Assembly (NCBI GenBank): GCA_947650005.1
Contig: CANSTU010000005.1
Coordinates: 22,947-86,946 of the forward strand
Source: an uncultured Lachnospiraceae bacterium
GTDB taxonomy: Bacteria > Bacillota > Clostridia > Lachnospirales > Lachnospiraceae
Length of the DNA: 64,000 nt
Direction: 5' to 3'
The notes below the pieces were generated by a model. The model was given only the letters and a program-made list of their open reading frames with translations. It ran no database searches and had not been told where the DNA came from. This document shows positions 1 to 64,000 of this stretch, piece after piece; the stretch's first letter is position 1, and each line of letters begins with the position of its first letter. The translations under genes and the position numbers were made by a program.

Positions 1-893
1 CATCGGCCAGAAACTACGGCGTATTAAAGGCAACAGGAGAGTTTATTTGTTTTTGCGATCAGGATGACATTGTTAATGCGGAATGCTATATAAAACAGGT
101 GTGCAGAATGGAGGCAGATGGAAGTGATATTTGTATATGCGGAATAGGCAGGGATATCGGCGGAGAGGTATCTTTATATGAAGATTGGGAAGATCAATGT
201 TATACAAAAGATAAAATTTTAGAACATATTTTATATCCTCTTTTGTTCCAGGGATTTTCCGTACCCATAAAAATGAAGGAAAGAAACAGCTATTCCAATA
301 TTTGGTCCTGTATGTTTCGGATGAGTTTCTGGAGAAAATATAATTTTCAATTTCGGGCATATATCAACTATGAGGATGATTTGCTTGTAAAATTAGATGT
401 CCTTTCCAGGGCGGAAAGAGTGAGTACAATTGCGTATGTGGGATACTGCTGGAGAATGAACCTACGATCCCAGACTTATGCAGGAAACTTTGTGGAAGAT
501 ATGGAGCTGAAACAGCAGAAATGTTACGAAGATATGGAACAGTGTATCAGACGATGTGTGGACGATAAGGAGGTTCTGGGGCTGTTCAAGAGAGCCGTTT
601 TTTGTAAACAGTATTTGGATGCAATACACAATCTGGTTCATCAAAAGAAAGGAATGTCATATATAAAGGGATACTATCGGCGAACCATATATCAGCGGGA
701 TTTTGCTGATAGCATAGAAATGAAAAAATTTGTTAGAAAAGGGATGATAAGACTGAAGGTGCTGCTGCCGCTGCTGGCGGGACATTTCACCGTTTTAAGC
801 TATTTAGCGGAGCATGTTTTGGACTGCCTGTTAAGGATTTCTTTACGATTTCAATTATTAACGAAATTGGAACGTAGGATGAAGGCGGAATAG
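1..893 (+). CDS. Family 2 glycosyltransferase, 5' end cut by the window edge
   Basis: The open frame runs into the window from the left edge (codons begin at base 3), so the first methionine at 99 is internal. The visible part encodes 296 residues. It opens with SARNYGVLKATGEFICF followed by CDQDD, the classic GT2 nucleotide-sugar/metal segment (the DxDD motif lies at bases 58-69). The C-terminal third is basic and hydrophobic, as in capsule glycosyltransferases. It probably transfers a sugar to the growing repeat unit at the inner face of the membrane. The N-terminal strand with the usual VSVIIPxYN motif lies outside the window. The family call is solid; donor and acceptor are unknown. Confidence 0.88.
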   Translation, partial: SARNYGVLKATGEFICFCDQDDIVNAECYIKQVCRMEADGSDICICGIGRDIGGEVSLYEDWEDQCYTKDKILEHILYPLLFQGFSVPIKMKERNSYSNIWSCMFRMSFWRKYNFQFRAYINYEDDLLVKLDVLSRAERVSTIAYVGYCWRMNLRSQTYAGNFVEDMELKQQKCYEDMEQCIRRCVDDKEVLGLFKRAVFCKQYLDAIHNLVHQKKGMSYIKGYYRRTIYQRDFADSIEMKKFVRKGMIRLKVLLPLLAGHFTVLSYLAEHVLDCLLRISLRFQLLTKLERRMKAE

Positions 894-963
894 GCTGAAA
901 AATGGTTTATATCCATTTTTCAGCCGTGAATTTACGTCCGCCGAAGCGGGCAGAAAGGTTAAA
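893..963 (+). repeat. Form A hairpin-SD element (composite)
   Basis: A perfect 13-bp hairpin (893-905 with 913-925, GGCTGAAAAATGG and its complement) is followed by the core hairpin CCGC-CGAA-GCGG and the purine-rich AGAAAGG that serves as ribosome site for the ATG at 964. The same composite occurs at 35298 and, partly decayed, at 42164 and 55796. Confidence 0.75.
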
Positions 964-2061
964 ATGAATACACCTAAAATAATCGCATTCTATTTGCCTC
1001 AATTTCATGAGATAGAAGAAAATAACAGATGGTGGGGACAGGGGTTTACGGAGTGGACAAATGTCCGCAGAGGGCGTCCCTTATTTAGAAATCACTATCA
1101 GCCCAAGATCCCCCTGGATGATAATTATTATAGTTTAGATCATCTGGAAACTTTAGCCTGGCAGGCTGAGCTTGCAAGGAAATATGAGGTAGATGCTTTC
1201 TGTTTCTATCATTATTGGTTCCATGGAAAATTGCTGTTGGAAAAACCAATGGAAATGTTGTTGGAGAATACGGATGTGGACATTTCCTACTGCATTTCGT
1301 GGGCCAATGAAACCTGGTCCAGGCGATGGACAGGGGAAGAAAAGAATATTTTGATAAAACAAGAGTATGGAAATAGGGATGATTGGGAAAGCCATATAAA
1401 ATATCTGATACGTTTTTTCTCTGATAGGAGATATCTCAAAATTGGAAATAAGCCAGTTTTGATTTTATATAGGGCTATGGAAATCCCAAATTGCGAAGAG
1501 ATGGTGACGTATTGGGAAAAGAGATTAAAAGAGGAGGGATTTGCAGGCCTTTATTTGATAGAAACTTTAAATAGTGTGCAAAGGGAAAGTGTTATAAAGA
1601 ATTCTGACGCATTGGTAAGATTTGAACCGATGTATACTATATATAAAACAAAAAATTATTTGGTCAGGTTATATAGATATGCGATTAATCACATGCGGCT
1701 GTACAGATTCGGATTTCGGAATTACTTAAATTATGATTGGATTTACAGTAAAATCCGTAGGGAGAACAAAAAAAGAGAAGGAAAGACTGTCTATTTAGGC
1801 GTCTTCCCAGAATGGGACAATACGGCTAGAAAGGGAAACGCAGGGCTGGTCATCCGTGGAGGCAATCCGGATAAATTCAGATATTATTTTGAAGGGCAGT
1901 ATCAAGCATCCATGGAATCGGATAAGGAGTATATTTTCATTAACGCATGGAATGAATGGGGAGAAGGAGCTTATCTGGAACCGGATTCTAAAAACGGATT
2001 CCAATATCTTCAGGCTATTAAGGATGTAGTTCACAAATATCGTGAGAAAAATGGAAGATGA
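964..2061 (+). CDS. WbsX / GH99-like glycan protein
   Basis: 365 residues with the hallmark start of the WbsX (glycoside hydrolase 99-like) family: IAFYLPQFHEIEENNRWWG, then GFTEWTNV, FCFYHYWFHG and SWANETWSRRW, and near the C terminus INAWNEWGEGAYLEPD. These proteins are common in O-antigen and capsule loci and are thought to act on or build surface glycans; their reaction is poorly defined. No signal peptide is seen, so a cytoplasmic role is likely. The start is fixed by the form A element, whose AGAAAGG lies just upstream. It sits in a run of same-strand polysaccharide genes. Family call is firm, function is not. Confidence 0.85.
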   Translation: MNTPKIIAFYLPQFHEIEENNRWWGQGFTEWTNVRRGRPLFRNHYQPKIPLDDNYYSLDHLETLAWQAELARKYEVDAFCFYHYWFHGKLLLEKPMEMLLENTDVDISYCISWANETWSRRWTGEEKNILIKQEYGNRDDWESHIKYLIRFFSDRRYLKIGNKPVLILYRAMEIPNCEEMVTYWEKRLKEEGFAGLYLIETLNSVQRESVIKNSDALVRFEPMYTIYKTKNYLVRLYRYAINHMRLYRFGFRNYLNYDWIYSKIRRENKKREGKTVYLGVFPEWDNTARKGNAGLVIRGGNPDKFRYYFEGQYQASMESDKEYIFINAWNEWGEGAYLEPDSKNGFQYLQAIKDVVHKYREKNGR

Positions 2062-2095
2062 AAGGGAAAAGATTTAGAACAAGCAGGTAGAAACG

Positions 2096-2719
2096 ATGTA
2101 TGTAAATTTTTATTTTATTATTGCTTCTATCATTTCATATTTATATCCTCTGAGACTTATTACAATTCTCAGAGGAGTAAAAAAATACATATATAGTGCA
2201 AAAGCAAAGCGAAAAATAGAAATGTGCGGAAACCGGTTTTTCATATCCATTCCAAGGCAGATAAGAGGAGAAAAATATATGGAAATCGGGGAATCGTTCT
2301 GGGCAGAAGAGGGATTAGATCTCCAATGCCTTGACCGATATGGGAAAGAAGTTTATCATCCTCAATTACTAATTGGAAATAATGTCCATTTGGGGTATTT
2401 CTGCCATATCGGATGTATAGGGTCAATATCAATAGGAGATAACCTGTTAGCTGGCCGTAATGTGTATATAACGGATCATTTTCATGGAAATGGAACAATG
2501 GAGGAGGCTGCCATCTCCCCCAAAGAGAGGCCTTTATATAATAAGGGATCGGTAAAAATAGGGAATAACGTCTGGCTTGGAGATAATGTAGTAGTTATGC
2601 CTGGTGTTACGATAGGAAACAATGTCACTGTAGGGGCAAATGCGGTGGTTACACAGGATATACCGGATCACAGCATTGCGGCTGGTGTTCCGGCGAGAAT
2701 CATACGTATGAAAGAGTAA
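2096..2719 (+). CDS. Hexapeptide-repeat acyltransferase (LbH type)
   Basis: 207 residues. A short hydrophobic N terminus (FYFIIASIISYLYPL) precedes a left-handed beta-helix with hexapeptide repeats such as IGNNVHLG, IGDNLLAG, IGNNVWLG, IGNNVTVG. The active-site region around TDHFHG and the ending VPARIIR are those of maltose/galactoside-type O-acetyltransferases found in capsule clusters. It probably transfers an acetyl group from acetyl-CoA to a sugar of the repeat unit. It follows the WbsX gene after 34 bases and is followed almost directly by the next glycosyltransferase, so co-transcription is likely. The exact acceptor cannot be told. Confidence 0.87.
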   Translation: MYVNFYFIIASIISYLYPLRLITILRGVKKYIYSAKAKRKIEMCGNRFFISIPRQIRGEKYMEIGESFWAEEGLDLQCLDRYGKEVYHPQLLIGNNVHLGYFCHIGCIGSISIGDNLLAGRNVYITDHFHGNGTMEEAAISPKERPLYNKGSVKIGNNVWLGDNVVVMPGVTIGNNVTVGANAVVTQDIPDHSIAAGVPARIIRMKE

Positions 2720-2740
2720 TCGATTTGGAAGAACGGAAAA

Positions 2741-2766
2741 GGCGGCTGGACGGCAGGGAGGATTCA
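2741..2766 (+). repeat. Form B-like hairpin-SD remnant
   Basis: GGCGGCTGGACGGCAGGGAGG resembles form B elements (inverted GC arms, then CAG and GGAGG). It places a good ribosome site six bases before the TTG at 2767 and is inside the longer open frame that starts at 2725. Confidence 0.45.
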
Positions 2767-4245
2767 TTGATTAGGCAGGGTACAGAAGAAAAAATTGAAA
2801 AACTAAGGAATAAAACAGATGAGCTGATTCATAAGGGAAAATATGAAGATTCTCTGCTCTTAATTTCGTGTCTGGCCGACATCCTTTACAGGTACAATCA
2901 GGACTATACGGATCGCCGCCTGGAAATGCAGCTGGAACGAGTCAGGGATGGGCTGAAAAGGGAAGACGGCAATTGGAATGAAAAAAGGGCTGGCAGGAAA
3001 GCCATCTTATTTTATGATGGTTTTGGGTTAGATCGGCGGGGATTGGCGTTAATTTACTTAAAGGCGCTGACGATTTCAGGATATGAAGTAATTTATGTTG
3101 TCAGGGAAAAGAAAAAAGAGAATATACCGACGATTCTGGCGCTTTTGGAAGAGAGCAATGCAAAGGTTATCTATGTTCCCGATTCCTCTCTGATCGGGGA
3201 ATTCAGATATTTATCTGACATTTTCAGAGCAGAGGCTCCTGAGGCTGGGTTTCTGTATACAACTCCGGATGATGTATCAGGAATTATGGCTTTCTCAGAC
3301 TGTAAAGATATTTTTGTGCGTTATCAGATTAATTTAACGGATCACGCTTTCTGGTTGGGTGTGCATGCGTTTGATTATTGTATTGAATTTAGGGATTATG
3401 GTGCGTCCATATCGCATTATTACAGGGAAATTCCAAAGGAACGAATATTTAAACAGCCCTTTTACCCATTTATTGATCAGGAAAAAGAGTTTGAAGGATT
3501 TCCCTTTGAAAAAGGGGAAAAGGATTTTATCCTTTTTTCGGGCGGCTCCCTGTACAAAACGATAGATAGAAAAGAAAACATATATTATAAATTGGTGGAT
3601 TTCTGCCTACGCGAATTTGACTTTGTGAAATTCTGGTATGCCGGTTCAGGCGATGACACGGAACTGGTGAAGTTAAGGGAAAAATACCCGGGACGTATTT
3701 TCCATACGGGGGAGCGGAATGATCTCTATCAAATATTGCAGCATATAGATTTATATCTGAATACCTATCCCATGGTGGGCGGGCTGATGATGCAATACAG
3801 CGCGGAAGCTGGGAAACTACCTCTTACGCTGCGCCATGGGGAAGACGGTTCCGGCTTGCTGATCAATCAGGGGGAGCTGGGAATTGAGTTTGAAAGTCCG
3901 GAATCCATAAAAGAAGAACTGCGTAGGATCATAGGGGACAGAGACTACCGAACGAGAAAGGAGCAGGCCTTAAATGGCGCTGTTATCAGCCCGGAGCAAT
4001 TCAACGCTTCTTTGCTGAAAATGGTACAATCCCATACTTCGGGATATGAGATCGAGTACTCGAAGCCTGATACACAGGAATTTCTCCAAGAATACGCGGA
4101 CCGGTTTGGTGCGGATGGGGTAGAGAGGGCGATGGCAAAAATCAAGTTTGTCAGGCTTGCCGCTTATTTCCCGGAGATGTTTATAAAGGGAGTTTACGGG
4201 CGCGGGGGGGGTATTGCTCAAACGATATTCAGGTTACGGTTCTAA
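2767..4245 (+). CDS. GT-B-like glycosyltransferase ending at a poly-G switch
   Basis: 492 residues from the TTG at 2767, preferred because GGGAGG lies six bases upstream; the frame is open from another TTG at 2725. A helical N terminus precedes a Rossmann-like half (AILFYDGFGLDRRGLALIYLKAL), and the C-terminal half carries ILFSGGSLYKTIDR, FVKFWYAGSGDD and a GERNDLYQILQHIDLYLNTYP segment typical of family 1/4-like transferases of Clostridia surface loci. The frame passes through G8 at 4204-4211 and then reads only 11 unrelated codons to a stop. With one more G it would run on into the GT2 domain downstream, giving a single protein of about 802 residues. Domain call is moderate; the frame arithmetic was checked by hand. 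Confidence 0.75.
   Translation: MIRQGTEEKIEKLRNKTDELIHKGKYEDSLLLISCLADILYRYNQDYTDRRLEMQLERVRDGLKREDGNWNEKRAGRKAILFYDGFGLDRRGLALIYLKALTISGYEVIYVVREKKKENIPTILALLEESNAKVIYVPDSSLIGEFRYLSDIFRAEAPEAGFLYTTPDDVSGIMAFSDCKDIFVRYQINLTDHAFWLGVHAFDYCIEFRDYGASISHYYREIPKERIFKQPFYPFIDQEKEFEGFPFEKGEKDFILFSGGSLYKTIDRKENIYYKLVDFCLREFDFVKFWYAGSGDDTELVKLREKYPGRIFHTGERNDLYQILQHIDLYLNTYPMVGGLMMQYSAEAGKLPLTLRHGEDGSGLLINQGELGIEFESPESIKEELRRIIGDRDYRTRKEQALNGAVISPEQFNASLLKMVQSHTSGYEIEYSKPDTQEFLQEYADRFGADGVERAMAKIKFVRLAAYFPEMFIKGVYGRGGGIAQTIFRLRF
4204..4211 (+). repeat. G8 homopolymer, candidate phase-variation tract
   Basis: CGC followed by eight G then TATTGC. As given, the upstream frame ends at 4245. Nine G would join the upstream GT-B frame to the GT2 frame without a stop. 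Confidence 0.85.
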
Positions 4246-5174
4246 TAGGGACTTATAATCCGTCCTGGAAAAAGCTGAAGGCAACTTTAATGTCCGTTCT
4301 GCTTCAAAAGGGAATCGATTATGAGATCATAGTAACCGATGATGGATCGATTAATCATTTCTTTGCCGATATCGTGGAATTATTTGAGAAGTGTAAATTC
4401 GGCAGATATAAATTATTAGCCTCGGATAGGAATAGAGGTACTTGTGAAAATATATTTCGGGGAATCAGAAAGGCAGAAGGGGAATATCTCAAGCTGCTTT
4501 CTCCCGGGGATTATATGTATGGGGAGCATACGTTGGCAGAACTGTACATGTATTTTAAAAAAAGTAGTGTGGATGTAGGATTTGGGGAGGCTGTTTATTA
4601 TAGCGGCGACAGCAAAGGCGTCCATATTCACAAAGTACCCCGTCATCCGTGTAACATCAATCCGTATAAACGGTTCAAAAGAAATGCATATATAATAAAG
4701 GTCAATTATTTGGTGTTGAGCGATTTTGCCTTGGGAGCAGCCTTTTTTTCAAAGACCGAAATAACGGTACGGTACTTGAGGAGAATTGTAGGGAAAGTGA
4801 GATATGCGGAGGACAATATATATCGCCTGATGGTTCTGGACGGAATATTGCCCCATTATTATCCGAAGAAAGTTATATGGTATGAATATGGGACAGGAAT
4901 ATCCACGTCCGGGGAACAAAGATGGAGAAGGCGTTTAAAGAAAGATATTTCAGCGGCAAATATCGTTATGCGTCAGGAATCCAACAATATGGACTGCTTT
5001 TCCCGAAAATACAGATGGTATCTTTCCCTTGGCAGGTGGCCCGGGAAAATTATAAAATATCTTCTTTTTCCGGAATCGATTTTGTATATGATTGAAAAAA
5101 CTTTTTTCCCAAGGTATACGGATACGCCTGCAAGTGTATGTTCCTGTGAATGGCTGGAGCGGCTCCAAGGATAA
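4209..5174 (+). CDS. Family 2 glycosyltransferase domain, out of frame in this allele
   Basis: The frame encodes VTVLIGTYNPSWKKL, the first GT2 strand, at 4233-4277, then EIIVTDDGS and an NRGTCENIFRGI segment, so the fold is complete only if translation enters upstream of 4233. No ATG, GTG or TTG lies in this frame between the G tract and that strand; the first internal ATG (4290) would delete the nucleotide-binding strand. The only sensible entry is by fusion to the preceding gene through a G9 tract. In this allele the domain is probably silent or made only by slippage. The usual DxD is replaced by SPGDY, so the acceptor side may be unusual. Alternatively the G count is a sequencing error and the fused protein is constitutive. 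Confidence 0.75.
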   Translation, partial: GYCSNDIQVTVLIGTYNPSWKKLKATLMSVLLQKGIDYEIIVTDDGSINHFFADIVELFEKCKFGRYKLLASDRNRGTCENIFRGIRKAEGEYLKLLSPGDYMYGEHTLAELYMYFKKSSVDVGFGEAVYYSGDSKGVHIHKVPRHPCNINPYKRFKRNAYIIKVNYLVLSDFALGAAFFSKTEITVRYLRRIVGKVRYAEDNIYRLMVLDGILPHYYPKKVIWYEYGTGISTSGEQRWRRRLKKDISAANIVMRQESNNMDCFSRKYRWYLSLGRWPGKIIKYLLFPESILYMIEKTFFPRYTDTPASVCSCEWLERLQG

Positions 5175-5250
5175 ATACATGTGCCAGCCCATGGGATGAA
5201 GAAGACGGCTGGTTATGGGTATAGCTGTGAGAAGGAGTTGAAGAAAATTT

Positions 5251-6069
5251 ATGAAAAAAAGATATAAAGCATGCTGGGTGTTCATAATTGGCATTCTTTT
5301 TTGTTTCATTTTCCTCTCCTCGATTCTCATACATAAATTGTACATACATGAAAAGAATCAGGATCGCAAGATAAATGATATTCTTTATCTGCTGAAGGAA
5401 TTGGACGGATCACGGGAACTGGCATGCTATGAATTTATGGAGAAATGCCAAGGGGGAGAGTACAACTTTCTTGCGATAGGAAACAGTATTACGAAACACC
5501 AGGTATGTGAATTCTGGTGGGATGAGATCGGTATGGCGGCTTCTTCAGAGGAAAATGACTATTTTCATCAGGTAACGACGGAGCTGGAAAAACAGTATGG
5601 GGACGTAAATAGTTTTTCCTATAATTTCTCATCGTGGGAAATGTCTGCTTCCGACAGAAATCGGACGCTTTCGCTTTTGGAAGAAGTGGTGAACCCTTAT
5701 CTGGATCTTGTAGTAATCCAGTTGGGAGAAAATATTAATAACACAGATACCTTGGAAACGGATTTTAAAAATTTGATTGATTATATAAAGAGTGCTTCTC
5801 CGAAAGCTGAGATTCTGGTTATCGGGAACTTTTGGGAGAATGAGAAGGTGGACGGTATAAAAGAGAAGGCTGCCTTTGAAAAAGGTGTTCTTTATATCAG
5901 TTTGAAGGAAATTCAGGGGAAAAGGGAGTACCAATCATCTGTGGGGAATACGGTTTATGATAAGGAAGGAAACTCTCATAAAATAGAGGAAAAGGGGGTT
6001 GCCCGGCATCCGGGAGACGTCGGAATGGATTATATTGCGCAGCAAATCATTAGGAACATAGAAGAGTGA
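5251..6069 (+). CDS. SGNH-like membrane-anchored hydrolase or acyltransferase
   Basis: 272 residues. An N-terminal membrane anchor (CWVFIIGILFCFIFLSSILI) precedes an extracytoplasmic domain with an SGNH pattern: AIGNSITKH (block I, with GNS in place of GDS), a QLGENINN segment (block III-like) and ARHPGDVGM (block V, with its Asp-x-x-His replaced by an HPG arrangement). Such proteins remove or transfer O-acyl groups on surface glycans outside the membrane. Start chosen at the ATG behind GAAGGAG. It sits inside the polysaccharide gene run. The blocks are recognisable but divergent, so hydrolase versus transferase cannot be decided. Confidence 0.65.
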   Translation: MKKRYKACWVFIIGILFCFIFLSSILIHKLYIHEKNQDRKINDILYLLKELDGSRELACYEFMEKCQGGEYNFLAIGNSITKHQVCEFWWDEIGMAASSEENDYFHQVTTELEKQYGDVNSFSYNFSSWEMSASDRNRTLSLLEEVVNPYLDLVVIQLGENINNTDTLETDFKNLIDYIKSASPKAEILVIGNFWENEKVDGIKEKAAFEKGVLYISLKEIQGKREYQSSVGNTVYDKEGNSHKIEEKGVARHPGDVGMDYIAQQIIRNIEE

Positions 6070-6103
6070 TCCCAGGTTAGAGGGAGCGGAGAGGATCTGG
6101 TAT

Positions 6104-6538
6104 ATGCAGGTAATCAAATACATGTTTCAGCCCCATGGAGATGAAAGAGGGCAGCTAATCGCATTGGAAGAGGTAAAGGATATCCCTTTTATCATTAAAA
6201 GGGTTTATTACATGTACGATACGGTATCCGGAGTTGTACGGGGAAAGCATGCCCATAAATCGTTGCAGCAGATTCTTATATGCATACATGGGACATGCAA
6301 GGTGCGCCTGGACAATGGAAAAGAAAAAAAGGTCATTATGCTGGAGAAGCCATATGAAGGACTGTACATAGCCCATTATATGTGGCGGGAAATGTATGAC
6401 TTTTCTGAGGATGCGGTCCTGATGGTTCTGGCGTCCGATTATTACCATGAGGATGATTATATCCGGGACTATGAGGAGTTTTTAAGGCTGGTATCTAGTG
6501 GCGGTCATGGAGATGAAGGAACATATGATCCAACATAG
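6104..6538 (+). CDS. dTDP-4-keto-6-deoxyhexose 3,4-ketoisomerase (FdtA/QdtA/WxcM-like cupin)
   Basis: 144 residues, a single cupin of the WxcM-like family. It shows DERGQLIALEE, IKRVYYMYD, and the RGKHAHKSLQQIL signature with the catalytic His pair, then a WREMYDFSEDAVLMVLASDYY ending. FdtA and QdtA move the keto group of dTDP-4-keto-6-deoxyglucose to C3, giving the substrate of a DegT-type aminotransferase. That partner is present at 12194. Whether the product has galacto (FdtA) or gluco (QdtA) configuration cannot be read. RBS GAGAGG lies before the ATG. Its 3' end overlaps the possible early starts of the next gene. Confidence 0.85.
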   Translation: MQVIKYMFQPHGDERGQLIALEEVKDIPFIIKRVYYMYDTVSGVVRGKHAHKSLQQILICIHGTCKVRLDNGKEKKVIMLEKPYEGLYIAHYMWREMYDFSEDAVLMVLASDYYHEDDYIRDYEEFLRLVSSGGHGDEGTYDPT

Positions 6539-8270
6539 CTTAAAGAAAATGCTGTCGGGACAGAAGGGAGAAATCGGGATCCATATATTGACAGCTGTGC
6601 TGCTCTCCTGGCTGTGCTGCATGAATCTTTCAAAACTGAATTATATCGCCGTATTAAATGATGAATTTGGATATTGGGGGACAGCCGTTTCCATGGCGGG
6701 TTATGACTGGAAGGATTTGATTGCGGAAACGCCGTATTATTCTTATGGGTATAGTCTGCTGCTGCTTCCGATCATCCTCCTTCTTCCGACTCCTGTTTTA
6801 TGGTATAAAGCGGCCATTTTATTAAATGTGGTATTATTGTACCTGTCTTATTTCATATGCTGTGATATTGGAAAACGGATTTTCGGAAAGACGGACAGAA
6901 AACTAATCTGTTTTGTAAGTCTGGTGGTAGCAATGTATCCGGGGAATATTACCTATGCGCAAGTGGCATGGTCGGAAACTTTACAATATTTTTTGATTTG
7001 GTGTGTTACGTGGCTGGTTGTCAGGCTGGAGGAACGATTTTCTTATATCAAGATAGGGAGCAGCGTTATCCTTCTGGTTTATCTTTATTGTGTGCATAAC
7101 AGAAATATCGGCGTTATAGCTGTTTGGTTCGCGGCATTTTTTCTTATTGTAATAAAACATAAAAAAAGAGTGATATGGGCCGTTGTCCCTATGTTTGGGC
7201 TGGCTGCCGGATATTTCCTGCTGAAGCGGATAAAGGAATATGAGATAACTGCACTGTGGAATAATTCCGCTTCATCCGCGTTGAACAATATAAACCTGAA
7301 CGGAAGCACATTATTGGGCTATTTTCAGATATTAACCAATAATTTGGATTTATATGCTTGGTCTTTATATGGGAAGCTATTCTATCTTCTGTTGGCGACA
7401 GGATTTACGTTACCTGTAGTCTGTATCCTTTTCGTAAAAAACTGGTGGAAGGCAAAGACGCTTGGCCGTCATTTTGCCAGTAAATTTTGGTGCATTGGTG
7501 TTCTTCTGGTTATGTGGCCGCTGACAGCTTTGCAGATGATTGATTGGCCTGCAAGAAAAGATATAATTGTATATGCCAGATATATAGAACATGTAATTGG
7601 ACCTGTTCTATTTTTGGGGATTATGTATACGTCTTTGTATGCGAGGAAGATCAGAAAAGAGGTATTGCTGGCAGCCTTAGTTTTCCTGATTGGCTGTCAG
7701 GCTGTTTATAAAAAAATAGACGGAGCGGCAGGTTTCTTTAACTCCATCTGTGTACCGCTTTTGGGAGCGTTTTATGATAATACCAGTAGCCTTCAAGAAG
7801 GATTTATGTGGATTATTTTTGCAATGGAAATAATGCTTTTAGGGATATGGTGGTCTTCATGCGATAAATCGAATAAGGGAAGATGGCGGGTGGTTTTAAT
7901 CTTTGCATCAGTATTCTGTGTGGAAGGATATAAGGCAGATACATTTATGAACAACGCACGAAATACCTTTGAGACGAATACATTGCCTGTCTGTGAAGAG
8001 ATCTTACAGTATAAAACCCAGGAAATTTATTATGTAAAGGATACGGCGGTGGATTCTTACAGCGTAAACCCCAAGTATCTGCAATACATGATCCCTGATC
8101 GGACGATCCATGTAGTTGAAAATATGGAGGGGCTCCCGGAGGGAAGTTTCCTGCTTCTGTTAAATCCCAAAAGCCAGGAAATGATTAGATTTGTAGAAGG
8201 GACATCAGGAGTAAAGAAATTGGTGGGTACAGGATCGCTGAATTTGTATGATACGGCAGGGAGTCAGTAA
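6525..8270 (+). CDS. Polytopic membrane protein, GT-C glycosyltransferase-like
   Basis: About 581 residues with roughly ten to twelve hydrophobic segments and a short basic N terminus. The first outside loop carries LNDEFGYWGTAV, an acidic pair followed by aromatic residues as in the metal-binding first loop of GT-C enzymes (PMT/ArnT-like), and then PYYSYGYSLLLLP. A soluble C-terminal tail follows the last membrane segment. It probably transfers a sugar from a lipid-phosphate donor outside the membrane. Start is uncertain: ATG 6525 has AAGGA nearby; ATG 6513 and GTG 6498 are in frame. It could also be a polymerase. Confidence 0.65.
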   Translation: MIQHSLKKMLSGQKGEIGIHILTAVLLSWLCCMNLSKLNYIAVLNDEFGYWGTAVSMAGYDWKDLIAETPYYSYGYSLLLLPIILLLPTPVLWYKAAILLNVVLLYLSYFICCDIGKRIFGKTDRKLICFVSLVVAMYPGNITYAQVAWSETLQYFLIWCVTWLVVRLEERFSYIKIGSSVILLVYLYCVHNRNIGVIAVWFAAFFLIVIKHKKRVIWAVVPMFGLAAGYFLLKRIKEYEITALWNNSASSALNNINLNGSTLLGYFQILTNNLDLYAWSLYGKLFYLLLATGFTLPVVCILFVKNWWKAKTLGRHFASKFWCIGVLLVMWPLTALQMIDWPARKDIIVYARYIEHVIGPVLFLGIMYTSLYARKIRKEVLLAALVFLIGCQAVYKKIDGAAGFFNSICVPLLGAFYDNTSSLQEGFMWIIFAMEIMLLGIWWSSCDKSNKGRWRVVLIFASVFCVEGYKADTFMNNARNTFETNTLPVCEEILQYKTQEIYYVKDTAVDSYSVNPKYLQYMIPDRTIHVVENMEGLPEGSFLLLLNPKSQEMIRFVEGTSGVKKLVGTGSLNLYDTAGSQ

Positions 8271-8281
8271 ACGGAAAGATT

Positions 8282-9712
8282 ATGAAAAAAATCAAACTTT
8301 TTCTGGAAAACTTTCTGATATATGGTTTTGGCGGAATCATCAGTAAATTAATTCCGCTTATCATGGTTCCGGTCATTACGCGCATTATGCCGAATTCCGA
8401 ATATTTCGGGATATACGACTTATCCAATACGGTTGTTTCGCTGTGTAGTTCCCTGGCCATCATGGGCATGTATGACAGCATGTACCGCCTGTTTTTTGAG
8501 AAGGAAGAGGAAGCGTTTAAGCAGGAAATATGCTCCACGGCATTTTTGTTCACATTGGGCACATCTGCATTGGTTTTTGCGGTTATGGTATTATGCAGAA
8601 AGGCCATTGCGATATGGTTCCTGAATGACGAGAAACTGAGCTATCTCGTATATTTCCAGGCTATGGCCACATTGATCGGAGCGACAAACGGCATTTTGTC
8701 TGCCCCTACGCGAATGCAGAATAAACGGCGCGTTTTCCTGGTTATGAATACGGTGATTCCGCTCATATCCTATGGCATTGCGATTCCTATGCTTTTAAGG
8801 GGGTATTATATCATTGCACTGCCTCTAGCCGGGCTGCTTAGTGCTACGGCGAACGAAATGGTATTTGCAGCTCTAAACAGGAAATGGTTTTCCCCGCGCA
8901 AATTTCGATGGGTACATGTGAAGCCGCTGCTTGCTATTGCGATTCCTCTTTTCCCGAATTTCGTCATTTACTGGTTGTATAATTCCAGCGATAGGCTGAT
9001 GATCACCAATCTGGCCGGCATAGGAGATGCGGGTCTATACGCAGTGGGCTCCAAGCTGGGCCAGGCGAGCCAACTGATCTATACGGCGTTTGCGGGGGGA
9101 TGGCAGTACTTCGCCTTTTCCACCATGAAGGAAGGAGACCAGGTTAAGACAAATTCCCTTGTATTTGAATACCTGGGAATCATTTCCTTTCTCTCTTCTT
9201 TCTTCATATGTGCATTGGCCGGCCTGATTTATCGCATTCTGTTTGTCGGGGAATATGTAAACAGCTATATCGTATCTCCCTATTTATTTTTGGCGCCGTT
9301 ACTCCAGATGCTGTATCAGGTTGCGGGAAATCAATTCTTGGTGATTAAGAAGACCTGGCCGTCTATGGTCATCCTTCTGGGAGGCGCGATAGCGAACGTG
9401 GCGCTGAATTTCATCCTGATTCCCAGGATTGGAATAGAGGGAGCGGCCATTGCAACGGTTTCGGGGTATATCATTACGGACATCGTCTGCGTATGGGCGC
9501 TGTGCAGGATGAAATTAATGATTATGAGGAGAAATTTCCTGTATGCAGCCCTTTTTACCGCAGCATTTTTCGTCCTGTGGAGGACCATGGCGGTACGGGA
9601 TACGGGCAGGGGATTGATTCTGGCGATGGTTTTTTCCGGTATCCTGATCAGTCTGTATCGGAAGGATCTGCAAGATTTTTGGAGCAGATTCAGGACTGCG
9701 GATGGCAGATGA
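8282..9712 (+). CDS. Wzx-type polysaccharide flippase
   Basis: 476 residues with about twelve to fourteen membrane segments in the MOP (MATE-like) superfamily arrangement: FLIYGFGGIISKLIPLIMVP at the N terminus, SSDRLMITNLAGIGDAGLYA mid-protein and a RIGIEGAAIATVSGYI segment in the C-terminal half. These are the usual sequence features of Wzx repeat-unit flippases, which move undecaprenyl-linked units to the outer face of the membrane. It sits between a GT-C protein and the sugar acetyltransferase, as expected for a Wzx/Wzy-dependent pathway. The two MATE proteins at 19612-22462 differ in lineage and are not part of this pathway. Confidence 0.88.
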   Translation: MKKIKLFLENFLIYGFGGIISKLIPLIMVPVITRIMPNSEYFGIYDLSNTVVSLCSSLAIMGMYDSMYRLFFEKEEEAFKQEICSTAFLFTLGTSALVFAVMVLCRKAIAIWFLNDEKLSYLVYFQAMATLIGATNGILSAPTRMQNKRRVFLVMNTVIPLISYGIAIPMLLRGYYIIALPLAGLLSATANEMVFAALNRKWFSPRKFRWVHVKPLLAIAIPLFPNFVIYWLYNSSDRLMITNLAGIGDAGLYAVGSKLGQASQLIYTAFAGGWQYFAFSTMKEGDQVKTNSLVFEYLGIISFLSSFFICALAGLIYRILFVGEYVNSYIVSPYLFLAPLLQMLYQVAGNQFLVIKKTWPSMVILLGGAIANVALNFILIPRIGIEGAAIATVSGYIITDIVCVWALCRMKLMIMRRNFLYAALFTAAFFVLWRTMAVRDTGRGLILAMVFSGILISLYRKDLQDFWSRFRTADGR

Positions 9713-9727
9713 TCTTTTGGGATAGGA

Positions 9728-9760
9728 AGGCCGCTTTAGGGCGGCGGAATGGGAGGAATG
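9728..9760 (+). repeat. Form B hairpin-SD element
   Basis: CCGC-TTTAGG-GCGG arms, then GGAATGGGAGGAATG directly before the ATG at 9761. The fixed spacing seen in other form B copies favours 9761 over the in-frame ATGs at 9749 and 9758. Confidence 0.7.
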
Positions 9761-10366
9761 ATGAGGCTGAGAAGGCTGGAAGAAAAGGATGCCCCTTTTA
9801 TGTTGGAATGGATGGGGGAGGCAGAAATACAGGAAATCTTTCCCACGCCCATGGCGGAGAAAGGGCGGGAGGAAGTACTTGCCTTTATCAGGCAATCGGA
9901 TATTATCTGTAAGAATGGACAGGACATGCATTATGCAATCGTCGATGAGGCGGATGAATATCTGGGAACCATAAGCCTGAAGAATGTGGACTTGGCTTCC
10001 CGAAAGGCGGAATATGCAATAAGCCTGCGTAAATGTGCCCGGGGGAAAGGTATCGCACGACTGGCGACGGAAGAGATCCTGCGGATTGGCTTTGAGGACT
10101 GCGGATTGGAAAGGATCTATCTGTGTGTATTATCCGATAACAGGCGGGCAAACCGTTTCTATGAGAAGAATGGGTTTGTTCTGGAAGGAGAATTTAGAAA
10201 ACACGTCTTGCTGAATGGAGCGTATCACAATATGAAATGGTATAGCATGTTGAGAGAAGAGCGATTTATATTCGGGGGGGGGGTAAATACAGCAGTTAGA
10301 GCGTTAAAGTACCCAAAACCTATTTCTGGTCCTGCCCGGTATGGAAGGAAGAGGAGAATTGCCTGA
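9761..10366 (+). CDS. GNAT N-acetyltransferase with a poly-G tract near its C terminus
   Basis: 201 residues in this allele. The GNAT fold of the RimJ/RimL type is evident: RLRRLEEKDAPFMLEWM, the acetyl-CoA loop CARGKGIARLATEEIL, and VLSDNRRANRFYEKNGFVLEGEF. It is a likely N-acyltransferase for the amino sugar made by the FdtA/QdtA-like and DegT enzymes of the locus. The fold is complete by residue 170. Codons then enter G10 at 10274-10283; G10 gives a 27-residue basic tail, G9 gives an immediate stop and G11 gives a six-residue tail. The natural end is therefore probably at the tract, and the tail is length-variable. Substrate is inferred from context. Confidence 0.8.
   Translation: MRLRRLEEKDAPFMLEWMGEAEIQEIFPTPMAEKGREEVLAFIRQSDIICKNGQDMHYAIVDEADEYLGTISLKNVDLASRKAEYAISLRKCARGKGIARLATEEILRIGFEDCGLERIYLCVLSDNRRANRFYEKNGFVLEGEFRKHVLLNGAYHNMKWYSMLREERFIFGGGVNTAVRALKYPKPISGPARYGRKRRIA
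10274..10283 (+). repeat. G10 homopolymer in the GNAT 3' end
   Basis: TTC followed by ten G then TAAATAC. Changing the count swaps three alternative C termini, one of which stops at the TAA immediately after the tract. Confidence 0.85.
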
Positions 10367-10400
10367 ATATCGTGCAGATTGTGGACTGGAAATAAAAGAG

Positions 10401-10426
10401 GACTGAAATTTCGTTTCAGACTTTTT
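10401..10426 (+). terminator. Probable intrinsic terminator
   Basis: CTGAAA-tttcg-TTTCAG followed by ACTTTTTATT, 35 bases after the GNAT stop. The stem is only six pairs, so strength is uncertain. Part of it (GTTTCAGACTTTTTATTGG) recurs in altered form at 22609, so it may belong to a longer composite repeat. Confidence 0.5.
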
Positions 10427-10436
10427 ATTGGCGGCA

Positions 10437-10537
10437 GCGTCGCAGGCTTCGCCTGCGATTGCACAGACAAGATGGAAAGTAACATTTTCATTCGGTTGAT
10501 TTGCGCGCCCGCCAAAGTGGGAAGATGGGTATAAAAA
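10437..10537 (+). repeat. Form A hairpin-SD element, tandem pair
   Basis: A first hairpin GCAGGC-TTC-GCCTGC (about 10441-10455) and a second, GCGCCCGCCAAAGTGGG with GAAGATGGG, ending at the ATG 10538. The same arrangement of two elements in a row occurs before 22732 and 47146. Confidence 0.6.
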
Positions 10538-11494
10538 ATGAGAAAAATTCTTATAACATCCGTTGGTACGGCAACGAGCGTGGGTTTGATAAAAGCGTTG
10601 AGAAAGGCAGATCCGGACCTATACTTGATCGGGACAGATATTAACCAATATGGCTATACGGCCGGGAGCATGCTGGCAGACGAATACTATCAGACGGTAT
10701 ACGCGGATCATCCGGATTATGTGGCTGGGATATGCGATATCGTCAAGAAGACAGGTGCAGATTTTGTGATTCCTGTGAACGATACGGAAATAGAAAGGAT
10801 TGCGCAGTCCGGGGATGCTTTATTAGCGAATCGGATTATGGTCCCTGATGATTCGACCATCGCTCGCGTCAGGGATAAATACCTCTGCATGCTTGAAATG
10901 CAGAAAAACGGAATTCCCACGCCGTTTCAGTGCGGCGGCGGAGATATCCAGATAAAAAGGATTATCAGGGACCGGATCGGGGTTGGAAGTAAGGGAATTG
11001 AATTTGTGGAAAAAGGACAGGCCTGTTCCTTTGATCCCAGAAAGCAGTTCATGCAGGAATATATAGAAGGACAGGAATATACGGTGGATATTCTTTCAGA
11101 CAGGGAGGGCATTCCGCTTTATATCATCCCCAGAAAGCGGCTGGAAGTGAAGGCGGGCGTATCCACCAAAATGGAAATTGAGAGAAATGAAGCCTTGATA
11201 GAATTGGCCAAAAGGGTTCTAGCAGTCTATCAAATTCCGGGATTTTCCAATATACAGTTTATTGAAGATCGGTCGAAAGACTATTATTTCATTGAGATCA
11301 ATCCCAGATTTGGCGGCGGAAGCATTGCATCCCTCCTGGCGGCGGAGGGGATGGCGGAGACGTTCATAGAGTTAATGAAGCGACGTAGGGATATCCAGGG
11401 AAATCTGGATGAAAATCTGAAAAGGGTGAAATGGAATACAGTCATAACGAGGTATTATGAAGAGGTAATGAAAGAGAATGGGGAAAACGGGTAA
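10538..11494 (+). CDS. ATP-grasp ligase (carbamoyl-phosphate synthase L-like)
   Basis: 318 residues. The N terminus MRKILITSVGTATSVGLIKAL and GTDINQYGYTAG are those of the PylC/CarB-like ATP-grasp proteins; the ATP-binding half shows KYLCMLEMQKNGIPTP, the FMQEYIEGQEYTVDI strand and the metal-binding FIEINPRFGGGS. Enzymes of this type form an amide or peptide bond with release of ADP. In surface-glycan loci they often attach an amino acid to a sugar carboxyl or amine, so decoration of the amino sugar is a reasonable inference. It overlaps the next gene by 17 bases. The substrate is not readable. Confidence 0.8.
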   Translation: MRKILITSVGTATSVGLIKALRKADPDLYLIGTDINQYGYTAGSMLADEYYQTVYADHPDYVAGICDIVKKTGADFVIPVNDTEIERIAQSGDALLANRIMVPDDSTIARVRDKYLCMLEMQKNGIPTPFQCGGGDIQIKRIIRDRIGVGSKGIEFVEKGQACSFDPRKQFMQEYIEGQEYTVDILSDREGIPLYIIPRKRLEVKAGVSTKMEIERNEALIELAKRVLAVYQIPGFSNIQFIEDRSKDYYFIEINPRFGGGSIASLLAAEGMAETFIELMKRRRDIQGNLDENLKRVKWNTVITRYYEEVMKENGENG

Positions 11495-12143
11495 GCCATA
11501 TTGCTTTTTGGATTTTGACGGGACTTTGGTCTCCAACGAGCGGCGTTTATATCAGTTTTTTATCAATAATCTGCCTGACGGGTTCAGGGATGTGCTGTCA
11601 ATGCAGGAATTCTGGGCATTAAAAAGGCTCGGTATACATGAAGTGGACTGGATAAATTCCAAACTGCATCTTGGAATGGACACAGCGGAATGGAATGCCA
11701 GGAAGTCAGAAGAAATCGAGGAGGCCTGTTATCTAGCCTTGGATGATAAATTTGATTATGTGGATGAAACCCTAAGACGGCTGAAGAGATCCTACAGGCT
11801 CATCCTGATCAGCAGACGGGAGGACCGAAAGGGCCTGCTTGATGAATTACAGCGGCTTGGTTTGACGGAATTCTTTGAAAGCATTGAAATCCTGCGCCAT
11901 AACGAGGAGGGGAAAGGGAGGGTTATCCGGCAGAAATATGGAGACGCCGATGAATCTTCCATTCTGGCAGGGGACACGGAAGACGACATGCAGGCCTGTA
12001 TGGACAACGCAGTCAGGGGGTATCTGGTTCTGTCAGGTATCAGAGGAAGGTGGATTTCACACCGCTTTACAGGACAGAAAAGGATTTCAATTGTTAACGA
12101 TATAAGGGAGCTGCCGGATCCGGCTGATGCCGTGAAACGGTGA
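11478..12143 (+). CDS. HAD-family phosphatase
   Basis: 221 residues of the haloacid dehalogenase superfamily: motif [10 protein letters not shown] near the N terminus, motif [10 protein letters not shown] (Ser), and motif III/IV with [11 protein letters not shown] helical cap of about 80 residues lies between motifs I and II (type C1). The gene starts inside the 3' end of the ATP-grasp gene, which suggests translational coupling and a shared pathway, perhaps removal of a phosphate from the modifying group. It overlaps the GTG that could start the next frame (stop TGA 12141-12143). Confidence 0.83.
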
Positions 12144-12162
12144 AGAGTGTACTTCGATTTGA

Positions 12163-12193
12163 ACGCATGCCTTGCATGCAGATGGGAGCAAAA
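12163..12193 (+). repeat. Form A hairpin-SD element that sets a TTG start
   Basis: GCATG-CCTT-GCATGC then AGATGGGAGCAAAA, ending right at TTG 12194. The spacing is that of the element before hisC (AGATGGGAGCAAAA-ATG at 39628), which supports the TTG. Confidence 0.65.
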
Positions 12194-13297
12194 TTGAGAA
12201 TTCCATTCGTTTCGTTTGAAAAAATGCACAGTGAAATCAGGGACGAGCTGCAACAGGACTTCAGCAGAGTCTTGGAAGGCAACTGGTTTATAAACGGTGA
12301 GGAGGACAAGCGGTTTGAAGCCTCTTTTGCCCAATATATAGGAAGGGAACATTGCATCGGATGCGGAAATGGCCTGGATGCGCTCTTTCTGAGCCTGAAA
12401 GCATTGGGAATCGCCCAGGGCGACGAAGTGCTCGTCCCGGCCAACACGTTTATTGCCACAGCGCTGGCAGTTTCCTATATCGGTGCGGTCCCTGTATTTG
12501 TGGAACCCAGAATCGATACCTATAATATGGATCCTGACCGGATCCGCGAAAAAATCACTTCGCGTACCCGGGCGATTATCCCTGTCCATCTATACGGGCA
12601 GCCGGCACAGATGGATGCAGTGGCGGAGATTGCAAAGGAATATGGGCTTTCCGTGATAGAGGACTGTGCGCAGGCGCATGGGGCGAAATATTTTGGGAAA
12701 AGGATAGGATGCTTTGGAGAAGCTGCGGCGTTCAGTTTTTATCCTGGAAAAAACCTTGGCGCCCTGGGAGACGCAGGGGCGGTGGTGGCGGATGACCCCA
12801 TCCTGGCGGAGAAAATACGGGCAATGGGGAATTATGGTTCGATGAAAAAATATGACCATATATATTTGGGGAACAATTCCCGGTTGGACGAACTTCAGGC
12901 AGCTTTTCTGGTGACAAAATTGAAGTACCTGGAAAAGTGGAATCAGGAACGGGTAAGGATTGCGGCTCGATATTTGGGGGGAATTCATAACAGGCATATC
13001 ATCTTGCCGAAGGTGGAAGCCGGCATGGAGCCGGTTTGGCATATATTCGCGGTTCGATGCAGCACCAGAAAGCAATTGGAGAAGGCTATGGAAGAAAAAG
13101 GGATCGGTACGAACAAACATTATCCCATCCCGTTACATAGGCAAAAAGCGTATCAGCAGCTTCACATACCGGAGGGCGCCTATCCCGTGGCTGAGGAAAT
13201 ATCGAGGACTCAACTGAGCATCCCGATGTATTATGGCATGGCGGAGGACGAGATACAGTATGTGATCGATGTGCTAAACGAATACAGTCCGGAATAG
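12194..13297 (+). CDS. DegT/DnrJ/EryC1 sugar aminotransferase (FdtB/QdtB-like)
   Basis: 367 residues from TTG 12194. The frame is open from a GTG at 12140, but the first 18 codons encode the hairpin element, and the family normally begins with (M)[10 protein letters not shown], exactly what follows the TTG. PLP-enzyme marks: [48 protein letters not shown] and [15 protein letters not shown] with the Schiff-base lysine. It should transaminate the 3-keto sugar nucleotide supplied by the FdtA/QdtA-like protein (6104) to a 3-amino-3,6-dideoxyhexose, which the GNAT at 9761 could then acylate. Pathway assignment is inference. Confidence 0.9.
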
Positions 13298-13305
13298 ACA
13301 GGGAT

Positions 13306-13340
13306 TTTAGGCTGCCTGCGGCGGCAGAATGTGAGGACGT
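13306..13340 (+). repeat. Form B hairpin-SD element
   Basis: CTGCC...GGCAG arms followed by AATGTGAGGACGT and the ATG at 13341. The element marks 13341 as the true start of the following gene, which is out of frame after the poly-G tract. Confidence 0.7.
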
Positions 13341-14916
13341 ATGGAATTATTCAAACGGAAATTCTATTGGATAATTGCCTTGGGGGGGGGTATTGGCTGC
13401 ACTGACCGTTGTGATCTGCAAAGAAAATTATCATATGGATGAAATTTTCAGCTATACCTTGTCAAATTATGACGGCGCCATTCTGATGGATTTTGAAGAA
13501 GGGATCACCTATCCCAGAGGCGGTTCGGCCTGGGAAATACAGATGACGGTAAATAGGGATACCCGTTTTAATGTGGATCAGGTCTGGTTAAACCAGAAAG
13601 CGGATGTGCATCCGCCCATGTATTATTTGATTTTAAATCTGGTATGTTCCGCCTTCCCAGGAAAGTTTAGCAAATGGTTTGCAGGCAGTATCAATCTTTT
13701 TTTCTTTTTGGCATCCATGATCTATGTTTATAAATTGGCATGCTGCCTGAACCAAAGCCGTTTGACAGCGTCCTTGGTATTGGCGTATTTCGCTTTTTGT
13801 TATGGGATCATACATATGAACGGTTTTTTTCGTATGTATATCATGGCGCTATTCTGGATTATTCTGATAGTCTACCTGCAGGTTGGTTCCTTACGAAAAG
13901 AAAAATGGGACTTTAAATATTATTTATCTATGATGCTGACAGCCTGCTTTGGCGCCTTGACGCATTATTATGTCAGCATTTTTTTGGTATTGCAGAGCGC
14001 AGCATGGATCTTGGCGTTATTGCTTTTACATAAAAGAAAGGAATGTGCGATTTATATTGGAGTAATGGCGTGTGCAGGATTGCATGCAGTTTTATTATTC
14101 CCGTATATGATTTATCACATCTTTACGGGAGGAATGAGAGGAAAACAGGCTTTTGAAAATTTCGGCGGGGCAGGCGGGGATAGATTGATCACCTTTTTCA
14201 AAATCATGAATACTCAGCTGTTTGGAAACTGTTTGATTTTTATTGCCCTGCTGTTTCTTGCAGTATGTTTTCTATCTCTTTGCAGGAAGAAGAAAAAAAA
14301 GACGAGAGTCTTTTGGAAAGATGATGCCAAAAAGAAGGAATTACTGATTTGGAGCGTTGTGATAATACCGTGCATCGGATATTTTTTCCTGGTTTCCAAA
14401 ACGGCGGCATATCTTACAGACAGATATATGTACCCCATATATGGATTGCTCGTCGTGCTCGGAATAAGCGGGATATGCCAGGAGACACGGTTTTTGCTGC
14501 ATAGCCCCTGGTATGGGGGAGCGGCGGCGATATGCCTTTTATTATTACTGCTGAGGGGATACCAATATGCTGATTGGCCCTATTTATATCGAAATGACGT
14601 TTCCAGAAGCGCATTGGAGAACGCGGACGAATACAAGGAGTGTTCCTGTATTTATGTATTTGAGGAAAAATGGAAATGCACACAGTCTTTTCTGGAGATT
14701 GTAAAATATAAAGATTCCACTTTTGTCAAACCGGAACAATTGGAAAACTTTCGGAGTTTGGACAGCGCAGTTGTCGTCTATTTTCCTAGAAATGACAAGA
14801 CAGAGATTTACCTTAGAAAGTGGATGGAATGCAATCCCCAATTTACTGTCCATAAAGTGATATCGGAATTTTCGTCGTATGAAGTGGGATACCTGTTCCG
14901 GGAGAATGACGGATAG
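13341..14916 (+). CDS. GT-C membrane glycosyltransferase, frame broken at G9 (phase OFF)
   Basis: From ATG 13341, placed by the form B element, translation gives MELFKRKFYWIIALG, enters G9 (13382-13390) and stops after 18 further wrong-frame codons (TGA 13440-13442). With G8 it continues as LGGVLAALTVVICKENYHMDE, completing the first membrane segment and leading into a 524-residue polytopic protein. That protein has the GT-C hallmarks HMDEIFSYTLSN and ADVHPPMYYLILN in its first outside loop and about ten further membrane helices. An alternative TTG (13375) in the downstream frame has no ribosome site and would start inside the first helix. The sequenced allele therefore looks OFF. It would act on a polyprenyl-linked sugar outside the membrane. 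Confidence 0.82.
13382..13390 (+). repeat. G9 homopolymer, candidate phase-variation tract
   Basis: CTT followed by nine G then TATTGGC. The gene is in frame with 8 or 11 G and out of frame with 9 or 10. Confidence 0.88.
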
Positions 14917-14925
14917 GCCGCAAAA

Positions 14926-14975
14926 ACATTTGGCGGCTGTAAGGCCGCCCTGAAGACGGCAGAATGTGAGGAAAG
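14926..14975 (+). repeat. Form B hairpin-SD element (with extra arm)
   Basis: GGCCGC...GGCGGC followed by GCCGCCCTGAAGACGGC and AGAATGTGAGGAAAG before the ATG at 14976. The second half is nearly the same as the minus-strand copy at 20947. Confidence 0.72.
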
Positions 14976-16493
14976 ATGGAGAACCTCAGAAGAAAGATCT
15001 GGAATATAACGAATCTAAAAGAGACCTTCTTCCCAACCTTGGCCGAAGACGGTTCTGTCATTTTGGACTATTATGTCCGTATTATGCTTTTTTTCTATCC
15101 ACTGTTTCTGGTACAGGATCAGGTCCTGCACGTATTCACAGGCAAGTCCCTTCTATATTATGCGATAACACTCCTGTCGGCTGTTTTGTATCTTTTCTTC
15201 CTGTCCCGGAAAATGGCGGCGTATGCATCCGGGCTATGCCGAACGGAATGCTTGTTTCTTCTGGCCGCGCTGCTTTTGATGAGTAAAGCTGTGGTCAGGA
15301 TTTTCCAGGGGGACATGGGATATGAGAAGGAGATGTTCCTCTGGTGCGTGATCGGCACCTATTTTCTGCTGAAATCTTTTGGCAAGAGTCATCGCTATTA
15401 TCTGGATTTGATCCTGTTTTCCGCTTTACTGCTGCAGGCAGGGGCCATAAAATTCTTTATTTGGGGAGGGGAAAGCATTCCGGGAGTGGACAGGCTGTGC
15501 ACCTGGCCCGAGGCGGGGGCATCCTATTATCTCCTGGCGGCCTGCGCTGCCTCTGTCCGCTATTGCGGAGAGAAACGGAAGAATTGGGAGAAGTTCTATC
15601 TTCTCACGGCGGCATTCGGTTATCTCACCCTGTTTCTGCTGGGAGATATGGGAGCGATCTGCCTGGCCGTCCTGTTCCTTCTGGCAATACCGCTGGTCTA
15701 TCCCGCAACTGTCTTCCTGGTAAAAAGAAATCTGACGCTCTGTTTTGGTTTCCTTTTGATCGGAAGTAATCTGCCGCTGCTTTCGTACGGAAAGAATAGC
15801 CTGCTTACAGGCCGATACGATCTCAAATTCAGTATTTCCATCGGTTTATTCCTCTGTGCCGCAGCATTTTTCATCAGTAAATATTGGGAAAAAATACCGA
15901 GGGATCGAAATCCGGATGCCGTTATCCTGAAGCGTTTTCGACGCTGGTATGGGCGGACGATGGCAGCGGTTATCCTGCTTATGGCGGTATGCCTTTTGGA
16001 AGGGAATGGGTTCGCCGGTCTGCCGGAGCGCCTGGGGGTGGAGGCATTAAAAGCATTTGCAGCGGCCCTTGGGAAAGGGATATCCGGCGCTCAGGGCTTC
16101 CCGGCGGCTCTTTTGGAAGACTATGGGATGCTGGGATTCGGTTTGTGGATTAGCATAGCCATTCTACTTCTGGAGATGGTGAAAAAAAGATGGCGGGAGG
16201 CGGATGAGACGGCCCAAAGTTATTTGATGCTGTCCGGATTGTTTCTGGCACAGACATTTTTATACCGGATTCAGCCAATCAGCGGGCCGGCCTATGTAAT
16301 TGTACTGACCTTGGCTTTGGGAAAAGGCAGGAAAACGGAGCGGCTGCAAACAAAACGGCGGGATTTTCAGCAAACCGGAAAAATGCGTAGCGTGCATGCG
16401 CCGACGCCAGGAGAAGCAGAGAAAGGGCGCAGCAGGGGAGGTTTGGATGGAGGATTATTTGAAAAGGATCGGAAAGAGGATCCGGGAATATAG
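14976..16493 (+). CDS. Polytopic membrane protein, candidate Wzy-type polymerase
   Basis: 505 residues with about ten to twelve membrane segments, for example VRIMLFFYPLFLVQDQVL, YAITLLSAVLYLFFLSRK and a run of four close helices between residues 220 and 330, then a long hydrophilic tail. The size, position near the flippase and the large loop after the helices fit an O-antigen/capsule polymerase, but no diagnostic motif is seen and these proteins are recognised mainly by topology. The start follows a form B element with GTGAGG. The last 16 codons overlap the start of the following regulator, which suggests the tail is not under strong constraint. Confidence 0.5.
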   Translation: MENLRRKIWNITNLKETFFPTLAEDGSVILDYYVRIMLFFYPLFLVQDQVLHVFTGKSLLYYAITLLSAVLYLFFLSRKMAAYASGLCRTECLFLLAALLLMSKAVVRIFQGDMGYEKEMFLWCVIGTYFLLKSFGKSHRYYLDLILFSALLLQAGAIKFFIWGGESIPGVDRLCTWPEAGASYYLLAACAASVRYCGEKRKNWEKFYLLTAAFGYLTLFLLGDMGAICLAVLFLLAIPLVYPATVFLVKRNLTLCFGFLLIGSNLPLLSYGKNSLLTGRYDLKFSISIGLFLCAAAFFISKYWEKIPRDRNPDAVILKRFRRWYGRTMAAVILLMAVCLLEGNGFAGLPERLGVEALKAFAAALGKGISGAQGFPAALLEDYGMLGFGLWISIAILLLEMVKKRWREADETAQSYLMLSGLFLAQTFLYRIQPISGPAYVIVLTLALGKGRKTERLQTKRRDFQQTGKMRSVHAPTPGEAEKGRSRGGLDGGLFEKDRKEDPGI

Positions 16494-16806
16494 AAAAACG
16501 CAGCATATGAACCAGGAAGCGCTGGGAGAAAAGGCAGGGCTCCACCATACTTATATAGGACAGGTGGAACGCGGAGAGAAGAATCTGACGGTGGGCAGCC
16601 TGGTGCGGATTTCTGAGGCGCTGGGCGTTGCTCCGGAACAGCTTCTGTCCGAACAGGCGCAGGGGGAGCCTGCCTTCCAAAAGGCAGAAAAAGGTGCTGC
16701 GGCCGATATGCCGAAGCCGGAAAAGATAACCGGGATGGAAGAACAGGCTGCAAAAATCATTGCACAGATTATCCGGTTCTATGCAAATGAGGTCAAGGAT
16801 GAATGA
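16447..16806 (+). CDS. XRE-family HTH transcriptional regulator
   Basis: 119 residues. A Cro/CI-type helix-turn-helix fills the first 65 residues: RIREYRKTQHMNQEALGEKAG, HHTYIGQVERGEKNLTVGSL and ISEALGVAPEQLL. The short C-terminal tail is acidic/helical with no known domain. ATG 16447 is chosen because GGGGAGG lies upstream; an ATG at 16396 is in frame but has no ribosome site. It overlaps the previous gene's end by 47 bases. It could control the polysaccharide locus or the interrupted deacetylase next door; no operator was recognised. Confidence 0.85.
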   Translation: MEDYLKRIGKRIREYRKTQHMNQEALGEKAGLHHTYIGQVERGEKNLTVGSLVRISEALGVAPEQLLSEQAQGEPAFQKAEKGAAADMPKPEKITGMEEQAAKIIAQIIRFYANEVKDE

Positions 16807-16985
16807 AGGGAAGACAGGTAGGTTCGTATGTGTCGGCACGATACCCCTGTGGGCGGATAGGAATGGCAAAATCGGTACTTAACGGAAAAGAGCGCACAGA
16901 ATGCGCTGGATGCGCATTCCGGCGGTCGAAATATCGTCTGCGCGTCGAGGAGGAAGGCAGAAGACATGGGAAGAGATCAGAATAA
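16803..16985 (+). CDS. Possible small protein coupled to the HTH gene
   Basis: A 60-codon frame that starts at an ATGA overlap with the HTH gene stop. It is basic and contains a Cys pair (ECAGCAF). The ATGA arrangement is the only support; there is no similarity I recognise, and the frame could be chance. The 12 bases after it separate it from the end of the opposite-strand deacetylase fragment. Confidence 0.3.
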   Translation: MKGRQVGSYVSARYPCGRIGMAKSVLNGKERTECAGCAFRRSKYRLRVEEEGRRHGKRSE

Positions 16986-16997
16986 ACTTTTGGGATT

Positions 16998-17581
16998 CTA
17001 TTTATCCCGTATCTGCCGTCCTTCCGTGTTCATATGGTATCCGTCCCGATAGATGAGCTCGGAAACGGGTACGATCTCATATCCTTGGCTTTTCAGATTG
17101 GTGATCAGGGCGTCCAGGGCGTCCGCGGTATATTTTGCCCCGTTATGGCAGAGGATGATGGAGCCGTTGCCGAGATGCTTGTGGCTGCATACCGTGCTGA
17201 TGATGGAATCTGTACCGTAATCCTTCCAATCGAGAGAATCCACATCCCATTGAATGGAATAGTATCCGCACTGGGTAGCCGTGCGGATCACGTCGTTATC
17301 GTAGTCTCCGTAGGGGGGACGAAACAAGAACATATCATATCCGGTGAGCTGCTTTACCTTCTCATGGACCTTCATCAGTTCCTGTTCTTTGGCCTCATTG
17401 GACAGTTGGCTCATATTTTTATGATTTTCGCTGTGATTACCCAGGTCGTGGCCTGCGGCCAGGATGGATTTCACATCTTGCGGATAGCTTTCCACCCATC
17501 CGCCCGTCATAAAAAAAGTAACATGGACATTGTGCTTGGCCAGAATATCCAGGATGCGCTGGGTATCTTCATTCCCCCAGG
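16998..17581 (-). pseudogene. C-terminal fragment of an interrupted PdaB-like polysaccharide deacetylase
   Basis: Reading on the minus strand, codons from 17570 encode EDTQRILDILAKHNVHVTF, then GHDLGNHSENH (metal-binding HxxxH motif), RPPYGDYDNDVI (catalytic Arg motif) and ending INTxGRQIRDK-like sequence, about 190 residues. The first NodB motif (SFDAAWGN) is missing and the sequence upstream of the GGGGGAATGA core (17569-17581) is unrelated. That missing part lies at 23324-23589 on the same strand, and joining the two gives a clean 278-residue enzyme. The ATG at 17651 inside the element could start a short product lacking motif 1, so it would be inactive. The interruption is exact, with no decay in the coding sequence, and excision should restore the gene. 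Confidence 0.9.
17569..17581. other. Left attachment core of the interrupting element
   Basis: TCATTCCCCCAGG on the plus strand, identical to 23324-23336. Outside it (below 17569) is deacetylase coding sequence, inside it is unrelated sequence continuing as GGAATGGGCGG, which makes a short inverted repeat ATTCCCC/GGGGAAT. Confidence 0.88.
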
Positions 17582-17681
17582 GGAATGGGCGGCCGATGGA
17601 AATAAGGCAATATGACAGCGTTCTTATATCCCGTACAAGCGGCATATACATAATAAAAAGATTTGCTTAGGAGCAGTCTTC

Positions 17682-17858
17682 ATGGGAAAGACAGACCGCG
17701 GGCACCGTGTGATCAGGGATTACAAAGGCCTCTATGATACCGACGAACTGATCCGGCGTATCGTCCGTCGCCATCTTGAGGGAAACTGGGGGGAAAACAA
17801 AACGACGGCCGCTCCTGCCCTGAGGGTGGACGGCCATGCCGCAGAATACAAGGAATAA
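17682..17858 (+). CDS. 58-residue ORF overlapping the recombinase start (candidate accessory or directionality factor)
   Basis: A 58-codon frame from ATG 17682 behind TTAGGAGC, ending at TAA 17858, 23 bases into the recombinase gene. It is strongly charged (RGHRVIRDYKGLYDTDELIRR then IVRRHLEGNWGEN). It lies right inside the left end of the element, the place where recombination directionality factors or excision helpers often sit; such factors are usually small and basic. That is inference from position and size only; the ribosome site and the tight overlap support it being a real gene. Confidence 0.6.
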   Translation: MGKTDRGHRVIRDYKGLYDTDELIRRIVRRHLEGNWGENKTTAAPALRVDGHAAEYKE

Positions 17859-19431
17859 AGCGTTGAAAGAGGGTGGAAAGGCCGGATACAATACGGCGCT
17901 CTATATCAGGCTGTCCAGGGAGGACGGGGACAGGGCGGAAAGCTTGAGCGTTGCAAATCAACGCCTGTTATTGGCCGAATTCCTGGGGCGGCAGAATGAT
18001 CTGTACCTGTATGATACCTATATCGATGACGGTTATACAGGAACTGATTTCACCCGGCCCGGCTTTCAAAGGATGCTCAGGGACATAGAGGCGCGCAGGA
18101 TTCAGTGTATCGTCGTCAAGGATTTATCCAGGCTCGGAAGAAATATGCCGAAGGTTTCCTGGTATGTAAACGAATATTTTCCCCAGAAAAGAGTGCGCTT
18201 TATTGCAGTCGATGATTCGGTGGATAAACATTACGACGACATCGATATCGGTAACGATATGATGGTCGATGTCAGGAATATGTTTAACGGGTTCTATCCG
18301 AAGGATATCTCCAAGAAGGTTCGTTCCACACTCCGTTCCAAGCAGGAGGGCGGACAGTTCATCGGCGCCTTTGCCTGCTTTGGCTACAGGAAATCGGAAG
18401 GCGATCATAACAGGCTGGCGGTGGACGAATATGCTGCCGGTATCGTTAGGCGCATTTTTGAACTGTATTTGAGCGGGGTTGGGCAGAATACCATTGCTAA
18501 AATACTGAACGAAGAGGAGATTCCCTGCCCTTCCGAGTATAAGAAAAAATGCGGCCTGAATTACCATAATGGGAACCGGCTTGCTTCCACGGCATACTGG
18601 ACGTATTCCACGGTACGCAGAATCCTGCAAAACGAAATCTATGTGGGAAATATGGTTCAGAATAGGAGCTTTCGACAAATATGCGGGAAGAATGCCGTGA
18701 GCCTTCCCAGAGAGAAATGGATCGTGGTGGAAAATACCCATGAACCCATCGTCAACAGAGAAGACTGGGATAGGGTACAGAGCCTGCTGGGGAGCAATGC
18801 GAGACAGACCGGCCTTTCCAATCATATGCATGCATTCGCAGGATTACTCAGATGTGCAGACTGCGGGCGCGCCATGGTGAAGATCCGACGAAAGGGTTCT
18901 ACGGTTTTTAACTGTGGAAGCTATAACCGTTATGGCAGGAGATTTTGCAGTATCCACAGCGTGACGGAACGGGAGTTGGAATGTATTGTTGTAGACGACC
19001 TGAATCGGCTCCTCCAATCGGCAGGGAATCTCGGACGGATCATAGAGGAGGAAAGGATAAAACAGGAAAGGAAAGGCGCCGTATTGAGGGAAGATGCCTC
19101 CCGATACCGGGCAGAGATCGACCGGCTGATTAGAAAGAAGGAACAGGCTTACGAGGATTATTCGGATCAGACTCTTACAAAGGAAGAGTATATAAAATAT
19201 AGAGAGCGATATGAAAACAGGATCTGCGAACTTCATTCCAAAATCGAGATGGCTGGGCAGGCTTCAAAGAAAGGGGACACGCAGAAAAATCCGTGGATCG
19301 ATAGAATACTGCGTCAGGAACGCCTGGAACATCTGGACAGGGAAACAGCGGTAGAAATGCTCTCCATGATTTATATCCATGAGGATGGGACGATAAAAAT
19401 CGTCTACAACTTTTCCGCGCCAGACGCATGA
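17836..19431 (+). CDS. Large serine recombinase (site-specific integrase/excisionase)
   Basis: 531 residues. The resolvase/invertase catalytic domain comes first (YIRLSREDGD with the nucleophile Ser, GYTGTDFTRPGFQRML, and KDLSRLGRN with the catalytic Arg), then a recombinase domain (FGYRKSEGDHNRLAVDEYAAG), a zinc ribbon (CADCG...CGSYNRYGRRFC) at about residues 336-371 and a long coiled-coil C-terminal region. This is the TnpX/phiC31-type large serine integrase, which makes DNA breaks with two-base overhangs at att sites. It lies at one end of an element bounded by a shared 13-bp core. It should catalyse its integration and, with a partner, excision. The RBS GAGGGTGGA precedes the ATG. Confidence 0.95.
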   Translation: MPQNTRNKALKEGGKAGYNTALYIRLSREDGDRAESLSVANQRLLLAEFLGRQNDLYLYDTYIDDGYTGTDFTRPGFQRMLRDIEARRIQCIVVKDLSRLGRNMPKVSWYVNEYFPQKRVRFIAVDDSVDKHYDDIDIGNDMMVDVRNMFNGFYPKDISKKVRSTLRSKQEGGQFIGAFACFGYRKSEGDHNRLAVDEYAAGIVRRIFELYLSGVGQNTIAKILNEEEIPCPSEYKKKCGLNYHNGNRLASTAYWTYSTVRRILQNEIYVGNMVQNRSFRQICGKNAVSLPREKWIVVENTHEPIVNREDWDRVQSLLGSNARQTGLSNHMHAFAGLLRCADCGRAMVKIRRKGSTVFNCGSYNRYGRRFCSIHSVTERELECIVVDDLNRLLQSAGNLGRIIEEERIKQERKGAVLREDASRYRAEIDRLIRKKEQAYEDYSDQTLTKEEYIKYRERYENRICELHSKIEMAGQASKKGDTQKNPWIDRILRQERLEHLDRETAVEMLSMIYIHEDGTIKIVYNFSAPDA

Positions 19432-19454
19432 TCGGCGTATTCATGCGTCTGGCG
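19418..19454 (+). terminator. Hairpin at the end of the recombinase gene
   Basis: A perfect 14-bp inverted repeat (CGCCAGACGCATGA and its complement) with a 9-base loop surrounds the stop codon at 19429-19431. No T run follows, so it may be a Rho-dependent, RNA-stability or recombinase-related structure rather than a simple terminator. The 160 bases to the MATE stop hold a 36-codon open frame (19479-19589) I could not support. Confidence 0.45.
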
Positions 19455-19611
19455 TGACGCTTTGTCGATCGGATCCATATGTTGTTAAGAGGCATCCAAG
19501 AGGGAGACACATCAAACGATCCAGGAGGTGAGAAGAGCGCGCTACGGCCGGCCGAAGAAGGGCAGATGCACGGCGGGGCCGAAAATTAGAAAAGGAATTT
19601 TCAAATCCAAA

Positions 19612-20946
19612 TCAGGCTAGCTCCGCTAGTTCTTTCCATTTGCCACCCCTATATCTGATAAGGAAACAGACGGTTCGACAGATCCAGTCCAGAACCATGG
19701 CGATCCACACGCCGATGGCTCCGTATCCCAGGGTTACGCCGATGAGATAACTGAACCCGATCCGGAAGAGGAACATGGAGGCAATGGACACCACCATGGT
19801 GTAACGTACGTCATTGCAGGCCCGGAGCATGTTGGGGAAAGTAAAGGAGAGAGGCCACAGAAAGCAGGCGCATCCGTTGTGAATACAGACCAACGTCCGC
19901 GCCAGCTGCGTCGTCTCCGGGCTCAGTCCGTACAGGCTCAGGATCCAATCCAGACTGAAAAAGAGGATTATGTTGAAAAGGATCGTGGGAATGTACGTGG
20001 CGAGCAGGAGCTTTTTGGTATAAATGCGAATCTGTTTCTCATCCCTGGCGCCCACGCATTGCCCGATCACGGTGATCATGGCCAGGTTAATGGCGCTTCC
20101 AATGAGGACGCCCACGCTGTCCAGATTGTTGGCCACGCCGTTGGCCGCGATCTGTACCGTCCCAAAACCGGAAATGATGCTGACCACCAGGACGCGTCCC
20201 AGCTGGAAAATGCCGTTTTCCACGCCGCTCGGAATGCCGATAGAGAGAATTCGCCGGATGATCACGAAGTCAAGACGGAAGGGCTCCTTGAGAAAACAGA
20301 GTTCCAGCGAGGGATTGCGCAGGAGAAAATAAAGAAGGATACTGCCAACTGCCCTGGAAATCAGGGAAGGGATCGCCACCCCGGCGGCTCCCATATGGAG
20401 GCCGAAGATACAGATGGCATTGCCCGCCACATTGATCAGATTGATGAGAATGGAAACTTTGAGTGTAATCTGCGAATTTCCCATGGAGCGGAAAAGCGCC
20501 GCACAGGCATTATATACGGCCAAAAAGGGAAAGGAGAGGGCGGAAATGGTCAGATAGATCAGCGCGTTTTCCATTACATCCGCTTCAATGCCTCCGAAAA
20601 AAAGACGCAGCAGAGGTTTTCTGGCCAATATCACGATAGCTCCGATGGCCACGCCGGAAAAGATTACGGTATATAGAAGCTGTTTAGCCGATCTCCTCGC
20701 GTCTTCTTTTCTCTTTGCGCCCAGGAATTGGGAAGTCACCACAGCGCCTCCCGTGGCGAGAGCGGCCATGATGTTGAACATTAATATATTGATCATATCC
20801 ACCAAAGACACGCCGGATACGGCGGCTTCCCCCACAGAAGAGATCATCATGGTATCGGCCATGCCCACTGTAATGGCCAGCGCCTGTTCAAAGATGAGTG
20901 GAATAATCAGCTTGCGCAGATCCTTTCCTGAAAATAAGGGCTCCAT
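19612..20946 (-). CDS. MATE-family efflux transporter (element cargo)
   Basis: 444 residues, about twelve membrane segments with the MATE signatures LIIPLIFEQALAITVGMADT, RSMGNSQITLKV and an internal two-fold repeat (VAIPSLISRAVGS against the first half). MATE proteins export cationic drugs or metabolites using an ion gradient. The start is 20946, not the upstream ATG 21009, because a form B hairpin-SD element (minus strand, 20947-20976) ends four bases before it. It is inside the recombinase element and follows a second MATE gene on the same strand, a two-gene unit. The substrate is unknown. Confidence 0.9.
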   Translation of the reverse strand: MEPLFSGKDLRKLIIPLIFEQALAITVGMADTMMISSVGEAAVSGVSLVDMINILMFNIMAALATGGAVVTSQFLGAKRKEDARRSAKQLLYTVIFSGVAIGAIVILARKPLLRLFFGGIEADVMENALIYLTISALSFPFLAVYNACAALFRSMGNSQITLKVSILINLINVAGNAICIFGLHMGAAGVAIPSLISRAVGSILLYFLLRNPSLELCFLKEPFRLDFVIIRRILSIGIPSGVENGIFQLGRVLVVSIISGFGTVQIAANGVANNLDSVGVLIGSAINLAMITVIGQCVGARDEKQIRIYTKKLLLATYIPTILFNIILFFSLDWILSLYGLSPETTQLARTLVCIHNGCACFLWPLSFTFPNMLRACNDVRYTMVVSIASMFLFRIGFSYLIGVTLGYGAIGVWIAMVLDWICRTVCFLIRYRGGKWKELAELA

Positions 20947-20978
20947 TTTTCCTCTTTTCTGCCGCTTCAGGGCGGCTG
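20947..20978 (-). repeat. Form B hairpin-SD element, minus strand, inside the mobile element
   Basis: On the minus strand GCCGCCCTGAAGCGGC is followed by AGAAAAGAGGAAAA and the MATE start at 20946. Its presence inside the element shows the repeats spread with or after the element. Confidence 0.7.
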
Positions 20979-21070
20979 TGGGATAGCAGATGCATAATCG
21001 TCTGCGCAACTTTCTCCGAAGGACTCGCTGATTCCTGTTACGCCGCCGCGAAGGGCAAGCAATAGGAAAG

Positions 21071-22462
21071 TTAGATTGAAACGGATTCCGCGGCCTTTTG
21101 TTCTGCCTCCGACATGCCCCGCAGCTCCTTCACTACCATGATGACAATGGCCTGTGTGAGCACAAAGGTGAGGGCGTCTGCAACCGGCTGGGCCAGCTGA
21201 AGCCCCAATATGCCCAGTGCCTTTGGAAGAATCAGGATCGCAGGAATAAAGAACAGCCCCTGTTTGCTGACGGCGGTGAGGGTGGCTCGAAAACTGTAGC
21301 CGATGGACTGGGTGAGCATATTTCCGATGATGGAATAGGCCTGAAAGGGAAGAAGGCAGCATTGCATTTTCAGTGCCAGCGCGCCGATACGGATGACCTG
21401 AGCGTCTTCCTTTCGGAAGATGCCCATGATCGGTGTGGCAATGGCGAACATGACTACGCCCATGATGAGCAGAAAGACCAGAGCCACCCGGCGGCAGAAG
21501 AAATATGCCTCCAGCACCCGATCATATCGCTTTGCCCCGAAGTTAAATCCGCACACGGGCTGGAAACCCTGGCCAAAGCCGATCAGCGCCGATTGGATAA
21601 ACATCATGATTCTGGTCACGATGGACATGGCAGCGACGGCCGCATCCCCAAAACCGGACGAAGCCACATTGAGGAGGACGGAAGCCGCGCTGGCCAGTCC
21701 CTGACGCCCCAGGGTAGGCATACCGGCGGAGAGAATTTCCTTATAGACCCAGCCTTGAAAAGTGAAATGACGAGGAGTGGGCTTTAATACGTTTCCTGAA
21801 CGGAGCACCAGTACCAATAAAATGACAAAACTCACGAACTGACTGAAAATCGTGGCGATCGCTGCGCCTGAAATTCCCATCTGGAAACCGAAAATCAGGA
21901 TAGGATCCAAAATGACATTCAGAACGCCTCCGGCGGTAATGCCGATCATGGAAAGCGCGGCATTACCCTGGGAACGCAGATGGTTGTTGAACACAAAGGA
22001 AACCGTCATGTAGGGAGCTGCAATCAAAATATATTGTCCATAATCCTTCGCATAAGGGGCGATGGTATCTGTGGCGCCGAGCGCCCGCACCAGGGATTCG
22101 ATATTGGTAATGCCCAGTACCGCCAGTAGAAGACCGCAGGCAAAAGCGGTATAGACCGATGTGGAACAGGCTCTCTGCGCCCGATCCTGCTGTCTGGCTC
22201 CCAGCATCCGGGACATATAATTGCCGCTTCCCATACCCAGGGTAAAACCGATGGCCTGGATCATGGCCATCAGGGAAAAGTTCACGCCTACCGCCCCGGA
22301 AGCGCTGGTGCTCAGTTGGCTGACAAAGAAAGTATCGGCCATATTATAAATTGAGGTGATCAACATACTGATGATGGTAGGTATGGCCAGCCTGGGAATC
22401 AGCCGGTTGATGGCCGTTTCTGTCATCACTTTGTATTTCTCTTCGTAACTCATTGCTTTCAT
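21071..22462 (-). CDS. MATE-family efflux transporter (element cargo, second copy)
   Basis: 463 residues with the MATE layout (RLIPRLAIPTIISMLITSIY, NMADTFFVSQLST, FNNHLRSQGNAALSM, an ILDPILIFGFQMGISGAAIA loop). It belongs to the NorM/DinF-like branch and is clearly not the same as its neighbour; the two share only the family pattern. Start 22462 has GGAGAG upstream; an upstream ATG at 22531 is in frame. Together the pair is the main cargo of the element, which suggests a benefit from efflux. The stop lies 125 bases before the start of the next MATE gene. Confidence 0.88.
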   Translation of the reverse strand: MKAMSYEEKYKVMTETAINRLIPRLAIPTIISMLITSIYNMADTFFVSQLSTSASGAVGVNFSLMAMIQAIGFTLGMGSGNYMSRMLGARQQDRAQRACSTSVYTAFACGLLLAVLGITNIESLVRALGATDTIAPYAKDYGQYILIAAPYMTVSFVFNNHLRSQGNAALSMIGITAGGVLNVILDPILIFGFQMGISGAAIATIFSQFVSFVILLVLVLRSGNVLKPTPRHFTFQGWVYKEILSAGMPTLGRQGLASAASVLLNVASSGFGDAAVAAMSIVTRIMMFIQSALIGFGQGFQPVCGFNFGAKRYDRVLEAYFFCRRVALVFLLIMGVVMFAIATPIMGIFRKEDAQVIRIGALALKMQCCLLPFQAYSIIGNMLTQSIGYSFRATLTAVSKQGLFFIPAILILPKALGILGLQLAQPVADALTFVLTQAIVIMVVKELRGMSEAEQKAAESVSI

Positions 22463-22651
22463 CCTGCGTTCTCTCCGTTTCTTTTTGCTCTTTTCTTCTA
22501 TTGTAAATCCAAACGAGAAAAATAGGAACACGTATCTTTAGAAAAACTTTAGATACTTTTCGTATAAAATGGAAAATAACTCAGGTGGTTCAACTGCAGG
22601 GAGATAAGTTTCAGACTCTTTATTGGAGACAGTATCGTAGGAGATCACCCT

Positions 22652-22731
22652 GATTTGTACGCGCGCCAAAGCGGGCGGATAGGAGTACACTGGTTTTTAT
22701 GCTCGCTAGAGCGGGCAGATAGGAGCTAAAA
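22652..22731 (+). repeat. Two form A hairpin-SD elements in a row
   Basis: GCGCGCCAAAGCGGGCGGATAGGAG then GCTCGCTAGAGCGGGC with AGATAGGAG directly before ATG 22732. Both lie in the MATE-to-lipoprotein intergenic region inside the mobile element. Confidence 0.72.
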
Positions 22732-23298
22732 ATGAAGGCAAGATGTAGGATAGCGACGGGCTTAATGGCGCTTATGATGGCAGCATCAGGCTGTGGGAAC
22801 GGACAGGAGGCAAAAGAACAAAATGCGATGCTGTCCCAACCGGCGGAGGAAAATGGGGACAGCGGGCAGCAAAGCGGGAAAGAAGGGGAAGACAGGAACG
22901 CATCGGAAAGTCAGGAGCCGGGGGAGGAAGAGCGCAGTGATGGGAATACGGAGGCCTCTTCGCCGGAAAGTATCGGCAATAACGAACAGGATACCGAGAT
23001 AATAGGAGGAAAAGTTAGGAGTATCGCCCAGGACAGCTTTGTAATCAGTAGAGTCCTAATGGACGGTTCTTACGTGATCATGCCGGAGGCAGGCAGCCCG
23101 GAAGAAGAATTGGTGACGATTCGGTGTACAGATTCTACAACATATGAGCGCTGGACGATCCAGGGCGGCGGAGCGGGCATTGATAAAGAGGCGGCCGCGT
23201 TTGCCGATATTCTGGAGGGCGGCGGATTGGAAGCATCGGGATATTTCGACGGGGAAGAGTTTGTGGCGCAGACGGTATTCATTGAGATATATGAATAA
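22732..23298 (+). CDS. Lipoprotein of unknown function (element cargo)
   Basis: 188 residues. The N terminus (MKARCRIATGLMALMMAASG followed by Cys) is a lipoprotein signal with an AASGC lipobox. A 60-residue acidic, Ser/Glu-rich linker follows, then a globular domain of about 100 residues (GGKVRSIAQDSFVISRVL, TIRCTDSTTYERWTI). No family is recognised. It would be anchored to the outer face of the membrane. It is the last gene before the right attachment core (23324), 25 bases away. The form A element upstream gives a strong ribosome site. Function is unknown; it may help or regulate the neighbouring pumps. Confidence 0.6.
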   Translation: MKARCRIATGLMALMMAASGCGNGQEAKEQNAMLSQPAEENGDSGQQSGKEGEDRNASESQEPGEEERSDGNTEASSPESIGNNEQDTEIIGGKVRSIAQDSFVISRVLMDGSYVIMPEAGSPEEELVTIRCTDSTTYERWTIQGGGAGIDKEAAAFADILEGGGLEASGYFDGEEFVAQTVFIEIYE

Positions 23299-23323
23299 AT
23301 AGTTTCAGACATCCATCGAGAAG

Positions 23324-23336
23324 TCATTCCCCCAGG
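23324..23336. other. Right attachment core of the interrupting element
   Basis: TCATTCCCCCAGG identical to 17569-17581. To its right is the deacetylase N-terminal fragment (codon AAT of WGN at 23326-23328); to its left is unrelated sequence that adds six codons (DFSMDV) and a stop. Confidence 0.88.
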
Positions 23337-23589
23337 CCGCATCAAAACTGAGGGCCACTTTTTTTTCATTCGTCTCCACGCAGTAGATGGGAAGCTCCCG
23401 CCCGTTGATGGTGCTGGAGACGGAGATGGCCTCGGGTACGAAGGTGGTGACGCATTTCACAAAGGCTGCGACCCCGAGGAGGAAGAGGGCTGATTTAATG
23501 AGTTGGATACGGAGGGCTGATTGGAAATTTTCCGATTCCCGGAACCGTTTTATCCGGCATTGTATGAGATAGGCAAAATCTTTTAACAT
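23324..23589 (-). pseudogene. N-terminal fragment of the interrupted PdaB-like deacetylase
   Basis: On the minus strand from ATG 23589: a basic start, a membrane helix (SALFLLGVAAFVKCVTTFV), a linker and KKVALSFDAAWGN, the first NodB motif of clostridial polysaccharide deacetylases, where the frame leaves the family sequence at the core and ends. The missing rest is at 16998-17570. The rejoined protein would have a membrane anchor, then NodB motifs 1 (81-88), 2 (HSENH, 134-138) and 3 (RPPYG, 172-176). The PdaB-like type is a sporulation enzyme that modifies cortex or germ-cell-wall muramic residues. A forespore-type promoter may lie upstream. Rejoining is exact to the base. Confidence 0.88.
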
Positions 23590-23617
23590 GAAAATATACC
23601 CGGAATCTCTGTTTTTA

Positions 23618-23648
23618 CAGTGTATGCCACAGGAAGGGCGGGTTATGC
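23618..23648 (-). promoter_or_regulatory. Possible forespore-type (sigmaF/sigmaG-like) promoter of the deacetylase
   Basis: On the minus strand, GCATA (23648-23644) lies 16 bases before GCATACACTG (23627-23618), close to a forespore -35 GYATA and -10 GGnnAnAnTG. It would start transcription about 20 bases before the ATG. One base of the -10 deviates, so this is only suggestive. Confidence 0.35.
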
Positions 23649-23694
23649 GGATAGTTGTAGGCAGGACTGGCCATTTTCAAATGGGAAAAGCGTT

Positions 23695-23730
23695 CGTTTT
23701 TGCCGGCATCCCTGTCCGAAGGCAAAAACG
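23695..23730. terminator. Inverted repeat between the deacetylase and C26 genes
   Basis: CGTTTTTGCC and its exact complement GGCAAAAACG with a 16-base loop. A T-rich stem could end transcription of the C26 gene (minus) or shield its end. No clear T run outside it, so strength is uncertain. Confidence 0.4.
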
Positions 23731-23793
23731 TGGGGACTCCGGTTGGGAAGGATGAGGCGTAAAGGCCAATGCGGCCAATCAAAGACGATTGAT

Positions 23794-24495
23794 TTATCCT
23801 GCCTTACAGGCATCCACAAAAGCGCGGAACAGCTTTCGTTGTTCCGCGCTTTGCGCGGCCATATGCTCCGGATGCCATTGTATGGCGATGCAGAAGGGAT
23901 AACCTTTAATCTGCATCGCCTCAATGAATCCGTCCGGGCTTTGTCCCGTGACGGTAAGCCCTTTGCCGGTGAGGTCAACGGCTTGATGATGCAGGCTGTT
24001 GGTGGAGATCATATCGGAACCAAACAGGCGGCAGAGATGGCTGCCGGGTTCAAGCTGTACGGGATGAGTGGCGGTGGTGCGGTGCCAGAAATCGAAGTGG
24101 GGATACTCCTGTTCGGCCTTAATGTCCTGTATGAGCGTCCCGCCAAGGGCCACGTTCAGAAGCTGCATGCCGCGGCAGATGCAGAACAAAGGCTTTTCGG
24201 CTTCAAGCGCCGCCTGTAGGAGTGGGAGCTCCAGGGCATCCCTGGCGGGATCCGTCTTGCCGCATTCCGGAAGGGCTGTCTGGTCGTAGAGGCCTGGCTG
24301 GATATCCGGTCCGCCTGGGAAAAGGAAGCCTTGGCAGCGCTGCAGGGATTGGGCGATGACTTCTGTAATGTTGTCCGGAGGGAGCAGCAGGACTTGAGCT
24401 CCGTCGCGCTCCAGATATTGGATGTATTTATACTGCATGTAGCGGTGGAACAAGCTGCGTCCCATCAGGGGGATGCCGATTGTAGGCTGTAACAT
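23794..24495 (-). CDS. Class I glutamine amidotransferase, gamma-glutamyl-GABA hydrolase-like (peptidase C26)
   Basis: 233 residues. Start at 24495 has AGAGG upstream; a longer frame from 24591 has no ribosome site. Marks of the family: IGIPLMGRSLFHRYMQYKYI, FPGGPDIQPGLY, the nucleophile elbow CICRGMQLLNVALGG, HHQAV and the catalytic WHPEH with His-x-Glu. These enzymes hydrolyse gamma-glutamyl bonds, for example in putrescine degradation (PuuD) or peptide handling. There is no putrescine gene nearby, so the substrate is open. It points away from the cas genes. Confidence 0.87.
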   Translation of the reverse strand: MLQPTIGIPLMGRSLFHRYMQYKYIQYLERDGAQVLLLPPDNITEVIAQSLQRCQGFLFPGGPDIQPGLYDQTALPECGKTDPARDALELPLLQAALEAEKPLFCICRGMQLLNVALGGTLIQDIKAEQEYPHFDFWHRTTATHPVQLEPGSHLCRLFGSDMISTNSLHHQAVDLTGKGLTVTGQSPDGFIEAMQIKGYPFCIAIQWHPEHMAAQSAEQRKLFRAFVDACKAG

Positions 24496-24739
24496 GGGGA
24501 ACCTCTTTTCTGTGTGAGATGGGTTAATTATACAATAGATGGAGAGAAATAGGAAGGGCCGCTCCCGCTGGTTTTCGCTGCTTTTGGACATGGATGGAGC
24601 TGGGGGCCGGCATGAACAATAGAAGCGTTTTCCATACTGTATAGAATTACAAATAGAATTTTTTCTTTTAATAAAACATCATTTTATCCAATAAATTTCT
24701 TTTTTTTTACAAAAATTTGGAAATTTTGTTTAAACGGTA

Positions 24740-24796
24740 TTGCAATGCATATGTTATATGTGATAAATTGACATAAATATAGAAATTACAATGTGT
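24740..24796 (+). promoter_or_regulatory. Candidate cas operon promoter region
   Basis: The stretch 24600-24826 is far more AT-rich than its surroundings. TTGCAA (24740) is followed 17 bases later by ATAAAT (24763); a second TTGACA (24768-24773) lacks a good -10. One of these should drive cas3. A T9 run lies upstream at about 24700. No operator was recognised. Confidence 0.4.
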
Positions 24797-24826
24797 TCAG
24801 GATGTCGAATATTAAGGATGAAAAGA

Positions 24827-27232
24827 ATGGAAGAAAGGGATAGGGAGATGGATCAGGAATATGCTTCCCACTACCGCCCCCAAGACGAAACCTGGCAGTC
24901 CAATCAGGAACATGAAGCATGCGTGGCAAAGCTGGCAGAGGAGTATTGCAGAATTCCGTTGCTGAAGAAAACTGCACGATTGATCGGTATGCATCACGAC
25001 GATGGAAAATATACGGAAGAATGGCAGGATTACTTCCACACATGTGTGCAGGAAGATGCTTTCTATGGGGAAAAGGTGGATCACTCCACGCTGGGCGGTT
25101 TGATCATTGACCGGTATGCGCCGGGCACCCGTTTTTCTGAGATGGCTCAGGCGGCGATTTATATGCATCATGGTCTGGCAGACTGTGTTTCCCTCAAGGA
25201 TGGCAGCAGTCTGTGTGAAAAGCGCAGACTAAAGTACATCCGGGAGGAGATTGATAGGACGGCGGAGACGGCAGCAAGGCAGTTTCCGGACGCAGATATG
25301 GCGGAGCATTGTTCGGAGGCAAAACGGGATATCAATAGAATGACCTCTTGTCTGAAAGAACTGGGAAGAAATGGGGAGGAAAAATATCTCTATGGCCATC
25401 CGGACTTTTATCTGGGCCTGTGCGAAAGGATGCTTCTTTCCTGTCTGATGGACGCGGATTGGAGAAATACGGCTGATTTTATGGCCGCACGTCCTACGGA
25501 TACCGGCCCATCCGATCAGGAAATGCAGGAAATATGGAAGAAGGGGATCCGAAACCTGGAAAGCAGGTTGACAGGCCTGGGCGGGGAAGGCAGGCTGAAC
25601 GATTGCAGGAAGAGGATCTCAGAGCAATGCCGCATGGAGGCTTATGCGGAAAGCAGTCTCTATCGTCTGGCAGTCCCGACGGGAGCGGGAAAAACCTTGA
25701 GCGGCCTGCGATTCGCCCTGTATCGGGCGCAGGAGCGGTCGGCGAGGCATATTTTCTATATAGCCCCTTATAAAAGTATTTTGGAACAGAACGCGAAGGA
25801 GATCAGAAAAGCGTTGGACATGCCGGATGCGGTGTTGGAGCATCATGGCGACGTGGTTCAGGAGGGGAAGGAAGCGCTTTGGCGCTATGAAAGGCTGATC
25901 GAAAACTGGGATGAATCCCCTGTGATTGTGACCACTGCGGTACAATTTTTGAATACATTGTTTAAGGAGAAAAGAAATAACATACGCCGCTTCCACAGCC
26001 TGTGTGACAGCGTCATACTGGTGGATGAGGTGCAGGCCCTGCCGGTAAAGGTGATCGGCCTGTTCAACCTGGCAGTGAATTTTCTTACAAAGGCGGGAAA
26101 TACGACGGTGGTGCTGTGCACAGCAACACAGCCGCTATTTTCCGACATCAGGAAGAATAGGATGCTGCCTCCTAAAGAAATGATGGAAGGAGCGGCTTCC
26201 TTGGAGGAAGCGTTCCGGCGGGTGGAATATCACGATTGCACGGCGGAAACGGCGCAGGGATTTTCTGCGGAGGAAGCGGCTGCGTTTGTACGGGAAACGG
26301 CTAGGCAGTTTGACCGGATTCTCGTGATCATGAATACGAAGACAGCGGTCAAGGAGGTGTACGACCGGCTGCAGGGGAGCGTGGAGGGACAGCTTTATCA
26401 TCTCAGCACATGGATGTGTGCGGCGCATCGAAGCGACAGGATTGAGGAAATCAAGAAAGCGCTTTTGGAAGAAAAAAAGGTGATCTGCATCAGCAGCCAG
26501 CTTGTAGAAGCGGGGGTGGATTTTTCATTCCAATGCGTGATCCGTTCCCTGGCGGGGCTGGACAACCTCATTCAGGCAGCGGGAAGGTGTAATCGGAACG
26601 CTTTTTGGGACCGGGGGCATGTATTCCTGATCCGAATGTCCCGGGAGGCGGAAAACGTATCTTCATTGCCGGATATCAGAAAGGCTCAGGAGGCTATGGA
26701 ACGCTTGCTGCGCGCTTTTCACCGAGAGCCTGGGCAATTCGCATCCCGGCTCGATTCGGCGAAAGCGATCGAAACCTATTACAGCTTTTATTTTTATGAA
26801 CGTCAGGAAGAGATGGCGTACGGGATGGAGGCGGAAGGGGTTAGGACGAATCTGGTAGATCTTTTATCCTGCAACCCGGAATTTCGGGACCGGGAGGGAA
26901 AACGGAAGCTGCAACAGGCGTTTCGGAGCGCAGGAGAGGCATTTTCCATGATCGATGAGACGGGAGGAAGGGAGGTCGTGGTTCCCTATGGCGATGCGGA
27001 GAAGCTTGTGGAACGATGGCAGAGGGAGAAGGACTGGGCGGAGAAGAGAAGGATAGTGCGGATGCTGCAACGTTATATCGTCTGCCTGCCGGAAACTTTG
27101 GTAAGGAAAATGGAAAGCGGCGCCGTCTATGGAGTGGGAGAAGGGCAGATTCTGTTCCTGAATAAAAGGTATTATGACGATGGTACAGGAGTGAAGATGG
27201 AACCGGCGCAGATGCCGTTTTTGTACAGCTGA
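24827..27232 (+). CDS. cas3: CRISPR-associated helicase/nuclease Cas3 (type I-C)
   Basis: About 801 residues from ATG 24827, which has AAGGA eight bases upstream; ATG 24848 and GTG-side starts to 24791 are alternatives. An N-terminal HD nuclease carries HHDDGKY (residues 56-62) and HSTLGGLI. The SF2 helicase follows: PTGAGKTLSGL (Walker A, about residue 285), ILVDEVQALP (DEVQ box, about 397, as is usual in Cas3), LCTATQP and QAAGRCNR (motif VI). Cas3 is recruited by Cascade to cut and unwind target DNA. First gene of a complete I-C operon; a short gap of 23 bases leads to cas5. Confidence 0.93.
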   Translation: MEERDREMDQEYASHYRPQDETWQSNQEHEACVAKLAEEYCRIPLLKKTARLIGMHHDDGKYTEEWQDYFHTCVQEDAFYGEKVDHSTLGGLIIDRYAPGTRFSEMAQAAIYMHHGLADCVSLKDGSSLCEKRRLKYIREEIDRTAETAARQFPDADMAEHCSEAKRDINRMTSCLKELGRNGEEKYLYGHPDFYLGLCERMLLSCLMDADWRNTADFMAARPTDTGPSDQEMQEIWKKGIRNLESRLTGLGGEGRLNDCRKRISEQCRMEAYAESSLYRLAVPTGAGKTLSGLRFALYRAQERSARHIFYIAPYKSILEQNAKEIRKALDMPDAVLEHHGDVVQEGKEALWRYERLIENWDESPVIVTTAVQFLNTLFKEKRNNIRRFHSLCDSVILVDEVQALPVKVIGLFNLAVNFLTKAGNTTVVLCTATQPLFSDIRKNRMLPPKEMMEGAASLEEAFRRVEYHDCTAETAQGFSAEEAAAFVRETARQFDRILVIMNTKTAVKEVYDRLQGSVEGQLYHLSTWMCAAHRSDRIEEIKKALLEEKKVICISSQLVEAGVDFSFQCVIRSLAGLDNLIQAAGRCNRNAFWDRGHVFLIRMSREAENVSSLPDIRKAQEAMERLLRAFHREPGQFASRLDSAKAIETYYSFYFYERQEEMAYGMEAEGVRTNLVDLLSCNPEFRDREGKRKLQQAFRSAGEAFSMIDETGGREVVVPYGDAEKLVERWQREKDWAEKRRIVRMLQRYIVCLPETLVRKMESGAVYGVGEGQILFLNKRYYDDGTGVKMEPAQMPFLYS

Positions 27233-27255
27233 TTCGCAGGAAGGAGGAAAACGGG

Positions 27256-28005
27256 GTGCAGGCGAAATATAGAAATACGGTGGAATTTCAGGTGAGCGGC
27301 GATTATGCGTTGTTTTCAGATCCGGTCACCCGGGTGGGCGGAGAAAAATTCTCTTATCAGATTCCGACCTATGAGGCCGTCAAGGGTATTCTGCAAAGCG
27401 TTTACTGGAAACCCACCTTTATCTGGATTATCGATGAAATGAGGGTGATGAAGCGGATCCAGACGGAGACAAAGGCAATGCGTCCCATCGGATACAACGG
27501 GGGAAATGAATTGTCCTATTATACGTATCTGAAGGATGTGAGCTATCAGGTGCGGGCCCATTTTGAGTGGAATGAAAACCGGCCGGAGCTGGTCGGAGAC
27601 AGGAATGAGAATAAGCATCATAATATTGCAAAGCGCATGATTGAACGCGGCGGAAGAAGGGACATTTTCCTGGGGACGCGGGAATGCCAGGGGTATGTGG
27701 AACCCTGTGATTTTGCCTCCGGAACGGGGGAATACAGCCCAAAACCGGGGGAGGCTTCCATGGAACTGGCTTTTGGTTTTATGTACCATGGGATCACCTA
27801 TGCGGACGAAGCTGTTTTGGAAGAAGACAGAGGAAAAATGACGGTGCGGTTCTGGCATCCGGTCATGAGGGACGGAGTGGTTACGTTCCTGCGTCCGGAA
27901 GAATGCACGGAAAAACGGCACATTCATGCAATGGATAAGAAGGAATTTCCGGATAAGAAATTCAGCGGGCACGGGGAATTTGCAGAAGAAGGGGATGCCG
28001 GATGA
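27256..28005 (+). CDS. cas5: Cas5c, crRNA-processing Cascade subunit
   Basis: 249 residues from GTG 27256 behind AAGGAGG. It has the Cas5 RAMP fold (NTVEFQVSGDYALFSDPVTR, EKFSYQIPTYEAVKGILQSVYWKPTF). In type I-C there is no Cas6, and Cas5c cleaves the repeat hairpin of the pre-crRNA to make crRNA and stays bound to the 5' handle. The C-terminal tail GHGEFAEEGDAG is acidic. It overlaps the next gene by four bases (ATGA), so the pair is coupled. Confidence 0.93.
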   Translation: MQAKYRNTVEFQVSGDYALFSDPVTRVGGEKFSYQIPTYEAVKGILQSVYWKPTFIWIIDEMRVMKRIQTETKAMRPIGYNGGNELSYYTYLKDVSYQVRAHFEWNENRPELVGDRNENKHHNIAKRMIERGGRRDIFLGTRECQGYVEPCDFASGTGEYSPKPGEASMELAFGFMYHGITYADEAVLEEDRGKMTVRFWHPVMRDGVVTFLRPEECTEKRHIHAMDKKEFPDKKFSGHGEFAEEGDAG

Positions 28006-30059
28006 ACTGGATAGCGGAATTGTATGATCTTTATGAAAAGAATAAAAGCCAGGCGGGACGCCAGACGGAGGAAGGGACAATACTCTTGCCTCTCTACCAT
28101 ACCACTGTGGCCGCACAGGTTACGGTGGAGCTTGACGGGGAAGGGAATTTCCTGGGGGCGGAGATTGTACCAGAGGAGGATAAGCTTACCCTTATTCCGG
28201 TGACAGAGGAATCGGCCAGCAGGACGGCCAACCCCACGCCCCATCCCTTATGCGATAACCTGGAATACCTGGCGGGGGATTATGAAAGCTATGCCACGGG
28301 AAAGAAATGCGGTGAGAAGCATGCGCTATATATGGAAAAGCTGGAAAAGTGGGTATATTCCCCGTTCAGCCACCCCAAGGCGGAGGCGGTTTACCGATAT
28401 CTTTTAAATAATTCATTGATGGGAGACCTGCTGGCGTGCGGGGTCCTTCAGGCAGAGGAGGACGGCCGCATTACGGAAAAAAGAAAGCTTCAGATCGTTC
28501 CGCAGACAAAGGCGTTCGTGAGATTTCGTATTGAAGACGGCCGCATGATGGACCGGTCGATTTTGACGGATGAGAGCGGGGCATATACGGACAAATGCTG
28601 GAAAGACGGGACGCTCCAGAAAAGCTATATCGATTACTGCGCTGCCGGTCAGGAACAGGCCGGTCTGTCCTATTTGACGGGAAGGAGGATGCCGGTTTCC
28701 TATCTGCAGCCGAAAAAAATTCGGAACGAAGGCGACGGCGCAAAGCTGATTTCCTCCAATGACAGCGAAAACTTCACCTATAAGGGACGGTTTGCCACCA
28801 AAGAAGAAGCCTTTGCCATCGGATACGAGGATTCCCAAAAGGTACATAACGCATTAAAGTGGATCCTCAGGAAACAGGGCGGAAATTATGACTCTCTGTA
28901 TTTCGTCACTTGGGAGTCGGATTTGCATGACATGCCGGGCTGGCCGGACGGTTCTGATAGGATCCTTGAAAAGGGGAAAGACAGGAATCGGATAGACGGA
29001 CAGGCTGGAGTGGAGGAGCGCTCAGACAGAGGCGACGAGTCGGATTTCGATGAGGAGATAGATCTGGACGACGAGGTGGATGTGGATGAGGAGGGCGTTC
29101 CTCAAACTGGAGCTGCGCAGGCAGCGAGGCTGCGTCGGGCGATCAGGGGCTATGGGAAATTTTTATCCCCTTCTTCCAGGACGGTGATTATGGCGTTCGA
29201 CGCGGCGACCACCGGGCGTCTGGCCATAATGGAATATAAAGATTACGCATCTTCCAGATATCTGCAGGCGCTGGAAAAATGGCAGGAGCGTTGTTTTTGG
29301 AGACACCAGAAAGTTGGTAAGCAAAAGGGGCGATATACCTATTATGGTATGGTGGGAGTGAAGGACGCGGCAGAACTCCTGTACGGAACAGAGGAAAAGG
29401 GAAAAGGCTATTTTTCCATGAAGGGAAAGGAAGAACGCTATAAGTACGTGGCACAACGGTGGATGCCCTGCATTCTGGAGGGCAGGGCGGTGCCGGAGGA
29501 TATGGTGAACCTGGCGGTCCGACGCGCGTCTTCCCCGGTATCCTTTGACAGCCGTTTCCTGTGGGAGAGGATTTTAACCTTGGCCTGTTCCCTTGTGAAG
29601 CAGCAGTACGAAAAGAGATTTAAGGAGGTATGGACGATGGCGTTGGACGAAACCTGCACGAAGAGAGACTATCTGTATGGCCGCCTGCTGGCGGTGGCGG
29701 ACCGGATCGAGTACCGAACCTATAGCAAGGAATACGCCAAAGGAAAGAAGGCGGATGAAGAAAAAAAGGATAAGGAGAGCGGGCGGGAAACCAATGCAAA
29801 GAGATATATGAGCGCCTTTTCCCAGCATCCATTCCGTACCTGGAAGATCATTGAAGAGAAGCTGGAACCCTATCTGGTTAGATTGGATGCGGGAGAACGG
29901 ATCGCCTATCAGAACCTGGCGAATGAAGTATATGAGAAGTTTACCATGGAAGATTATGAAAACGATGCGCCTCTGAACGGCCTGTATCTGCTTGGATTCC
30001 ATAATCAGGCTTTTGCACTGCAAAAGGGAAAGAAGAAGGAGACGGAGGAAGAGGAGTGA
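28002..30059 (+). CDS. cas8c: Cas8c, large subunit of type I-C Cascade
   Basis: 685 residues, longer than the roughly 570-620 common in this family. The family body is recognisable (MNWIAELYDLYEKNK, LEYLAGDYE, QKVHNALKWILRKQGGNYDS, MAFDAATTGRLAIMEY). The extra length is partly an acidic segment at about residues 340-366 (ESDFDEEIDLDDEVDVDEE), between two family blocks. The large subunit recognises the PAM and recruits Cas3. It starts by ATGA overlap with cas5. The acidic insert is unusual; see findings. Followed by a form A and a form B element. Confidence 0.9.
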   Translation: MNWIAELYDLYEKNKSQAGRQTEEGTILLPLYHTTVAAQVTVELDGEGNFLGAEIVPEEDKLTLIPVTEESASRTANPTPHPLCDNLEYLAGDYESYATGKKCGEKHALYMEKLEKWVYSPFSHPKAEAVYRYLLNNSLMGDLLACGVLQAEEDGRITEKRKLQIVPQTKAFVRFRIEDGRMMDRSILTDESGAYTDKCWKDGTLQKSYIDYCAAGQEQAGLSYLTGRRMPVSYLQPKKIRNEGDGAKLISSNDSENFTYKGRFATKEEAFAIGYEDSQKVHNALKWILRKQGGNYDSLYFVTWESDLHDMPGWPDGSDRILEKGKDRNRIDGQAGVEERSDRGDESDFDEEIDLDDEVDVDEEGVPQTGAAQAARLRRAIRGYGKFLSPSSRTVIMAFDAATTGRLAIMEYKDYASSRYLQALEKWQERCFWRHQKVGKQKGRYTYYGMVGVKDAAELLYGTEEKGKGYFSMKGKEERYKYVAQRWMPCILEGRAVPEDMVNLAVRRASSPVSFDSRFLWERILTLACSLVKQQYEKRFKEVWTMALDETCTKRDYLYGRLLAVADRIEYRTYSKEYAKGKKADEEKKDKESGRETNAKRYMSAFSQHPFRTWKIIEEKLEPYLVRLDAGERIAYQNLANEVYEKFTMEDYENDAPLNGLYLLGFHNQAFALQKGKKKETEEEE

Positions 30060-30078
30060 TCCGGCAGGACGGCGGGGT

Positions 30079-30163
30079 GTTTATGCTGTCAGCTAAAGCG
30101 GGCGGAAAGGTACATTAAACCTGGGATCGAGAGCCGCCATTCGGCGGCAGAATGAGAGGAAAA
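30079..30163 (+). repeat. Form A and form B hairpin-SD elements in the cas operon
   Basis: A form A copy (GCTGTCAGCTAAAGCGGGC, GGAAAGG) followed by a form B copy (GCCGCC-ATTC-GGCGGC, AGAATGAGAGGAAAA) immediately before ATG 30164. This is an internal operon site, so the elements are not limited to promoters. Confidence 0.75.
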
Positions 30164-31021
30164 ATGAGCGAACTAAAGGGAAAAATTGATTTTGTAGCGT
30201 TGATCTGTGCATCCAATGCCAACCCCAACGGGGATCCTCTGAACGGAAACCGGCCGAGGGAAAATTTTGAGGGATATGGAGAAATTTCTGACGTATGCAT
30301 CAAACGCAAGATCAGAAACCGCTGGCAGGACATGGGGCAGAGGATTTTCGTACAGTCCGATGACAGAGCGGATGATGGATTCAAAAGCCTGAAAGACAGG
30401 GCGGACGGCTGTGCCCCGCTGAAAGAGGAAATAGAAAAGAGGAAAAACGCCGACCGGGATAAGTGTGCCGAGCTGGCGTGCCGGGAATGGCTGGACGTGC
30501 GCAGTTTTGGGCAGGTATTCGCTTTCAAAGGGGTGGAAGTATCGGTCGGAATCCGTGGCCCTGTATCCATCCATCAGGCGGTAAGTGTAGAGCCCGTGGA
30601 TATTATCAGCATGCAGATTACCAAAAGCGTGAACAGCGAGTCAGGAAAAGAGGGCAAGGCATCGGATACCATGGGGACAAAGCACAGGGTCGGCTTCGGT
30701 CTGTATGTTTTGAAGGGAAGCGTGAACGTGCAGCTGGCGGAGAAAACCGGATTTTCACAGGAGGACGCGCAGCTTCTGAAAGAAGCGCTGAAAACCCTGT
30801 TTGAAAACGATGCTTCCTCCGCGCGGCCGGAAGGAAGTATGGAGGTATGCCAATTATACTGGTGGCAGCATGAAGAAAAGATGCCCTCTGTTTCCTCCGC
30901 AAAAGTGCATCGGAGCGTGAAAGTTACACCCAGGACGGACAGGCCCACGTCTTTTGCGGATTATGTAGTAAGCTATGAGGATCCGGGGTGTGTGGAGCCG
31001 GAGGTATTCGACCTTGTATGA
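30164..31021 (+). CDS. cas7: Cas7c, Cascade backbone subunit
   Basis: 285 residues from ATG 30164 (the form B element gives its ribosome site; an ATG at 30152 lies inside the element). The RAMP backbone is clear: GKIDFVALICASNANPNGDP, RENFEGYGEISDVCIKRKIRNR, ITKSVNSESGKEGKASDTMG and a VKVTPRTDRPTSFADYVVS ending. Six copies normally bind the crRNA spacer. The last 8 bases overlap the cas4 start. Confidence 0.93.
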   Translation: MSELKGKIDFVALICASNANPNGDPLNGNRPRENFEGYGEISDVCIKRKIRNRWQDMGQRIFVQSDDRADDGFKSLKDRADGCAPLKEEIEKRKNADRDKCAELACREWLDVRSFGQVFAFKGVEVSVGIRGPVSIHQAVSVEPVDIISMQITKSVNSESGKEGKASDTMGTKHRVGFGLYVLKGSVNVQLAEKTGFSQEDAQLLKEALKTLFENDASSARPEGSMEVCQLYWWQHEEKMPSVSSAKVHRSVKVTPRTDRPTSFADYVVSYEDPGCVEPEVFDLV

Positions 31022-31673
31022 GGAAGAGGATTATTTGCAGCTGTCCGGCATTCAGCATTTTGCCTTCTGCAGGAGGCAGTGGGCTTTGGCCTATATAGAA
31101 CAGCAGTGGATGGAGAATGTGAGGACCGTGGAAGGGAAGCTTCTGCATCAAAAGGCCCATGATGTAACGAGCAGGGAAAAGAGAGGAGAGCTGATCCTTT
31201 CACGGGCCATGCCGGTCCATTCCAGGCAGATGGGGATAAGCGGAGAATGCGATGTGGTGGAATTCCACCGTTGTGCGGACGGGATACCCCTGCAAGGCTG
31301 TAAGGGGAAATATTGTGTCGTACCTGTGGAATATAAGCGGGGATCCCCGAAAAAGAATCAGGCAGACAGGCTGCAGCTGGCGGCTCAGGCCATGTGCCTG
31401 GAAGAGATGTTGTGTTGTGAAATTCCCTATGGCTATCTTTTCTATGGAGAAACCCGTCACAGAGAAAAAGTGGAACTGGCCAAAGGGATACGTGATACCG
31501 TTAGGGATATGTTTGAAGAAATGCATGGCTATTTTTCCAGAAGATATACGCCAAAGGTAAAATGGAGTAAAAGCTGCAACGCCTGCTCCCTGCGGGATAT
31601 CTGCCTGCCCGTTTTGGGAAAGGGGAAATCATCCCGCCGATATGTGGAGGAACACATGGACGGGATGGACTGA
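31014..31673 (+). CDS. cas4: Cas4 spacer-acquisition exonuclease
   Basis: 219 residues from TTG 31014. The open frame begins at 30975, but the family starts with (M)YEEEDYLQLSGIQHFAFC, and GGAGG lies nine bases before the TTG. It has the CRISPR-Cas4 marks: first Cys (AFCRRQWAL), GECDVVEF and PVEYKRGSPK (RecB-type nuclease active site), and the cysteine cluster C-x2-C-x5-C (CNACSLRDIC) near the C terminus that binds an iron-sulfur cluster. It trims prespacers to define PAM and length. Confidence 0.92.
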   Translation: MYEEEDYLQLSGIQHFAFCRRQWALAYIEQQWMENVRTVEGKLLHQKAHDVTSREKRGELILSRAMPVHSRQMGISGECDVVEFHRCADGIPLQGCKGKYCVVPVEYKRGSPKKNQADRLQLAAQAMCLEEMLCCEIPYGYLFYGETRHREKVELAKGIRDTVRDMFEEMHGYFSRRYTPKVKWSKSCNACSLRDICLPVLGKGKSSRRYVEEHMDGMD

Positions 31674-31710
31674 CCGGCGAAAAAGGATGGTGTGCAGACC
31701 GGAGAGGAAT

Positions 31711-32742
31711 ATGAAAAGACTTCTAAATACGCTTTATGTGACGTCCCATAACCGTTATCTCTCCCTGGATGGAGAGAATGTGGTAATCCTGGAAAAGGAA
31801 CAGGAGGTCGGGCGGATTCCGCTGCATAATCTGGAGGCGATCGTGACGTTCGGTTATACAGGGGCAAGTCCGGCGCTGATGGGCGCATGTGCCCAACGCG
31901 GCGTTGGTTTGACATTCCTGAGCGGAAACGGAAGATTTATTGCCAGAGTGACAGGGGAAGTCTACGGAAATGTGACGCTGCGCAAAGAGCAGTACCGGAC
32001 GAGTGAAAAAAGTGCGGAAAGCCTCGACATCGCTAAAAACTTCATTGCCGGTAAGATATATAATTCCAAGTGGATTTTGGAGCGGATGGCGAGGGATTAT
32101 CCCATGCGCTTGGATGCGGAAAAACTAAAAAGTAAATCCTCTTTTCTATCGAATACGCTCCACAACATCGAAGCGTGTGCGGATGCTGCTTCTTTAAGAG
32201 GATTGGAGGGAGAAGCGGCATCGGTCTATTTTTCCTGCTTTGATGACATGATTTTGCAGCAAAAGGAAACTTTCAAATTTTATGGGAGAAACAGAAGGCC
32301 GCCCATGGATGAGGTGAATGCAATGTTATCCTTTGCCTATACGCTGCTGGCCTCCATGTGCGCCAGCGCGCTGGAAACGGTAGGCCTGGATCCCTATGTG
32401 GGATTTTTCCATACGGATAGGCCAGGTCGAAAATCGCTGGCACTGGACATGATGGAAGAATTGCGGGGTGTAATGGGAGACCGGTTTGTCCTCACCCTGA
32501 TTAATAGAAAGGAGATTCGCGCAAAGGGATTTCTTCGGAAAGAGGATGGGGCGGTTATTATGGAGGGTGAAGCGAGAAAAGCCTTTTTATCTGCATGGCA
32601 GGGGAGAAAACAGGAAATGATTACTCACCCCTTTTTGGGAGAAAAGGTGGAATGGGGCATGGTTCCCTATGTACAGGCGATGCTTTTGGCAAGATTTTTA
32701 AGAGGAGATTTAGACGGATATCCGCCGTTCTTCTGGAAATAA
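31711..32742 (+). CDS. cas1: Cas1 spacer-integration protein
   Basis: 343 residues from ATG 31711, with GGAGAGG upstream; a longer frame from 31642 has no ribosome site. Family features include MKRLLNTLYVTSHNRYLSLD, RGVGLTFLSGNGRF, the active-site Glu in LEGEAASVYF, and HTDRPGRKSLALDMMEE with its His. It integrates new spacers with Cas2. It starts 37 bases after cas4. Confidence 0.95.
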   Translation: MKRLLNTLYVTSHNRYLSLDGENVVILEKEQEVGRIPLHNLEAIVTFGYTGASPALMGACAQRGVGLTFLSGNGRFIARVTGEVYGNVTLRKEQYRTSEKSAESLDIAKNFIAGKIYNSKWILERMARDYPMRLDAEKLKSKSSFLSNTLHNIEACADAASLRGLEGEAASVYFSCFDDMILQQKETFKFYGRNRRPPMDEVNAMLSFAYTLLASMCASALETVGLDPYVGFFHTDRPGRKSLALDMMEELRGVMGDRFVLTLINRKEIRAKGFLRKEDGAVIMEGEARKAFLSAWQGRKQEMITHPFLGEKVEWGMVPYVQAMLLARFLRGDLDGYPPFFWK

Positions 32743-32770
32743 AAGGATGGACCCTAAGGAGGTGATTCCA

Positions 32771-33061
32771 ATGCTGGTTTTGATCACCTATGATGTAAAT
32801 ACTCAGACAGCCGCCGGCCGCAGCCGATTGCGGAAGGTGGCGAAGCAATGCGTGAATTATGGTCAAAGGGTACAGAATTCCGTATTTGAATGCAATATGG
32901 ATGCTGCAAAATGCCGCCAGGTGAAAGCGATTCTGGAGGATTTGATTGATAAGGATTCAGACAGCCTGCGATTCTATTATCTTGGGGACAATTATAAAAA
33001 TAAAGTGGAGCATATTGGGGCAAAACCGGGATTCGATGTGACCGGAACTCTAATTTTCTAA
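32771..33061 (+). CDS. cas2: Cas2
   Basis: 96 residues from ATG 32771. The ribosome site AAGGAGGTGATTCC lies directly upstream; an ATG at 32747 would place it within the coding region. MLVLITYDVNTQTAAGRSRLRK is the usual start with the Asp-Asn pair, and the ending is IGAKPGFDVTGTLIF. It forms the Cas1-Cas2 complex. It is the last cas gene, 183 bases before the first repeat. Confidence 0.94.
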   Translation: MLVLITYDVNTQTAAGRSRLRKVAKQCVNYGQRVQNSVFECNMDAAKCRQVKAILEDLIDKDSDSLRFYYLGDNYKNKVEHIGAKPGFDVTGTLIF

Positions 33062-33243
33062 GTAAAGTAGAGGTGCGGACTGGATGTGAACATGAAAGCC
33101 TTAGAAGGTTCGCACCTGCAAATGATTTTGCATTGTGCACAGATAAGCTATATTCTGATAAAACGCTCCGTTATAAAAAGTGGAATTGTCAAATTGTTAC
33201 AAAATTTAAAACGGAAAGGATAGGGATGTAGGTTGTCTTTGCG
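33062..33243 (+). promoter_or_regulatory. CRISPR leader
   Basis: AT-rich sequence between cas2 and the first repeat. It holds an inverted repeat AGGTGCG (33070-33076) and CGCACCT (33111-33117), and a TATAAA at 33172. New spacers are expected to join at this end. No strong -35 was seen. Confidence 0.7.
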
Positions 33244-34956
33244 GTCTTCCTCTGTGTAGAGGAAGTGGATTGAAATATGCTGCAGGATCCGGTTGAACCG
33301 CGGGTGAGGGTCTTCCTCTGTGTAGAGGAAGTGGATTGAAATGCCACTGGGAACGAAGGAAAAATGCGGGAGATGTCTTCCTCTGTGTAGAGGAAGTGGA
33401 TTGAAATTCACAGGAAGAAGGCCATATTCATTGGCATAGGCCGTCTTCCTCTGTGTAGAGGAAGTGGATTGAAATATGCCAGGATTTCGGGGAATGTTGC
33501 AGGGGATTACGTCTTCCTCTGTGTAGAGGAAGTGGATTGAAATTTTGGAAAACGGAAACTAGACAGGGATGAGACGGTCTTCCTCTGTGTAGAGGAAGTG
33601 GATTGAAATACATACGTTGAGGACAGCCGGCTGAGGATGGGGGTCTTCCTCTGTGTAGAGGAAGTGGATTGAAATTTAAATGGAATGTTTCGAAAATCAC
33701 CGATAATAGTCTTCCTCTGTGTAGAGGAAGTGGATTGAAATATTTTGACCGCCAAAAGAGCCATTGCGCCAAAATCGTCTTCCTCTGTGTAGAGGAAGTG
33801 GATTGAAATGTGATATATTTCGCTATATAGCTTGATGCACGGCTGTCTTCCTCTGTGTAGAGGAAGTGGATTGAAATAGGCCAATAACATCACCGTTTAT
33901 CAGTCCAGAAGGTCTTCCTCTGTGTAGAGGAAGTGGATTGAAATAATTAGTCGTGGGCTGGCTTCTCTGAAAGAAGAAGTCTTCCTCTGTGTAGAGGAAG
34001 TGGATTGAAATTCCCCAGAATGGGGAGCCAAACGTGAAGCATGGGTCTTCCTCTGTGTAGAGGAAGTGGATTGAAATTGCTCCTGCTGCCATAACAAGCT
34101 TCGTCAGTCTGGTCTTCCTCTGTGTAGAGGAAGTGGATTGAAATAGAGATGCAGACAGAATTAGGGAAGGAAATAGAGGTCTTCCTCTGTGTAGAGGAAG
34201 TGGATTGAAATAGCAAGGGCAACGGGACTAAGTGAAGCTGCTATATCGTCTTCCTCTGTGTAGAGGAAGTGGATTGAAATTTTAATGTGACGGCGTATTA
34301 ACCGGTTCGCATTGTCTTCCTCTGTGTAGAGGAAGTGGATTGAAATAAAATTCGGCAACCAGGATATAGACACGAAGAGGGTCTTCCTCTGTGTAGAGGA
34401 AGTGGATTGAAATATTCTTACTGTTACGCTTTGCAATCCGGCTGTTGCGTCTTCCTCTATGTAGAGGAAGTGGATTGAAATTTTGTAGAATGTAACATGC
34501 ATGCCGGTCGGATAATCGGTCTTCCTCTGTGTAGAGGAAGTGGATTGAAATTCCTATGTGGTGGTGAAATTCCCGGGGAAGGAAGTCTTCCTCTGTGTAG
34601 AGGAAGTGGATTGAAATTCTATATGTCACGTCCGACCGGCTCCATCCCGGGTACGTCTTCCTCTGTGTAGAGGAAGTGGATTGAAATACCATCGCTTCGT
34701 CGCCAATCTGGGCGGAAATTTCGTCTTCCTCTGTGTAGAGGAAGTGGATTGAAATGTACGATTCGCTCCCTTGCTTATACTTGACCTTTGTCTTCCTCTA
34801 TATAGAGAAAGTGGATTGAAATATCGTGGCTCTTGCCTTTTCACAGATGTTCAAACGTCTTCCTCTGCGTAGAGGAAGTGGATTGAAATGTGGTTGACTG
34901 TATACGTCAGAACACCACGAAGAGTCTTCCACTGTGAAGAGGAAATGGATTAAAAC
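33244..34956 (+). CRISPR. Type I-C CRISPR array, 26 repeats and 25 spacers
   Basis: 33-bp repeats begin GTCTTCCTC and end GTGGATTGAAAT; the inner CTTCCTCT/AGAGGAAG forms the hairpin. Repeat starts: 33244, 33310, 33375, 33443, 33511, 33577, 33643, 33709, 33777, 33845, 33912, 33979, 34045, 34112, 34179, 34248, 34314, 34381, 34449, 34519, 34585, 34655, 34723, 34790, 34857, 34924. Spacers are 32-37 bases. Repeat 19 (34449) has one base changed; repeats 24, 25 and above all 26 (ending AAAAC) are degenerate, the distal end. The array reads forward from cas2. Spacer targets were not identified. Confidence 0.96.
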
Positions 34957-35297
34957 GTCGGAAAAGTTACCTATACAGGCGCTTGCACAAGCCTTTCTAT
35001 ATTTAATGCAGAAAAGGGATAAAAGATCTCGCCATGTCCTTCTGTGATTTTTTACCAGCAGATAGGAGGTGAGAAATGCATTTGTGAAAGGGGAGTACCT
35101 TGTATTCCATTTTGGCTCATTTGCTATCAGAATCATAAACGCAGACATGGAGCAAATGATTATAAAATAGAACAAAAGTCCATGCAGTATGATTCCACAA
35201 CAAACTCAGAAATCGTTCGAAATTCTGGTTTACGTGTAGCATGCTTCCTGTTTTTCTAGCCTTTTTCTTCCGCATATGATAAATTAAAAAGTGTATA
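34957..35297. other. Non-coding stretch after the array
   Basis: About 340 bases. It contains an AGGAGGTGAGAA ribosome-like site before ATG 35079, but that frame stops after three codons (Met-His-Leu), and a 71-codon frame at 35044 has no family resemblance. No promoter, RNA gene or repeat was recognised. Confidence 0.6.
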
Positions 35298-35367
35298 GGT
35301 TGAAAAATGTCTTTGCAGCCATTTTTCAACCGTGATTTATGCCTGCTAAGGCAGGCATGGAGGGTTA
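35298..35367 (+). repeat. Form A hairpin-SD element (composite)
   Basis: GGTTGAAAAATG (35298-35309) pairs with CATTTTTCAACC (35320-35331), then GCCTGCTAAGGCAGGC and GGAGGGTTA. It stops just before a GTG at 35368 that could start a tiny leader peptide. Confidence 0.7.
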
Positions 35368-35400
35368 GTGGATATAGAGCAAGAAAGCGAGTTGAGATAA
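35368..35400 (+). CDS. Possible 10-residue leader peptide
   Basis: GTG at 35368 behind the element's GGAGG reads ten codons (MDIEQESELR) to TAA 35398-35400, which overlaps the ATG (35400) of the lipoprotein gene. The lipoprotein gene has no good ribosome site of its own, so translational coupling through this peptide is plausible. It is not proven. Confidence 0.45.
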   Translation: MDIEQESELR

Positions 35401-36344
35401 TGGCTGAAGTACGAAGAGAAAATAGGGTAAAGAGGTCTGGCCTTATATTGCTTATGGCATTTTGCCTTACGGCTTGTGATACTGGGGCAGGGCAAGAGAA
35501 AGACACCGCTGTGATACATATCCAGCCGGAAACCCTGGACAGGATTGAAAACGGTGAGACCGCTGAAACTTCACAGGGGGTTCAGGCATATGGCGTTGGA
35601 GAGCCAGAAACGGAAACAGCATTGGGCGCTGAGGAAAAAGGGGTGCCTGCCGCTGAGGAAACTTCAAATTCTATCGAAGGCAATGCACCTTCCCTGGAAC
35701 AGGCGGGTGAAAGGAATGGAATGCCCCAAATTTCCTATGAAATCCTGAGAAGTGCGCGGACGGATGATACAGGAGAAGAAGTTATCTTCGCAGAATATCC
35801 AAGGATTTCAGTGGCGGGGGACGATTATGAGGCTTTGTCTGCTGCGCTCGCTTCCATTAGCCAGGAATGGCAGGCGGGCAGTGAAGCGCTTCTGGAGAAC
35901 GAAGAGGAACGGGCAAGGGAATACAGGGAATCCATTGATCCGTCCTTGCTTTTTTCCCGGGAGGTGGCAGTGGACATTACCAGATGCGATTCGGATATTG
36001 TGAGTATCGTTATTGGCTGTATGGAAGAGATAGGAGGCCCCCATCCCAATTATGCTACCTGCGCTTATAACCTGAATGCGAAAACTGGAGAACTGCTGCA
36101 TCTGTCGGATGTGATGTCCGTTGATGAAATGCTTAAGGAAACCATCAGAATGCAGCTGTATGCAAACTATCCGGAACTAGAGTTTGATGATGCTTTGTTG
36201 CGGCAGGAGATTGCGGAAAATTTGGAAAATCAAACCGTGGATTGGTATTTTTGGGAGGGGCGGATAAGCATTGCATTCAGAGAGGGATCTTTCGGATTTG
36301 GGCATGCAGAGGGAAGTCTTGGCGTATTGCTTCCTCTCGGATAA
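35400..36344 (+). CDS. Lipoprotein with DUF4163/DUF3298 (RsiV-like) domain
   Basis: 314 residues. A short signal (RSGLILLMAFCLTAC, lipobox LTAC) anchors it outside the membrane; an acidic linker of about 90 residues follows. The rest matches the RsiV/PdaC extracellular pattern: MPQISYEILRS, FAEYPRIS, and GGPHPNYATCAYNLNAKTGEL, LSDVMSVDEMLKE. In RsiV this domain binds lysozyme; in others it is of unknown use. The ATG is TAATG-coupled to a 10-codon frame. No anti-sigma transmembrane helix or sigma gene is seen next to it. Confidence 0.75.
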   Translation: MAEVRRENRVKRSGLILLMAFCLTACDTGAGQEKDTAVIHIQPETLDRIENGETAETSQGVQAYGVGEPETETALGAEEKGVPAAEETSNSIEGNAPSLEQAGERNGMPQISYEILRSARTDDTGEEVIFAEYPRISVAGDDYEALSAALASISQEWQAGSEALLENEEERAREYRESIDPSLLFSREVAVDITRCDSDIVSIVIGCMEEIGGPHPNYATCAYNLNAKTGELLHLSDVMSVDEMLKETIRMQLYANYPELEFDDALLRQEIAENLENQTVDWYFWEGRISIAFREGSFGFGHAEGSLGVLLPLG

Positions 36345-36390
36345 AAACTTTGCCAAACATAGTCAAAATTGAGAAAGGGGAAAAACGGAT

Positions 36391-37440
36391 ATGAAAATAT
36401 TGTTGATCGGAGGTACAGGGACGATCAGTATGGCCATTACACAAAAACTTCTGGAGAATGGTCATGAGGTGTATCTCGTAAATAGAGGAAACCGGAATGC
36501 CGGCCTGGCGGCGCAGCTTTCCGACGGATCATGGAACCGGCCAAAGGAAATCCGGGTAGATATTGCGGATGAGAACGAGGCAGCAAAACAATTGGACGGA
36601 CTTGTATTTGATGCGGCGGCGGATTTTATCGCTTTTAAGAAAGGACAGCTGGAACGGGATTATCGATTGTTTCGGGGGAAAATAAAGCAATTTATATTCA
36701 TCAGCTCTGCTGCGGCTTACCAAAAGCCTGTTTTGGACTACAGGATCACGGAGAGCACGCCGCAGGCGAATCCCTATTGGGCTTATGCCAGGGACAAGAT
36801 CGCCTGCGAAGAATATCTGCGCGGATTGTATCAAGACGAGGGATTCCCAATAACGATCGTGCGTCCGAGCCATACCTTTGACGAGCGTTCTGTCCCTGTG
36901 GGGATACATGGCAAATGCGGGAGCTGGCAAGTTTTGAAACGTATGATGGAGGGAAAGCCAGTTATCATCCATGGGGACGGGACATCTCTGTGGACGATGA
37001 CTCATAACAGCGATTTCGCAGCTGGTTTTATCGGGCTTCTTGGCAATTCCCATGCGCTGGGACAGGCAGTGCAGATCATGTCTCCTGAAAGTATGACATG
37101 GAATCAGATTTACGGGGTGATCGCGGACGAGCTGGGCGTGGCGTTGCACGCGGTTCATATTTCTTCAGAATTTCTGGCGGCCGCAGGCGGAAATCTGTAT
37201 GATTTTACCGGTTCCCTGTTGGGAGACAAGGCGAATTCGGTGGTATTCGATGTGGAGAAATTAAGACGCTTAGTTCCGTCCTGGATGCCCCAGAAGACGA
37301 TGGATGAGGGATTGCGCGAGACGGTGCGCCATGTGAAAAATACACCGGCGCTGCACCATGAGGATCCGGAATTTGACGCCTGGTGTGACAAGGTGATTGA
37401 GAAGAGAAAAGCCGTTCTTGACAGCCTGGGGAAGGCATGA
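36391..37440 (+). CDS. NAD-dependent epimerase/dehydratase (extended SDR)
   Basis: 349 residues. The Rossmann start MKILLIGGTGTISMAITQKL gives a nucleotide-binding loop GGTGTIS; the SDR active site is YWAYARDKIACEE (Tyr-x3-Lys) at about 131-138 after FISSAAAYQKP. The C-terminal half has the extended-SDR features WQVLKRM and HGDGTSLWTMTHNSDFA. Its substrate is probably a sugar nucleotide or flavin-like small molecule, not determined. RBS AGAAAGGGG precedes the ATG. It is followed by a terminator, so it is probably monocistronic or the end of the short unit with the lipoprotein. Confidence 0.85.
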   Translation: MKILLIGGTGTISMAITQKLLENGHEVYLVNRGNRNAGLAAQLSDGSWNRPKEIRVDIADENEAAKQLDGLVFDAAADFIAFKKGQLERDYRLFRGKIKQFIFISSAAAYQKPVLDYRITESTPQANPYWAYARDKIACEEYLRGLYQDEGFPITIVRPSHTFDERSVPVGIHGKCGSWQVLKRMMEGKPVIIHGDGTSLWTMTHNSDFAAGFIGLLGNSHALGQAVQIMSPESMTWNQIYGVIADELGVALHAVHISSEFLAAAGGNLYDFTGSLLGDKANSVVFDVEKLRRLVPSWMPQKTMDEGLRETVRHVKNTPALHHEDPEFDAWCDKVIEKRKAVLDSLGKA

Positions 37441-37612
37441 TACACTGAGTGCACCAATTACTGAACCAAAGAGATACAGATGTGGCATCCGGTTTTGCGC
37501 GCACTTCGCCGCGTAGGATCAGGAGGATGGGAGCCCGAATGGGTTTACCGCCGCAGATGAAAGTCTGCCGCCGAGATAGGCGGTGGATACGATATGAGAA
37601 AACGAAATCAGG

Positions 37613-37650
37613 TGACCTGTCTGCCAGCTTCTGGCAGGGGGGTCATTTTT
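37613..37650 (+). terminator. Intrinsic terminator after the SDR gene
   Basis: TGACC(37613)...CTGCCAG-CTT-CTGGCAG...GGTCA, followed by TTTTTGT. A strong stem and T run. It lies 173 bases after the SDR stop. Confidence 0.8.
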
Positions 37651-37689
37651 GTATTTTAAGAAAAATAAAATTTTAATCTCTCTGATGGG

Positions 37690-37946
37690 TACGCGTGCCA
37701 AAGCGCATGGATAGGAACAAAGATCGAAGATTTAAATGGTTAGCCTCCTGATTAGAGTGCGCGTCTTGCACGAACGGCAGAAGGGGCGAAAAAATGCGCT
37801 TTTACGGGCAACGATCGCCTCCTTTCCTCGTTTTGAGTGCCCGGTCAATCGAGATGATGGGATCAAAAGAGAATAAAATGGGGCGGGAAGGACATAATTC
37901 CGCGGATTTCATTGGGGCCGTCCGTGACGGTAGATTGAGAGGAGAA
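37690..37946 (+). repeat. Cluster of three hairpin-SD elements
   Basis: A form A-like copy at 37690-37718 (GCGTGCCAAAGCGCATGGATAGGAA), a form A-like copy at 37757-37793 ending at an ATG 37794, and a form B copy at 37917-37946 (CCGTC-CGT-GACGG, AGATTGAGAGGAGAA) ending at ATG 37947. The last decides the start of the next gene. The 250-base stretch has no other feature. Confidence 0.65.
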
Positions 37947-39536
37947 ATGGGAAAAAGAAAGTGTAAGAGGCGGATAAGAGGGGAACAATTTCCAGACAAA
38001 AGAGGGAAGTCCCTCCGGACTTCAGGGAACCTACAATTTTTTTCTGCCTTTTTGGGGATTTTGCTATGTATTGTGTCTGGGCTGTGCGGTGTGGGCATGC
38101 GAAGCCAGGCAAAGGAGCGCAGGGCGGAGTTGGTTGAGAATCGATATCTGCAATCATCTGCCCGGGAATTCGTCCTGCCGCATGACGGCTTTTCCGGAGA
38201 AGGAAGCCTCCAGAAGTTCCTGAATGGAGGGAAAAGGGAGGGAACATCCTTCAGGATTTTTCGCGGTATGGCAGAAGAGCGGGAATGGAGGGCAGAAGAA
38301 TTCACGAGGGGAAAAGCGGTTTTTGTGCTGGAGGCATTCGACGACGGAGCGGGGCTCCCGGAAAGCCCCTATTCCTTTGACGGTGGAAAAACCTGGACGG
38401 CTGATTCGGAATACGAGGTGACGGAAAACGGCATATACGAAGCCCGGGCAAGAGATGCCCTGGGGAATATGACAAAAGTTAAAATTGTGGTGGATAAGAT
38501 CGATAATGAGGCGCCGGAGGTGGATTTTGCCATGGAGCCGGATCCCTGGTATAAAGGAAAGGCAGTAGTAAAGGTTCTGGCAACGGATGTGGACGCAGGG
38601 CTGGCGGATCGGGCATACTCTTTTGATGGAGGGAAGACGTGGCAGTTCTATGGGCAGATTGTGGTAAAGGAACCGGGTGAAATCCGGGTTATGGTGCGTG
38701 ACGCGGTGGGAAACGAGAGGGAGGCTTCTTATCTGGCGGTGAGAAGCCAGGGAGAAGGTGCAGGAGACCGGGAAAATGAGAGGGAAGCTGGAATGAAACC
38801 AGAAGGGGAAGCTGAAGAAAAGAGGGAGGGAAAAGAGGAAGAAGACATCATAGATCCTTTAGAAGAAGCTTTGGCGAAACGGAGTGTGGAGGATTCATCA
38901 AGGCACGGCGGATCGGAACCGAGCGGTAAAGAAGAAAAGGCTGCTTCGGATAAGGAAGGGAAACGAGATGGAACAGACAGCCTTCTGGAGGAAGGAACAG
39001 AGCAGGGGATGAAAGAAGGAGAAGCGGATGATCCGTATGGGCAGGAAGAAGTCTATGGATGGATACATCGCAATAAACTGGAAGAGTATCTATCCCATCC
39101 GGACGGGCTGGAGGCAGAACGGATGGCCTTGGGGATTTATCTGCTAGAAAAACTTTTACTGGGCAAATTTTTCCGCGCCACAATCGGAAGCCTCCTTCTG
39201 TCGATTACGGCCTTAGCGGCGCTCCTTTCTCTGGGAAGCGGTATTCTGTACCTTTTTTATATGAGAGTGCGAATTTATAACTTTGACGGCAGAGAAAAAT
39301 ATATCTATCTGGGAAGCGTGCTGCTGCGCGAGAATCCACAGCATTTGTATGTTCGGATTCCGGAGAGCATGTGGGAGGAGGCAGTGACGGATGAATATCG
39401 GCTTTGCCCGGCATGGCTTGCAGTTACGTTCCGGTGCGGCCAGGGCCTTTTGGTGGAAACAGTTCCGGACGGCCGCTGTGCTTCTGTGCAAATCTCCGGA
39501 CGTATGGAGTGTAGCCTGAGAAAAACATGGACATAA
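37947..39536 (+). CDS. Membrane protein with two Ig-like domains
   Basis: 529 residues from ATG 37947; the frame is open upstream to 37794, but those codons run through a hairpin element. A first membrane helix (FFSAFLGILLCIVSGLCGVG) is followed by two similar Ig-like repeats, each with YSFDGGKTW (about residues 140 and 227), as in bacterial Ig-like (Big) domains of surface proteins. An acidic, Glu-rich linker of about 130 residues follows, then a second helix (LLLSITALAALLSLGSGILYLF) and a cytoplasmic tail of about 100 residues. It could link outside sensing to the inside. Function is unknown. Confidence 0.7.
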   Translation: MGKRKCKRRIRGEQFPDKRGKSLRTSGNLQFFSAFLGILLCIVSGLCGVGMRSQAKERRAELVENRYLQSSAREFVLPHDGFSGEGSLQKFLNGGKREGTSFRIFRGMAEEREWRAEEFTRGKAVFVLEAFDDGAGLPESPYSFDGGKTWTADSEYEVTENGIYEARARDALGNMTKVKIVVDKIDNEAPEVDFAMEPDPWYKGKAVVKVLATDVDAGLADRAYSFDGGKTWQFYGQIVVKEPGEIRVMVRDAVGNEREASYLAVRSQGEGAGDRENEREAGMKPEGEAEEKREGKEEEDIIDPLEEALAKRSVEDSSRHGGSEPSGKEEKAASDKEGKRDGTDSLLEEGTEQGMKEGEADDPYGQEEVYGWIHRNKLEEYLSHPDGLEAERMALGIYLLEKLLLGKFFRATIGSLLLSITALAALLSLGSGILYLFYMRVRIYNFDGREKYIYLGSVLLRENPQHLYVRIPESMWEEAVTDEYRLCPAWLAVTFRCGQGLLVETVPDGRCASVQISGRMECSLRKTWT

Positions 39537-39596
39537 AAGGAAGAATCTGTTACCATCTAGGGAGTAAAACCGATTAGGCGGGGATGGACATTTTAA

Positions 39597-39627
39597 GTTC
39601 GCGCCTTCCACGCAGATGGGAGCAAAA
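39597..39627 (+). repeat. Form A-like hairpin-SD element before hisC
   Basis: GCGCCTTCCACGC then AGATGGGAGCAAAA and ATG 39628, matching the element before 12194. An ATG at 39616 overlaps the ribosome site and is not the start. Confidence 0.55.
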
Positions 39628-40716
39628 ATGAAAGAGGAAATCCAAATAAGGGAATGGGAGAAACGGGTACGGCGTGTGGTTCCCTATACGCCCGGAGAAC
39701 AGCCCAAGCGTCAGGATATAATTAAACTCAATACCAACGAATGCCCCTATCCGCCGTCGCCCCTGGTAAAGCGGCTGGCCGCGGAATACAGGACGGATCC
39801 GCTGCGTCTATATCCGGATCCGGATGCTTCTGAATTGGTACAGGAGATTGCCGGCTATCTGGGGGTGGGCGAGGAACAGGTTTTTGTGGGAGTGGGTTCG
39901 GATGACGTACTCGCCATGGCGTTTCTGGCGTTCTTTAATTCCACCAAGCCGATCCTGTTTCCGGATATCACGTATTCCTTCTATGATGTATGGGCAGAGC
40001 TGTTCCGGATTCCCTATCGCCGGCCGAAGCTTGACGGGACATTCCGGCTGGTGAAGGAAGATTACCTGGCAGAAAACGGGGGAATCGTGATTGCCAATCC
40101 AAACGCGCCTACGGGAGTGGAGGAGGAACCGGAACTGATAGAGGAGATCGTGGCCAGGAATCCGGACTCCCTGGTGATCATCGATGAAGCCTATGTGGAT
40201 TTCGGCGCCAGAAGCGCGCTTCCCCTTGTGAACCGGTATGAAAATGTGCTGGTGGTACAGACCTTTTCCAAGTCCCGTGCCATGGCTGGCATGCGGATCG
40301 GTTTTGCCGTGGGCAGCAAGAAGGCGATCGGTTATCTGAAGGATGTGAAATTTTCCTTCAATTCCTATACCATGAATGCTCCTTCCATTGCCTGGGGGGC
40401 GGCAAGCATCCGGGATGAGGATTACTTTAGAGAAACGGTGGGCAGGATCGTTGCCACCAGGGAGCGGACGAAGAAGGAGCTGCTTAGACTGGGGTTTACT
40501 TTCCCGGATTCCAGAACCAACTTCATCTTTGCGTCCCATTCTTCGATCCCTGCCCGAGAGCTGTTTGAAGCGTTGAAGGAGGAAGGGATTTATGTCCGTT
40601 ATTTTGATCGGCCCAGGATTGACAATTATGTGCGTATCACCATCGGTACGGACGAGCAGATGGATAGGATGATTTCATTCCTTGAGAGGTATATCGGTAT
40701 AAAAAGGGACATGTAA
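39628..40716 (+). CDS. hisC: Histidinol-phosphate aminotransferase
   Basis: 362 residues. PLP-enzyme marks of the HisC family: IKLNTNECPYPPSP, YPDPDASELV, VGVGSDDVLAMAFLAFFN, IANPNAPTG, IIDEAYVDFG and QTFSKSRAMAGMRIGFA with the Schiff-base Lys. It converts imidazole acetol-phosphate to histidinol-phosphate. It stands alone here, away from other his genes, so it could also use other substrates (aromatic or cobalamin-type aminotransferases look similar). The ATG is set by the hairpin element. Confidence 0.88.
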   Translation: MKEEIQIREWEKRVRRVVPYTPGEQPKRQDIIKLNTNECPYPPSPLVKRLAAEYRTDPLRLYPDPDASELVQEIAGYLGVGEEQVFVGVGSDDVLAMAFLAFFNSTKPILFPDITYSFYDVWAELFRIPYRRPKLDGTFRLVKEDYLAENGGIVIANPNAPTGVEEEPELIEEIVARNPDSLVIIDEAYVDFGARSALPLVNRYENVLVVQTFSKSRAMAGMRIGFAVGSKKAIGYLKDVKFSFNSYTMNAPSIAWGAASIRDEDYFRETVGRIVATRERTKKELLRLGFTFPDSRTNFIFASHSSIPARELFEALKEEGIYVRYFDRPRIDNYVRITIGTDEQMDRMISFLERYIGIKRDM

Positions 40717-40790
40717 ATGTTGGGCTGTTTGGCCCTGATGGAGCGCCGCTATCGGTGTATGAATATTTAGAGAATCGGAGGTTTGTTTTT

Positions 40791-41291
40791 ATGGATTCAT
40801 TAGCGTTATGGTTTGCAGAAACTCTCGGGCAGTATGTCTCCGGGGAGGCGGTGATCTTCCTGATTTCCATGATCCCCATTTTGGAGCTGCGCGGCGGCCT
40901 GCTGGTCGCCTGGTCCATCGGCGTTCCTATTATGAAGGCGATCCCCATATGTATCGTGGGGAACATCATCCCTATTCCCTTTATCCTCCTGTTTATTAAA
41001 AAGATATTCAAGTGGATGAAGAGATTTTCCGTTTTTAAGGGGTTGGTGGGCAGGATGGAAGAGCGCGCCATGAAGAAAAGCGATTCGATTAAAAAGTATG
41101 AATTTGTGGGACTGATGCTGTTTGTGGGAGTCCCGCTGCCCGGTACGGGAGCCTGGACGGGTTCCCTGATTGCGGCGCTCCTGGATGTGGATCTGAAGAA
41201 GGCGGTGGTGGCGGAACTTCTGGGTATTGCGATCGCCACGTTTATCGTGTCCATTCTAAGCTACGGGCTTTTGGGGAGCATCGTAGGTTAA
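40791..41291 (+). CDS. Small multidrug export protein family (COG2426) membrane protein
   Basis: 166 residues. It starts at ATG 40791 behind CGGAGG (an ATG 12 codons upstream lacks one). Features are VIFLISMIPILELRGGLLVAWS, NIIPIPFILLFIKKIF and GVPLPGTGAWTGSLIAALLDVDLKKAV, the signature of the small multi-drug export protein family, with about four or five membrane helices. Whether it exports drugs is not established. It is 74 bases after hisC. Confidence 0.87.
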   Translation: MDSLALWFAETLGQYVSGEAVIFLISMIPILELRGGLLVAWSIGVPIMKAIPICIVGNIIPIPFILLFIKKIFKWMKRFSVFKGLVGRMEERAMKKSDSIKKYEFVGLMLFVGVPLPGTGAWTGSLIAALLDVDLKKAVVAELLGIAIATFIVSILSYGLLGSIVG

Positions 41292-41352
41292 TGTCAGTTG
41301 CCTCGCCTGGGTAAGGCTCTCCAGGAAAATCCGGGCGAAAAAGGAGGCCATC

Positions 41353-42135
41353 ATGGAGGCATATACGCAGTTCGCACAGGTTTACGACAGATTTATGGAC
41401 AATGTGCCGTATGGGGAATGGGCGGACTTTTATCTGAAAATACTGAAAGAGTCCGGGATCAGGGATGGCATCCTTCTGGATCTGGGATGCGGCACCGGCG
41501 TGGTGACGGAGCTGCTGGCAGGACAGGGATATGATATGATCGGCGTGGACAGCTCGGAGGAAATGCTTCGGGCTGCGATGGAAAAGAAGGAGCGGCGAAA
41601 CGGTTCTGTGCCGGATATTCTCTACCTCGAGCAGGACATGCGGGAGTTTGAGCTATATGGAACCGTCCGCGGGATTCTCTGCGTGTGTGACAGCCTGAAT
41701 TATTTGTTGGAAGAAAGGGAGATCCTGCAGACCTTTCGGCTGGTGGATAACTATTTGGATCCGGGCGGCCTGTTTCTATTCGATTTCAATACGCCGTATA
41801 AGTACGGGACGCTGATTGGTGAGGATACCATAGCGGAAAACCGGGAGGACTGCAGCTTTATCTGGGAAAACTATTACGATGAAGAACGGCAGATCAATGA
41901 ATATGAGCTGACCGTTTTTATCAGGCAGCAGGAGAGCGGTTTGTTTTCCCGATTTACGGAATACCATTATCAAAAAGGCTACACCCTGCCTGTGATCCGT
42001 AACCTGGTGGAACAAAGCGGTTTGGAGTTTGTCATGGCGTTGGACGGAGATACCTTTACTGAGGTGGCGGAATCCAGCGGGCGGATATTCTGCGTCGCCA
42101 GGGAGTGCAAAAAAGAGAAAACGCAGTCAGGCTGA
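41353..42135 (+). CDS. SAM-dependent methyltransferase (class I)
   Basis: 260 residues. The AdoMet-binding start is clear: YAQFAQVYDRFMDNVPYG then ILLDLGCGTGVVTELLAGQG (motif I) and VDSSEEMLRAA, DILYLEQDMREF and CVCDSLNYLL (motif IV). It is the SAM methyltransferase subtype common in Clostridia next to hslO. The ribosome site AAGGAGG fixes the start. The substrate is unknown. Confidence 0.9.
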   Translation: MEAYTQFAQVYDRFMDNVPYGEWADFYLKILKESGIRDGILLDLGCGTGVVTELLAGQGYDMIGVDSSEEMLRAAMEKKERRNGSVPDILYLEQDMREFELYGTVRGILCVCDSLNYLLEEREILQTFRLVDNYLDPGGLFLFDFNTPYKYGTLIGEDTIAENREDCSFIWENYYDEERQINEYELTVFIRQQESGLFSRFTEYHYQKGYTLPVIRNLVEQSGLEFVMALDGDTFTEVAESSGRIFCVARECKKEKTQSG

Positions 42136-42163
42136 CCCCAAAAACGGGGAAGGAATGAAAGTG

Positions 42164-42226
42164 GCTTGTTATCCATTTTCAACCCTGAATTTATACCCGC
42201 TAAAGCGGGCAGGAAGGTTAAACGAA
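42164..42226 (+). repeat. Form A hairpin-SD element (composite, decayed first arm)
   Basis: A degenerate ATCCATTTTCAACC arm, then CCCGC-TAAA-GCGGG (42196-42209) and AGGAAGG before the hslO ATG 42227. Confidence 0.7.
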
Positions 42227-43111
42227 ATGGCGAATGATTATCTGGTAAGGGCCACGGCAGCAGGAGCGCAGATTCGCGCCTTTGCCGTTACGGCCCGGGA
42301 GACGGTGGAACAGGCGCGGAGGGCCCATGATACGAGCCCGGTGATGACCGCGGCGTTGGGGCGGCTGCTGGCAGCAGGCGCCATGATGGGAAGCATGATG
42401 AAGGCGGAGGGGGATCTTTTGACTCTCCAGATATGCGGGGACGGGCCGGCTGGAGGCCTGACCGTTACGGCGGACGGACAGGGGAGGGTAAAGGGATATG
42501 CGGTTCATCCGCAGGTGATCCTTCCGGCCAACAGCCAGGGGAAACTGGATGTGGGCGGCGCGCTGGGAGCCGGTACGCTGCGCGTGATCCGGGATTTGGG
42601 ACTAAAGGAGCCCTATGTGGGGCAGACTGCATTACAGACGGGTGAGATTGCGGAGGATCTGACCTATTATTTCGCTGTTTCTGAACAGACACCCTCATGC
42701 GTGGGGCTCGGAGTGCTGATGGAAAAGGATAACCGGGTGAAGCAGGCGGGCGGTTTCCTCGTCCAGCTCATGCCCTTCGCGCAGGAAGAAGTGGTTGCAA
42801 GGCTGGAGGAAAATTTGGGGAAAGTCAGTTCGGTAACCTCTCTTCTGGATGAGGGTAAACTTCCGGAAGAGATTCTGGAAATCCTCCTGGACGGGTTGGA
42901 GATGTGCGGGCAGGATACGATGCCTGTGTCTTTTACCTGCAACTGCACAAAGGAGCGGGTGGAAAAGGCGCTAATCAGTATCGGGAGGAAAGAAATTGAA
43001 GAAATGATCGCAGAAGGGGAAACCATTGAAGTAAAATGCCACTTTTGCAACAGAGCCTATTCCTTCCCCGTGGAGGAACTGGAAGAGATTTTGACGAAAT
43101 GCGGCAGATGA
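42227..43111 (+). CDS. hslO: Redox-regulated molecular chaperone Hsp33
   Basis: 294 residues, full length. The N-terminal body (MANDYLVRATAAGAQIRAFAV, LGRLLAAGAMMGSMMKAEG) and the C-terminal zinc site CNC...CHFC (bases about 42941-43060) are intact. Under oxidative stress the zinc is released and the protein holds unfolding proteins. The start is the ATG after the hairpin-SD element; an in-frame ATG at 42029 would extend it through the methyltransferase end. Confidence 0.94.
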   Translation: MANDYLVRATAAGAQIRAFAVTARETVEQARRAHDTSPVMTAALGRLLAAGAMMGSMMKAEGDLLTLQICGDGPAGGLTVTADGQGRVKGYAVHPQVILPANSQGKLDVGGALGAGTLRVIRDLGLKEPYVGQTALQTGEIAEDLTYYFAVSEQTPSCVGLGVLMEKDNRVKQAGGFLVQLMPFAQEEVVARLEENLGKVSSVTSLLDEGKLPEEILEILLDGLEMCGQDTMPVSFTCNCTKERVEKALISIGRKEIEEMIAEGETIEVKCHFCNRAYSFPVEELEEILTKCGR

Positions 43112-43171
43112 TGGGCTGTGGCAGCGTATTGAGATAGAAAAGACGAAGGAGCGCAGGAAGGAGGTTCCCGG

Positions 43172-45079
43172 ATGGAGCACGGATATATCAAGGTAGCGGC
43201 GCTGACCCCGCAAATCAGAGTCGCGGATACGGTTTATAATGGGGAGAAGATCAGGGAGAAGATGGATGAGGCGGCGGGCCAGGGGGCCAAAATCCTAGTT
43301 TTTCCCGAACTTGCCCTTACGGGATATACCTGTGAGGATCTCTTTTTGCAGGAAACCTTACTGGACGGGGCAAAGGAGGCCCTTCGGGGGATCACGGATC
43401 ACAGCCGGGAAATGGACTGTCTGACGTTTGTGGGGCTTCCCCTTGAGAAGGACGGGAAGCTTTATAACGTGGCGGCAGCGGTTCAAGGGGGAAGAGTCCT
43501 AGCGTTCATCCCCAAAACGGTGATTCCCAATTACGGGGAATTTTATGAGGCTAGACATTTCGCATCGGGATATGGGAAAGAGGGGAGTGTGTTGTTCGAT
43601 GGGAAGGAGATCCCCTTCGGCACGCGGATCCTTTTCCGGGTGGACGCGGTGGAAGGGTTGGCGGTGGCCTGTGAGATCTGTGAGGATGTGTGGGCCGCGC
43701 AGACGCCATCCACATCCCATGCGCTGGCCGGGGCAACCCTTATTGCGAACTTGTCCGCTTCCAATGAGACGGTGGGGAAGGATGCCTATAGGGCGGAACT
43801 GATCCGCTCTGTAAGCGCCAGACTGCTGGCAGGGTATGTCTATTCCAGCGCGGGTGAAGGGGAGTCCACGCAGGATCTGGTGTTTTCCGGCCATAATATG
43901 ATCGCGGAGAACGGCACGATGCTGGCGCAGTCTGGACGTTTTCGAAATGAATCTGTCTACGGGGAGATCGATATTCACAGGCTGCGGCACGAACGGCGCA
44001 AAAATAATACCTTTTGTGTGAATCCGGAAGGATATCTGGAAATCCCTGTCCATATGCAGCGGCAGAAAACGTTTCTCACCCGGCAGTATGACTGCCTGCC
44101 GTTTGTTCCCGCCGACGAGGAGACCAGAAGACACCGCTGTAACGAGATTCTTTCCATCCAGGCCTGCGGCTTGAAGAAGAGGTTGGAGCACATCGGCTGT
44201 CAGGCAGCTGTGGTGGGAATTTCGGGCGGTCTGGACTCCACCTTGGCCCTGTTGGTCACGGTACGCTCATTCGATCTGCTGGGACTGCCCAGGAAAAAGA
44301 TTCGTTGCGTAACCATGCCCTGTTTCGGAACCACGGACCGTACCTATGAAAACGCCTGCAGGCTGACGCGTACGCTGGGCGCAACGCTCCAGGAGGTGAA
44401 TATCCGGGAGGCGGTGCGCCTCCATTTCCGGGATATCGGACAGGAAGAGGGACGGCATGACGTGACGTATGAGAACAGCCAGGCCAGGGAGCGGACGCAG
44501 ATCCTGATGGATATAGCCAACCAGGTAAACGGTCTGGTGATCGGAACCGGCGATATGTCCGAACTGGCGTTGGGATGGGCCACCTATAACGGAGATCATA
44601 TGTCCATGTATGGGGTCAATGGTGGCGTTCCCAAAACGCTGGTACGCCATCTGGTGGCGTTTTATGCGGATACCTGTGAAAACGATGAACTGCGGGACGT
44701 ACTTCTGGACGTGCTGGATACGCCGGTGAGCCCGGAGCTGCTTCCTCCAGTGGACGGCAGGATCAGCCAGAGGACGGAGGAGCTGGTGGGGCCTTATGAA
44801 CTCCACGATTTCTTCCTGTATTATATGCTGCGCTGCGGATTTGAGCCGGCAAAAATCTATCGGATTGCCCAGGCCTCCTTCCAGGAAAAATATGCGGAAG
44901 ATGAGATAAAGAAATGGATGAAGAATTTCTACCGCAGATTTTTCCAACAGCAATTTAAGCGTTCCTGCCTACCGGATGGTCCTAAGGTGGGCAGCGTTGG
45001 GATATCGCCCAGAGGGGATCTGCGGATGCCGTCCGACGCCTGTGCCGCCTTGTGGCTTTCCCAGGTGGAGCGGCTATAA
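43172..45079 (+). CDS. nadE: Glutamine-dependent NAD+ synthetase
   Basis: 635 residues, two domains. The N-terminal nitrilase-type glutaminase has Glu (FPELALTGYTCEDLF), Lys (PKTVIPNYGEFYEARHF) and Cys (ACEICEDVW). The C-terminal synthetase begins with the ATP loop GISGGLDSTLALLV and includes MSELALGWATYNGDHMSMYG. It makes NAD+ from deamido-NAD+, ATP and glutamine in the cytoplasm. The ribosome site AAGGAGG precedes the ATG. Confidence 0.96.
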   Translation: MEHGYIKVAALTPQIRVADTVYNGEKIREKMDEAAGQGAKILVFPELALTGYTCEDLFLQETLLDGAKEALRGITDHSREMDCLTFVGLPLEKDGKLYNVAAAVQGGRVLAFIPKTVIPNYGEFYEARHFASGYGKEGSVLFDGKEIPFGTRILFRVDAVEGLAVACEICEDVWAAQTPSTSHALAGATLIANLSASNETVGKDAYRAELIRSVSARLLAGYVYSSAGEGESTQDLVFSGHNMIAENGTMLAQSGRFRNESVYGEIDIHRLRHERRKNNTFCVNPEGYLEIPVHMQRQKTFLTRQYDCLPFVPADEETRRHRCNEILSIQACGLKKRLEHIGCQAAVVGISGGLDSTLALLVTVRSFDLLGLPRKKIRCVTMPCFGTTDRTYENACRLTRTLGATLQEVNIREAVRLHFRDIGQEEGRHDVTYENSQARERTQILMDIANQVNGLVIGTGDMSELALGWATYNGDHMSMYGVNGGVPKTLVRHLVAFYADTCENDELRDVLLDVLDTPVSPELLPPVDGRISQRTEELVGPYELHDFFLYYMLRCGFEPAKIYRIAQASFQEKYAEDEIKKWMKNFYRRFFQQQFKRSCLPDGPKVGSVGISPRGDLRMPSDACAALWLSQVERL

Positions 45080-45200
45080 AGGGCAGGGCAACCGCAGGAG
45101 CATTCATCGTTGGGCGTACCTGGAAGGAACATGCCCAAAGAGGAGGAGCGTCCAGGGAGGGGCGCCTGTATCAGGTTTTGGGCAGCGACTTATAGACGAT

Positions 45201-45242
45201 AAAAAGAAAGCGGCAGCGGAATCAGGGATTTTCCGCTGCCGC
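45201..45242 (-). terminator. Intrinsic terminator overlapping the end of the minus-strand gene
   Basis: On the minus strand GCGGCAGCGGAA pairs with TTCCGCTGCCGC and is followed by TTTCTTTTT. The stop codon of the gene (45222-45224) lies in the loop, so the terminator is embedded in the coding end. Confidence 0.78.
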
Positions 45243-45944
45243 CGTTGTTTCGGGGCCTTCCGGGGAAGCGGCGCCCTCGGGAGAGGCTTCGCCATCCTGT
45301 GAAGAGGGTGGCCCGGAAGCGCCCTCCTGTGTGCTGCCCTCCTGCTCGGGCTGTGCGCCGTCCTGCACGGATGAATTTTCCAGGGGAACCAGATTGGTTT
45401 CGGTCTCCTGGGTCTGCGTTTCTTCTTTGGCTTCCGTTTCTGATTCCGTCTGTGTTTCCTTTTCCTGAGACAGGCGCGGTTTGCTGCGTCCCGTGCTGCC
45501 TGGATGTTTTTCGGCCGTGGCCAGGGCGGAAGAAATGGCCTCAAGAAGCACCTGGGCAGTATACTTATTGTCGTCGGAATAGGAGATGTCCTCCAGGGAC
45601 TGTTTGGCGCAGATCTGGGAAGCCAGGTCATTCAGGGCAGGTTCCATCAGGGGATACATGGTGGTCACCGCTTCGTCCAGGTTCACAAGCCGTATGGAAT
45701 TGATATTGTTGGCATCCACCACAACTTCCACGTCAACGGCGGAATTCCCGAGAATCAGGGAGGTGGTGTATTTGCCGGGCGTGTAAAGTCCGTCATCCTG
45801 GTTCGCACCTTCCGGTGCGCTGCTCTTTCCCGGTAGGAACATGATGAGGAGAAGGATCAGGAACAGGATTCCCAATACCGCAAAGATGCAGGTATATATC
45901 AATTCCTTTAAGTGCAGTACGACTATTTTGGTCTTGGAACTCAT
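45222..45944 (-). CDS. Membrane-anchored FMN-binding-like protein
   Basis: 240 residues. An N-terminal helix (LIYTCIFAVLGILFLILLLIMF) anchors it, followed by about 100 residues resembling an FMN-binding domain (LYTPGKYTTSLILGNSAVDVEVVVD, NSIRLVNLDEAVTTMYPLMEPALNDLA) outside the membrane. The last 100 residues are a low-complexity tail rich in Glu, Thr, Gln and Ser. The domain call is by pattern, without a confirmed flavin-attachment Thr. It is divergent from the neighbouring permease genes. Confidence 0.7.
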   Translation of the reverse strand: MSSKTKIVVLHLKELIYTCIFAVLGILFLILLLIMFLPGKSSAPEGANQDDGLYTPGKYTTSLILGNSAVDVEVVVDANNINSIRLVNLDEAVTTMYPLMEPALNDLASQICAKQSLEDISYSDDNKYTAQVLLEAISSALATAEKHPGSTGRSKPRLSQEKETQTESETEAKEETQTQETETNLVPLENSSVQDGAQPEQEGSTQEGASGPPSSQDGEASPEGAASPEGPETTAAAENP

Positions 45945-46160
45945 TTCGATATCCCCGTTTCCTAGTGTTTATACAGTTTACGCCCGGGGAGGGGGAATTA
46001 TTACTGAAAGTGTACGCTCCCTTTTTCCCCATTATGAACTAAAAAAAGACATATGGGGAAGCCAAAGGATAACATTTTCTGCGCGCCTTGTCCGGAATAA
46101 AATAAAGAAAATCAACTCCGTGAACACAACGGGGTGTGGGAAAAAGAGGGAGGCTTTTCG

Positions 46161-47036
46161 ATGAAAGATAGAAAAAAGGGTGCTTGGGATTCATTTACTT
46201 TTCCAGCATTTACGGTGATACCGGTTGTCTTATATACATTTTTCTATATTTTTTCCGTGGTTTCCGGGCTGTTTTACAGTCTGACGGACTGGAATGGGTT
46301 GAATCCGGATTATCAATTTGTGGGACTAGCCAACTATAGGGCATTATCGAAAAATATATTCATGTGGCGTTCCTTGAGAAGGACCCTGTATTATGCGCTT
46401 CTCTTGGTGGTGTGCACAACCTTGCTGTCCCTTCTCATAGCGTTGACGCTGAATTCCGTAAAACGGCTCAAGGTGCTGATCAAATCCGTTTTTTTCTTCC
46501 CGGCTATGCTGGGCTCGGTAGCCGTAGCTCTGATCTGGGATCAGATGTTCTATCAGCTGATTCCGGCGTTGGGCAGAATTTTGGGACTGAGCGTGCAGAC
46601 GCCGCTGGCAAATACGCGGACGGCCATATACGGCGTGCTGTTTGTAAATGTCTGGCAGGCGGTGGCGATGCCGACGATCATTCTGTTGGCAGGGCTTCAG
46701 TCCATTCCGGAAGATTTGTATGAATCCGCGATGATCGACGGAGCGTCCCGTGGACAGAGTTTCCGTTTCATTACCTTGCCTTTCCTACTGCCCACGATGA
46801 CGGTGAATATGGTTTTAAGCCTGAAAGCGGGCATTACGACCTTCGATTATGCGTTTGCTTTGACTGGAGGAGGTCCGAATCGTGCTACGGAATTCATCGG
46901 GCTGATGATCTACAATGACGGGTTTAAGGATTCCAATTTCGCTATGGCAAATGCGAAAGCCGTCATTCTGGCGCTGATCATAGCCGTCATTTCATTTCTG
47001 CAGATCAGACAGTCCCAGAAGCGGGAAATCAGTTAG
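46161..47036 (+). CDS. Sugar ABC transporter permease, MsmF/UgpA-like
   Basis: 291 residues with six membrane helices (AFTVIPVVLYTFFYIFSVVSG first) and the EAA loop LYESAMIDGASRGQSFRFIT. Start ATG 46161 with GGGAGG upstream; an ATG 27 bases earlier is in frame. It pairs with the permease at 47146 and the binding protein at 53186. No ATPase gene is present, so a shared MsmK-type ATPase elsewhere is likely. Confidence 0.9.
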   Translation: MKDRKKGAWDSFTFPAFTVIPVVLYTFFYIFSVVSGLFYSLTDWNGLNPDYQFVGLANYRALSKNIFMWRSLRRTLYYALLLVVCTTLLSLLIALTLNSVKRLKVLIKSVFFFPAMLGSVAVALIWDQMFYQLIPALGRILGLSVQTPLANTRTAIYGVLFVNVWQAVAMPTIILLAGLQSIPEDLYESAMIDGASRGQSFRFITLPFLLPTMTVNMVLSLKAGITTFDYAFALTGGGPNRATEFIGLMIYNDGFKDSNFAMANAKAVILALIIAVISFLQIRQSQKREIS

Positions 47037-47046
47037 GTATTGGATT

Positions 47047-47145
47047 TGTACGTGCGCCATGGCGCGAAGAGGGGAGCAAGGTTGAAAAAGAGCGTTTCAA
47101 CCTCCATGTTTTGAGCGCGCGAAAGCGCGCAGATCGGAGCGGAAA
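47047..47145 (+). repeat. Two form A-like hairpin-SD elements
   Basis: GTGCGCCATGGCGCGAAGAGGGGAG (47052-47076) and, after a hairpin GGTTGAAA/TTTCAACC, GCGCGC-GAAA-GCGCGC (47115-47130) with AGATCGGAG before ATG 47146. Confidence 0.7.
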
Positions 47146-47979
47146 ATGAAAAGGGAAGGAATTCTTTGGAAAATTACAAAAACTCTGGTGGTAGCTGGGG
47201 GATGCCTGCTGATTTTAGGGCCTATCTGTATTATTTGCGTGAATACGATGAAAACAATGCAGGAGGCAGGGCGCAATTTCTTTGCGCTCCCGTCCAGGTT
47301 GAACTTTGATAACTATTTGGAGCTCTTCAGCCGGGCGGATTTTTGGAGCAGCTTGAAAAATTCCACAATTGTTACCACAACCAGTGTGGCATTGATCGTG
47401 ATTGTGATTCCGGCGCTTTCCTATTCAGTGGCCAGGAATTTTCATAAAAGGTACTACAGGATCGTGTACTATTATATTCTTGTGGGGATTTTTATCCCGT
47501 TCCAAGTATTGATGCTTCCGATGGTAAAACAGATGACGCAGCTTAAGATGCTCAATCAGGGCGGCCTGATCCTCCTGCACCTCACTTTCAGCCTGCCTAC
47601 CGGGTTGTTCCTGTTCGTGAACTACATTCGTTCCCTGCCGACAGAGGTGGAAGAGGCAGCCAGGGTGGACGGATGCAATATTTTACAGACCTATTTACGC
47701 ATCGTGATCCACCTGATCAAGCCCATGGTGGCGACGATCATCGTTATGGATTCCCTGGGCTGCTGGAATAATTTCATGATGGCGCTTCTTATACTAAATA
47801 AAAATCATGATATGTGGACGCTTCCGCTCATGCAGTATAATTTCAAGGCGGAATTCAGCTTCAATTATACGATGGCCTTTACGGCGTATATTGTGTGCAT
47901 GATTCCGATTATCCTTGTCTATGCACTGGGGCAGAAATACATTATAAAAGGACTTACAGCGGGTGCCGTGAAATCATAA
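47146..47979 (+). CDS. Sugar ABC transporter permease, MsmG/MalG-like
   Basis: 277 residues with six helices and the EAA loop EVEEAARVDGCNILQTYLRIV; YIIKGLTAGAVKS at the C terminus is typical of this permease family. It should form the membrane channel with the preceding permease. The start follows a form A element; a strong terminator lies 11 bases after its stop. Confidence 0.9.
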   Translation: MKREGILWKITKTLVVAGGCLLILGPICIICVNTMKTMQEAGRNFFALPSRLNFDNYLELFSRADFWSSLKNSTIVTTTSVALIVIVIPALSYSVARNFHKRYYRIVYYYILVGIFIPFQVLMLPMVKQMTQLKMLNQGGLILLHLTFSLPTGLFLFVNYIRSLPTEVEEAARVDGCNILQTYLRIVIHLIKPMVATIIVMDSLGCWNNFMMALLILNKNHDMWTLPLMQYNFKAEFSFNYTMAFTAYIVCMIPIILVYALGQKYIIKGLTAGAVKS

Positions 47980-47989
47980 CGATTCGTGT

Positions 47990-48016
47990 AAAAAGGGGAG
48001 CAACAGCCCCTTTTTT
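47990..48016 (+). terminator. Intrinsic terminator after the permease pair
   Basis: AAAAAGGGG-agcaacag-CCCCTTTTTT, followed by GCATT. It separates the permeases from the regulator. Confidence 0.88.
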
Positions 48017-48126
48017 GCATTCCGCCAGAAATGACGTTATCAAACGAATCCGCCTAAAAAAACGTAGGATTTTCCAAACGTGGCAAATCTGTTTTCTCGT
48101 CCTGAAAGAGAAGGGAGGGTGAGGGT

Positions 48127-49671
48127 ATGAAAGTGTTGATTGCAGAGGATGAATATTGTTCCAGGCTGAATCTGGTCCGGCAGCTCGGGGAATGCCTTTC
48201 GCTGCAGCCGGGGGAAATTTTGGAAGCCAGGAACGGAAGGGAGGCGTGGGAAATTTTTCTGAACGAACGGCCGGAGCTAATCCTGACGGATATTCGGATG
48301 CCTGTACTGGACGGAATCAAGCTGGCTGAAATGATACATCAAAGCCGGATCCCGACAAGGCTGATCATTGTGAGCGGGTTTGCCGAGTTTGAATATGCAC
48401 AGGCTGCCATGAAGTATGGGGCGGCAGGCTATCTACTCAAACCGATACAGGAAAAGGAACTGCTGGCTATGCTGAAGGAACAGGGGATGGCCGGGGCGGA
48501 GCCCATGCCGGCTTCCCGGGGCGGGCCCGCCTTCAGTATATCGGAACGGCTGAGGCAGCTTATCACTTCCACCGGGGAAAAATTCGGATGGGAGGGGGAT
48601 CAGGTGTTGGAAGAAATGTTCGACAATTACAGTGAGATCCTAATCTGGGTGAATACGAGGGAGGGCGGAAGAGAGAATGTGGAGACGGCAAAAAGAGAGC
48701 TTTTGCGATTCCTTCGGATACAGAACGATGTTTTCTGCAAGGCTGCGGAGCTGAACGGGGAACTATGGGCTGTAGTGATGCGCTCCGAAAACAGAGAAGC
48801 TGCCGTACGGTTTGCAGCCCGTATTCTGGCACAGGATTACCCGGCAGTGGAGATGTGTTTAGGGATCAGCGGCCTGGGAGAGAGTCTGAGGGATATCCGT
48901 GAATATCACAAACAGGCGCTGTATGCATTGTCCGGCCGGCTCTTTTATCCGGGCCGGAAGGTCCTTCGTTTTGACGATCTGGCAGGACGGATGGTGTATA
49001 AGGGGATGGGCAATCCCCTGGAACTGAAACAGATCAAATGCTGTATCTATGAGGGGGATGCATCAAAGGCGCTCGCACTAATCCAAATGTCCTTTCGAGA
49101 AATGCTGAAGACAGAAAATCTGTCGGTATACAGCATATGGGATGCCCTGAAGATGGTAGAAATCATCCTGAACGAGGCGATTTTTCATTTTTATAGGGGC
49201 AAGGAAGGGATCAGGAACGAAGACTTGATTCTGGAAAATGCCCATTTTGAGTTGGTGCGCTATCCGGATGCCGAACATCTGCTGGAGGATATAGAGGAAA
49301 AAGTCATCCGGGTCTGCAGGCTTGCAGAAATCTCAGAGGAAAAAACGGTGGACAACACGGCACAGATGGTGATCGACTATATCCGGGAGAATTATAACAG
49401 CGATATTACGCTCAAGGATCTGGCAGAGAATGTTTTTTTCTTAAACAGCAGTTACTTGAGCCATCTGTTGAAGAGCAGGACGGGCAAAAACTATCTGACC
49501 TATTTAACCGAAATACGGATGGAAAAGGCAGCGGAGCTTCTGAAGCATTCCTCTCTGACGGTAACGGAAGTCGCGGGAATGTGCGGATATAATGACATAT
49601 CCAAATTCATACAGGTTTTTAAAAAGTTTTATGGGAACACACCCGGAAAATACAGAGGGAAGGATGGCTAG
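48127..49671 (+). CDS. Two-component response regulator, REC + AraC-type HTH
   Basis: 514 residues. The N-terminal receiver (MKVLIAEDEYCSRLNLVRQL, phospho-acceptor in LILTDIRMPVLDG, conserved LLKPIQEKE Lys) and a C-terminal AraC domain with two helix-turn-helices (ITLKDLAENVFFLNSSYLSH and TVTEVAGMCGYNDISKF, GNTPGKYR). A 250-residue middle region is typical for YesN-type regulators. It pairs with the YesM-type kinase at 51192, which is separated from it by the M20 peptidase gene. Probably controls the neighbouring sugar transporter. Confidence 0.93.
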   Translation: MKVLIAEDEYCSRLNLVRQLGECLSLQPGEILEARNGREAWEIFLNERPELILTDIRMPVLDGIKLAEMIHQSRIPTRLIIVSGFAEFEYAQAAMKYGAAGYLLKPIQEKELLAMLKEQGMAGAEPMPASRGGPAFSISERLRQLITSTGEKFGWEGDQVLEEMFDNYSEILIWVNTREGGRENVETAKRELLRFLRIQNDVFCKAAELNGELWAVVMRSENREAAVRFAARILAQDYPAVEMCLGISGLGESLRDIREYHKQALYALSGRLFYPGRKVLRFDDLAGRMVYKGMGNPLELKQIKCCIYEGDASKALALIQMSFREMLKTENLSVYSIWDALKMVEIILNEAIFHFYRGKEGIRNEDLILENAHFELVRYPDAEHLLEDIEEKVIRVCRLAEISEEKTVDNTAQMVIDYIRENYNSDITLKDLAENVFFLNSSYLSHLLKSRTGKNYLTYLTEIRMEKAAELLKHSSLTVTEVAGMCGYNDISKFIQVFKKFYGNTPGKYRGKDG

Positions 49672-49710
49672 GTTTTAGAATGGCTTGTGGCTATTTTAAA
49701 ACGTGTTTTT

Positions 49711-49740
49711 CAATCGCTAAAGCGGGCAGAAAGGATAATT
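49711..49740 (+). repeat. Form A hairpin-SD element (partial)
   Basis: AATCGCTAAAGCGGGCAGAAAGG before ATG 49741. The left arm is incomplete, but the right arm and ribosome site match other copies. Confidence 0.6.
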
Positions 49741-51195
49741 ATGAAAGAAATCAGGAAAAGGGTCCAGGAATGGATAGCGGTGCACAGAGGATCTCTGGCG
49801 GAAGAGATCTGTGAGCTGGTGAGGATCAGAAGCGTGGCGGATAAGACGGCATCCGTTGGCCCCTATGGCCAGGGCTGCAGGGACGCGGTGGATAAATATA
49901 TGGAAATCTGCCATCGGCACGGGTTGGAGGTAGAAAACCACGGATATCAGGTGGCGGAGGCCTATCATTCAGGATGGGGAGACAGACGGGAAAGGATTGG
50001 CCTGATGGGTCATTTAGATGTGGTGCCGGAGGGGAGCGGATGGAACTGGCCGCCCTATGAGGGGATTATAAAGGATGGCTGGATCCTGGGAAGGGGGGCG
50101 CAGGATAATAAAGGGCCATGTCTTGCAGCCCTTTATACACTGCTCTGCCTGCGGGATCTGGGAGTGGAGCTCAAGCATGACATCAGGGCGCTGGCAGGAA
50201 CGAATGAGGAGAACGGGATGGAGGATGCGGATTATTATGCGTCTTGCTGCCAGACGCCGGATTTTACCTTGGTTGTGGACAGCCCATTTCCCATCTGCTA
50301 TGGGGAACGGGGAATCCTGGAGGCATGGATGATAGCGGATGACGCCTTTTCCGGCCAGGTGTTGGATTTTTATGGCGGCCAGGTATCAAGCCAGGTTCCG
50401 GGGGAAGCGACATTAAAATTGGCAGACTGGGAAGAAACTCGGAAAAAACTGGAAGAAAGAGAAGGGATGAAGGAAGGATGCGGATGGGAAACGCAGGATG
50501 GGGCGATCGTTCTGCGCGCTGTAGGAAAGGGCGGTCATGTGGCGTTCCCGGAAAAAACGGAAAATGCAATTTTAGTCCTGTTGAATTTCGTCCTGGAACG
50601 GGGGTTGCTGTGTGAGGAGTCGGACAGGAGGATCCTGGAAGCCGTTTATCGTATGGCGCTTCGGACAGACGGGAGCGGGGCGGGCATAGCGTGTCAGGAC
50701 GACGTGTCAGGCAGCCTGGTATGCGGGTGCGGCATCGTGAAGGTGGAGGATCACAAGGTTTGGTTCAATCTGAACGCCCGCTGTCCCGTCACTGCGGATG
50801 GGGAGGCATTATTGGAGCGTATGCGGGTGTGCGCAATGGAATCGGGCTTCCGGCTGGGGAATACGCGTCTGCTGCGGGCGAATTATTATCCGAAGGAAGA
50901 GCCGGTGATACAGGCCCTTGACCAGACCTTCCGAAAGGTGACCGGATTGGATTGGAAACCTCAGATTTTCCATGCGGGAACCCATGCGCGCAGGATGCCG
51001 AATGCGGTGGCATATGGGCCTGGCTGCCTGGACGGGACGGTATGCCCGCCGTCCCCCTGGCCGGCAGGGCACGGAGGAGCCCATCAGCCAAATGAAGCCC
51101 AGTCGATCGACTGTCTGTGTCTGGCCATCGAAATCTATGTGCTTGCGATATTGGAAATAGACGGGCTCGATTTGAAGGAGAAGAAAAGCAGATGA
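49741..51195 (+). CDS. M20 family dipeptidase (Sapep/PepV-like)
   Basis: 484 residues. Metal and catalytic motifs are complete: GLMGHLDVVPEGSGW (His and Asp), GRGAQDNKGPCLAALY, NEENGMEDADYY (Glu base) and the C-terminal GPGxxxxGGAHQPNEAQ His. It should hydrolyse small peptides in the cytoplasm. Start 49741 follows the element; an ATG at 49687 is in frame. It overlaps the next gene by four bases (ATGA), which ties a peptidase to the sensor kinase. Confidence 0.91.
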   Translation: MKEIRKRVQEWIAVHRGSLAEEICELVRIRSVADKTASVGPYGQGCRDAVDKYMEICHRHGLEVENHGYQVAEAYHSGWGDRRERIGLMGHLDVVPEGSGWNWPPYEGIIKDGWILGRGAQDNKGPCLAALYTLLCLRDLGVELKHDIRALAGTNEENGMEDADYYASCCQTPDFTLVVDSPFPICYGERGILEAWMIADDAFSGQVLDFYGGQVSSQVPGEATLKLADWEETRKKLEEREGMKEGCGWETQDGAIVLRAVGKGGHVAFPEKTENAILVLLNFVLERGLLCEESDRRILEAVYRMALRTDGSGAGIACQDDVSGSLVCGCGIVKVEDHKVWFNLNARCPVTADGEALLERMRVCAMESGFRLGNTRLLRANYYPKEEPVIQALDQTFRKVTGLDWKPQIFHAGTHARRMPNAVAYGPGCLDGTVCPPSPWPAGHGGAHQPNEAQSIDCLCLAIEIYVLAILEIDGLDLKEKKSR

Positions 51196-53000
51196 AACGG
51201 CGATATATTAGTTTTATGACGCAGATCTCTTTGATCTGTGTGGGGATTGTGTTGCTGCCCTTTATAGGGATTATGGCCTTTTTTGCCTTTGATATGGCCC
51301 GGAAGGCAGATGAGGAATACAGATTGCTTCTGGAAAGGGGAAATGCCGCCGTGGAGAGCGGCATTTCCTCCATTTTTCTGGAGGTGGAAAGGCTTTCTTA
51401 TCTAAATGTGGTAAACGATAATCTTTCTGAATCCCTGCGCCGCAGGCACGAGGTATATGACCGAAGCTTTCTGGAGGATAACCGGATCGTGACCAATATT
51501 ATCCGGGAAGCGGTTTTGCTGAATCCCAATATCTACAGCGTGGTGATGATCAACCAGGCGGGGAATGTATACGACAACAACTTCAATTCGTATTATTGGA
51601 GGGATCTTTATAAGGAGCTGCCTGCCTGGGGAGAAATTTCCAAGAGTTTGCCAGGTAAACGGTTTATCAGGATACAGTATGGGGAAAACGGCAGCCCGGA
51701 AGCGCTGCTGATGGTAAAACCCATGGTGGATATCGAAAGGAACGAAGAACTGGGAACGATCGGAATCATTGTGAGTTTCCGGTCAATCCGTTCCGTTCTC
51801 AACAATGTAGTGCAAAATCACGGTAATCTGATCGTATATAACGAGGAAGGGACGCCTGTTTATAGGTGTGCAGGGCCTGAGGCGGAGACTACAGATTGGA
51901 GCCAGACGGACGGAATCTGGAGAGCGCTTTCTCGCCGGGAGGAAGGAGGGGAGAAGAACGCATATGTGACGGATTTTACGGTCGATAGAAGCGCTTATAT
52001 TGGGGGCGTACAGCATCTGGAACCTCTGGGGTGGACTGTGGTGAGCTATACGCAAAAGAAACATGTGCGAATGCTGTACCACCAAAATTTTGCCGTTCTT
52101 TTTGCAATTGCATTTTTAATGATCCTATTCGACCTTCTGGTGGCATTTATTTTTATACGGAGGTTAAACCGCTCCGTACATGGGTTATGCCAGGCAATGG
52201 AGAATTCCGGGGAAAAGGGGATCCCCGAAACGATCGCCCAAAAGAGAACAGGATTTAAGACGGAAATCGACATGCTGATTCACAGCTATAACCATGTGGT
52301 CCGGCGGCTCAAGGATTCCATGGAACGATCCCTCCAACTGCAGATGAACGAACAGCGGATGGAATTCAGGATGCTTCAGGCTCAGATCAATCCCCATTTT
52401 CTGTACAATACGTTCAACCTGGTCAGCTCCATAGCGGGGATGCATGGTGTTGACAGTATCTGCCGGATCATTGGCTGCATTTCAGAGATGTTCCGTTACA
52501 GCATACAAGAGGAGCTGATCGTCAAATTGGGGGATGAACTGAGGGAGGTCAACAACTATATGACGATTCAGACAATCCGGTTTCAGGATAGGATCTATGC
52601 GGACTTCGATGTGGAGCCGGAAACATTAGAAACGCCAGTTCCCATCTTTCTGTTGCAGCCCCTTGTGGAAAACGCGATCATCCATGGGCTGGAGCCCAAG
52701 GAGGGAAAAGGATGTATCAGTATAATCGCCTATAAGATGGAAAAAGAGGTGCAGTTGATCATCCGGGATAACGGGCTGGGAATTTCCGTTAAAAAACTTC
52801 AGGAGCTACGGAAAGCCATGGAGGGGGAGGCGATCGAGCCCATCATGGCGAAGGGCAGATCTTCCATCGGGATTACTAATGTGAACCAGCGGATCAGAGC
52901 CTATTATGGGGAGGGATATGGCATAAGGCTGGAGAGCAGGGTGGGGACGGGGACCTCCGTATACGTCAGGATTCCCGTGCATATCACTCATTTTCTATAA
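51192..53000 (+). CDS. Sensor histidine kinase, YesM/LytS-type
   Basis: 602 residues. A first helix (ISLICVGIVLLPFIGIMAFF), a large outside sensor domain of about 260 residues, a second helix (FAVLFAIAFLMILFDLLVAF), a HAMP-like segment, then the His_kinase domain MLQAQINPHFLYNTFNLVSS with the phospho-acceptor His, and HATPase motifs NAIIHGLEPKEGKGCI and GRSSIGITNVNQRIRAYYG. It starts inside the M20 stop codon (ATGA), so the two are coupled. It should phosphorylate the regulator at 48127 in response to an outside ligand, probably the transported solute. Confidence 0.94.
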   Translation: MKRRYISFMTQISLICVGIVLLPFIGIMAFFAFDMARKADEEYRLLLERGNAAVESGISSIFLEVERLSYLNVVNDNLSESLRRRHEVYDRSFLEDNRIVTNIIREAVLLNPNIYSVVMINQAGNVYDNNFNSYYWRDLYKELPAWGEISKSLPGKRFIRIQYGENGSPEALLMVKPMVDIERNEELGTIGIIVSFRSIRSVLNNVVQNHGNLIVYNEEGTPVYRCAGPEAETTDWSQTDGIWRALSRREEGGEKNAYVTDFTVDRSAYIGGVQHLEPLGWTVVSYTQKKHVRMLYHQNFAVLFAIAFLMILFDLLVAFIFIRRLNRSVHGLCQAMENSGEKGIPETIAQKRTGFKTEIDMLIHSYNHVVRRLKDSMERSLQLQMNEQRMEFRMLQAQINPHFLYNTFNLVSSIAGMHGVDSICRIIGCISEMFRYSIQEELIVKLGDELREVNNYMTIQTIRFQDRIYADFDVEPETLETPVPIFLLQPLVENAIIHGLEPKEGKGCISIIAYKMEKEVQLIIRDNGLGISVKKLQELRKAMEGEAIEPIMAKGRSSIGITNVNQRIRAYYGEGYGIRLESRVGTGTSVYVRIPVHITHFL

Positions 53001-53065
53001 AAAGGACAAAAAGGGGCATATGTGGCAGACAATAAAACGCATATATTTTATCCCCCCGTATTCGG

Positions 53066-53071
53066 TATAAT
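53066..53071 (+). promoter_or_regulatory. Possible -10 element before the binding protein gene
   Basis: TATAAT inside GGTATAATCAG. The expected -35 region 17 bases upstream is poor, so the promoter would need an activator such as the AraC-type regulator. Confidence 0.4.
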
Positions 53072-53149
53072 CAGATTATCGAAAAGAGATGCGAAACGGC
53101 TGATTTCAGGAGGAGGTAAGCTTGAAAATTTGTTTCAGGCTTCCTGGTT

Positions 53150-53185
53150 TGAGCGCCTGCAAAACGGGCAGATGGGAGGAAACCA
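53150..53185 (+). repeat. Form A hairpin-SD element
   Basis: GCGCCTGCAAAACGGGC followed by AGATGGGAGG and the ATG at 53186. Confidence 0.68.
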
Positions 53186-54523
53186 ATGAAGAGGAAATTA
53201 CTGGCAGCGCTTCTGGTGTGCTGTATGGCGGGCAGCGCCCTTGTGGGATGTGCGGACAAAGGGGCCGCAGAGCAGGAGAGCGAAACACAGAAAGGCGTGC
53301 AAGAGGAAGATGCGGGCGATACGTCGGGCGGAGAAGAAACGTCGCCTGGTGAGGGGACGGCGGAAAACATCACGATCGAATTTTTCAGTCAGAAACAGGA
53401 AGAGGCTGCACAGATGGCCTATCGGAACGCGGCGGAGGATTTTCATAAAGAATATCCCAACATCACGGTGGAAATCAATACGGTTCCGGACAGCGAAAAG
53501 GTTTTGACGGCAAGGATGGCGGCAGGGGATACGCCGGTAGTATTCCATGATAAGCCTACATCGGCAGCTTTCTTCGAAAGAGCGGAAGCAGGATACTATC
53601 TGGATCTCACGGACGAAGAATTCGTGAAGAATGCCATCCCATCCCTGGTCGATTCAGTGAAGAGTGAGGACGGGCGTATCTATGCGATGCCGTATTCCCA
53701 GAACTTTATGGGCGTGTTCTACAACATGGATATCTTTGAGGAACACGCTCTGGAAGTGCCGACCACCTGGGACGAGTTCATGACACTGTGCCAGAAGCTT
53801 CAGGATGCAGGCATCCAGCCGCTGGAAGAAAGCTATAAGGATTCCGGTATGGCAGGCCATTACCGGGGCGGAGCCATGGCGGCCCTGTTCCCGGACGGAG
53901 CCTTGTGGCTGGCGGAATGTGCAGACGATCCGTCAAAGAAGCCGTCCGACAGTCCGGCCTACAGAACCTTTGCCGAGAAGGCCATCCAGATCATGGACTA
54001 CTGCAACGAGGATGTGTTCGGCATCCCTCAGACCCAGGCTATGGAAAATTTCGCGAACGGACAGGCAGCTATGATGATTTACGGTTCGTACGGACGCGGG
54101 ACATTCCTGGTGGCAAATCCGGATTTGAAACTGGGCGTGTTCCCCATCCCAGGCCTGACAGAGGATTCCGGACTCGTATATGCGGGAGTGGATGCAAGCT
54201 TCTGCGTGTCAGCCATGGCGTCGGCGGAGGAACAGGATGCCGGCCTGAAATGGCTGGAATTCTTGTCCCGTCCGGAAAATGCGCAGAAATGGTCCGATAC
54301 GGAAGGCGCTCCTTCTGCCATCGATGGCGTACAATACGGCAGCGACGGAAGCCTTCCCCTGCTGAATCGGATTAAAGAAGGAAAGGTACGGGAATGGAAA
54401 GCCTATTACGATTCCAGATTCAGCGACACAGAGGCCTTCCAGGGGCTGCTGATGGATCGCGATGTGGAGCAGTTTTTGAAAAATGCGGACGAAGTCTGGG
54501 CAAATGCCCACGTATCAGGCTGA
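53186..54523 (+). CDS. Sugar-binding lipoprotein of the ABC transporter (family 1 solute-binding)
   Basis: 445 residues. Signal peptide MKRKLLAALLVCCMAGSALV with lipobox LVGC, then an acidic linker, then a type-2 solute-binding fold: ITIEFFSQKQEEA, YPNITVEINTVPDSEK, DGRIYAMPYSQNFMGVFYN and VPTTWDEFMTLCQKL. It captures the solute outside the membrane and delivers it to the permeases at 46161 and 47146. It is far from them in the cluster, with the two-component and peptidase genes in between. Followed by a terminator. Confidence 0.94.
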   Translation: MKRKLLAALLVCCMAGSALVGCADKGAAEQESETQKGVQEEDAGDTSGGEETSPGEGTAENITIEFFSQKQEEAAQMAYRNAAEDFHKEYPNITVEINTVPDSEKVLTARMAAGDTPVVFHDKPTSAAFFERAEAGYYLDLTDEEFVKNAIPSLVDSVKSEDGRIYAMPYSQNFMGVFYNMDIFEEHALEVPTTWDEFMTLCQKLQDAGIQPLEESYKDSGMAGHYRGGAMAALFPDGALWLAECADDPSKKPSDSPAYRTFAEKAIQIMDYCNEDVFGIPQTQAMENFANGQAAMMIYGSYGRGTFLVANPDLKLGVFPIPGLTEDSGLVYAGVDASFCVSAMASAEEQDAGLKWLEFLSRPENAQKWSDTEGAPSAIDGVQYGSDGSLPLLNRIKEGKVREWKAYYDSRFSDTEAFQGLLMDRDVEQFLKNADEVWANAHVSG

Positions 54524-54558
54524 CGTTTTGACTGAAAAAGGACGGCGCAGCCCCTTTG

Positions 54559-54600
54559 AAAATGCGGGCCGCTCCTCCCTGCCGGGGCGGCCCGCATTTT
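54559..54600 (+). terminator. Intrinsic terminator after the binding protein
   Basis: AAAATGCGGGCCGC and its exact complement GCGGCCCGCATTTT with a 14-base loop; the stem itself supplies the A and T runs. Confidence 0.85.
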
Positions 54601-54722
54601 CCTGCAGACAAAGGAGTCGGAACGGTTGAAACACGATTGCCCTGAAGAGGACGGAATCAAGGATGGCATTTTGAAAGGAGCAAGGCATCGTACACGGTGC
54701 CTGGCTATATGAGGGAATACGG

Positions 54723-55790
54723 ATGGAAGAAAGGCTGAAGAAATTGACGGAATCCCTCCCAGAGGGGATGGACGGCGCCCTGCTGCTGGCGTCGGTACAC
54801 CGCAGATATTATCTGGGGATTGTGAGCAGCGCGGGAACTCTTCTGGTCACCCGGGAAAAGAGCTATTTTATCGTCGATTTCCGATATATAGAAATGGCGA
54901 AACAACGGATACAAGGAGCGGAAGTGCTTCTGCAAGAGGAGCTTGCAAAACAGCTGGAGGAATTGGCCGCCAGGCATGACTTGCATTGTATCGGTGTGGA
55001 TATCGGCTATGTTACTTGTACCGTTTTCAGGGAATACCAGGAGATGTTGGGAGGGCGGCTGGCGGCTGACGACCGCTTAGAACATATCATCGCCGGACAG
55101 AGAGGAACCAAGAGTCGGGAAGAGCAGGAACGCATGAGGAAAGCTGGACAGATTGCAGAACGCATGTTTAACCGGATTGTGCCCTACATTCGTCCTGGGA
55201 TCAGAAGCGATGAGGTACAAAGACGTCTGGGAATTCTCGCTTCGGAGGAAGGTTCGCAGAGAGGTTCCTTTGGATTCACGGTTTCGGCAGGCGATAACTG
55301 GATGGAAAGCGAAGAACTGCCCGACCACTTTCCGCTGGGAAAAGTGATCGACGAAGGGGATGTGGTCACGCTGAGAATTGCCACACAGTATCAGGGATAC
55401 TGGGCGGACATGAGCAGAAGCCTCTGCATGGAGAAAGCAACTGGGGAACGGCGACAAAGCTGCGAACGGGCAGAAGAGGCCCAAAGGGTTCTGATGGATG
55501 CCTTAGAACCGGGGAAACGGTTTGATACTGCAATAGCGCGGGTTGAAGGCTGGCTGGCGGACGAAGGAATCCAGGCCATACCCGATTATGGATGGGGAGT
55601 GGGCCTTGAAATCAGGGAAGGCGTCAGGCTGGAGAGAGGCTGTCTCGAGGTGATCCGGGAAGGGATGGTTCTGAACGTGGGACTCCGGATGCGGGAACCG
55701 GGAGGCTCGAGCGTGACCGTGCGGGATATGACGGTTATTACGGATCAAGGAGCCAGGTTCCTGGTCAGGGGAAGCGTCCGGAAGGGATAG
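54723..55790 (+). CDS. M24-fold protein with lost metal ligands (pseudo-aminopeptidase)
   Basis: 355 residues. The creatinase N domain (HRRYYLGIVSSAGTLLV) and pita-bread C domain are recognisable, but the five metal ligands are mostly gone: LDxG is LRIA (first Asp lost, second kept in YWADMSRS), GHGIG is GWGVG (His lost), and the final RIEDM is TVRDM (Glu lost). Compare the intact neighbour at 55866. A canonical two-metal peptidase is unlikely; it may bind, regulate or do a metal-free reaction. No frameshift is seen and the coding frame is intact, which argues for a retained function. The start has a weak ribosome site (GAGGG). Confidence 0.75.
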   Translation: MEERLKKLTESLPEGMDGALLLASVHRRYYLGIVSSAGTLLVTREKSYFIVDFRYIEMAKQRIQGAEVLLQEELAKQLEELAARHDLHCIGVDIGYVTCTVFREYQEMLGGRLAADDRLEHIIAGQRGTKSREEQERMRKAGQIAERMFNRIVPYIRPGIRSDEVQRRLGILASEEGSQRGSFGFTVSAGDNWMESEELPDHFPLGKVIDEGDVVTLRIATQYQGYWADMSRSLCMEKATGERRQSCERAEEAQRVLMDALEPGKRFDTAIARVEGWLADEGIQAIPDYGWGVGLEIREGVRLERGCLEVIREGMVLNVGLRMREPGGSSVTVRDMTVITDQGARFLVRGSVRKG

Positions 55791-55826
55791 TTTGATAAAT
55801 GTCTGTACAGCCATTTTGAACCATGA

Positions 55827-55865
55827 ATTTATGCCTGCCAAAGCAGGCAGATAGGAGTTGGAACG
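55827..55865 (+). repeat. Form A hairpin-SD element
   Basis: CCTGC-CAAA-GCAGG (55834-55846), AGATAGGAG and the ATG at 55866. It is preceded by a decayed CAGCCATTTTGAACC arm as at 893. Confidence 0.75.
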
Positions 55866-56936
55866 ATGGATGGAAGAATAAAACGGCTGATGCGGATGCT
55901 TCCCGAGGATGTGGACGCAGCCCTTATAAACGGCTATGGGATCAGACGTTATTATACGGGCAGAGCAATACCGGATGCTCTGCTGTTGGTTTCCGGAAAA
56001 TCTGCGTGGATGCTGGCCTCTCCGACATATAGGAAGGAGGCGGTGGGCATTCCGGATGTGCGATACGTGGAAAGTTGGGATCCGTGGGTGGGACTTTCCG
56101 ATCTTCTGGAGGCGGAAGGAATCCGGAGGCTTGCCGTACAGGCGGATCAGCTCACAGTGGCGGAATGGGGCAGGCTGAAGAAGGAAACGGTGTGTGAAGT
56201 GGTGGACGATGGACGCCTGGATGAACTCCTTTACCGGCTAAACTGCGTGAAATCTCAGGAAGAGGTAGAAGCGGTGGCAAGGGCGCAGGACATTGCGGAC
56301 AGGATGTTCCTTGAGGTGTTGAACTATGTCCATGCGGGGATGAGCGATTGGGAAGTACAGAGGATCGTGGGCGTGCTGCTACGGGATTTTGGTTCGCAGT
56401 GGGACAACTATGATCATGTGATGGGAGTGGGGGTCAATACCTCTATGCCCCATGTGAGGCCGAACGGTACAATCATACAGCCCGGCGATTTCGTCATGCT
56501 TGACGTTGGCGGAATGGTGGACGGCTATGGCTCGGATATGACGAGGATGTTTGCCGTAGGATATGCGGACGAGCGGAAACGGGAAATATACGAGATTGTC
56601 CGCAGGGCCCAACAGGCCGGATGCGAAGCCATTGAAGTGGGAAAAACGTGCTGTGAAGTGGACAGGGCTGCCCGGGACGTGATTGAGAAGGCGGGCTATG
56701 GCCGGTATTATATGCATGGACTGGGCCATTCCATCGGAATTCCGGTGCCGCGCGGCCCCAGGTTCAATCAGACGGATACCACAGAGATTTTTGCAGGGCT
56801 GATCATGACGGTGGAGCCGGGAATCTATCTTCCTGGGGAATTCGGCGTACGGATCGAAGACATGCTGTATATTTCCGAGGAGGGCGTGCAAAATCTGACG
56901 CATAGTCCCCGGGAACTGATAGTGATTGAAACATAG
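55866..56936 (+). CDS. M24 family Xaa-Pro peptidase (PepQ/PepP-like)
   Basis: 356 residues with the full M24 set: LDVGGMVDGYGSDMTRM (two Asp), GLGHSIGIPVPRGP (His), TVEPGIYLPGEFGVRIEDM (both Glu). It releases the residue before or after proline from short peptides and uses two metal ions. The length and arrangement match the degenerate neighbour, so the two arose by duplication. It sits in the same run as the M20 peptidase and the ABC transporter. Confidence 0.92.
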   Translation: MDGRIKRLMRMLPEDVDAALINGYGIRRYYTGRAIPDALLLVSGKSAWMLASPTYRKEAVGIPDVRYVESWDPWVGLSDLLEAEGIRRLAVQADQLTVAEWGRLKKETVCEVVDDGRLDELLYRLNCVKSQEEVEAVARAQDIADRMFLEVLNYVHAGMSDWEVQRIVGVLLRDFGSQWDNYDHVMGVGVNTSMPHVRPNGTIIQPGDFVMLDVGGMVDGYGSDMTRMFAVGYADERKREIYEIVRRAQQAGCEAIEVGKTCCEVDRAARDVIEKAGYGRYYMHGLGHSIGIPVPRGPRFNQTDTTEIFAGLIMTVEPGIYLPGEFGVRIEDMLYISEEGVQNLTHSPRELIVIET

Positions 56937-57223
56937 CATTGAAACCGTCGCAGCACCCGCCCCGGTAGGATTCCTCCCGCAGAAGGAGCGTCCCAGGGGA
57001 GAGGGCATGGCTGCCGTCCCAGGTTCCCGCGCGCCATCGCGCTGGACATTCCGATGAGCCCTGTACGCTTCCCTCTCGGGCAATGGCCCTCCAGGGAAGC
57101 AGGTCTCATCTCCATGGCGCGAAATGCGCGCGGGAACCTGGGATGGCAGCCATGCCCTCTCCCCTGGGACGCTCCTTTTGCGGGAGGAATCCTACCGGGA
57201 CGGGTGCTGCGACGGTTTCAATG
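56937..57223. repeat. 287-bp near-perfect palindrome
   Basis: Arms of about 100 bp (56937-57035 and 57125-57223) match with three differences. The central part holds two more short inverted pairs (GATGAG/CTCATC, GCTTCCCT/AGGGAAGC). The arms begin CATTGAAACCGTCGCAGCACC. Two of the differences become G-U on a plus-strand RNA and one on a minus-strand RNA, so the RNA stem would stay paired on either strand. No target duplication or reading frame is recognised inside. Confidence 0.92.
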
Positions 57224-57267
57224 ATGCCTCTTGGAGTAAATATGTCCGGGATAAGCGTGGAAATTTG

Positions 57268-57297
57268 TTGACAAAGTCTGCCATAACCTGTTAGTAT
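57268..57297 (+). promoter_or_regulatory. Promoter for glnA
   Basis: TTGACA (57268-57273) and TAGTAT (57292-57297) with an 18-base spacer. A good vegetative promoter just after the palindrome. Confidence 0.68.
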
Positions 57298-57312
57298 AAA
57301 AAACGGAACAAG

Positions 57313-57344
57313 GGTGTTCTTACTGGAGGTAAGAGCGCCTTTTT
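57313..57344 (+). terminator. Leader terminator (attenuator) between promoter and glnA
   Basis: GGTGTTCTTAC pairs with GTAAGAGCGCC (two G-U pairs, five-base loop), followed by TTTTT. It lies between the promoter and the glnA start, so most transcripts should stop unless antiterminated. An ANTAR-type protein is encoded right after glnA. Confidence 0.7.
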
Positions 57345-57494
57345 CTGTATGTTTCTATCATAGCTTTTTCCGAAAAAGTTCGCTGGGAGATGTAGTGCCT
57401 GGCGGCCGTTTTCGGACCGGTGAAGGCCACAGGGCCGCCGAAGCGTTCCTGCGTTTGCCGTATGGTGCGGGATGTTTCAGAAAGGAATGGTAAC

Positions 57495-58826
57495 ATGAGC
57501 GCTTATAGCAAAGAAGATATCCTGAAGTTGGTAAAAGAGGAGGATGTGGAATTCATCCGCCTGCAGTTTACAGATATGTTCGGAAATCTGAAAAATAGGG
57601 CCATCACCGCGAGCCAGCTGGAAAAGGCGCTGGAGAATCGTTGTACCTTTGACGGCTCATCCATAGAAGGGTTTTCGGGGATTGAGGAAGCGGATCTCTA
57701 TTTGCATCCTGATATAGATACCATGGAAATTTTTCCCTGGAGGCCTCAGCAGGGAAAAGTAGCCCGGATGATCTGTGACGTATACCGGCCGAATGGGGAA
57801 CCTTTTCCGGGGGATTCCAGGTATATCCTGAAGCGTACCCTAAAAAAGGCGGAAAAAATGGGGTATACCTTCCAGGTCGGGCCGGAATGCGAATTTTTCC
57901 TGTTCCATCTGGATGAAAACGCCATGCCAACCACTATCAGCCATGAACAAGCGGGATATTTGGATGTGGCGCCACTGGATCTGGGAGAAAACGCCAGGCG
58001 CGATATGGTTTTGACCTTAGAGGATATGGGATTCGTCGTGGAATCCTCCCATCATGAGACGGCTCCGGCCCAGCATGAAATAGACTTTGAGTATGCGGAG
58101 GCATTAAAGGCTGCGGACGATATCGTGACCTTTAAAATGACCGTAAAGGCCATTGCAAAAAGGCATGGGATGCATGCCACCTTTATGCCGAAACCACGGG
58201 CAGGGGTGAACGGGTCGGGTATGCATGTAAATATGTCTCTGTGCCGGGATGGGAAAAATATTTTCTGCGATCCGTCGGATGAACATGGCCTGAGCAGGGA
58301 AGCCTATTGTTTTATTGGAGGAATCCTGCAGCATATCCGTGCAATTACGGCGATCACCAATCCGCTGGTCAATTCCTATAAGAGGCTGATTCCCGGATAT
58401 GAGGCGCCAGCCTATATTGCCTGGAGCACATCCAGCCGAAGCCCTCTGATCCGGATTCCTTCATCCAGGGGAGAGGAAACCAGGATTGAACTGCGCAGTC
58501 CGGATCCTGCGGCCAATCCCTATCTGTCCCTGGCGGTGTGTCTTCAGGCAGGGCTGGACGGCATCATAAACGGGACAAAACCGCCCAAGAGCGTGGATTG
58601 CAACATCCTGGCCTTGAATGAGGCGGAAAGGGGCCTTTTGGGAATAGAGAGGCTTCCCAGGAGCCTGCTTGAGGCCATTGTGCAGCTGGAACAGGATGCT
58701 CTGATCAGGGAGGCGCTGGGAGAGCATGTGTCAAACAGGTATATCGATGCCAAAAGGGAAGAATGGAACAGATACTGCGCGCAGATAACGGATTGGGAGA
58801 TTAACGAATATTTATATCGTTTTTAA
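57495..58826 (+). CDS. glnA: Glutamine synthetase, type I (GSI-alpha)
   Basis: 443 residues. All GSI signatures are present: DGSSIEGFSGIEEADLYLHPD, MFGNLKNRAITASQL, the ATP site KPRAGVNGSGMHVNMSL, and LRSPDPAANPYLSLAV. The start ATG 57495 has AAAGGAATGG upstream; frame open from 57420. The adenylylation loop Tyr of GSI-beta is absent, so feedback inhibition, not adenylylation, is expected. It makes glutamine from glutamate and ammonia. An attenuator precedes it and an ANTAR regulator follows. Confidence 0.96.
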   Translation: MSAYSKEDILKLVKEEDVEFIRLQFTDMFGNLKNRAITASQLEKALENRCTFDGSSIEGFSGIEEADLYLHPDIDTMEIFPWRPQQGKVARMICDVYRPNGEPFPGDSRYILKRTLKKAEKMGYTFQVGPECEFFLFHLDENAMPTTISHEQAGYLDVAPLDLGENARRDMVLTLEDMGFVVESSHHETAPAQHEIDFEYAEALKAADDIVTFKMTVKAIAKRHGMHATFMPKPRAGVNGSGMHVNMSLCRDGKNIFCDPSDEHGLSREAYCFIGGILQHIRAITAITNPLVNSYKRLIPGYEAPAYIAWSTSSRSPLIRIPSSRGEETRIELRSPDPAANPYLSLAVCLQAGLDGIINGTKPPKSVDCNILALNEAERGLLGIERLPRSLLEAIVQLEQDALIREALGEHVSNRYIDAKREEWNRYCAQITDWEINEYLYRF

Positions 58827-58923
58827 GGGCGTAAAAATTTGCGGCTTTGACTCTTCTGCTTAGAAGGAAGCGTAGGGGTGCAAAGGTGGGCGGTATGTTG
58901 GCATGGCATGAGGAGGTAGGCAT

Positions 58924-59472
58924 GTGACAAATATCATTGTGGCCTTTCCCGGGACAGAGAATGCCAGAAATATAAAGAATATCCTAGTACGCAGCGGTTT
59001 TTCTGTGACGGCTGCCTGTACCACCGGCGCTCAGGTAATCGGTCTGGCCGAGGATTATACGGACGGCATCGTTGTCTGCGGCCATAGGCTGGTTGACATG
59101 CTCTATGAAGAACTGTTCGACTGTCTGCCTGAGGGGATGAGGATGCTGTTGTTGGCTGCTCCCCAGTATCTCGGCGAAAGGGATAGGGAAGGGATCGTCT
59201 GCCTGCCCATGCCGATGAAGGTGCATGAGCTGGTGAACACGGTTGGAATGCTTTGCCAGGAGATGGACAGATCCAGACGCAAGCGCAGGCAGACGCCCCG
59301 GGAGCGCGGGCCTCAGGAAGTGCGTCTGATCAAAGAGGCAAAGGAACTGCTGATGGAAAGAAACCACATGACAGAGACGGAGGCACACAGATACATACAG
59401 AAATGCAGTATGGACAGCGGTGCGAATATGGCGGAGACGGCCAGGATGGTTTTAATGATCAATGGCTATTGA
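58924..59472 (+). CDS. ANTAR-domain antitermination regulator with a degenerate receiver
   Basis: 182 residues from GTG 58924 behind AGGAGG. The first 120 residues have a receiver-like fold (MTNIIVAFPGTENARNIKN, GIVVCGHRLVDML, LPMPMKVHELV) but the beta-3 Asp is missing (VVCGH instead of LLDI), so it is likely not phosphorylated. The last 50 residues match the ANTAR RNA-binding domain (KEAKELLMERNHMTETEAHRY, MAETARMVL). ANTAR proteins bind paired hairpins in leaders and prevent termination. The glnA leader carries a terminator, so it is a natural target. It is 98 bases after glnA. Confidence 0.88.
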   Translation: MTNIIVAFPGTENARNIKNILVRSGFSVTAACTTGAQVIGLAEDYTDGIVVCGHRLVDMLYEELFDCLPEGMRMLLLAAPQYLGERDREGIVCLPMPMKVHELVNTVGMLCQEMDRSRRKRRQTPRERGPQEVRLIKEAKELLMERNHMTETEAHRYIQKCSMDSGANMAETARMVLMINGY

Positions 59473-59506
59473 GGATGCCGGGAAATTTTCAGATAGGAGA
59501 ACGGGC

Positions 59507-60361
59507 ATGTTGATACACTTTGTAAAAATGCATGGATGCGGAAACGATTACATCTATATAAACGGGTTTACGGAGAAAATCCCGGCGGAGGAGAAACCGG
59601 AATTCGTGCGTCGGATGAGCGACCGCCATTTCGGCATCGGAGGCGACGGAGTTATTTTCATCAATCCTGTGAATGGGCACCAGGCGGATTTTGAAATGGA
59701 GATGTATAATGCGGATGGAAGCCGGTCTCAGATGTGCGGCAACGGGATCCGATGCGTGGCTAAATTCGTCTACGATTATGGTTTAACGGATTCCACCCTA
59801 ATCCGTATTATAAGCGGCGGTAAGGTTAAGACCCTGGAGCTTTCGGTGAAAGACGCAAAGGTGGAGCGTGTGCGGGTCAATATGGGCATGCCGATCTTCG
59901 ATCCGGTACAGATTCCGGTGGTATGCGAAGGAGAGGAAGCGATTGCACAGCCCATTGAGGCAGCGGGAAAAACCTGGCTGATGAACTGCGTTTCCATGGG
60001 GAATCCCCATGCGGTGATATTTGTAGAAGATGTGGCCGGGATGGATCTTGAGAAAATCGGTCCGCTGTTTGAAAACCACGAAAGGTTTCCTCAGCGCGTG
60101 AATACGGAATTCGCCCGTGTGATCGACCGCCATAGGGTAGAGATGCGCGTTTGGGAACGGGGAAGCGGCGAAACGCTGGCCTGCGGCACCGGATGCTGCG
60201 CTACTCTGGCCGCTTGTGTGCGCAATGGTCTGACAGACCGGAAGGCGATTTTACAGGTATTGGGCGGAGAACTGGAAATCGAGTGGAAGGAAGAGACAGG
60301 GGAAATTTTCATGACCGGTCCGGCTGAAACCGTGTTTGAAGGCACGGTGGAATATCCGTAG
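59507..60361 (+). CDS. dapF: Diaminopimelate epimerase
   Basis: 284 residues. The two catalytic Cys appear in MCGNGIRCVAKFVYDYG and ACGTGCCATLAACVRNG; the start is MLIHFVKMHGCGNDYIYI. It converts LL- to meso-diaminopimelate for lysine and peptidoglycan. The ATG 59507 has AGGAG upstream; a frame open from 59462 overlaps the ANTAR gene. It is followed, after a tandem repeat, by dapL, its upstream pathway partner. Confidence 0.96.
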   Translation: MLIHFVKMHGCGNDYIYINGFTEKIPAEEKPEFVRRMSDRHFGIGGDGVIFINPVNGHQADFEMEMYNADGSRSQMCGNGIRCVAKFVYDYGLTDSTLIRIISGGKVKTLELSVKDAKVERVRVNMGMPIFDPVQIPVVCEGEEAIAQPIEAAGKTWLMNCVSMGNPHAVIFVEDVAGMDLEKIGPLFENHERFPQRVNTEFARVIDRHRVEMRVWERGSGETLACGTGCCATLAACVRNGLTDRKAILQVLGGELEIEWKEETGEIFMTGPAETVFEGTVEYP

Positions 60362-60547
60362 ATGGGATCACCTGATTTATGCACGTAAAAGCGGACAGAT
60401 GGGATGTCCCTGATTCATACGCGCATGTAAAAGCGTGCAGATGGGATTACCCTGATTCATACGCGCGTAAAAGCGTGCAGATGGGATGTCCTTGACTCGT
60501 ACGCGTGCAAAAGCGCGCAGACGGAAGCCATATATGTGCAGATGGGA
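60361..60547 (+). repeat. Tandem array of five form A hairpin-SD elements
   Basis: Units of about 41 bases (starts about 60369, 60408, 60450, 60491 and a partial at 60532) each with CCTGATTCATACGCG, GTAAAAGCGTGC and AGATGGGA. They fill the 200-base gap between dapF and dapL. The units have diverged slightly. The dapL ribosome site is GATAGGAG right after the array. Confidence 0.85.
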
Positions 60548-60567
60548 TATGAAGATAGGAGCGAGCT

Positions 60568-61782
60568 ATGTTTAAGATAAACGATAATTATTTAAAACTG
60601 CCCGGAAGCTACCTCTTTTCGACCATTGGGAAGAAAGTGAACGCTTATGCGGCTGCCAATCCGGATCGGAAAATCATCCGTCTGGGAATTGGGGATGTGA
60701 CCCAGCCTCTGCCGGCCGCGGTGGTGGAAGCGTTGCATAAGGCTGTGGATGAAATGGGAGATGCGGCGTCCTTCCGGGGTTATGCGCCGGACTTGGGCTA
60801 TGAATTTTTGCGGAAGGCCATTGCGGAGAAGGATTTCGCGGCCAGAGGATGCGAGATCGATGCGGATGAGATTTTCATATCGGACGGTGCGAAGTCGGAT
60901 TCTGCCAACATTCAGGAGATTTTCGGCCCGGATAACCGGATTGCGGTCTGCGATCCTGTGTATCCGGTCTATGTGGACTCCAATGTGATGGCCGGGCGGT
61001 GCGGGAATTATGATGAGAAAACACAGAGGTGGAGCGACGTCATCTATATGCCGTGCACGGCGGAAAACGATTTTGTTCCCGAACTGCCCCAACAGAGGCC
61101 GGATCTGATCTACTTGTGTTTTCCCAATAATCCCACCGGCGCTGCGGTGACGAAGGAACAGCTGCAGAGATGGGTGGATTATGCGAATGAACAAGGGGCA
61201 GTGATCCTCTTTGATGCGGCCTATGAAGCATATATTTCCGAAAAAGACATCCCTCACAGCATTTATGAGTGCGAGGGGGCCCGCACATGCGCCATTGAGC
61301 TGCGCTCCTTTTCCAAAAATGCGGGATTTACTGGCCTGCGGCTTAGTTATACAGTGATACCCAAAGCGCTAGAGGCTGGCGGGACGTCCCTCCATGCGCT
61401 CTGGGCCAGACGCCATGGGACGAAATACAACGGCGCGCCCTATATCGTCCAACGGGCTGGGGAGGCGGTGTATGCGCCCCGCGGACAGGAACAGATTCGG
61501 GAGATGGTGAATCGTTATATGAAAAATGCACACTATATCCGGGACGGCTTAAAGGACGCTGGATATGAGGCATCGGGCGGAATCAATTCCCCCTATATAT
61601 GGATGAAGGCCCCGGACGGAATGACGAGCTGGGAATTTTTTGATTTTCTGTTGGAGCGGGCCAATGTAGTTGGAACTCCGGGCTCCGGGTTTGGTCCCAG
61701 CGGGGAGGGATATTTCCGTCTGACCGCATTTGGAACCTATGAAAATACGGCCGAAGCAATGGAGCGGATCCGAAGAATCTGA
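60568..61782 (+). CDS. dapL: LL-diaminopimelate aminotransferase
   Basis: 404 residues with family features: [45 protein letters not shown], the Lys in [13 protein letters not shown], and [17 protein letters not shown]. It makes LL-DAP directly from tetrahydrodipicolinate, bypassing DapC/D/E, a route of Clostridia, plants and chlamydia. With DapF next door it makes the last steps to meso-DAP. ATG 60568 follows GATAGGAGCGAGCT. Confidence 0.96.
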
Positions 61783-61953
61783 CAGCGGCGTATTCAGGGA
61801 AGGACGTTGCGGGAGCGTTCTGTCTTGACTTACGACCCGGAAGGTATCCGGGCCGAGGAGCATCCTGGATCTTGGGCTGATCACATTGGACATTGGATAG
61901 GCGGCAATAGGAACCCATATTAATAAACGTATATTTATTTGTTGAAAAAGTAC

Positions 61954-61982
61954 TTGCTTTTCAAAGGTTCCTGTGCTAAGAT
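61954..61982 (+). promoter_or_regulatory. Promoter of the T-box/aspS unit
   Basis: TTGCTT (61954-61959) and TAAGAT (61977-61982), 17-base spacer, upstream of the T-box leader. Confidence 0.58.
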
Positions 61983-62333
61983 GTAAAACAAATTTGGAAA
62001 AGGCATGGAACGGGACTCTGATCAGGGGAAGCGACAGGAATGCGGCGTCACCGACTGAGAGCGCTGCTTGTGAAAGCTGGTTATGGGAACACCCGGGAGC
62101 TGATTGCCTGAAAGTCTGGCGAATGCCGGAGCGTAGGGTAGTACGTGAACACGCGTTAAGTGGAGGGAACAGCTGTAGGCCGTTTTGTATGAAGCGGCTG
62201 GTATAATGGCGGTTCCCGTGAGTGGATAAGGCGAAGAAGCATTTTGATGGAAGTGCCGTCTTGTCAATGCGGGTGGTACCGCGGATTATGTGATTGATCC
62301 GTCCCGGAGTGCGAAAGCACTCCGGGATTTTTT
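61983..62333 (+). ncRNA. T-box riboswitch (tRNA-sensing leader) of aspS
   Basis: The antiterminator sequence GGGTGGTACCGCGG (62271-62284) is the T-box signature, and the terminator TCCCGGAGTGC-gaaa-GCACTCCGGGA followed by T6 lies at 62302-62333. A GGGAACACCC segment (62086-62095) is a candidate specifier region, giving AAC (Asn) followed by A. Overlapping GAA (Glu) also lies in it, as in the two-codon T-box described for Clostridium acetobutylicum. The specifier call is from pattern, not folded. Confidence 0.9.
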
Positions 62334-62486
62334 GCGTTTGGGGATGGCCTGCGGATCGCAGCAAAGGAAAGTCTTTCCCTGCCGCAATCGGAAAAACAAA
62401 AGTTCGCCCCGCAGGAGGAAATGGAAAGCATTTGCAGCGGTTTGATGGCCAGGCTGCTGCAGCCATTGAAAAAGGAGACCAAAGCC

Positions 62487-63818
62487 ATGGAATTTTTAAC
62501 GGGTGTACTTCAGAAGAAAACGTTGGAAATTACGGAATTGATGCAGCCGGGTATGGAAGGGCAGACAGTTTGGATTACCGGAGCGATCCATACCATCCGG
62601 GATATGGGAACCATTGCCTTTCTCATATTGAGAAAGCGGGACGGCCTGCTCCAGTGTGTGTATGAGGAAAAAGAAGCGGATTTTTCCCTGAAGGATTTGA
62701 AGGAAGCCGATACAATAGAGGCGATGGGTGTGCTCGCCGCTTCCGAACGAGCTCCGGGAGGGATAGAGATCAGGTTAAGGAGCGTGCGGATTCTTTCCGA
62801 GCCCGCGGAACCAATGCCGATCCCGGTTGCGAAGTCAAAGATGAACGTCAGTCTGGAAACCAGACTGGATCTGCGCGCCATTTCTTTAAGAAACGTGAGG
62901 GAACGGGCTAAATTTAGGATTCAGGAGGGGATTGTGAGAGGGTTCCGGCAGTTTCTCACACAACAGGGATTCACGGAAATCCATACGCCGAAAATCGGTT
63001 CCAAGGGAGCGGAGGGCGGCGCAAATATTTTTAAAATGGACTATTTCCATCGTCCCGCCGTACTGGCCCAGAGCCCACAGTTCTATAAGCAGATGATGGT
63101 GGGAGTATTCGACCGGGTATTTGAGACCGCGCCGGTTTTCCGGGCGGAGAAGCACAATACCAGGCGGCATCTGAATGAATATACTTCGCTGGATTTTGAG
63201 ATGGGATATATCGGCGGATTTGAAGAGATAATGGCCATGGAAACTGGGGTTTTACAGTGTATTATGGCGATGCTTCAGGAAGAGTATGGAAGGGAATTGG
63301 CCCTTTTAGGTGTTACCTTGCCGGAGGTGGAAAGGATCCCGGCCGTCCGGTTTGGAGAAGCCAAACGGCTCGTTTCGGAAAAATACGGCCGCCCGATTCG
63401 AAATCCCTATGATTTGGAGCCAGAGGAAGAAAGCTTGATAGGGAGATATTTTCAGGAGGAATACGGTGCCGATTTCGTATTTGTTACCCATTATCCCAGC
63501 AGGAAACGGCCTTTTTATGCCATGGACGATCCGATGGATCCAACCTACACCTTAAGCTTTGACTGCCTCTTTCGGGGAATGGAGATCACTACGGGGGGAC
63601 AGCGCATCCACGATTATCACAAGCTTTTGGAAAAAATAGAGAAACGAGGCATGACGACGGAGGGGATGGAACATTACCTGCTTGCGTTCAGACACGGCAT
63701 GCCGCCCCACGGAGGCCTGGGAATCGGCCTGGAACGCCTTACCATGCAACTGACAGGCGAAGACAACGTTCGGGAAACCACCTTGTTCCCCCGCGATTTG
63801 AGCCGTTTGGAACCATGA
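62487..63818 (+). CDS. aspS: Aspartate-tRNA ligase, archaeal type (Asp/Asn non-discriminating)
   Basis: 443 residues. It starts at ATG 62487 behind AAAGGAG. An OB-fold anticodon domain (GQTVWITGAIHTIRDMG) is followed by class II motifs: LAQSPQFYKQMMV, FRAEKHNTRRHLNEYTSLD (motif 2) and GLGIGLERLTMQL (motif 3). It has the archaeal-type layout (no bacterial insertion domain), the class that charges tRNA-Asp and tRNA-Asn, the latter for transamidation to Asn by GatCAB. An upstream T-box may respond to tRNA-Asn. Confidence 0.92.
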   Translation: MEFLTGVLQKKTLEITELMQPGMEGQTVWITGAIHTIRDMGTIAFLILRKRDGLLQCVYEEKEADFSLKDLKEADTIEAMGVLAASERAPGGIEIRLRSVRILSEPAEPMPIPVAKSKMNVSLETRLDLRAISLRNVRERAKFRIQEGIVRGFRQFLTQQGFTEIHTPKIGSKGAEGGANIFKMDYFHRPAVLAQSPQFYKQMMVGVFDRVFETAPVFRAEKHNTRRHLNEYTSLDFEMGYIGGFEEIMAMETGVLQCIMAMLQEEYGRELALLGVTLPEVERIPAVRFGEAKRLVSEKYGRPIRNPYDLEPEEESLIGRYFQEEYGADFVFVTHYPSRKRPFYAMDDPMDPTYTLSFDCLFRGMEITTGGQRIHDYHKLLEKIEKRGMTTEGMEHYLLAFRHGMPPHGGLGIGLERLTMQLTGEDNVRETTLFPRDLSRLEP

Positions 63819-64000
63819 GGATATAAAGACCTAAAAACGGCTCAAATCGCGATGAGATTATGAACCATTTGGAACCATGAGGATATAAAGACCTAGAAAC
63901 GGAAATCGCGGTGAGATTATGAGCCGTTTGGAACCATGAGGATGCAAAGACCTAGAAACGGAAATCGCGGTGAGATTATGAGCCGTTTGGAACCATGAGG
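63792..64000 (+). repeat. Inverted repeat and tandem array built from the 3' end of aspS
   Basis: CGCGATTTGAGCCGTTT (63792-63808) and its exact complement (63835-63851) flank the aspS stop, a perfect 17-bp hairpin. A 59-62-base unit then repeats (TTGGAACC at 63807, 63869, 63928, 63987) and leaves the window. Each later copy contains a version of the last codons of aspS (AGCCGTTTGGAACCATGA) followed by the stop. Confidence 0.88.

Follow-up and report, generated by a model that had tools for sequence, protein, structure and literature searches.

In the window analyzed here, a 64,000-nucleotide stretch of DNA from an uncultured Lachnospiraceae bacterium, a gene for a PdaB-like deacetylase is split at 17579/23334 by 5,755 bp of intervening DNA carrying a large serine recombinase (LSR). 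The element interrupts the gene at the TG of a conserved Trp codon, and we predict that a precise attL x attR excision restores the gene, likely during sporulation, a reading to which we assign a probability of about 0.6. What is new is the target gene and its role as a hotspot for elements intervening in sporulation genes, the principle itself being already known. Within a family of gut bacteria, many elements that do not resemble each other have struck a single nucleotide of one gene, which in some cases is struck twice; if excision is timed, these splits would amount to a natural replicate experiment on how development tames mobile DNA. About a dozen recombinases with inferred sites also become available.

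The split gene and the element within it

Both gene parts lie on the minus strand. The 5' part, pdaN (23335..23589), comprises 85 codons up to FDAA and shows a hydrophobic N-terminal stretch by eye, and the 3' part, pdaC (16998..17579), comprises 193 codons from the Trp and matches the Pfam family Polysacc_deac_1. The initial annotation had placed the two halves at the same positions and had claimed that their joining yields one uninterrupted frame of 278 residues; indeed, the in-phase join gives 85 + 193 = 278 codons, as many as in the unsplit gene of the closest species (genome G002), to which pdaN and pdaC are 94% and 99% identical at the amino acid level. Among NCBIfam models, PdaB (TIGR02764) matches the whole gene best, and since the G002 protein scores 217.0 bits, below the curated cut-off of 237.4, we call the gene PdaB-like. 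The annotation had also credited the joined frame with all three NodB motifs: the deacetylase domain is found in the C half, but motif 1 of the joined gene reads SFDAAWG, unlike the textbook NodB motif 1, TFDDG. The product is likely a spore-wall enzyme, and neither half would be expected to work alone. An intact paralogue, which might have made the split irrelevant, did not emerge: at 97.7% completeness, the window's genome yielded no close second copy, its other NodB matches being about 30% identical.

On the minus strand, attL (23313..23354) consists of the B arm, the TG crossover (23334-23333), and the element arm P', and attR (17558..17599) consists of the element arm P, the TG crossover (17579-17578), and the B' arm. 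The 13-bp core first noticed at both junctions (17569-17581 and 23324-23336) is present in two copies in the window, with no third, and the crossover can be narrowed further, to the TG with which the Trp codon of FDAA-W-GNE begins. In one other split genome (G423), TG is the sole sequence common to the two junctions. For the 14 split genomes with both ends, we rebuilt attP for each element by putting its two ends together and tried seven centres. All 14 attP sites are palindromic about TG; no other centre does as well in 13 of them, and in G121 TG shares first place. An element's own arms match at 11 to 19 of 22 bases (mean of 15.1; 15 in the window element), compared to a mean of 10.1 of 22, and up to 19, for arms of different elements and to 4 to 8 matches for the attB arms; the weakest own pairs, those of G121 (11) and G028 (12), fall inside the between-element spread. 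An inverted repeat around a dinucleotide is a known layout of serine integrase sites, as stated for gin in the excerpt of PMC5595907 considered here. An assembly artefact was rejected on the basis of the attP symmetry and because 13 further genomes show both ends of an insert at this very site.

The four larger ORFs of the element encode the recombinase, two MATE proteins, and one protein without a family in Pfam or NCBIfam. The LSR (17836..19431, plus strand, 531 aa) contains the Pfam domains Resolvase, Recombinase, and Zn_ribbon_recom, so that the element does carry its own large serine recombinase, as first annotated. The efflux-type transporters MATE1 (19612..21009) and MATE2 (21071..22531), both assigned by Pfam/NCBIfam, lie on the minus strand and are followed by a 188-aa protein (22732..23298, plus strand) predicted by eye to be a lipoprotein. 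Searches with Pfam and NCBIfam revealed no phage structural or conjugation genes among these four ORFs. Just before the recombinase, a small ORF of 58 aa (17682..17858, plus strand), with no match in Pfam, is a candidate for a directionality factor that would set the time of excision, which is a guess; short ORFs like it also precede several other recombinases of the group. No clear mother-cell promoter was found before pdaN or before the small ORF, and a CATA-type box kept upstream of pdaN across the genus could be assigned to no sigma factor. Were transcription of the gene to take place in the forespore, excision in the mother cell would be of no help to it.

Unlike elements at the same codon

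Relatives of the recombinase (E <= 1e-100) are found in 30 of the 397 family genomes, and named genomes scanned with the recombinase yielded six loci, one of which (L052, 68% identical) has a pdaC half starting at the same codon. A further 31 genomes, chosen because they contain a recombinase relative (the former set plus three from the named-genome scan), were searched with the whole gene; in 14 it is split at residues 80-89, and the other 17 show no split there. Including the window, this codon is thus interrupted in 15 genomes, of which 14 show both ends and G434 shows one, and the 14 further genomes contain unlike DNA at this Trp codon. At least 13 of the 161 gene-bearing family genomes are split here (ten C pieces and the double splits of G065, G405, and G121). 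The halves are on different contigs in G208, G096, and G405. A supposed split in G050 was rejected, the gene continuing past the site up to the contig end.

The inserts measure 1.5 kb (G263), 2.4 kb (G144), 3.3 kb (G068), 5.0 kb (G065), 5.8 kb (window), 7.3 kb (G028), 11.0 kb (G121), 12.1 kb (G302), 12.7 kb (G423), 84 kb (G061), and 92 kb (G383). A recombinase lies at most 2.4 kb from a gene half in 12 of the 14 split genomes, the exceptions being G263, with a single gene for a glutamate-cysteine ligase, and G144, with a ThrE pair and a regulator, neither of which has a recombinase inside the insert. Pieces of the G383 insert encode a ParA-type ATPase and a second ATPase that matches AAA_10 modestly and TraG under the cut-off, which gives only a hint of a conjugative nature. 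The pieces read of the 84-kb insert of G061 (L132-L134) mostly resemble, by eye, sugar-use genes. The recombinases associated with this site do not form one clade, as the 12 labelled rows need 5 label changes in a tree of 32 of the 34 sequences (G096 and G134 left out; G434, G144, and G263 unlabelled).

Four genes are split twice, with the second split at the V-D codons of QWDVDSLDW in G065 and G405 and near RPPYGD in G121 and G144; recombinases of another type (RQSIDKKDS) lie near the V-D site in G065, G059, and G052. More tentatively, and with somewhat less confidence than we place in excision itself, we propose that the PdaB-like gene is a general docking gene of Lachnospiraceae: elements as different as cassettes with one gene and 84-92 kb islands would settle at this TG, or at one of two other sites, because the sporulating cell must rebuild the gene, and the host programme would cut all of them from the mother cell but leave them in the spore. 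If this were true, a doubly split gene would yield its protein only after two different recombinases had acted.

Several loci depart from the simple pattern. In G048 (L115, 1367-12229), a fragment ending at the V-D site, a near-full copy (8840-9502), and a C-terminal fragment stand in a row, as if the element carried its own spare gene copy. G036 (L122, 1524-1754 and 8683-9414) has a whole gene and an additional C-terminal piece 7 kb off, and the element may have replaced the 3' end of the gene. An odd gene piece covering residues 106-277 is found in G311, and G302 contains a whole second copy (G302:C32:60058-60807, L126; 65% identical to the G002 gene), its other copy being split.

Whole genes in relatives, selection, and sporulation

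The C half was matched in 57 of 61 genomes at E <= 0.001, paralogues included. Comparison with relatives, suggested at the outset as a check, revealed a whole gene with one site in 11 of the 12 other same-genus genomes (C half with 84-99% amino acid identity, open frame of 284-365 codons); all 11 genes read through the split site, and the twelfth genome, G006, has paralogue-level matches only. Counting the gene or a piece of it at E <= 1e-42, 161 of the 397 Lachnospiraceae-family genomes possess it. SpoIVA is encoded in 154 of these 161 genomes and in 102 of the 236 genomes without the gene (Fisher p of 7e-31, uncorrected for relatedness), and also in the window's own genome; this distribution across genome sequences supports the view that the gene would go with sporulation.

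Both halves are open up to the junction in 14 of the 14 split genomes with both ends, and the C part counted from the Trp spans 192-203 codons in the ten single splits and 94-119 codons to the second split in the other four. G096 and G405, which belong to the same genus and are both split, with recombinases 92% identical, differ by a dN of 0.055 and a dS of 0.668 in pdaN and by a dN of 0.034 and a dS of 0.802 in pdaC. In four chosen whole-gene pairs from six genomes of the window's genus, the N parts show a dN of 0.015-0.093 and a dS of 0.256-0.558, and the C parts show a dN of 0.027-0.048 and a dS of 0.598-0.991. Purifying selection thus acts on the G096/G405 halves with about the strength seen in whole genes and, together with the open frames, this points to regular repair by excision. 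The recombinases of the pair have a dS of 0.534, and the split is consistent with one insertion inherited by both genomes; as no alignment is obtained for the stretch separating recombinase and gene, the two may instead hold two insertions of related elements. Every split other than that of G096/G405 could be recent.

Predicted excision, known systems, and alternative readings

Based on the anatomy of the sites, integration would proceed by attP x attB recombination at TG. From the skin/SPbeta model and the selection on the halves, we propose that attL x attR recombination would then excise the element and restore the gene, possibly under the control of the small ORF before the recombinase; following the same model, excision would be limited to the mother cell, and the spore would inherit the split gene. 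Excision is supported by the whole genes in 11 of 12 relatives, the palindromic attP, the open halves, the selection acting on them, and the association with SpoIVA. Counted against it are the lack of a joined junction in the window's assembly, where a minority form is not expected to appear, the lack of a clear mother-cell promoter, the rearrangement relative to G002, the two inserts of 14 without recombinase (G263 and G144), the 17 unsplit genomes among the 31 picked, the whole second copy in G302, the weakest own arm pairs lying within the between-element spread, and the possible recency of splits outside G096/G405.

According to excerpts of the literature, from which the following comparisons are drawn, the named targets of programmed gene rebuilding in sporulation are sigK, spsM, spoVFB, spoVR, gerE, and yabG. 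With the intervening elements of such genes (skin, SPbeta, vfbin, gin, and yin), the window element shares the splitting of a host coding sequence, an empty site in relatives, a site-specific recombinase, inverted-repeat att sites, and a frame restored on joining. The element gin, in gerE of Bacillus cereus ATCC10987, likewise lacks phage genes and has a serine recombinase, an inverted repeat around a dinucleotide, a short core, and a frame rebuilt by the join, its target being a sporulation gene, as the PdaB-like gene probably is (PMC5595907). However, gin occupies another gene in another family, measures 28.6 kb compared to 5.8 kb, requires GirX whereas the window has a candidate partner only, and has a demonstrated excision whereas that of the window element is predicted (PMC5595907). 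SPbeta, in spsM of Bacillus subtilis, also combines a serine recombinase, SprA, with a 58-aa partner, SprB, which sets the time of excision, and a host sporulation gene is rebuilt (PMC4191935). Our small ORF, also of 58 aa, is likened to SprB by size; in contrast to the window element, SPbeta is a phage, and sprB has a mother-cell promoter, no clear one being found in the window (PMC4191935). The recombinase-bearing skin and yin split the sporulation genes sigK and yabG, much as the window element splits a likely one, but the target differs, and in the present case a single nucleotide position serves dissimilar elements in several genera (PMC10747680). Diverse LSRs are known to meet at a shared site within a conserved coding sequence, as here, and the excerpt of that survey does not deal with the rebuilding of genes in sporulation (PMC10083194). 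The word "deacetylase" is absent from the main text of the surveys of LSRs and gut elements PMC10083194 and PMC6907783, and among the open-literature titles and abstract starts listed, none describes the gene as an element target.

Such convergence also bears on an alternative, which we consider unlikely but worth weighing, that an ordinary integrative element sits in a conserved landing gene, which is knocked out, or back only by chance exit, with no link to sporulation. Landing genes are shared by many serine recombinase lineages elsewhere, with 33 LSRs at one site of a prolyl isomerase gene (PMC10083194, excerpt), and the whole second copy of G302 and the near-full copy between two gene fragments of G048 also speak for this alternative. 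However, the purifying selection on both G096/G405 halves, within the whole-gene range, the frames open in 14 of 14 genomes, and the lack of a close second copy in the window's genome argue against it.

A local rearrangement, a still more doubtful possibility, would have the lipoprotein, MATE2, and MATE1 genes resident upstream as in G002, a smaller recombinase element landing in the gene, and the 5' part of the gene then moving over them. The order in G002 is PuuD, lipoprotein, MATE2, MATE1, whole gene, with no recombinase relative at the locus, and that in the window is PuuD, pdaN, lipoprotein, MATE2, MATE1, recombinase, pdaC; since G002 has the same genes beside a whole gene without a recombinase, the locus has been rearranged. 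The initial description of the MATE pumps as cargo must be qualified: the insertion did not simply bring them in, as in G002 the block adjoins an unsplit gene with no recombinase. Between the two genomes, dS is 0.57-0.71 for PuuD, MATE1, MATE2, and cas5, 0.44/0.72 for the gene halves, and 1.32 for the lipoprotein, so that the MATE block was probably at the locus in the common ancestor. Against such a rearrangement, a single palindromic attP results when the outer ends of the 5.8-kb piece are put together, as expected of one integrated unit, the 147 bp between PuuD and pdaN in the window have no match in the G002 stretch, and at seven other same-genus loci, only a 29%-identical MATE (G005) is found near the gene. 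G002 may itself be the derived form: because of the single attP and the unmatched 147 bp, we favour an ancestor split as in the window, from which the G002 gene would have been repaired, its cargo being left upstream. Neither MATE1 nor the lipoprotein lies close to the MATE2 relatives of G302, G222, and G133, which are 74-87% identical.

On the far side of pdaC (13375-16806), the window encodes two membrane proteins, recognized by eye, and an HTH protein; these genes have no match in the G002 stretch, so that synteny breaks near the pdaC end. On the other side, positions 24791-32742 encode Cas3, Cas5, Csd1, Cas7, Cas4, and Cas1, a CRISPR-Cas set that we take to be of type I-C and of which the Cas3, Cas5, and Csd1 genes are common to the window and G002, followed by a 26-copy repeat array (33240-34970).
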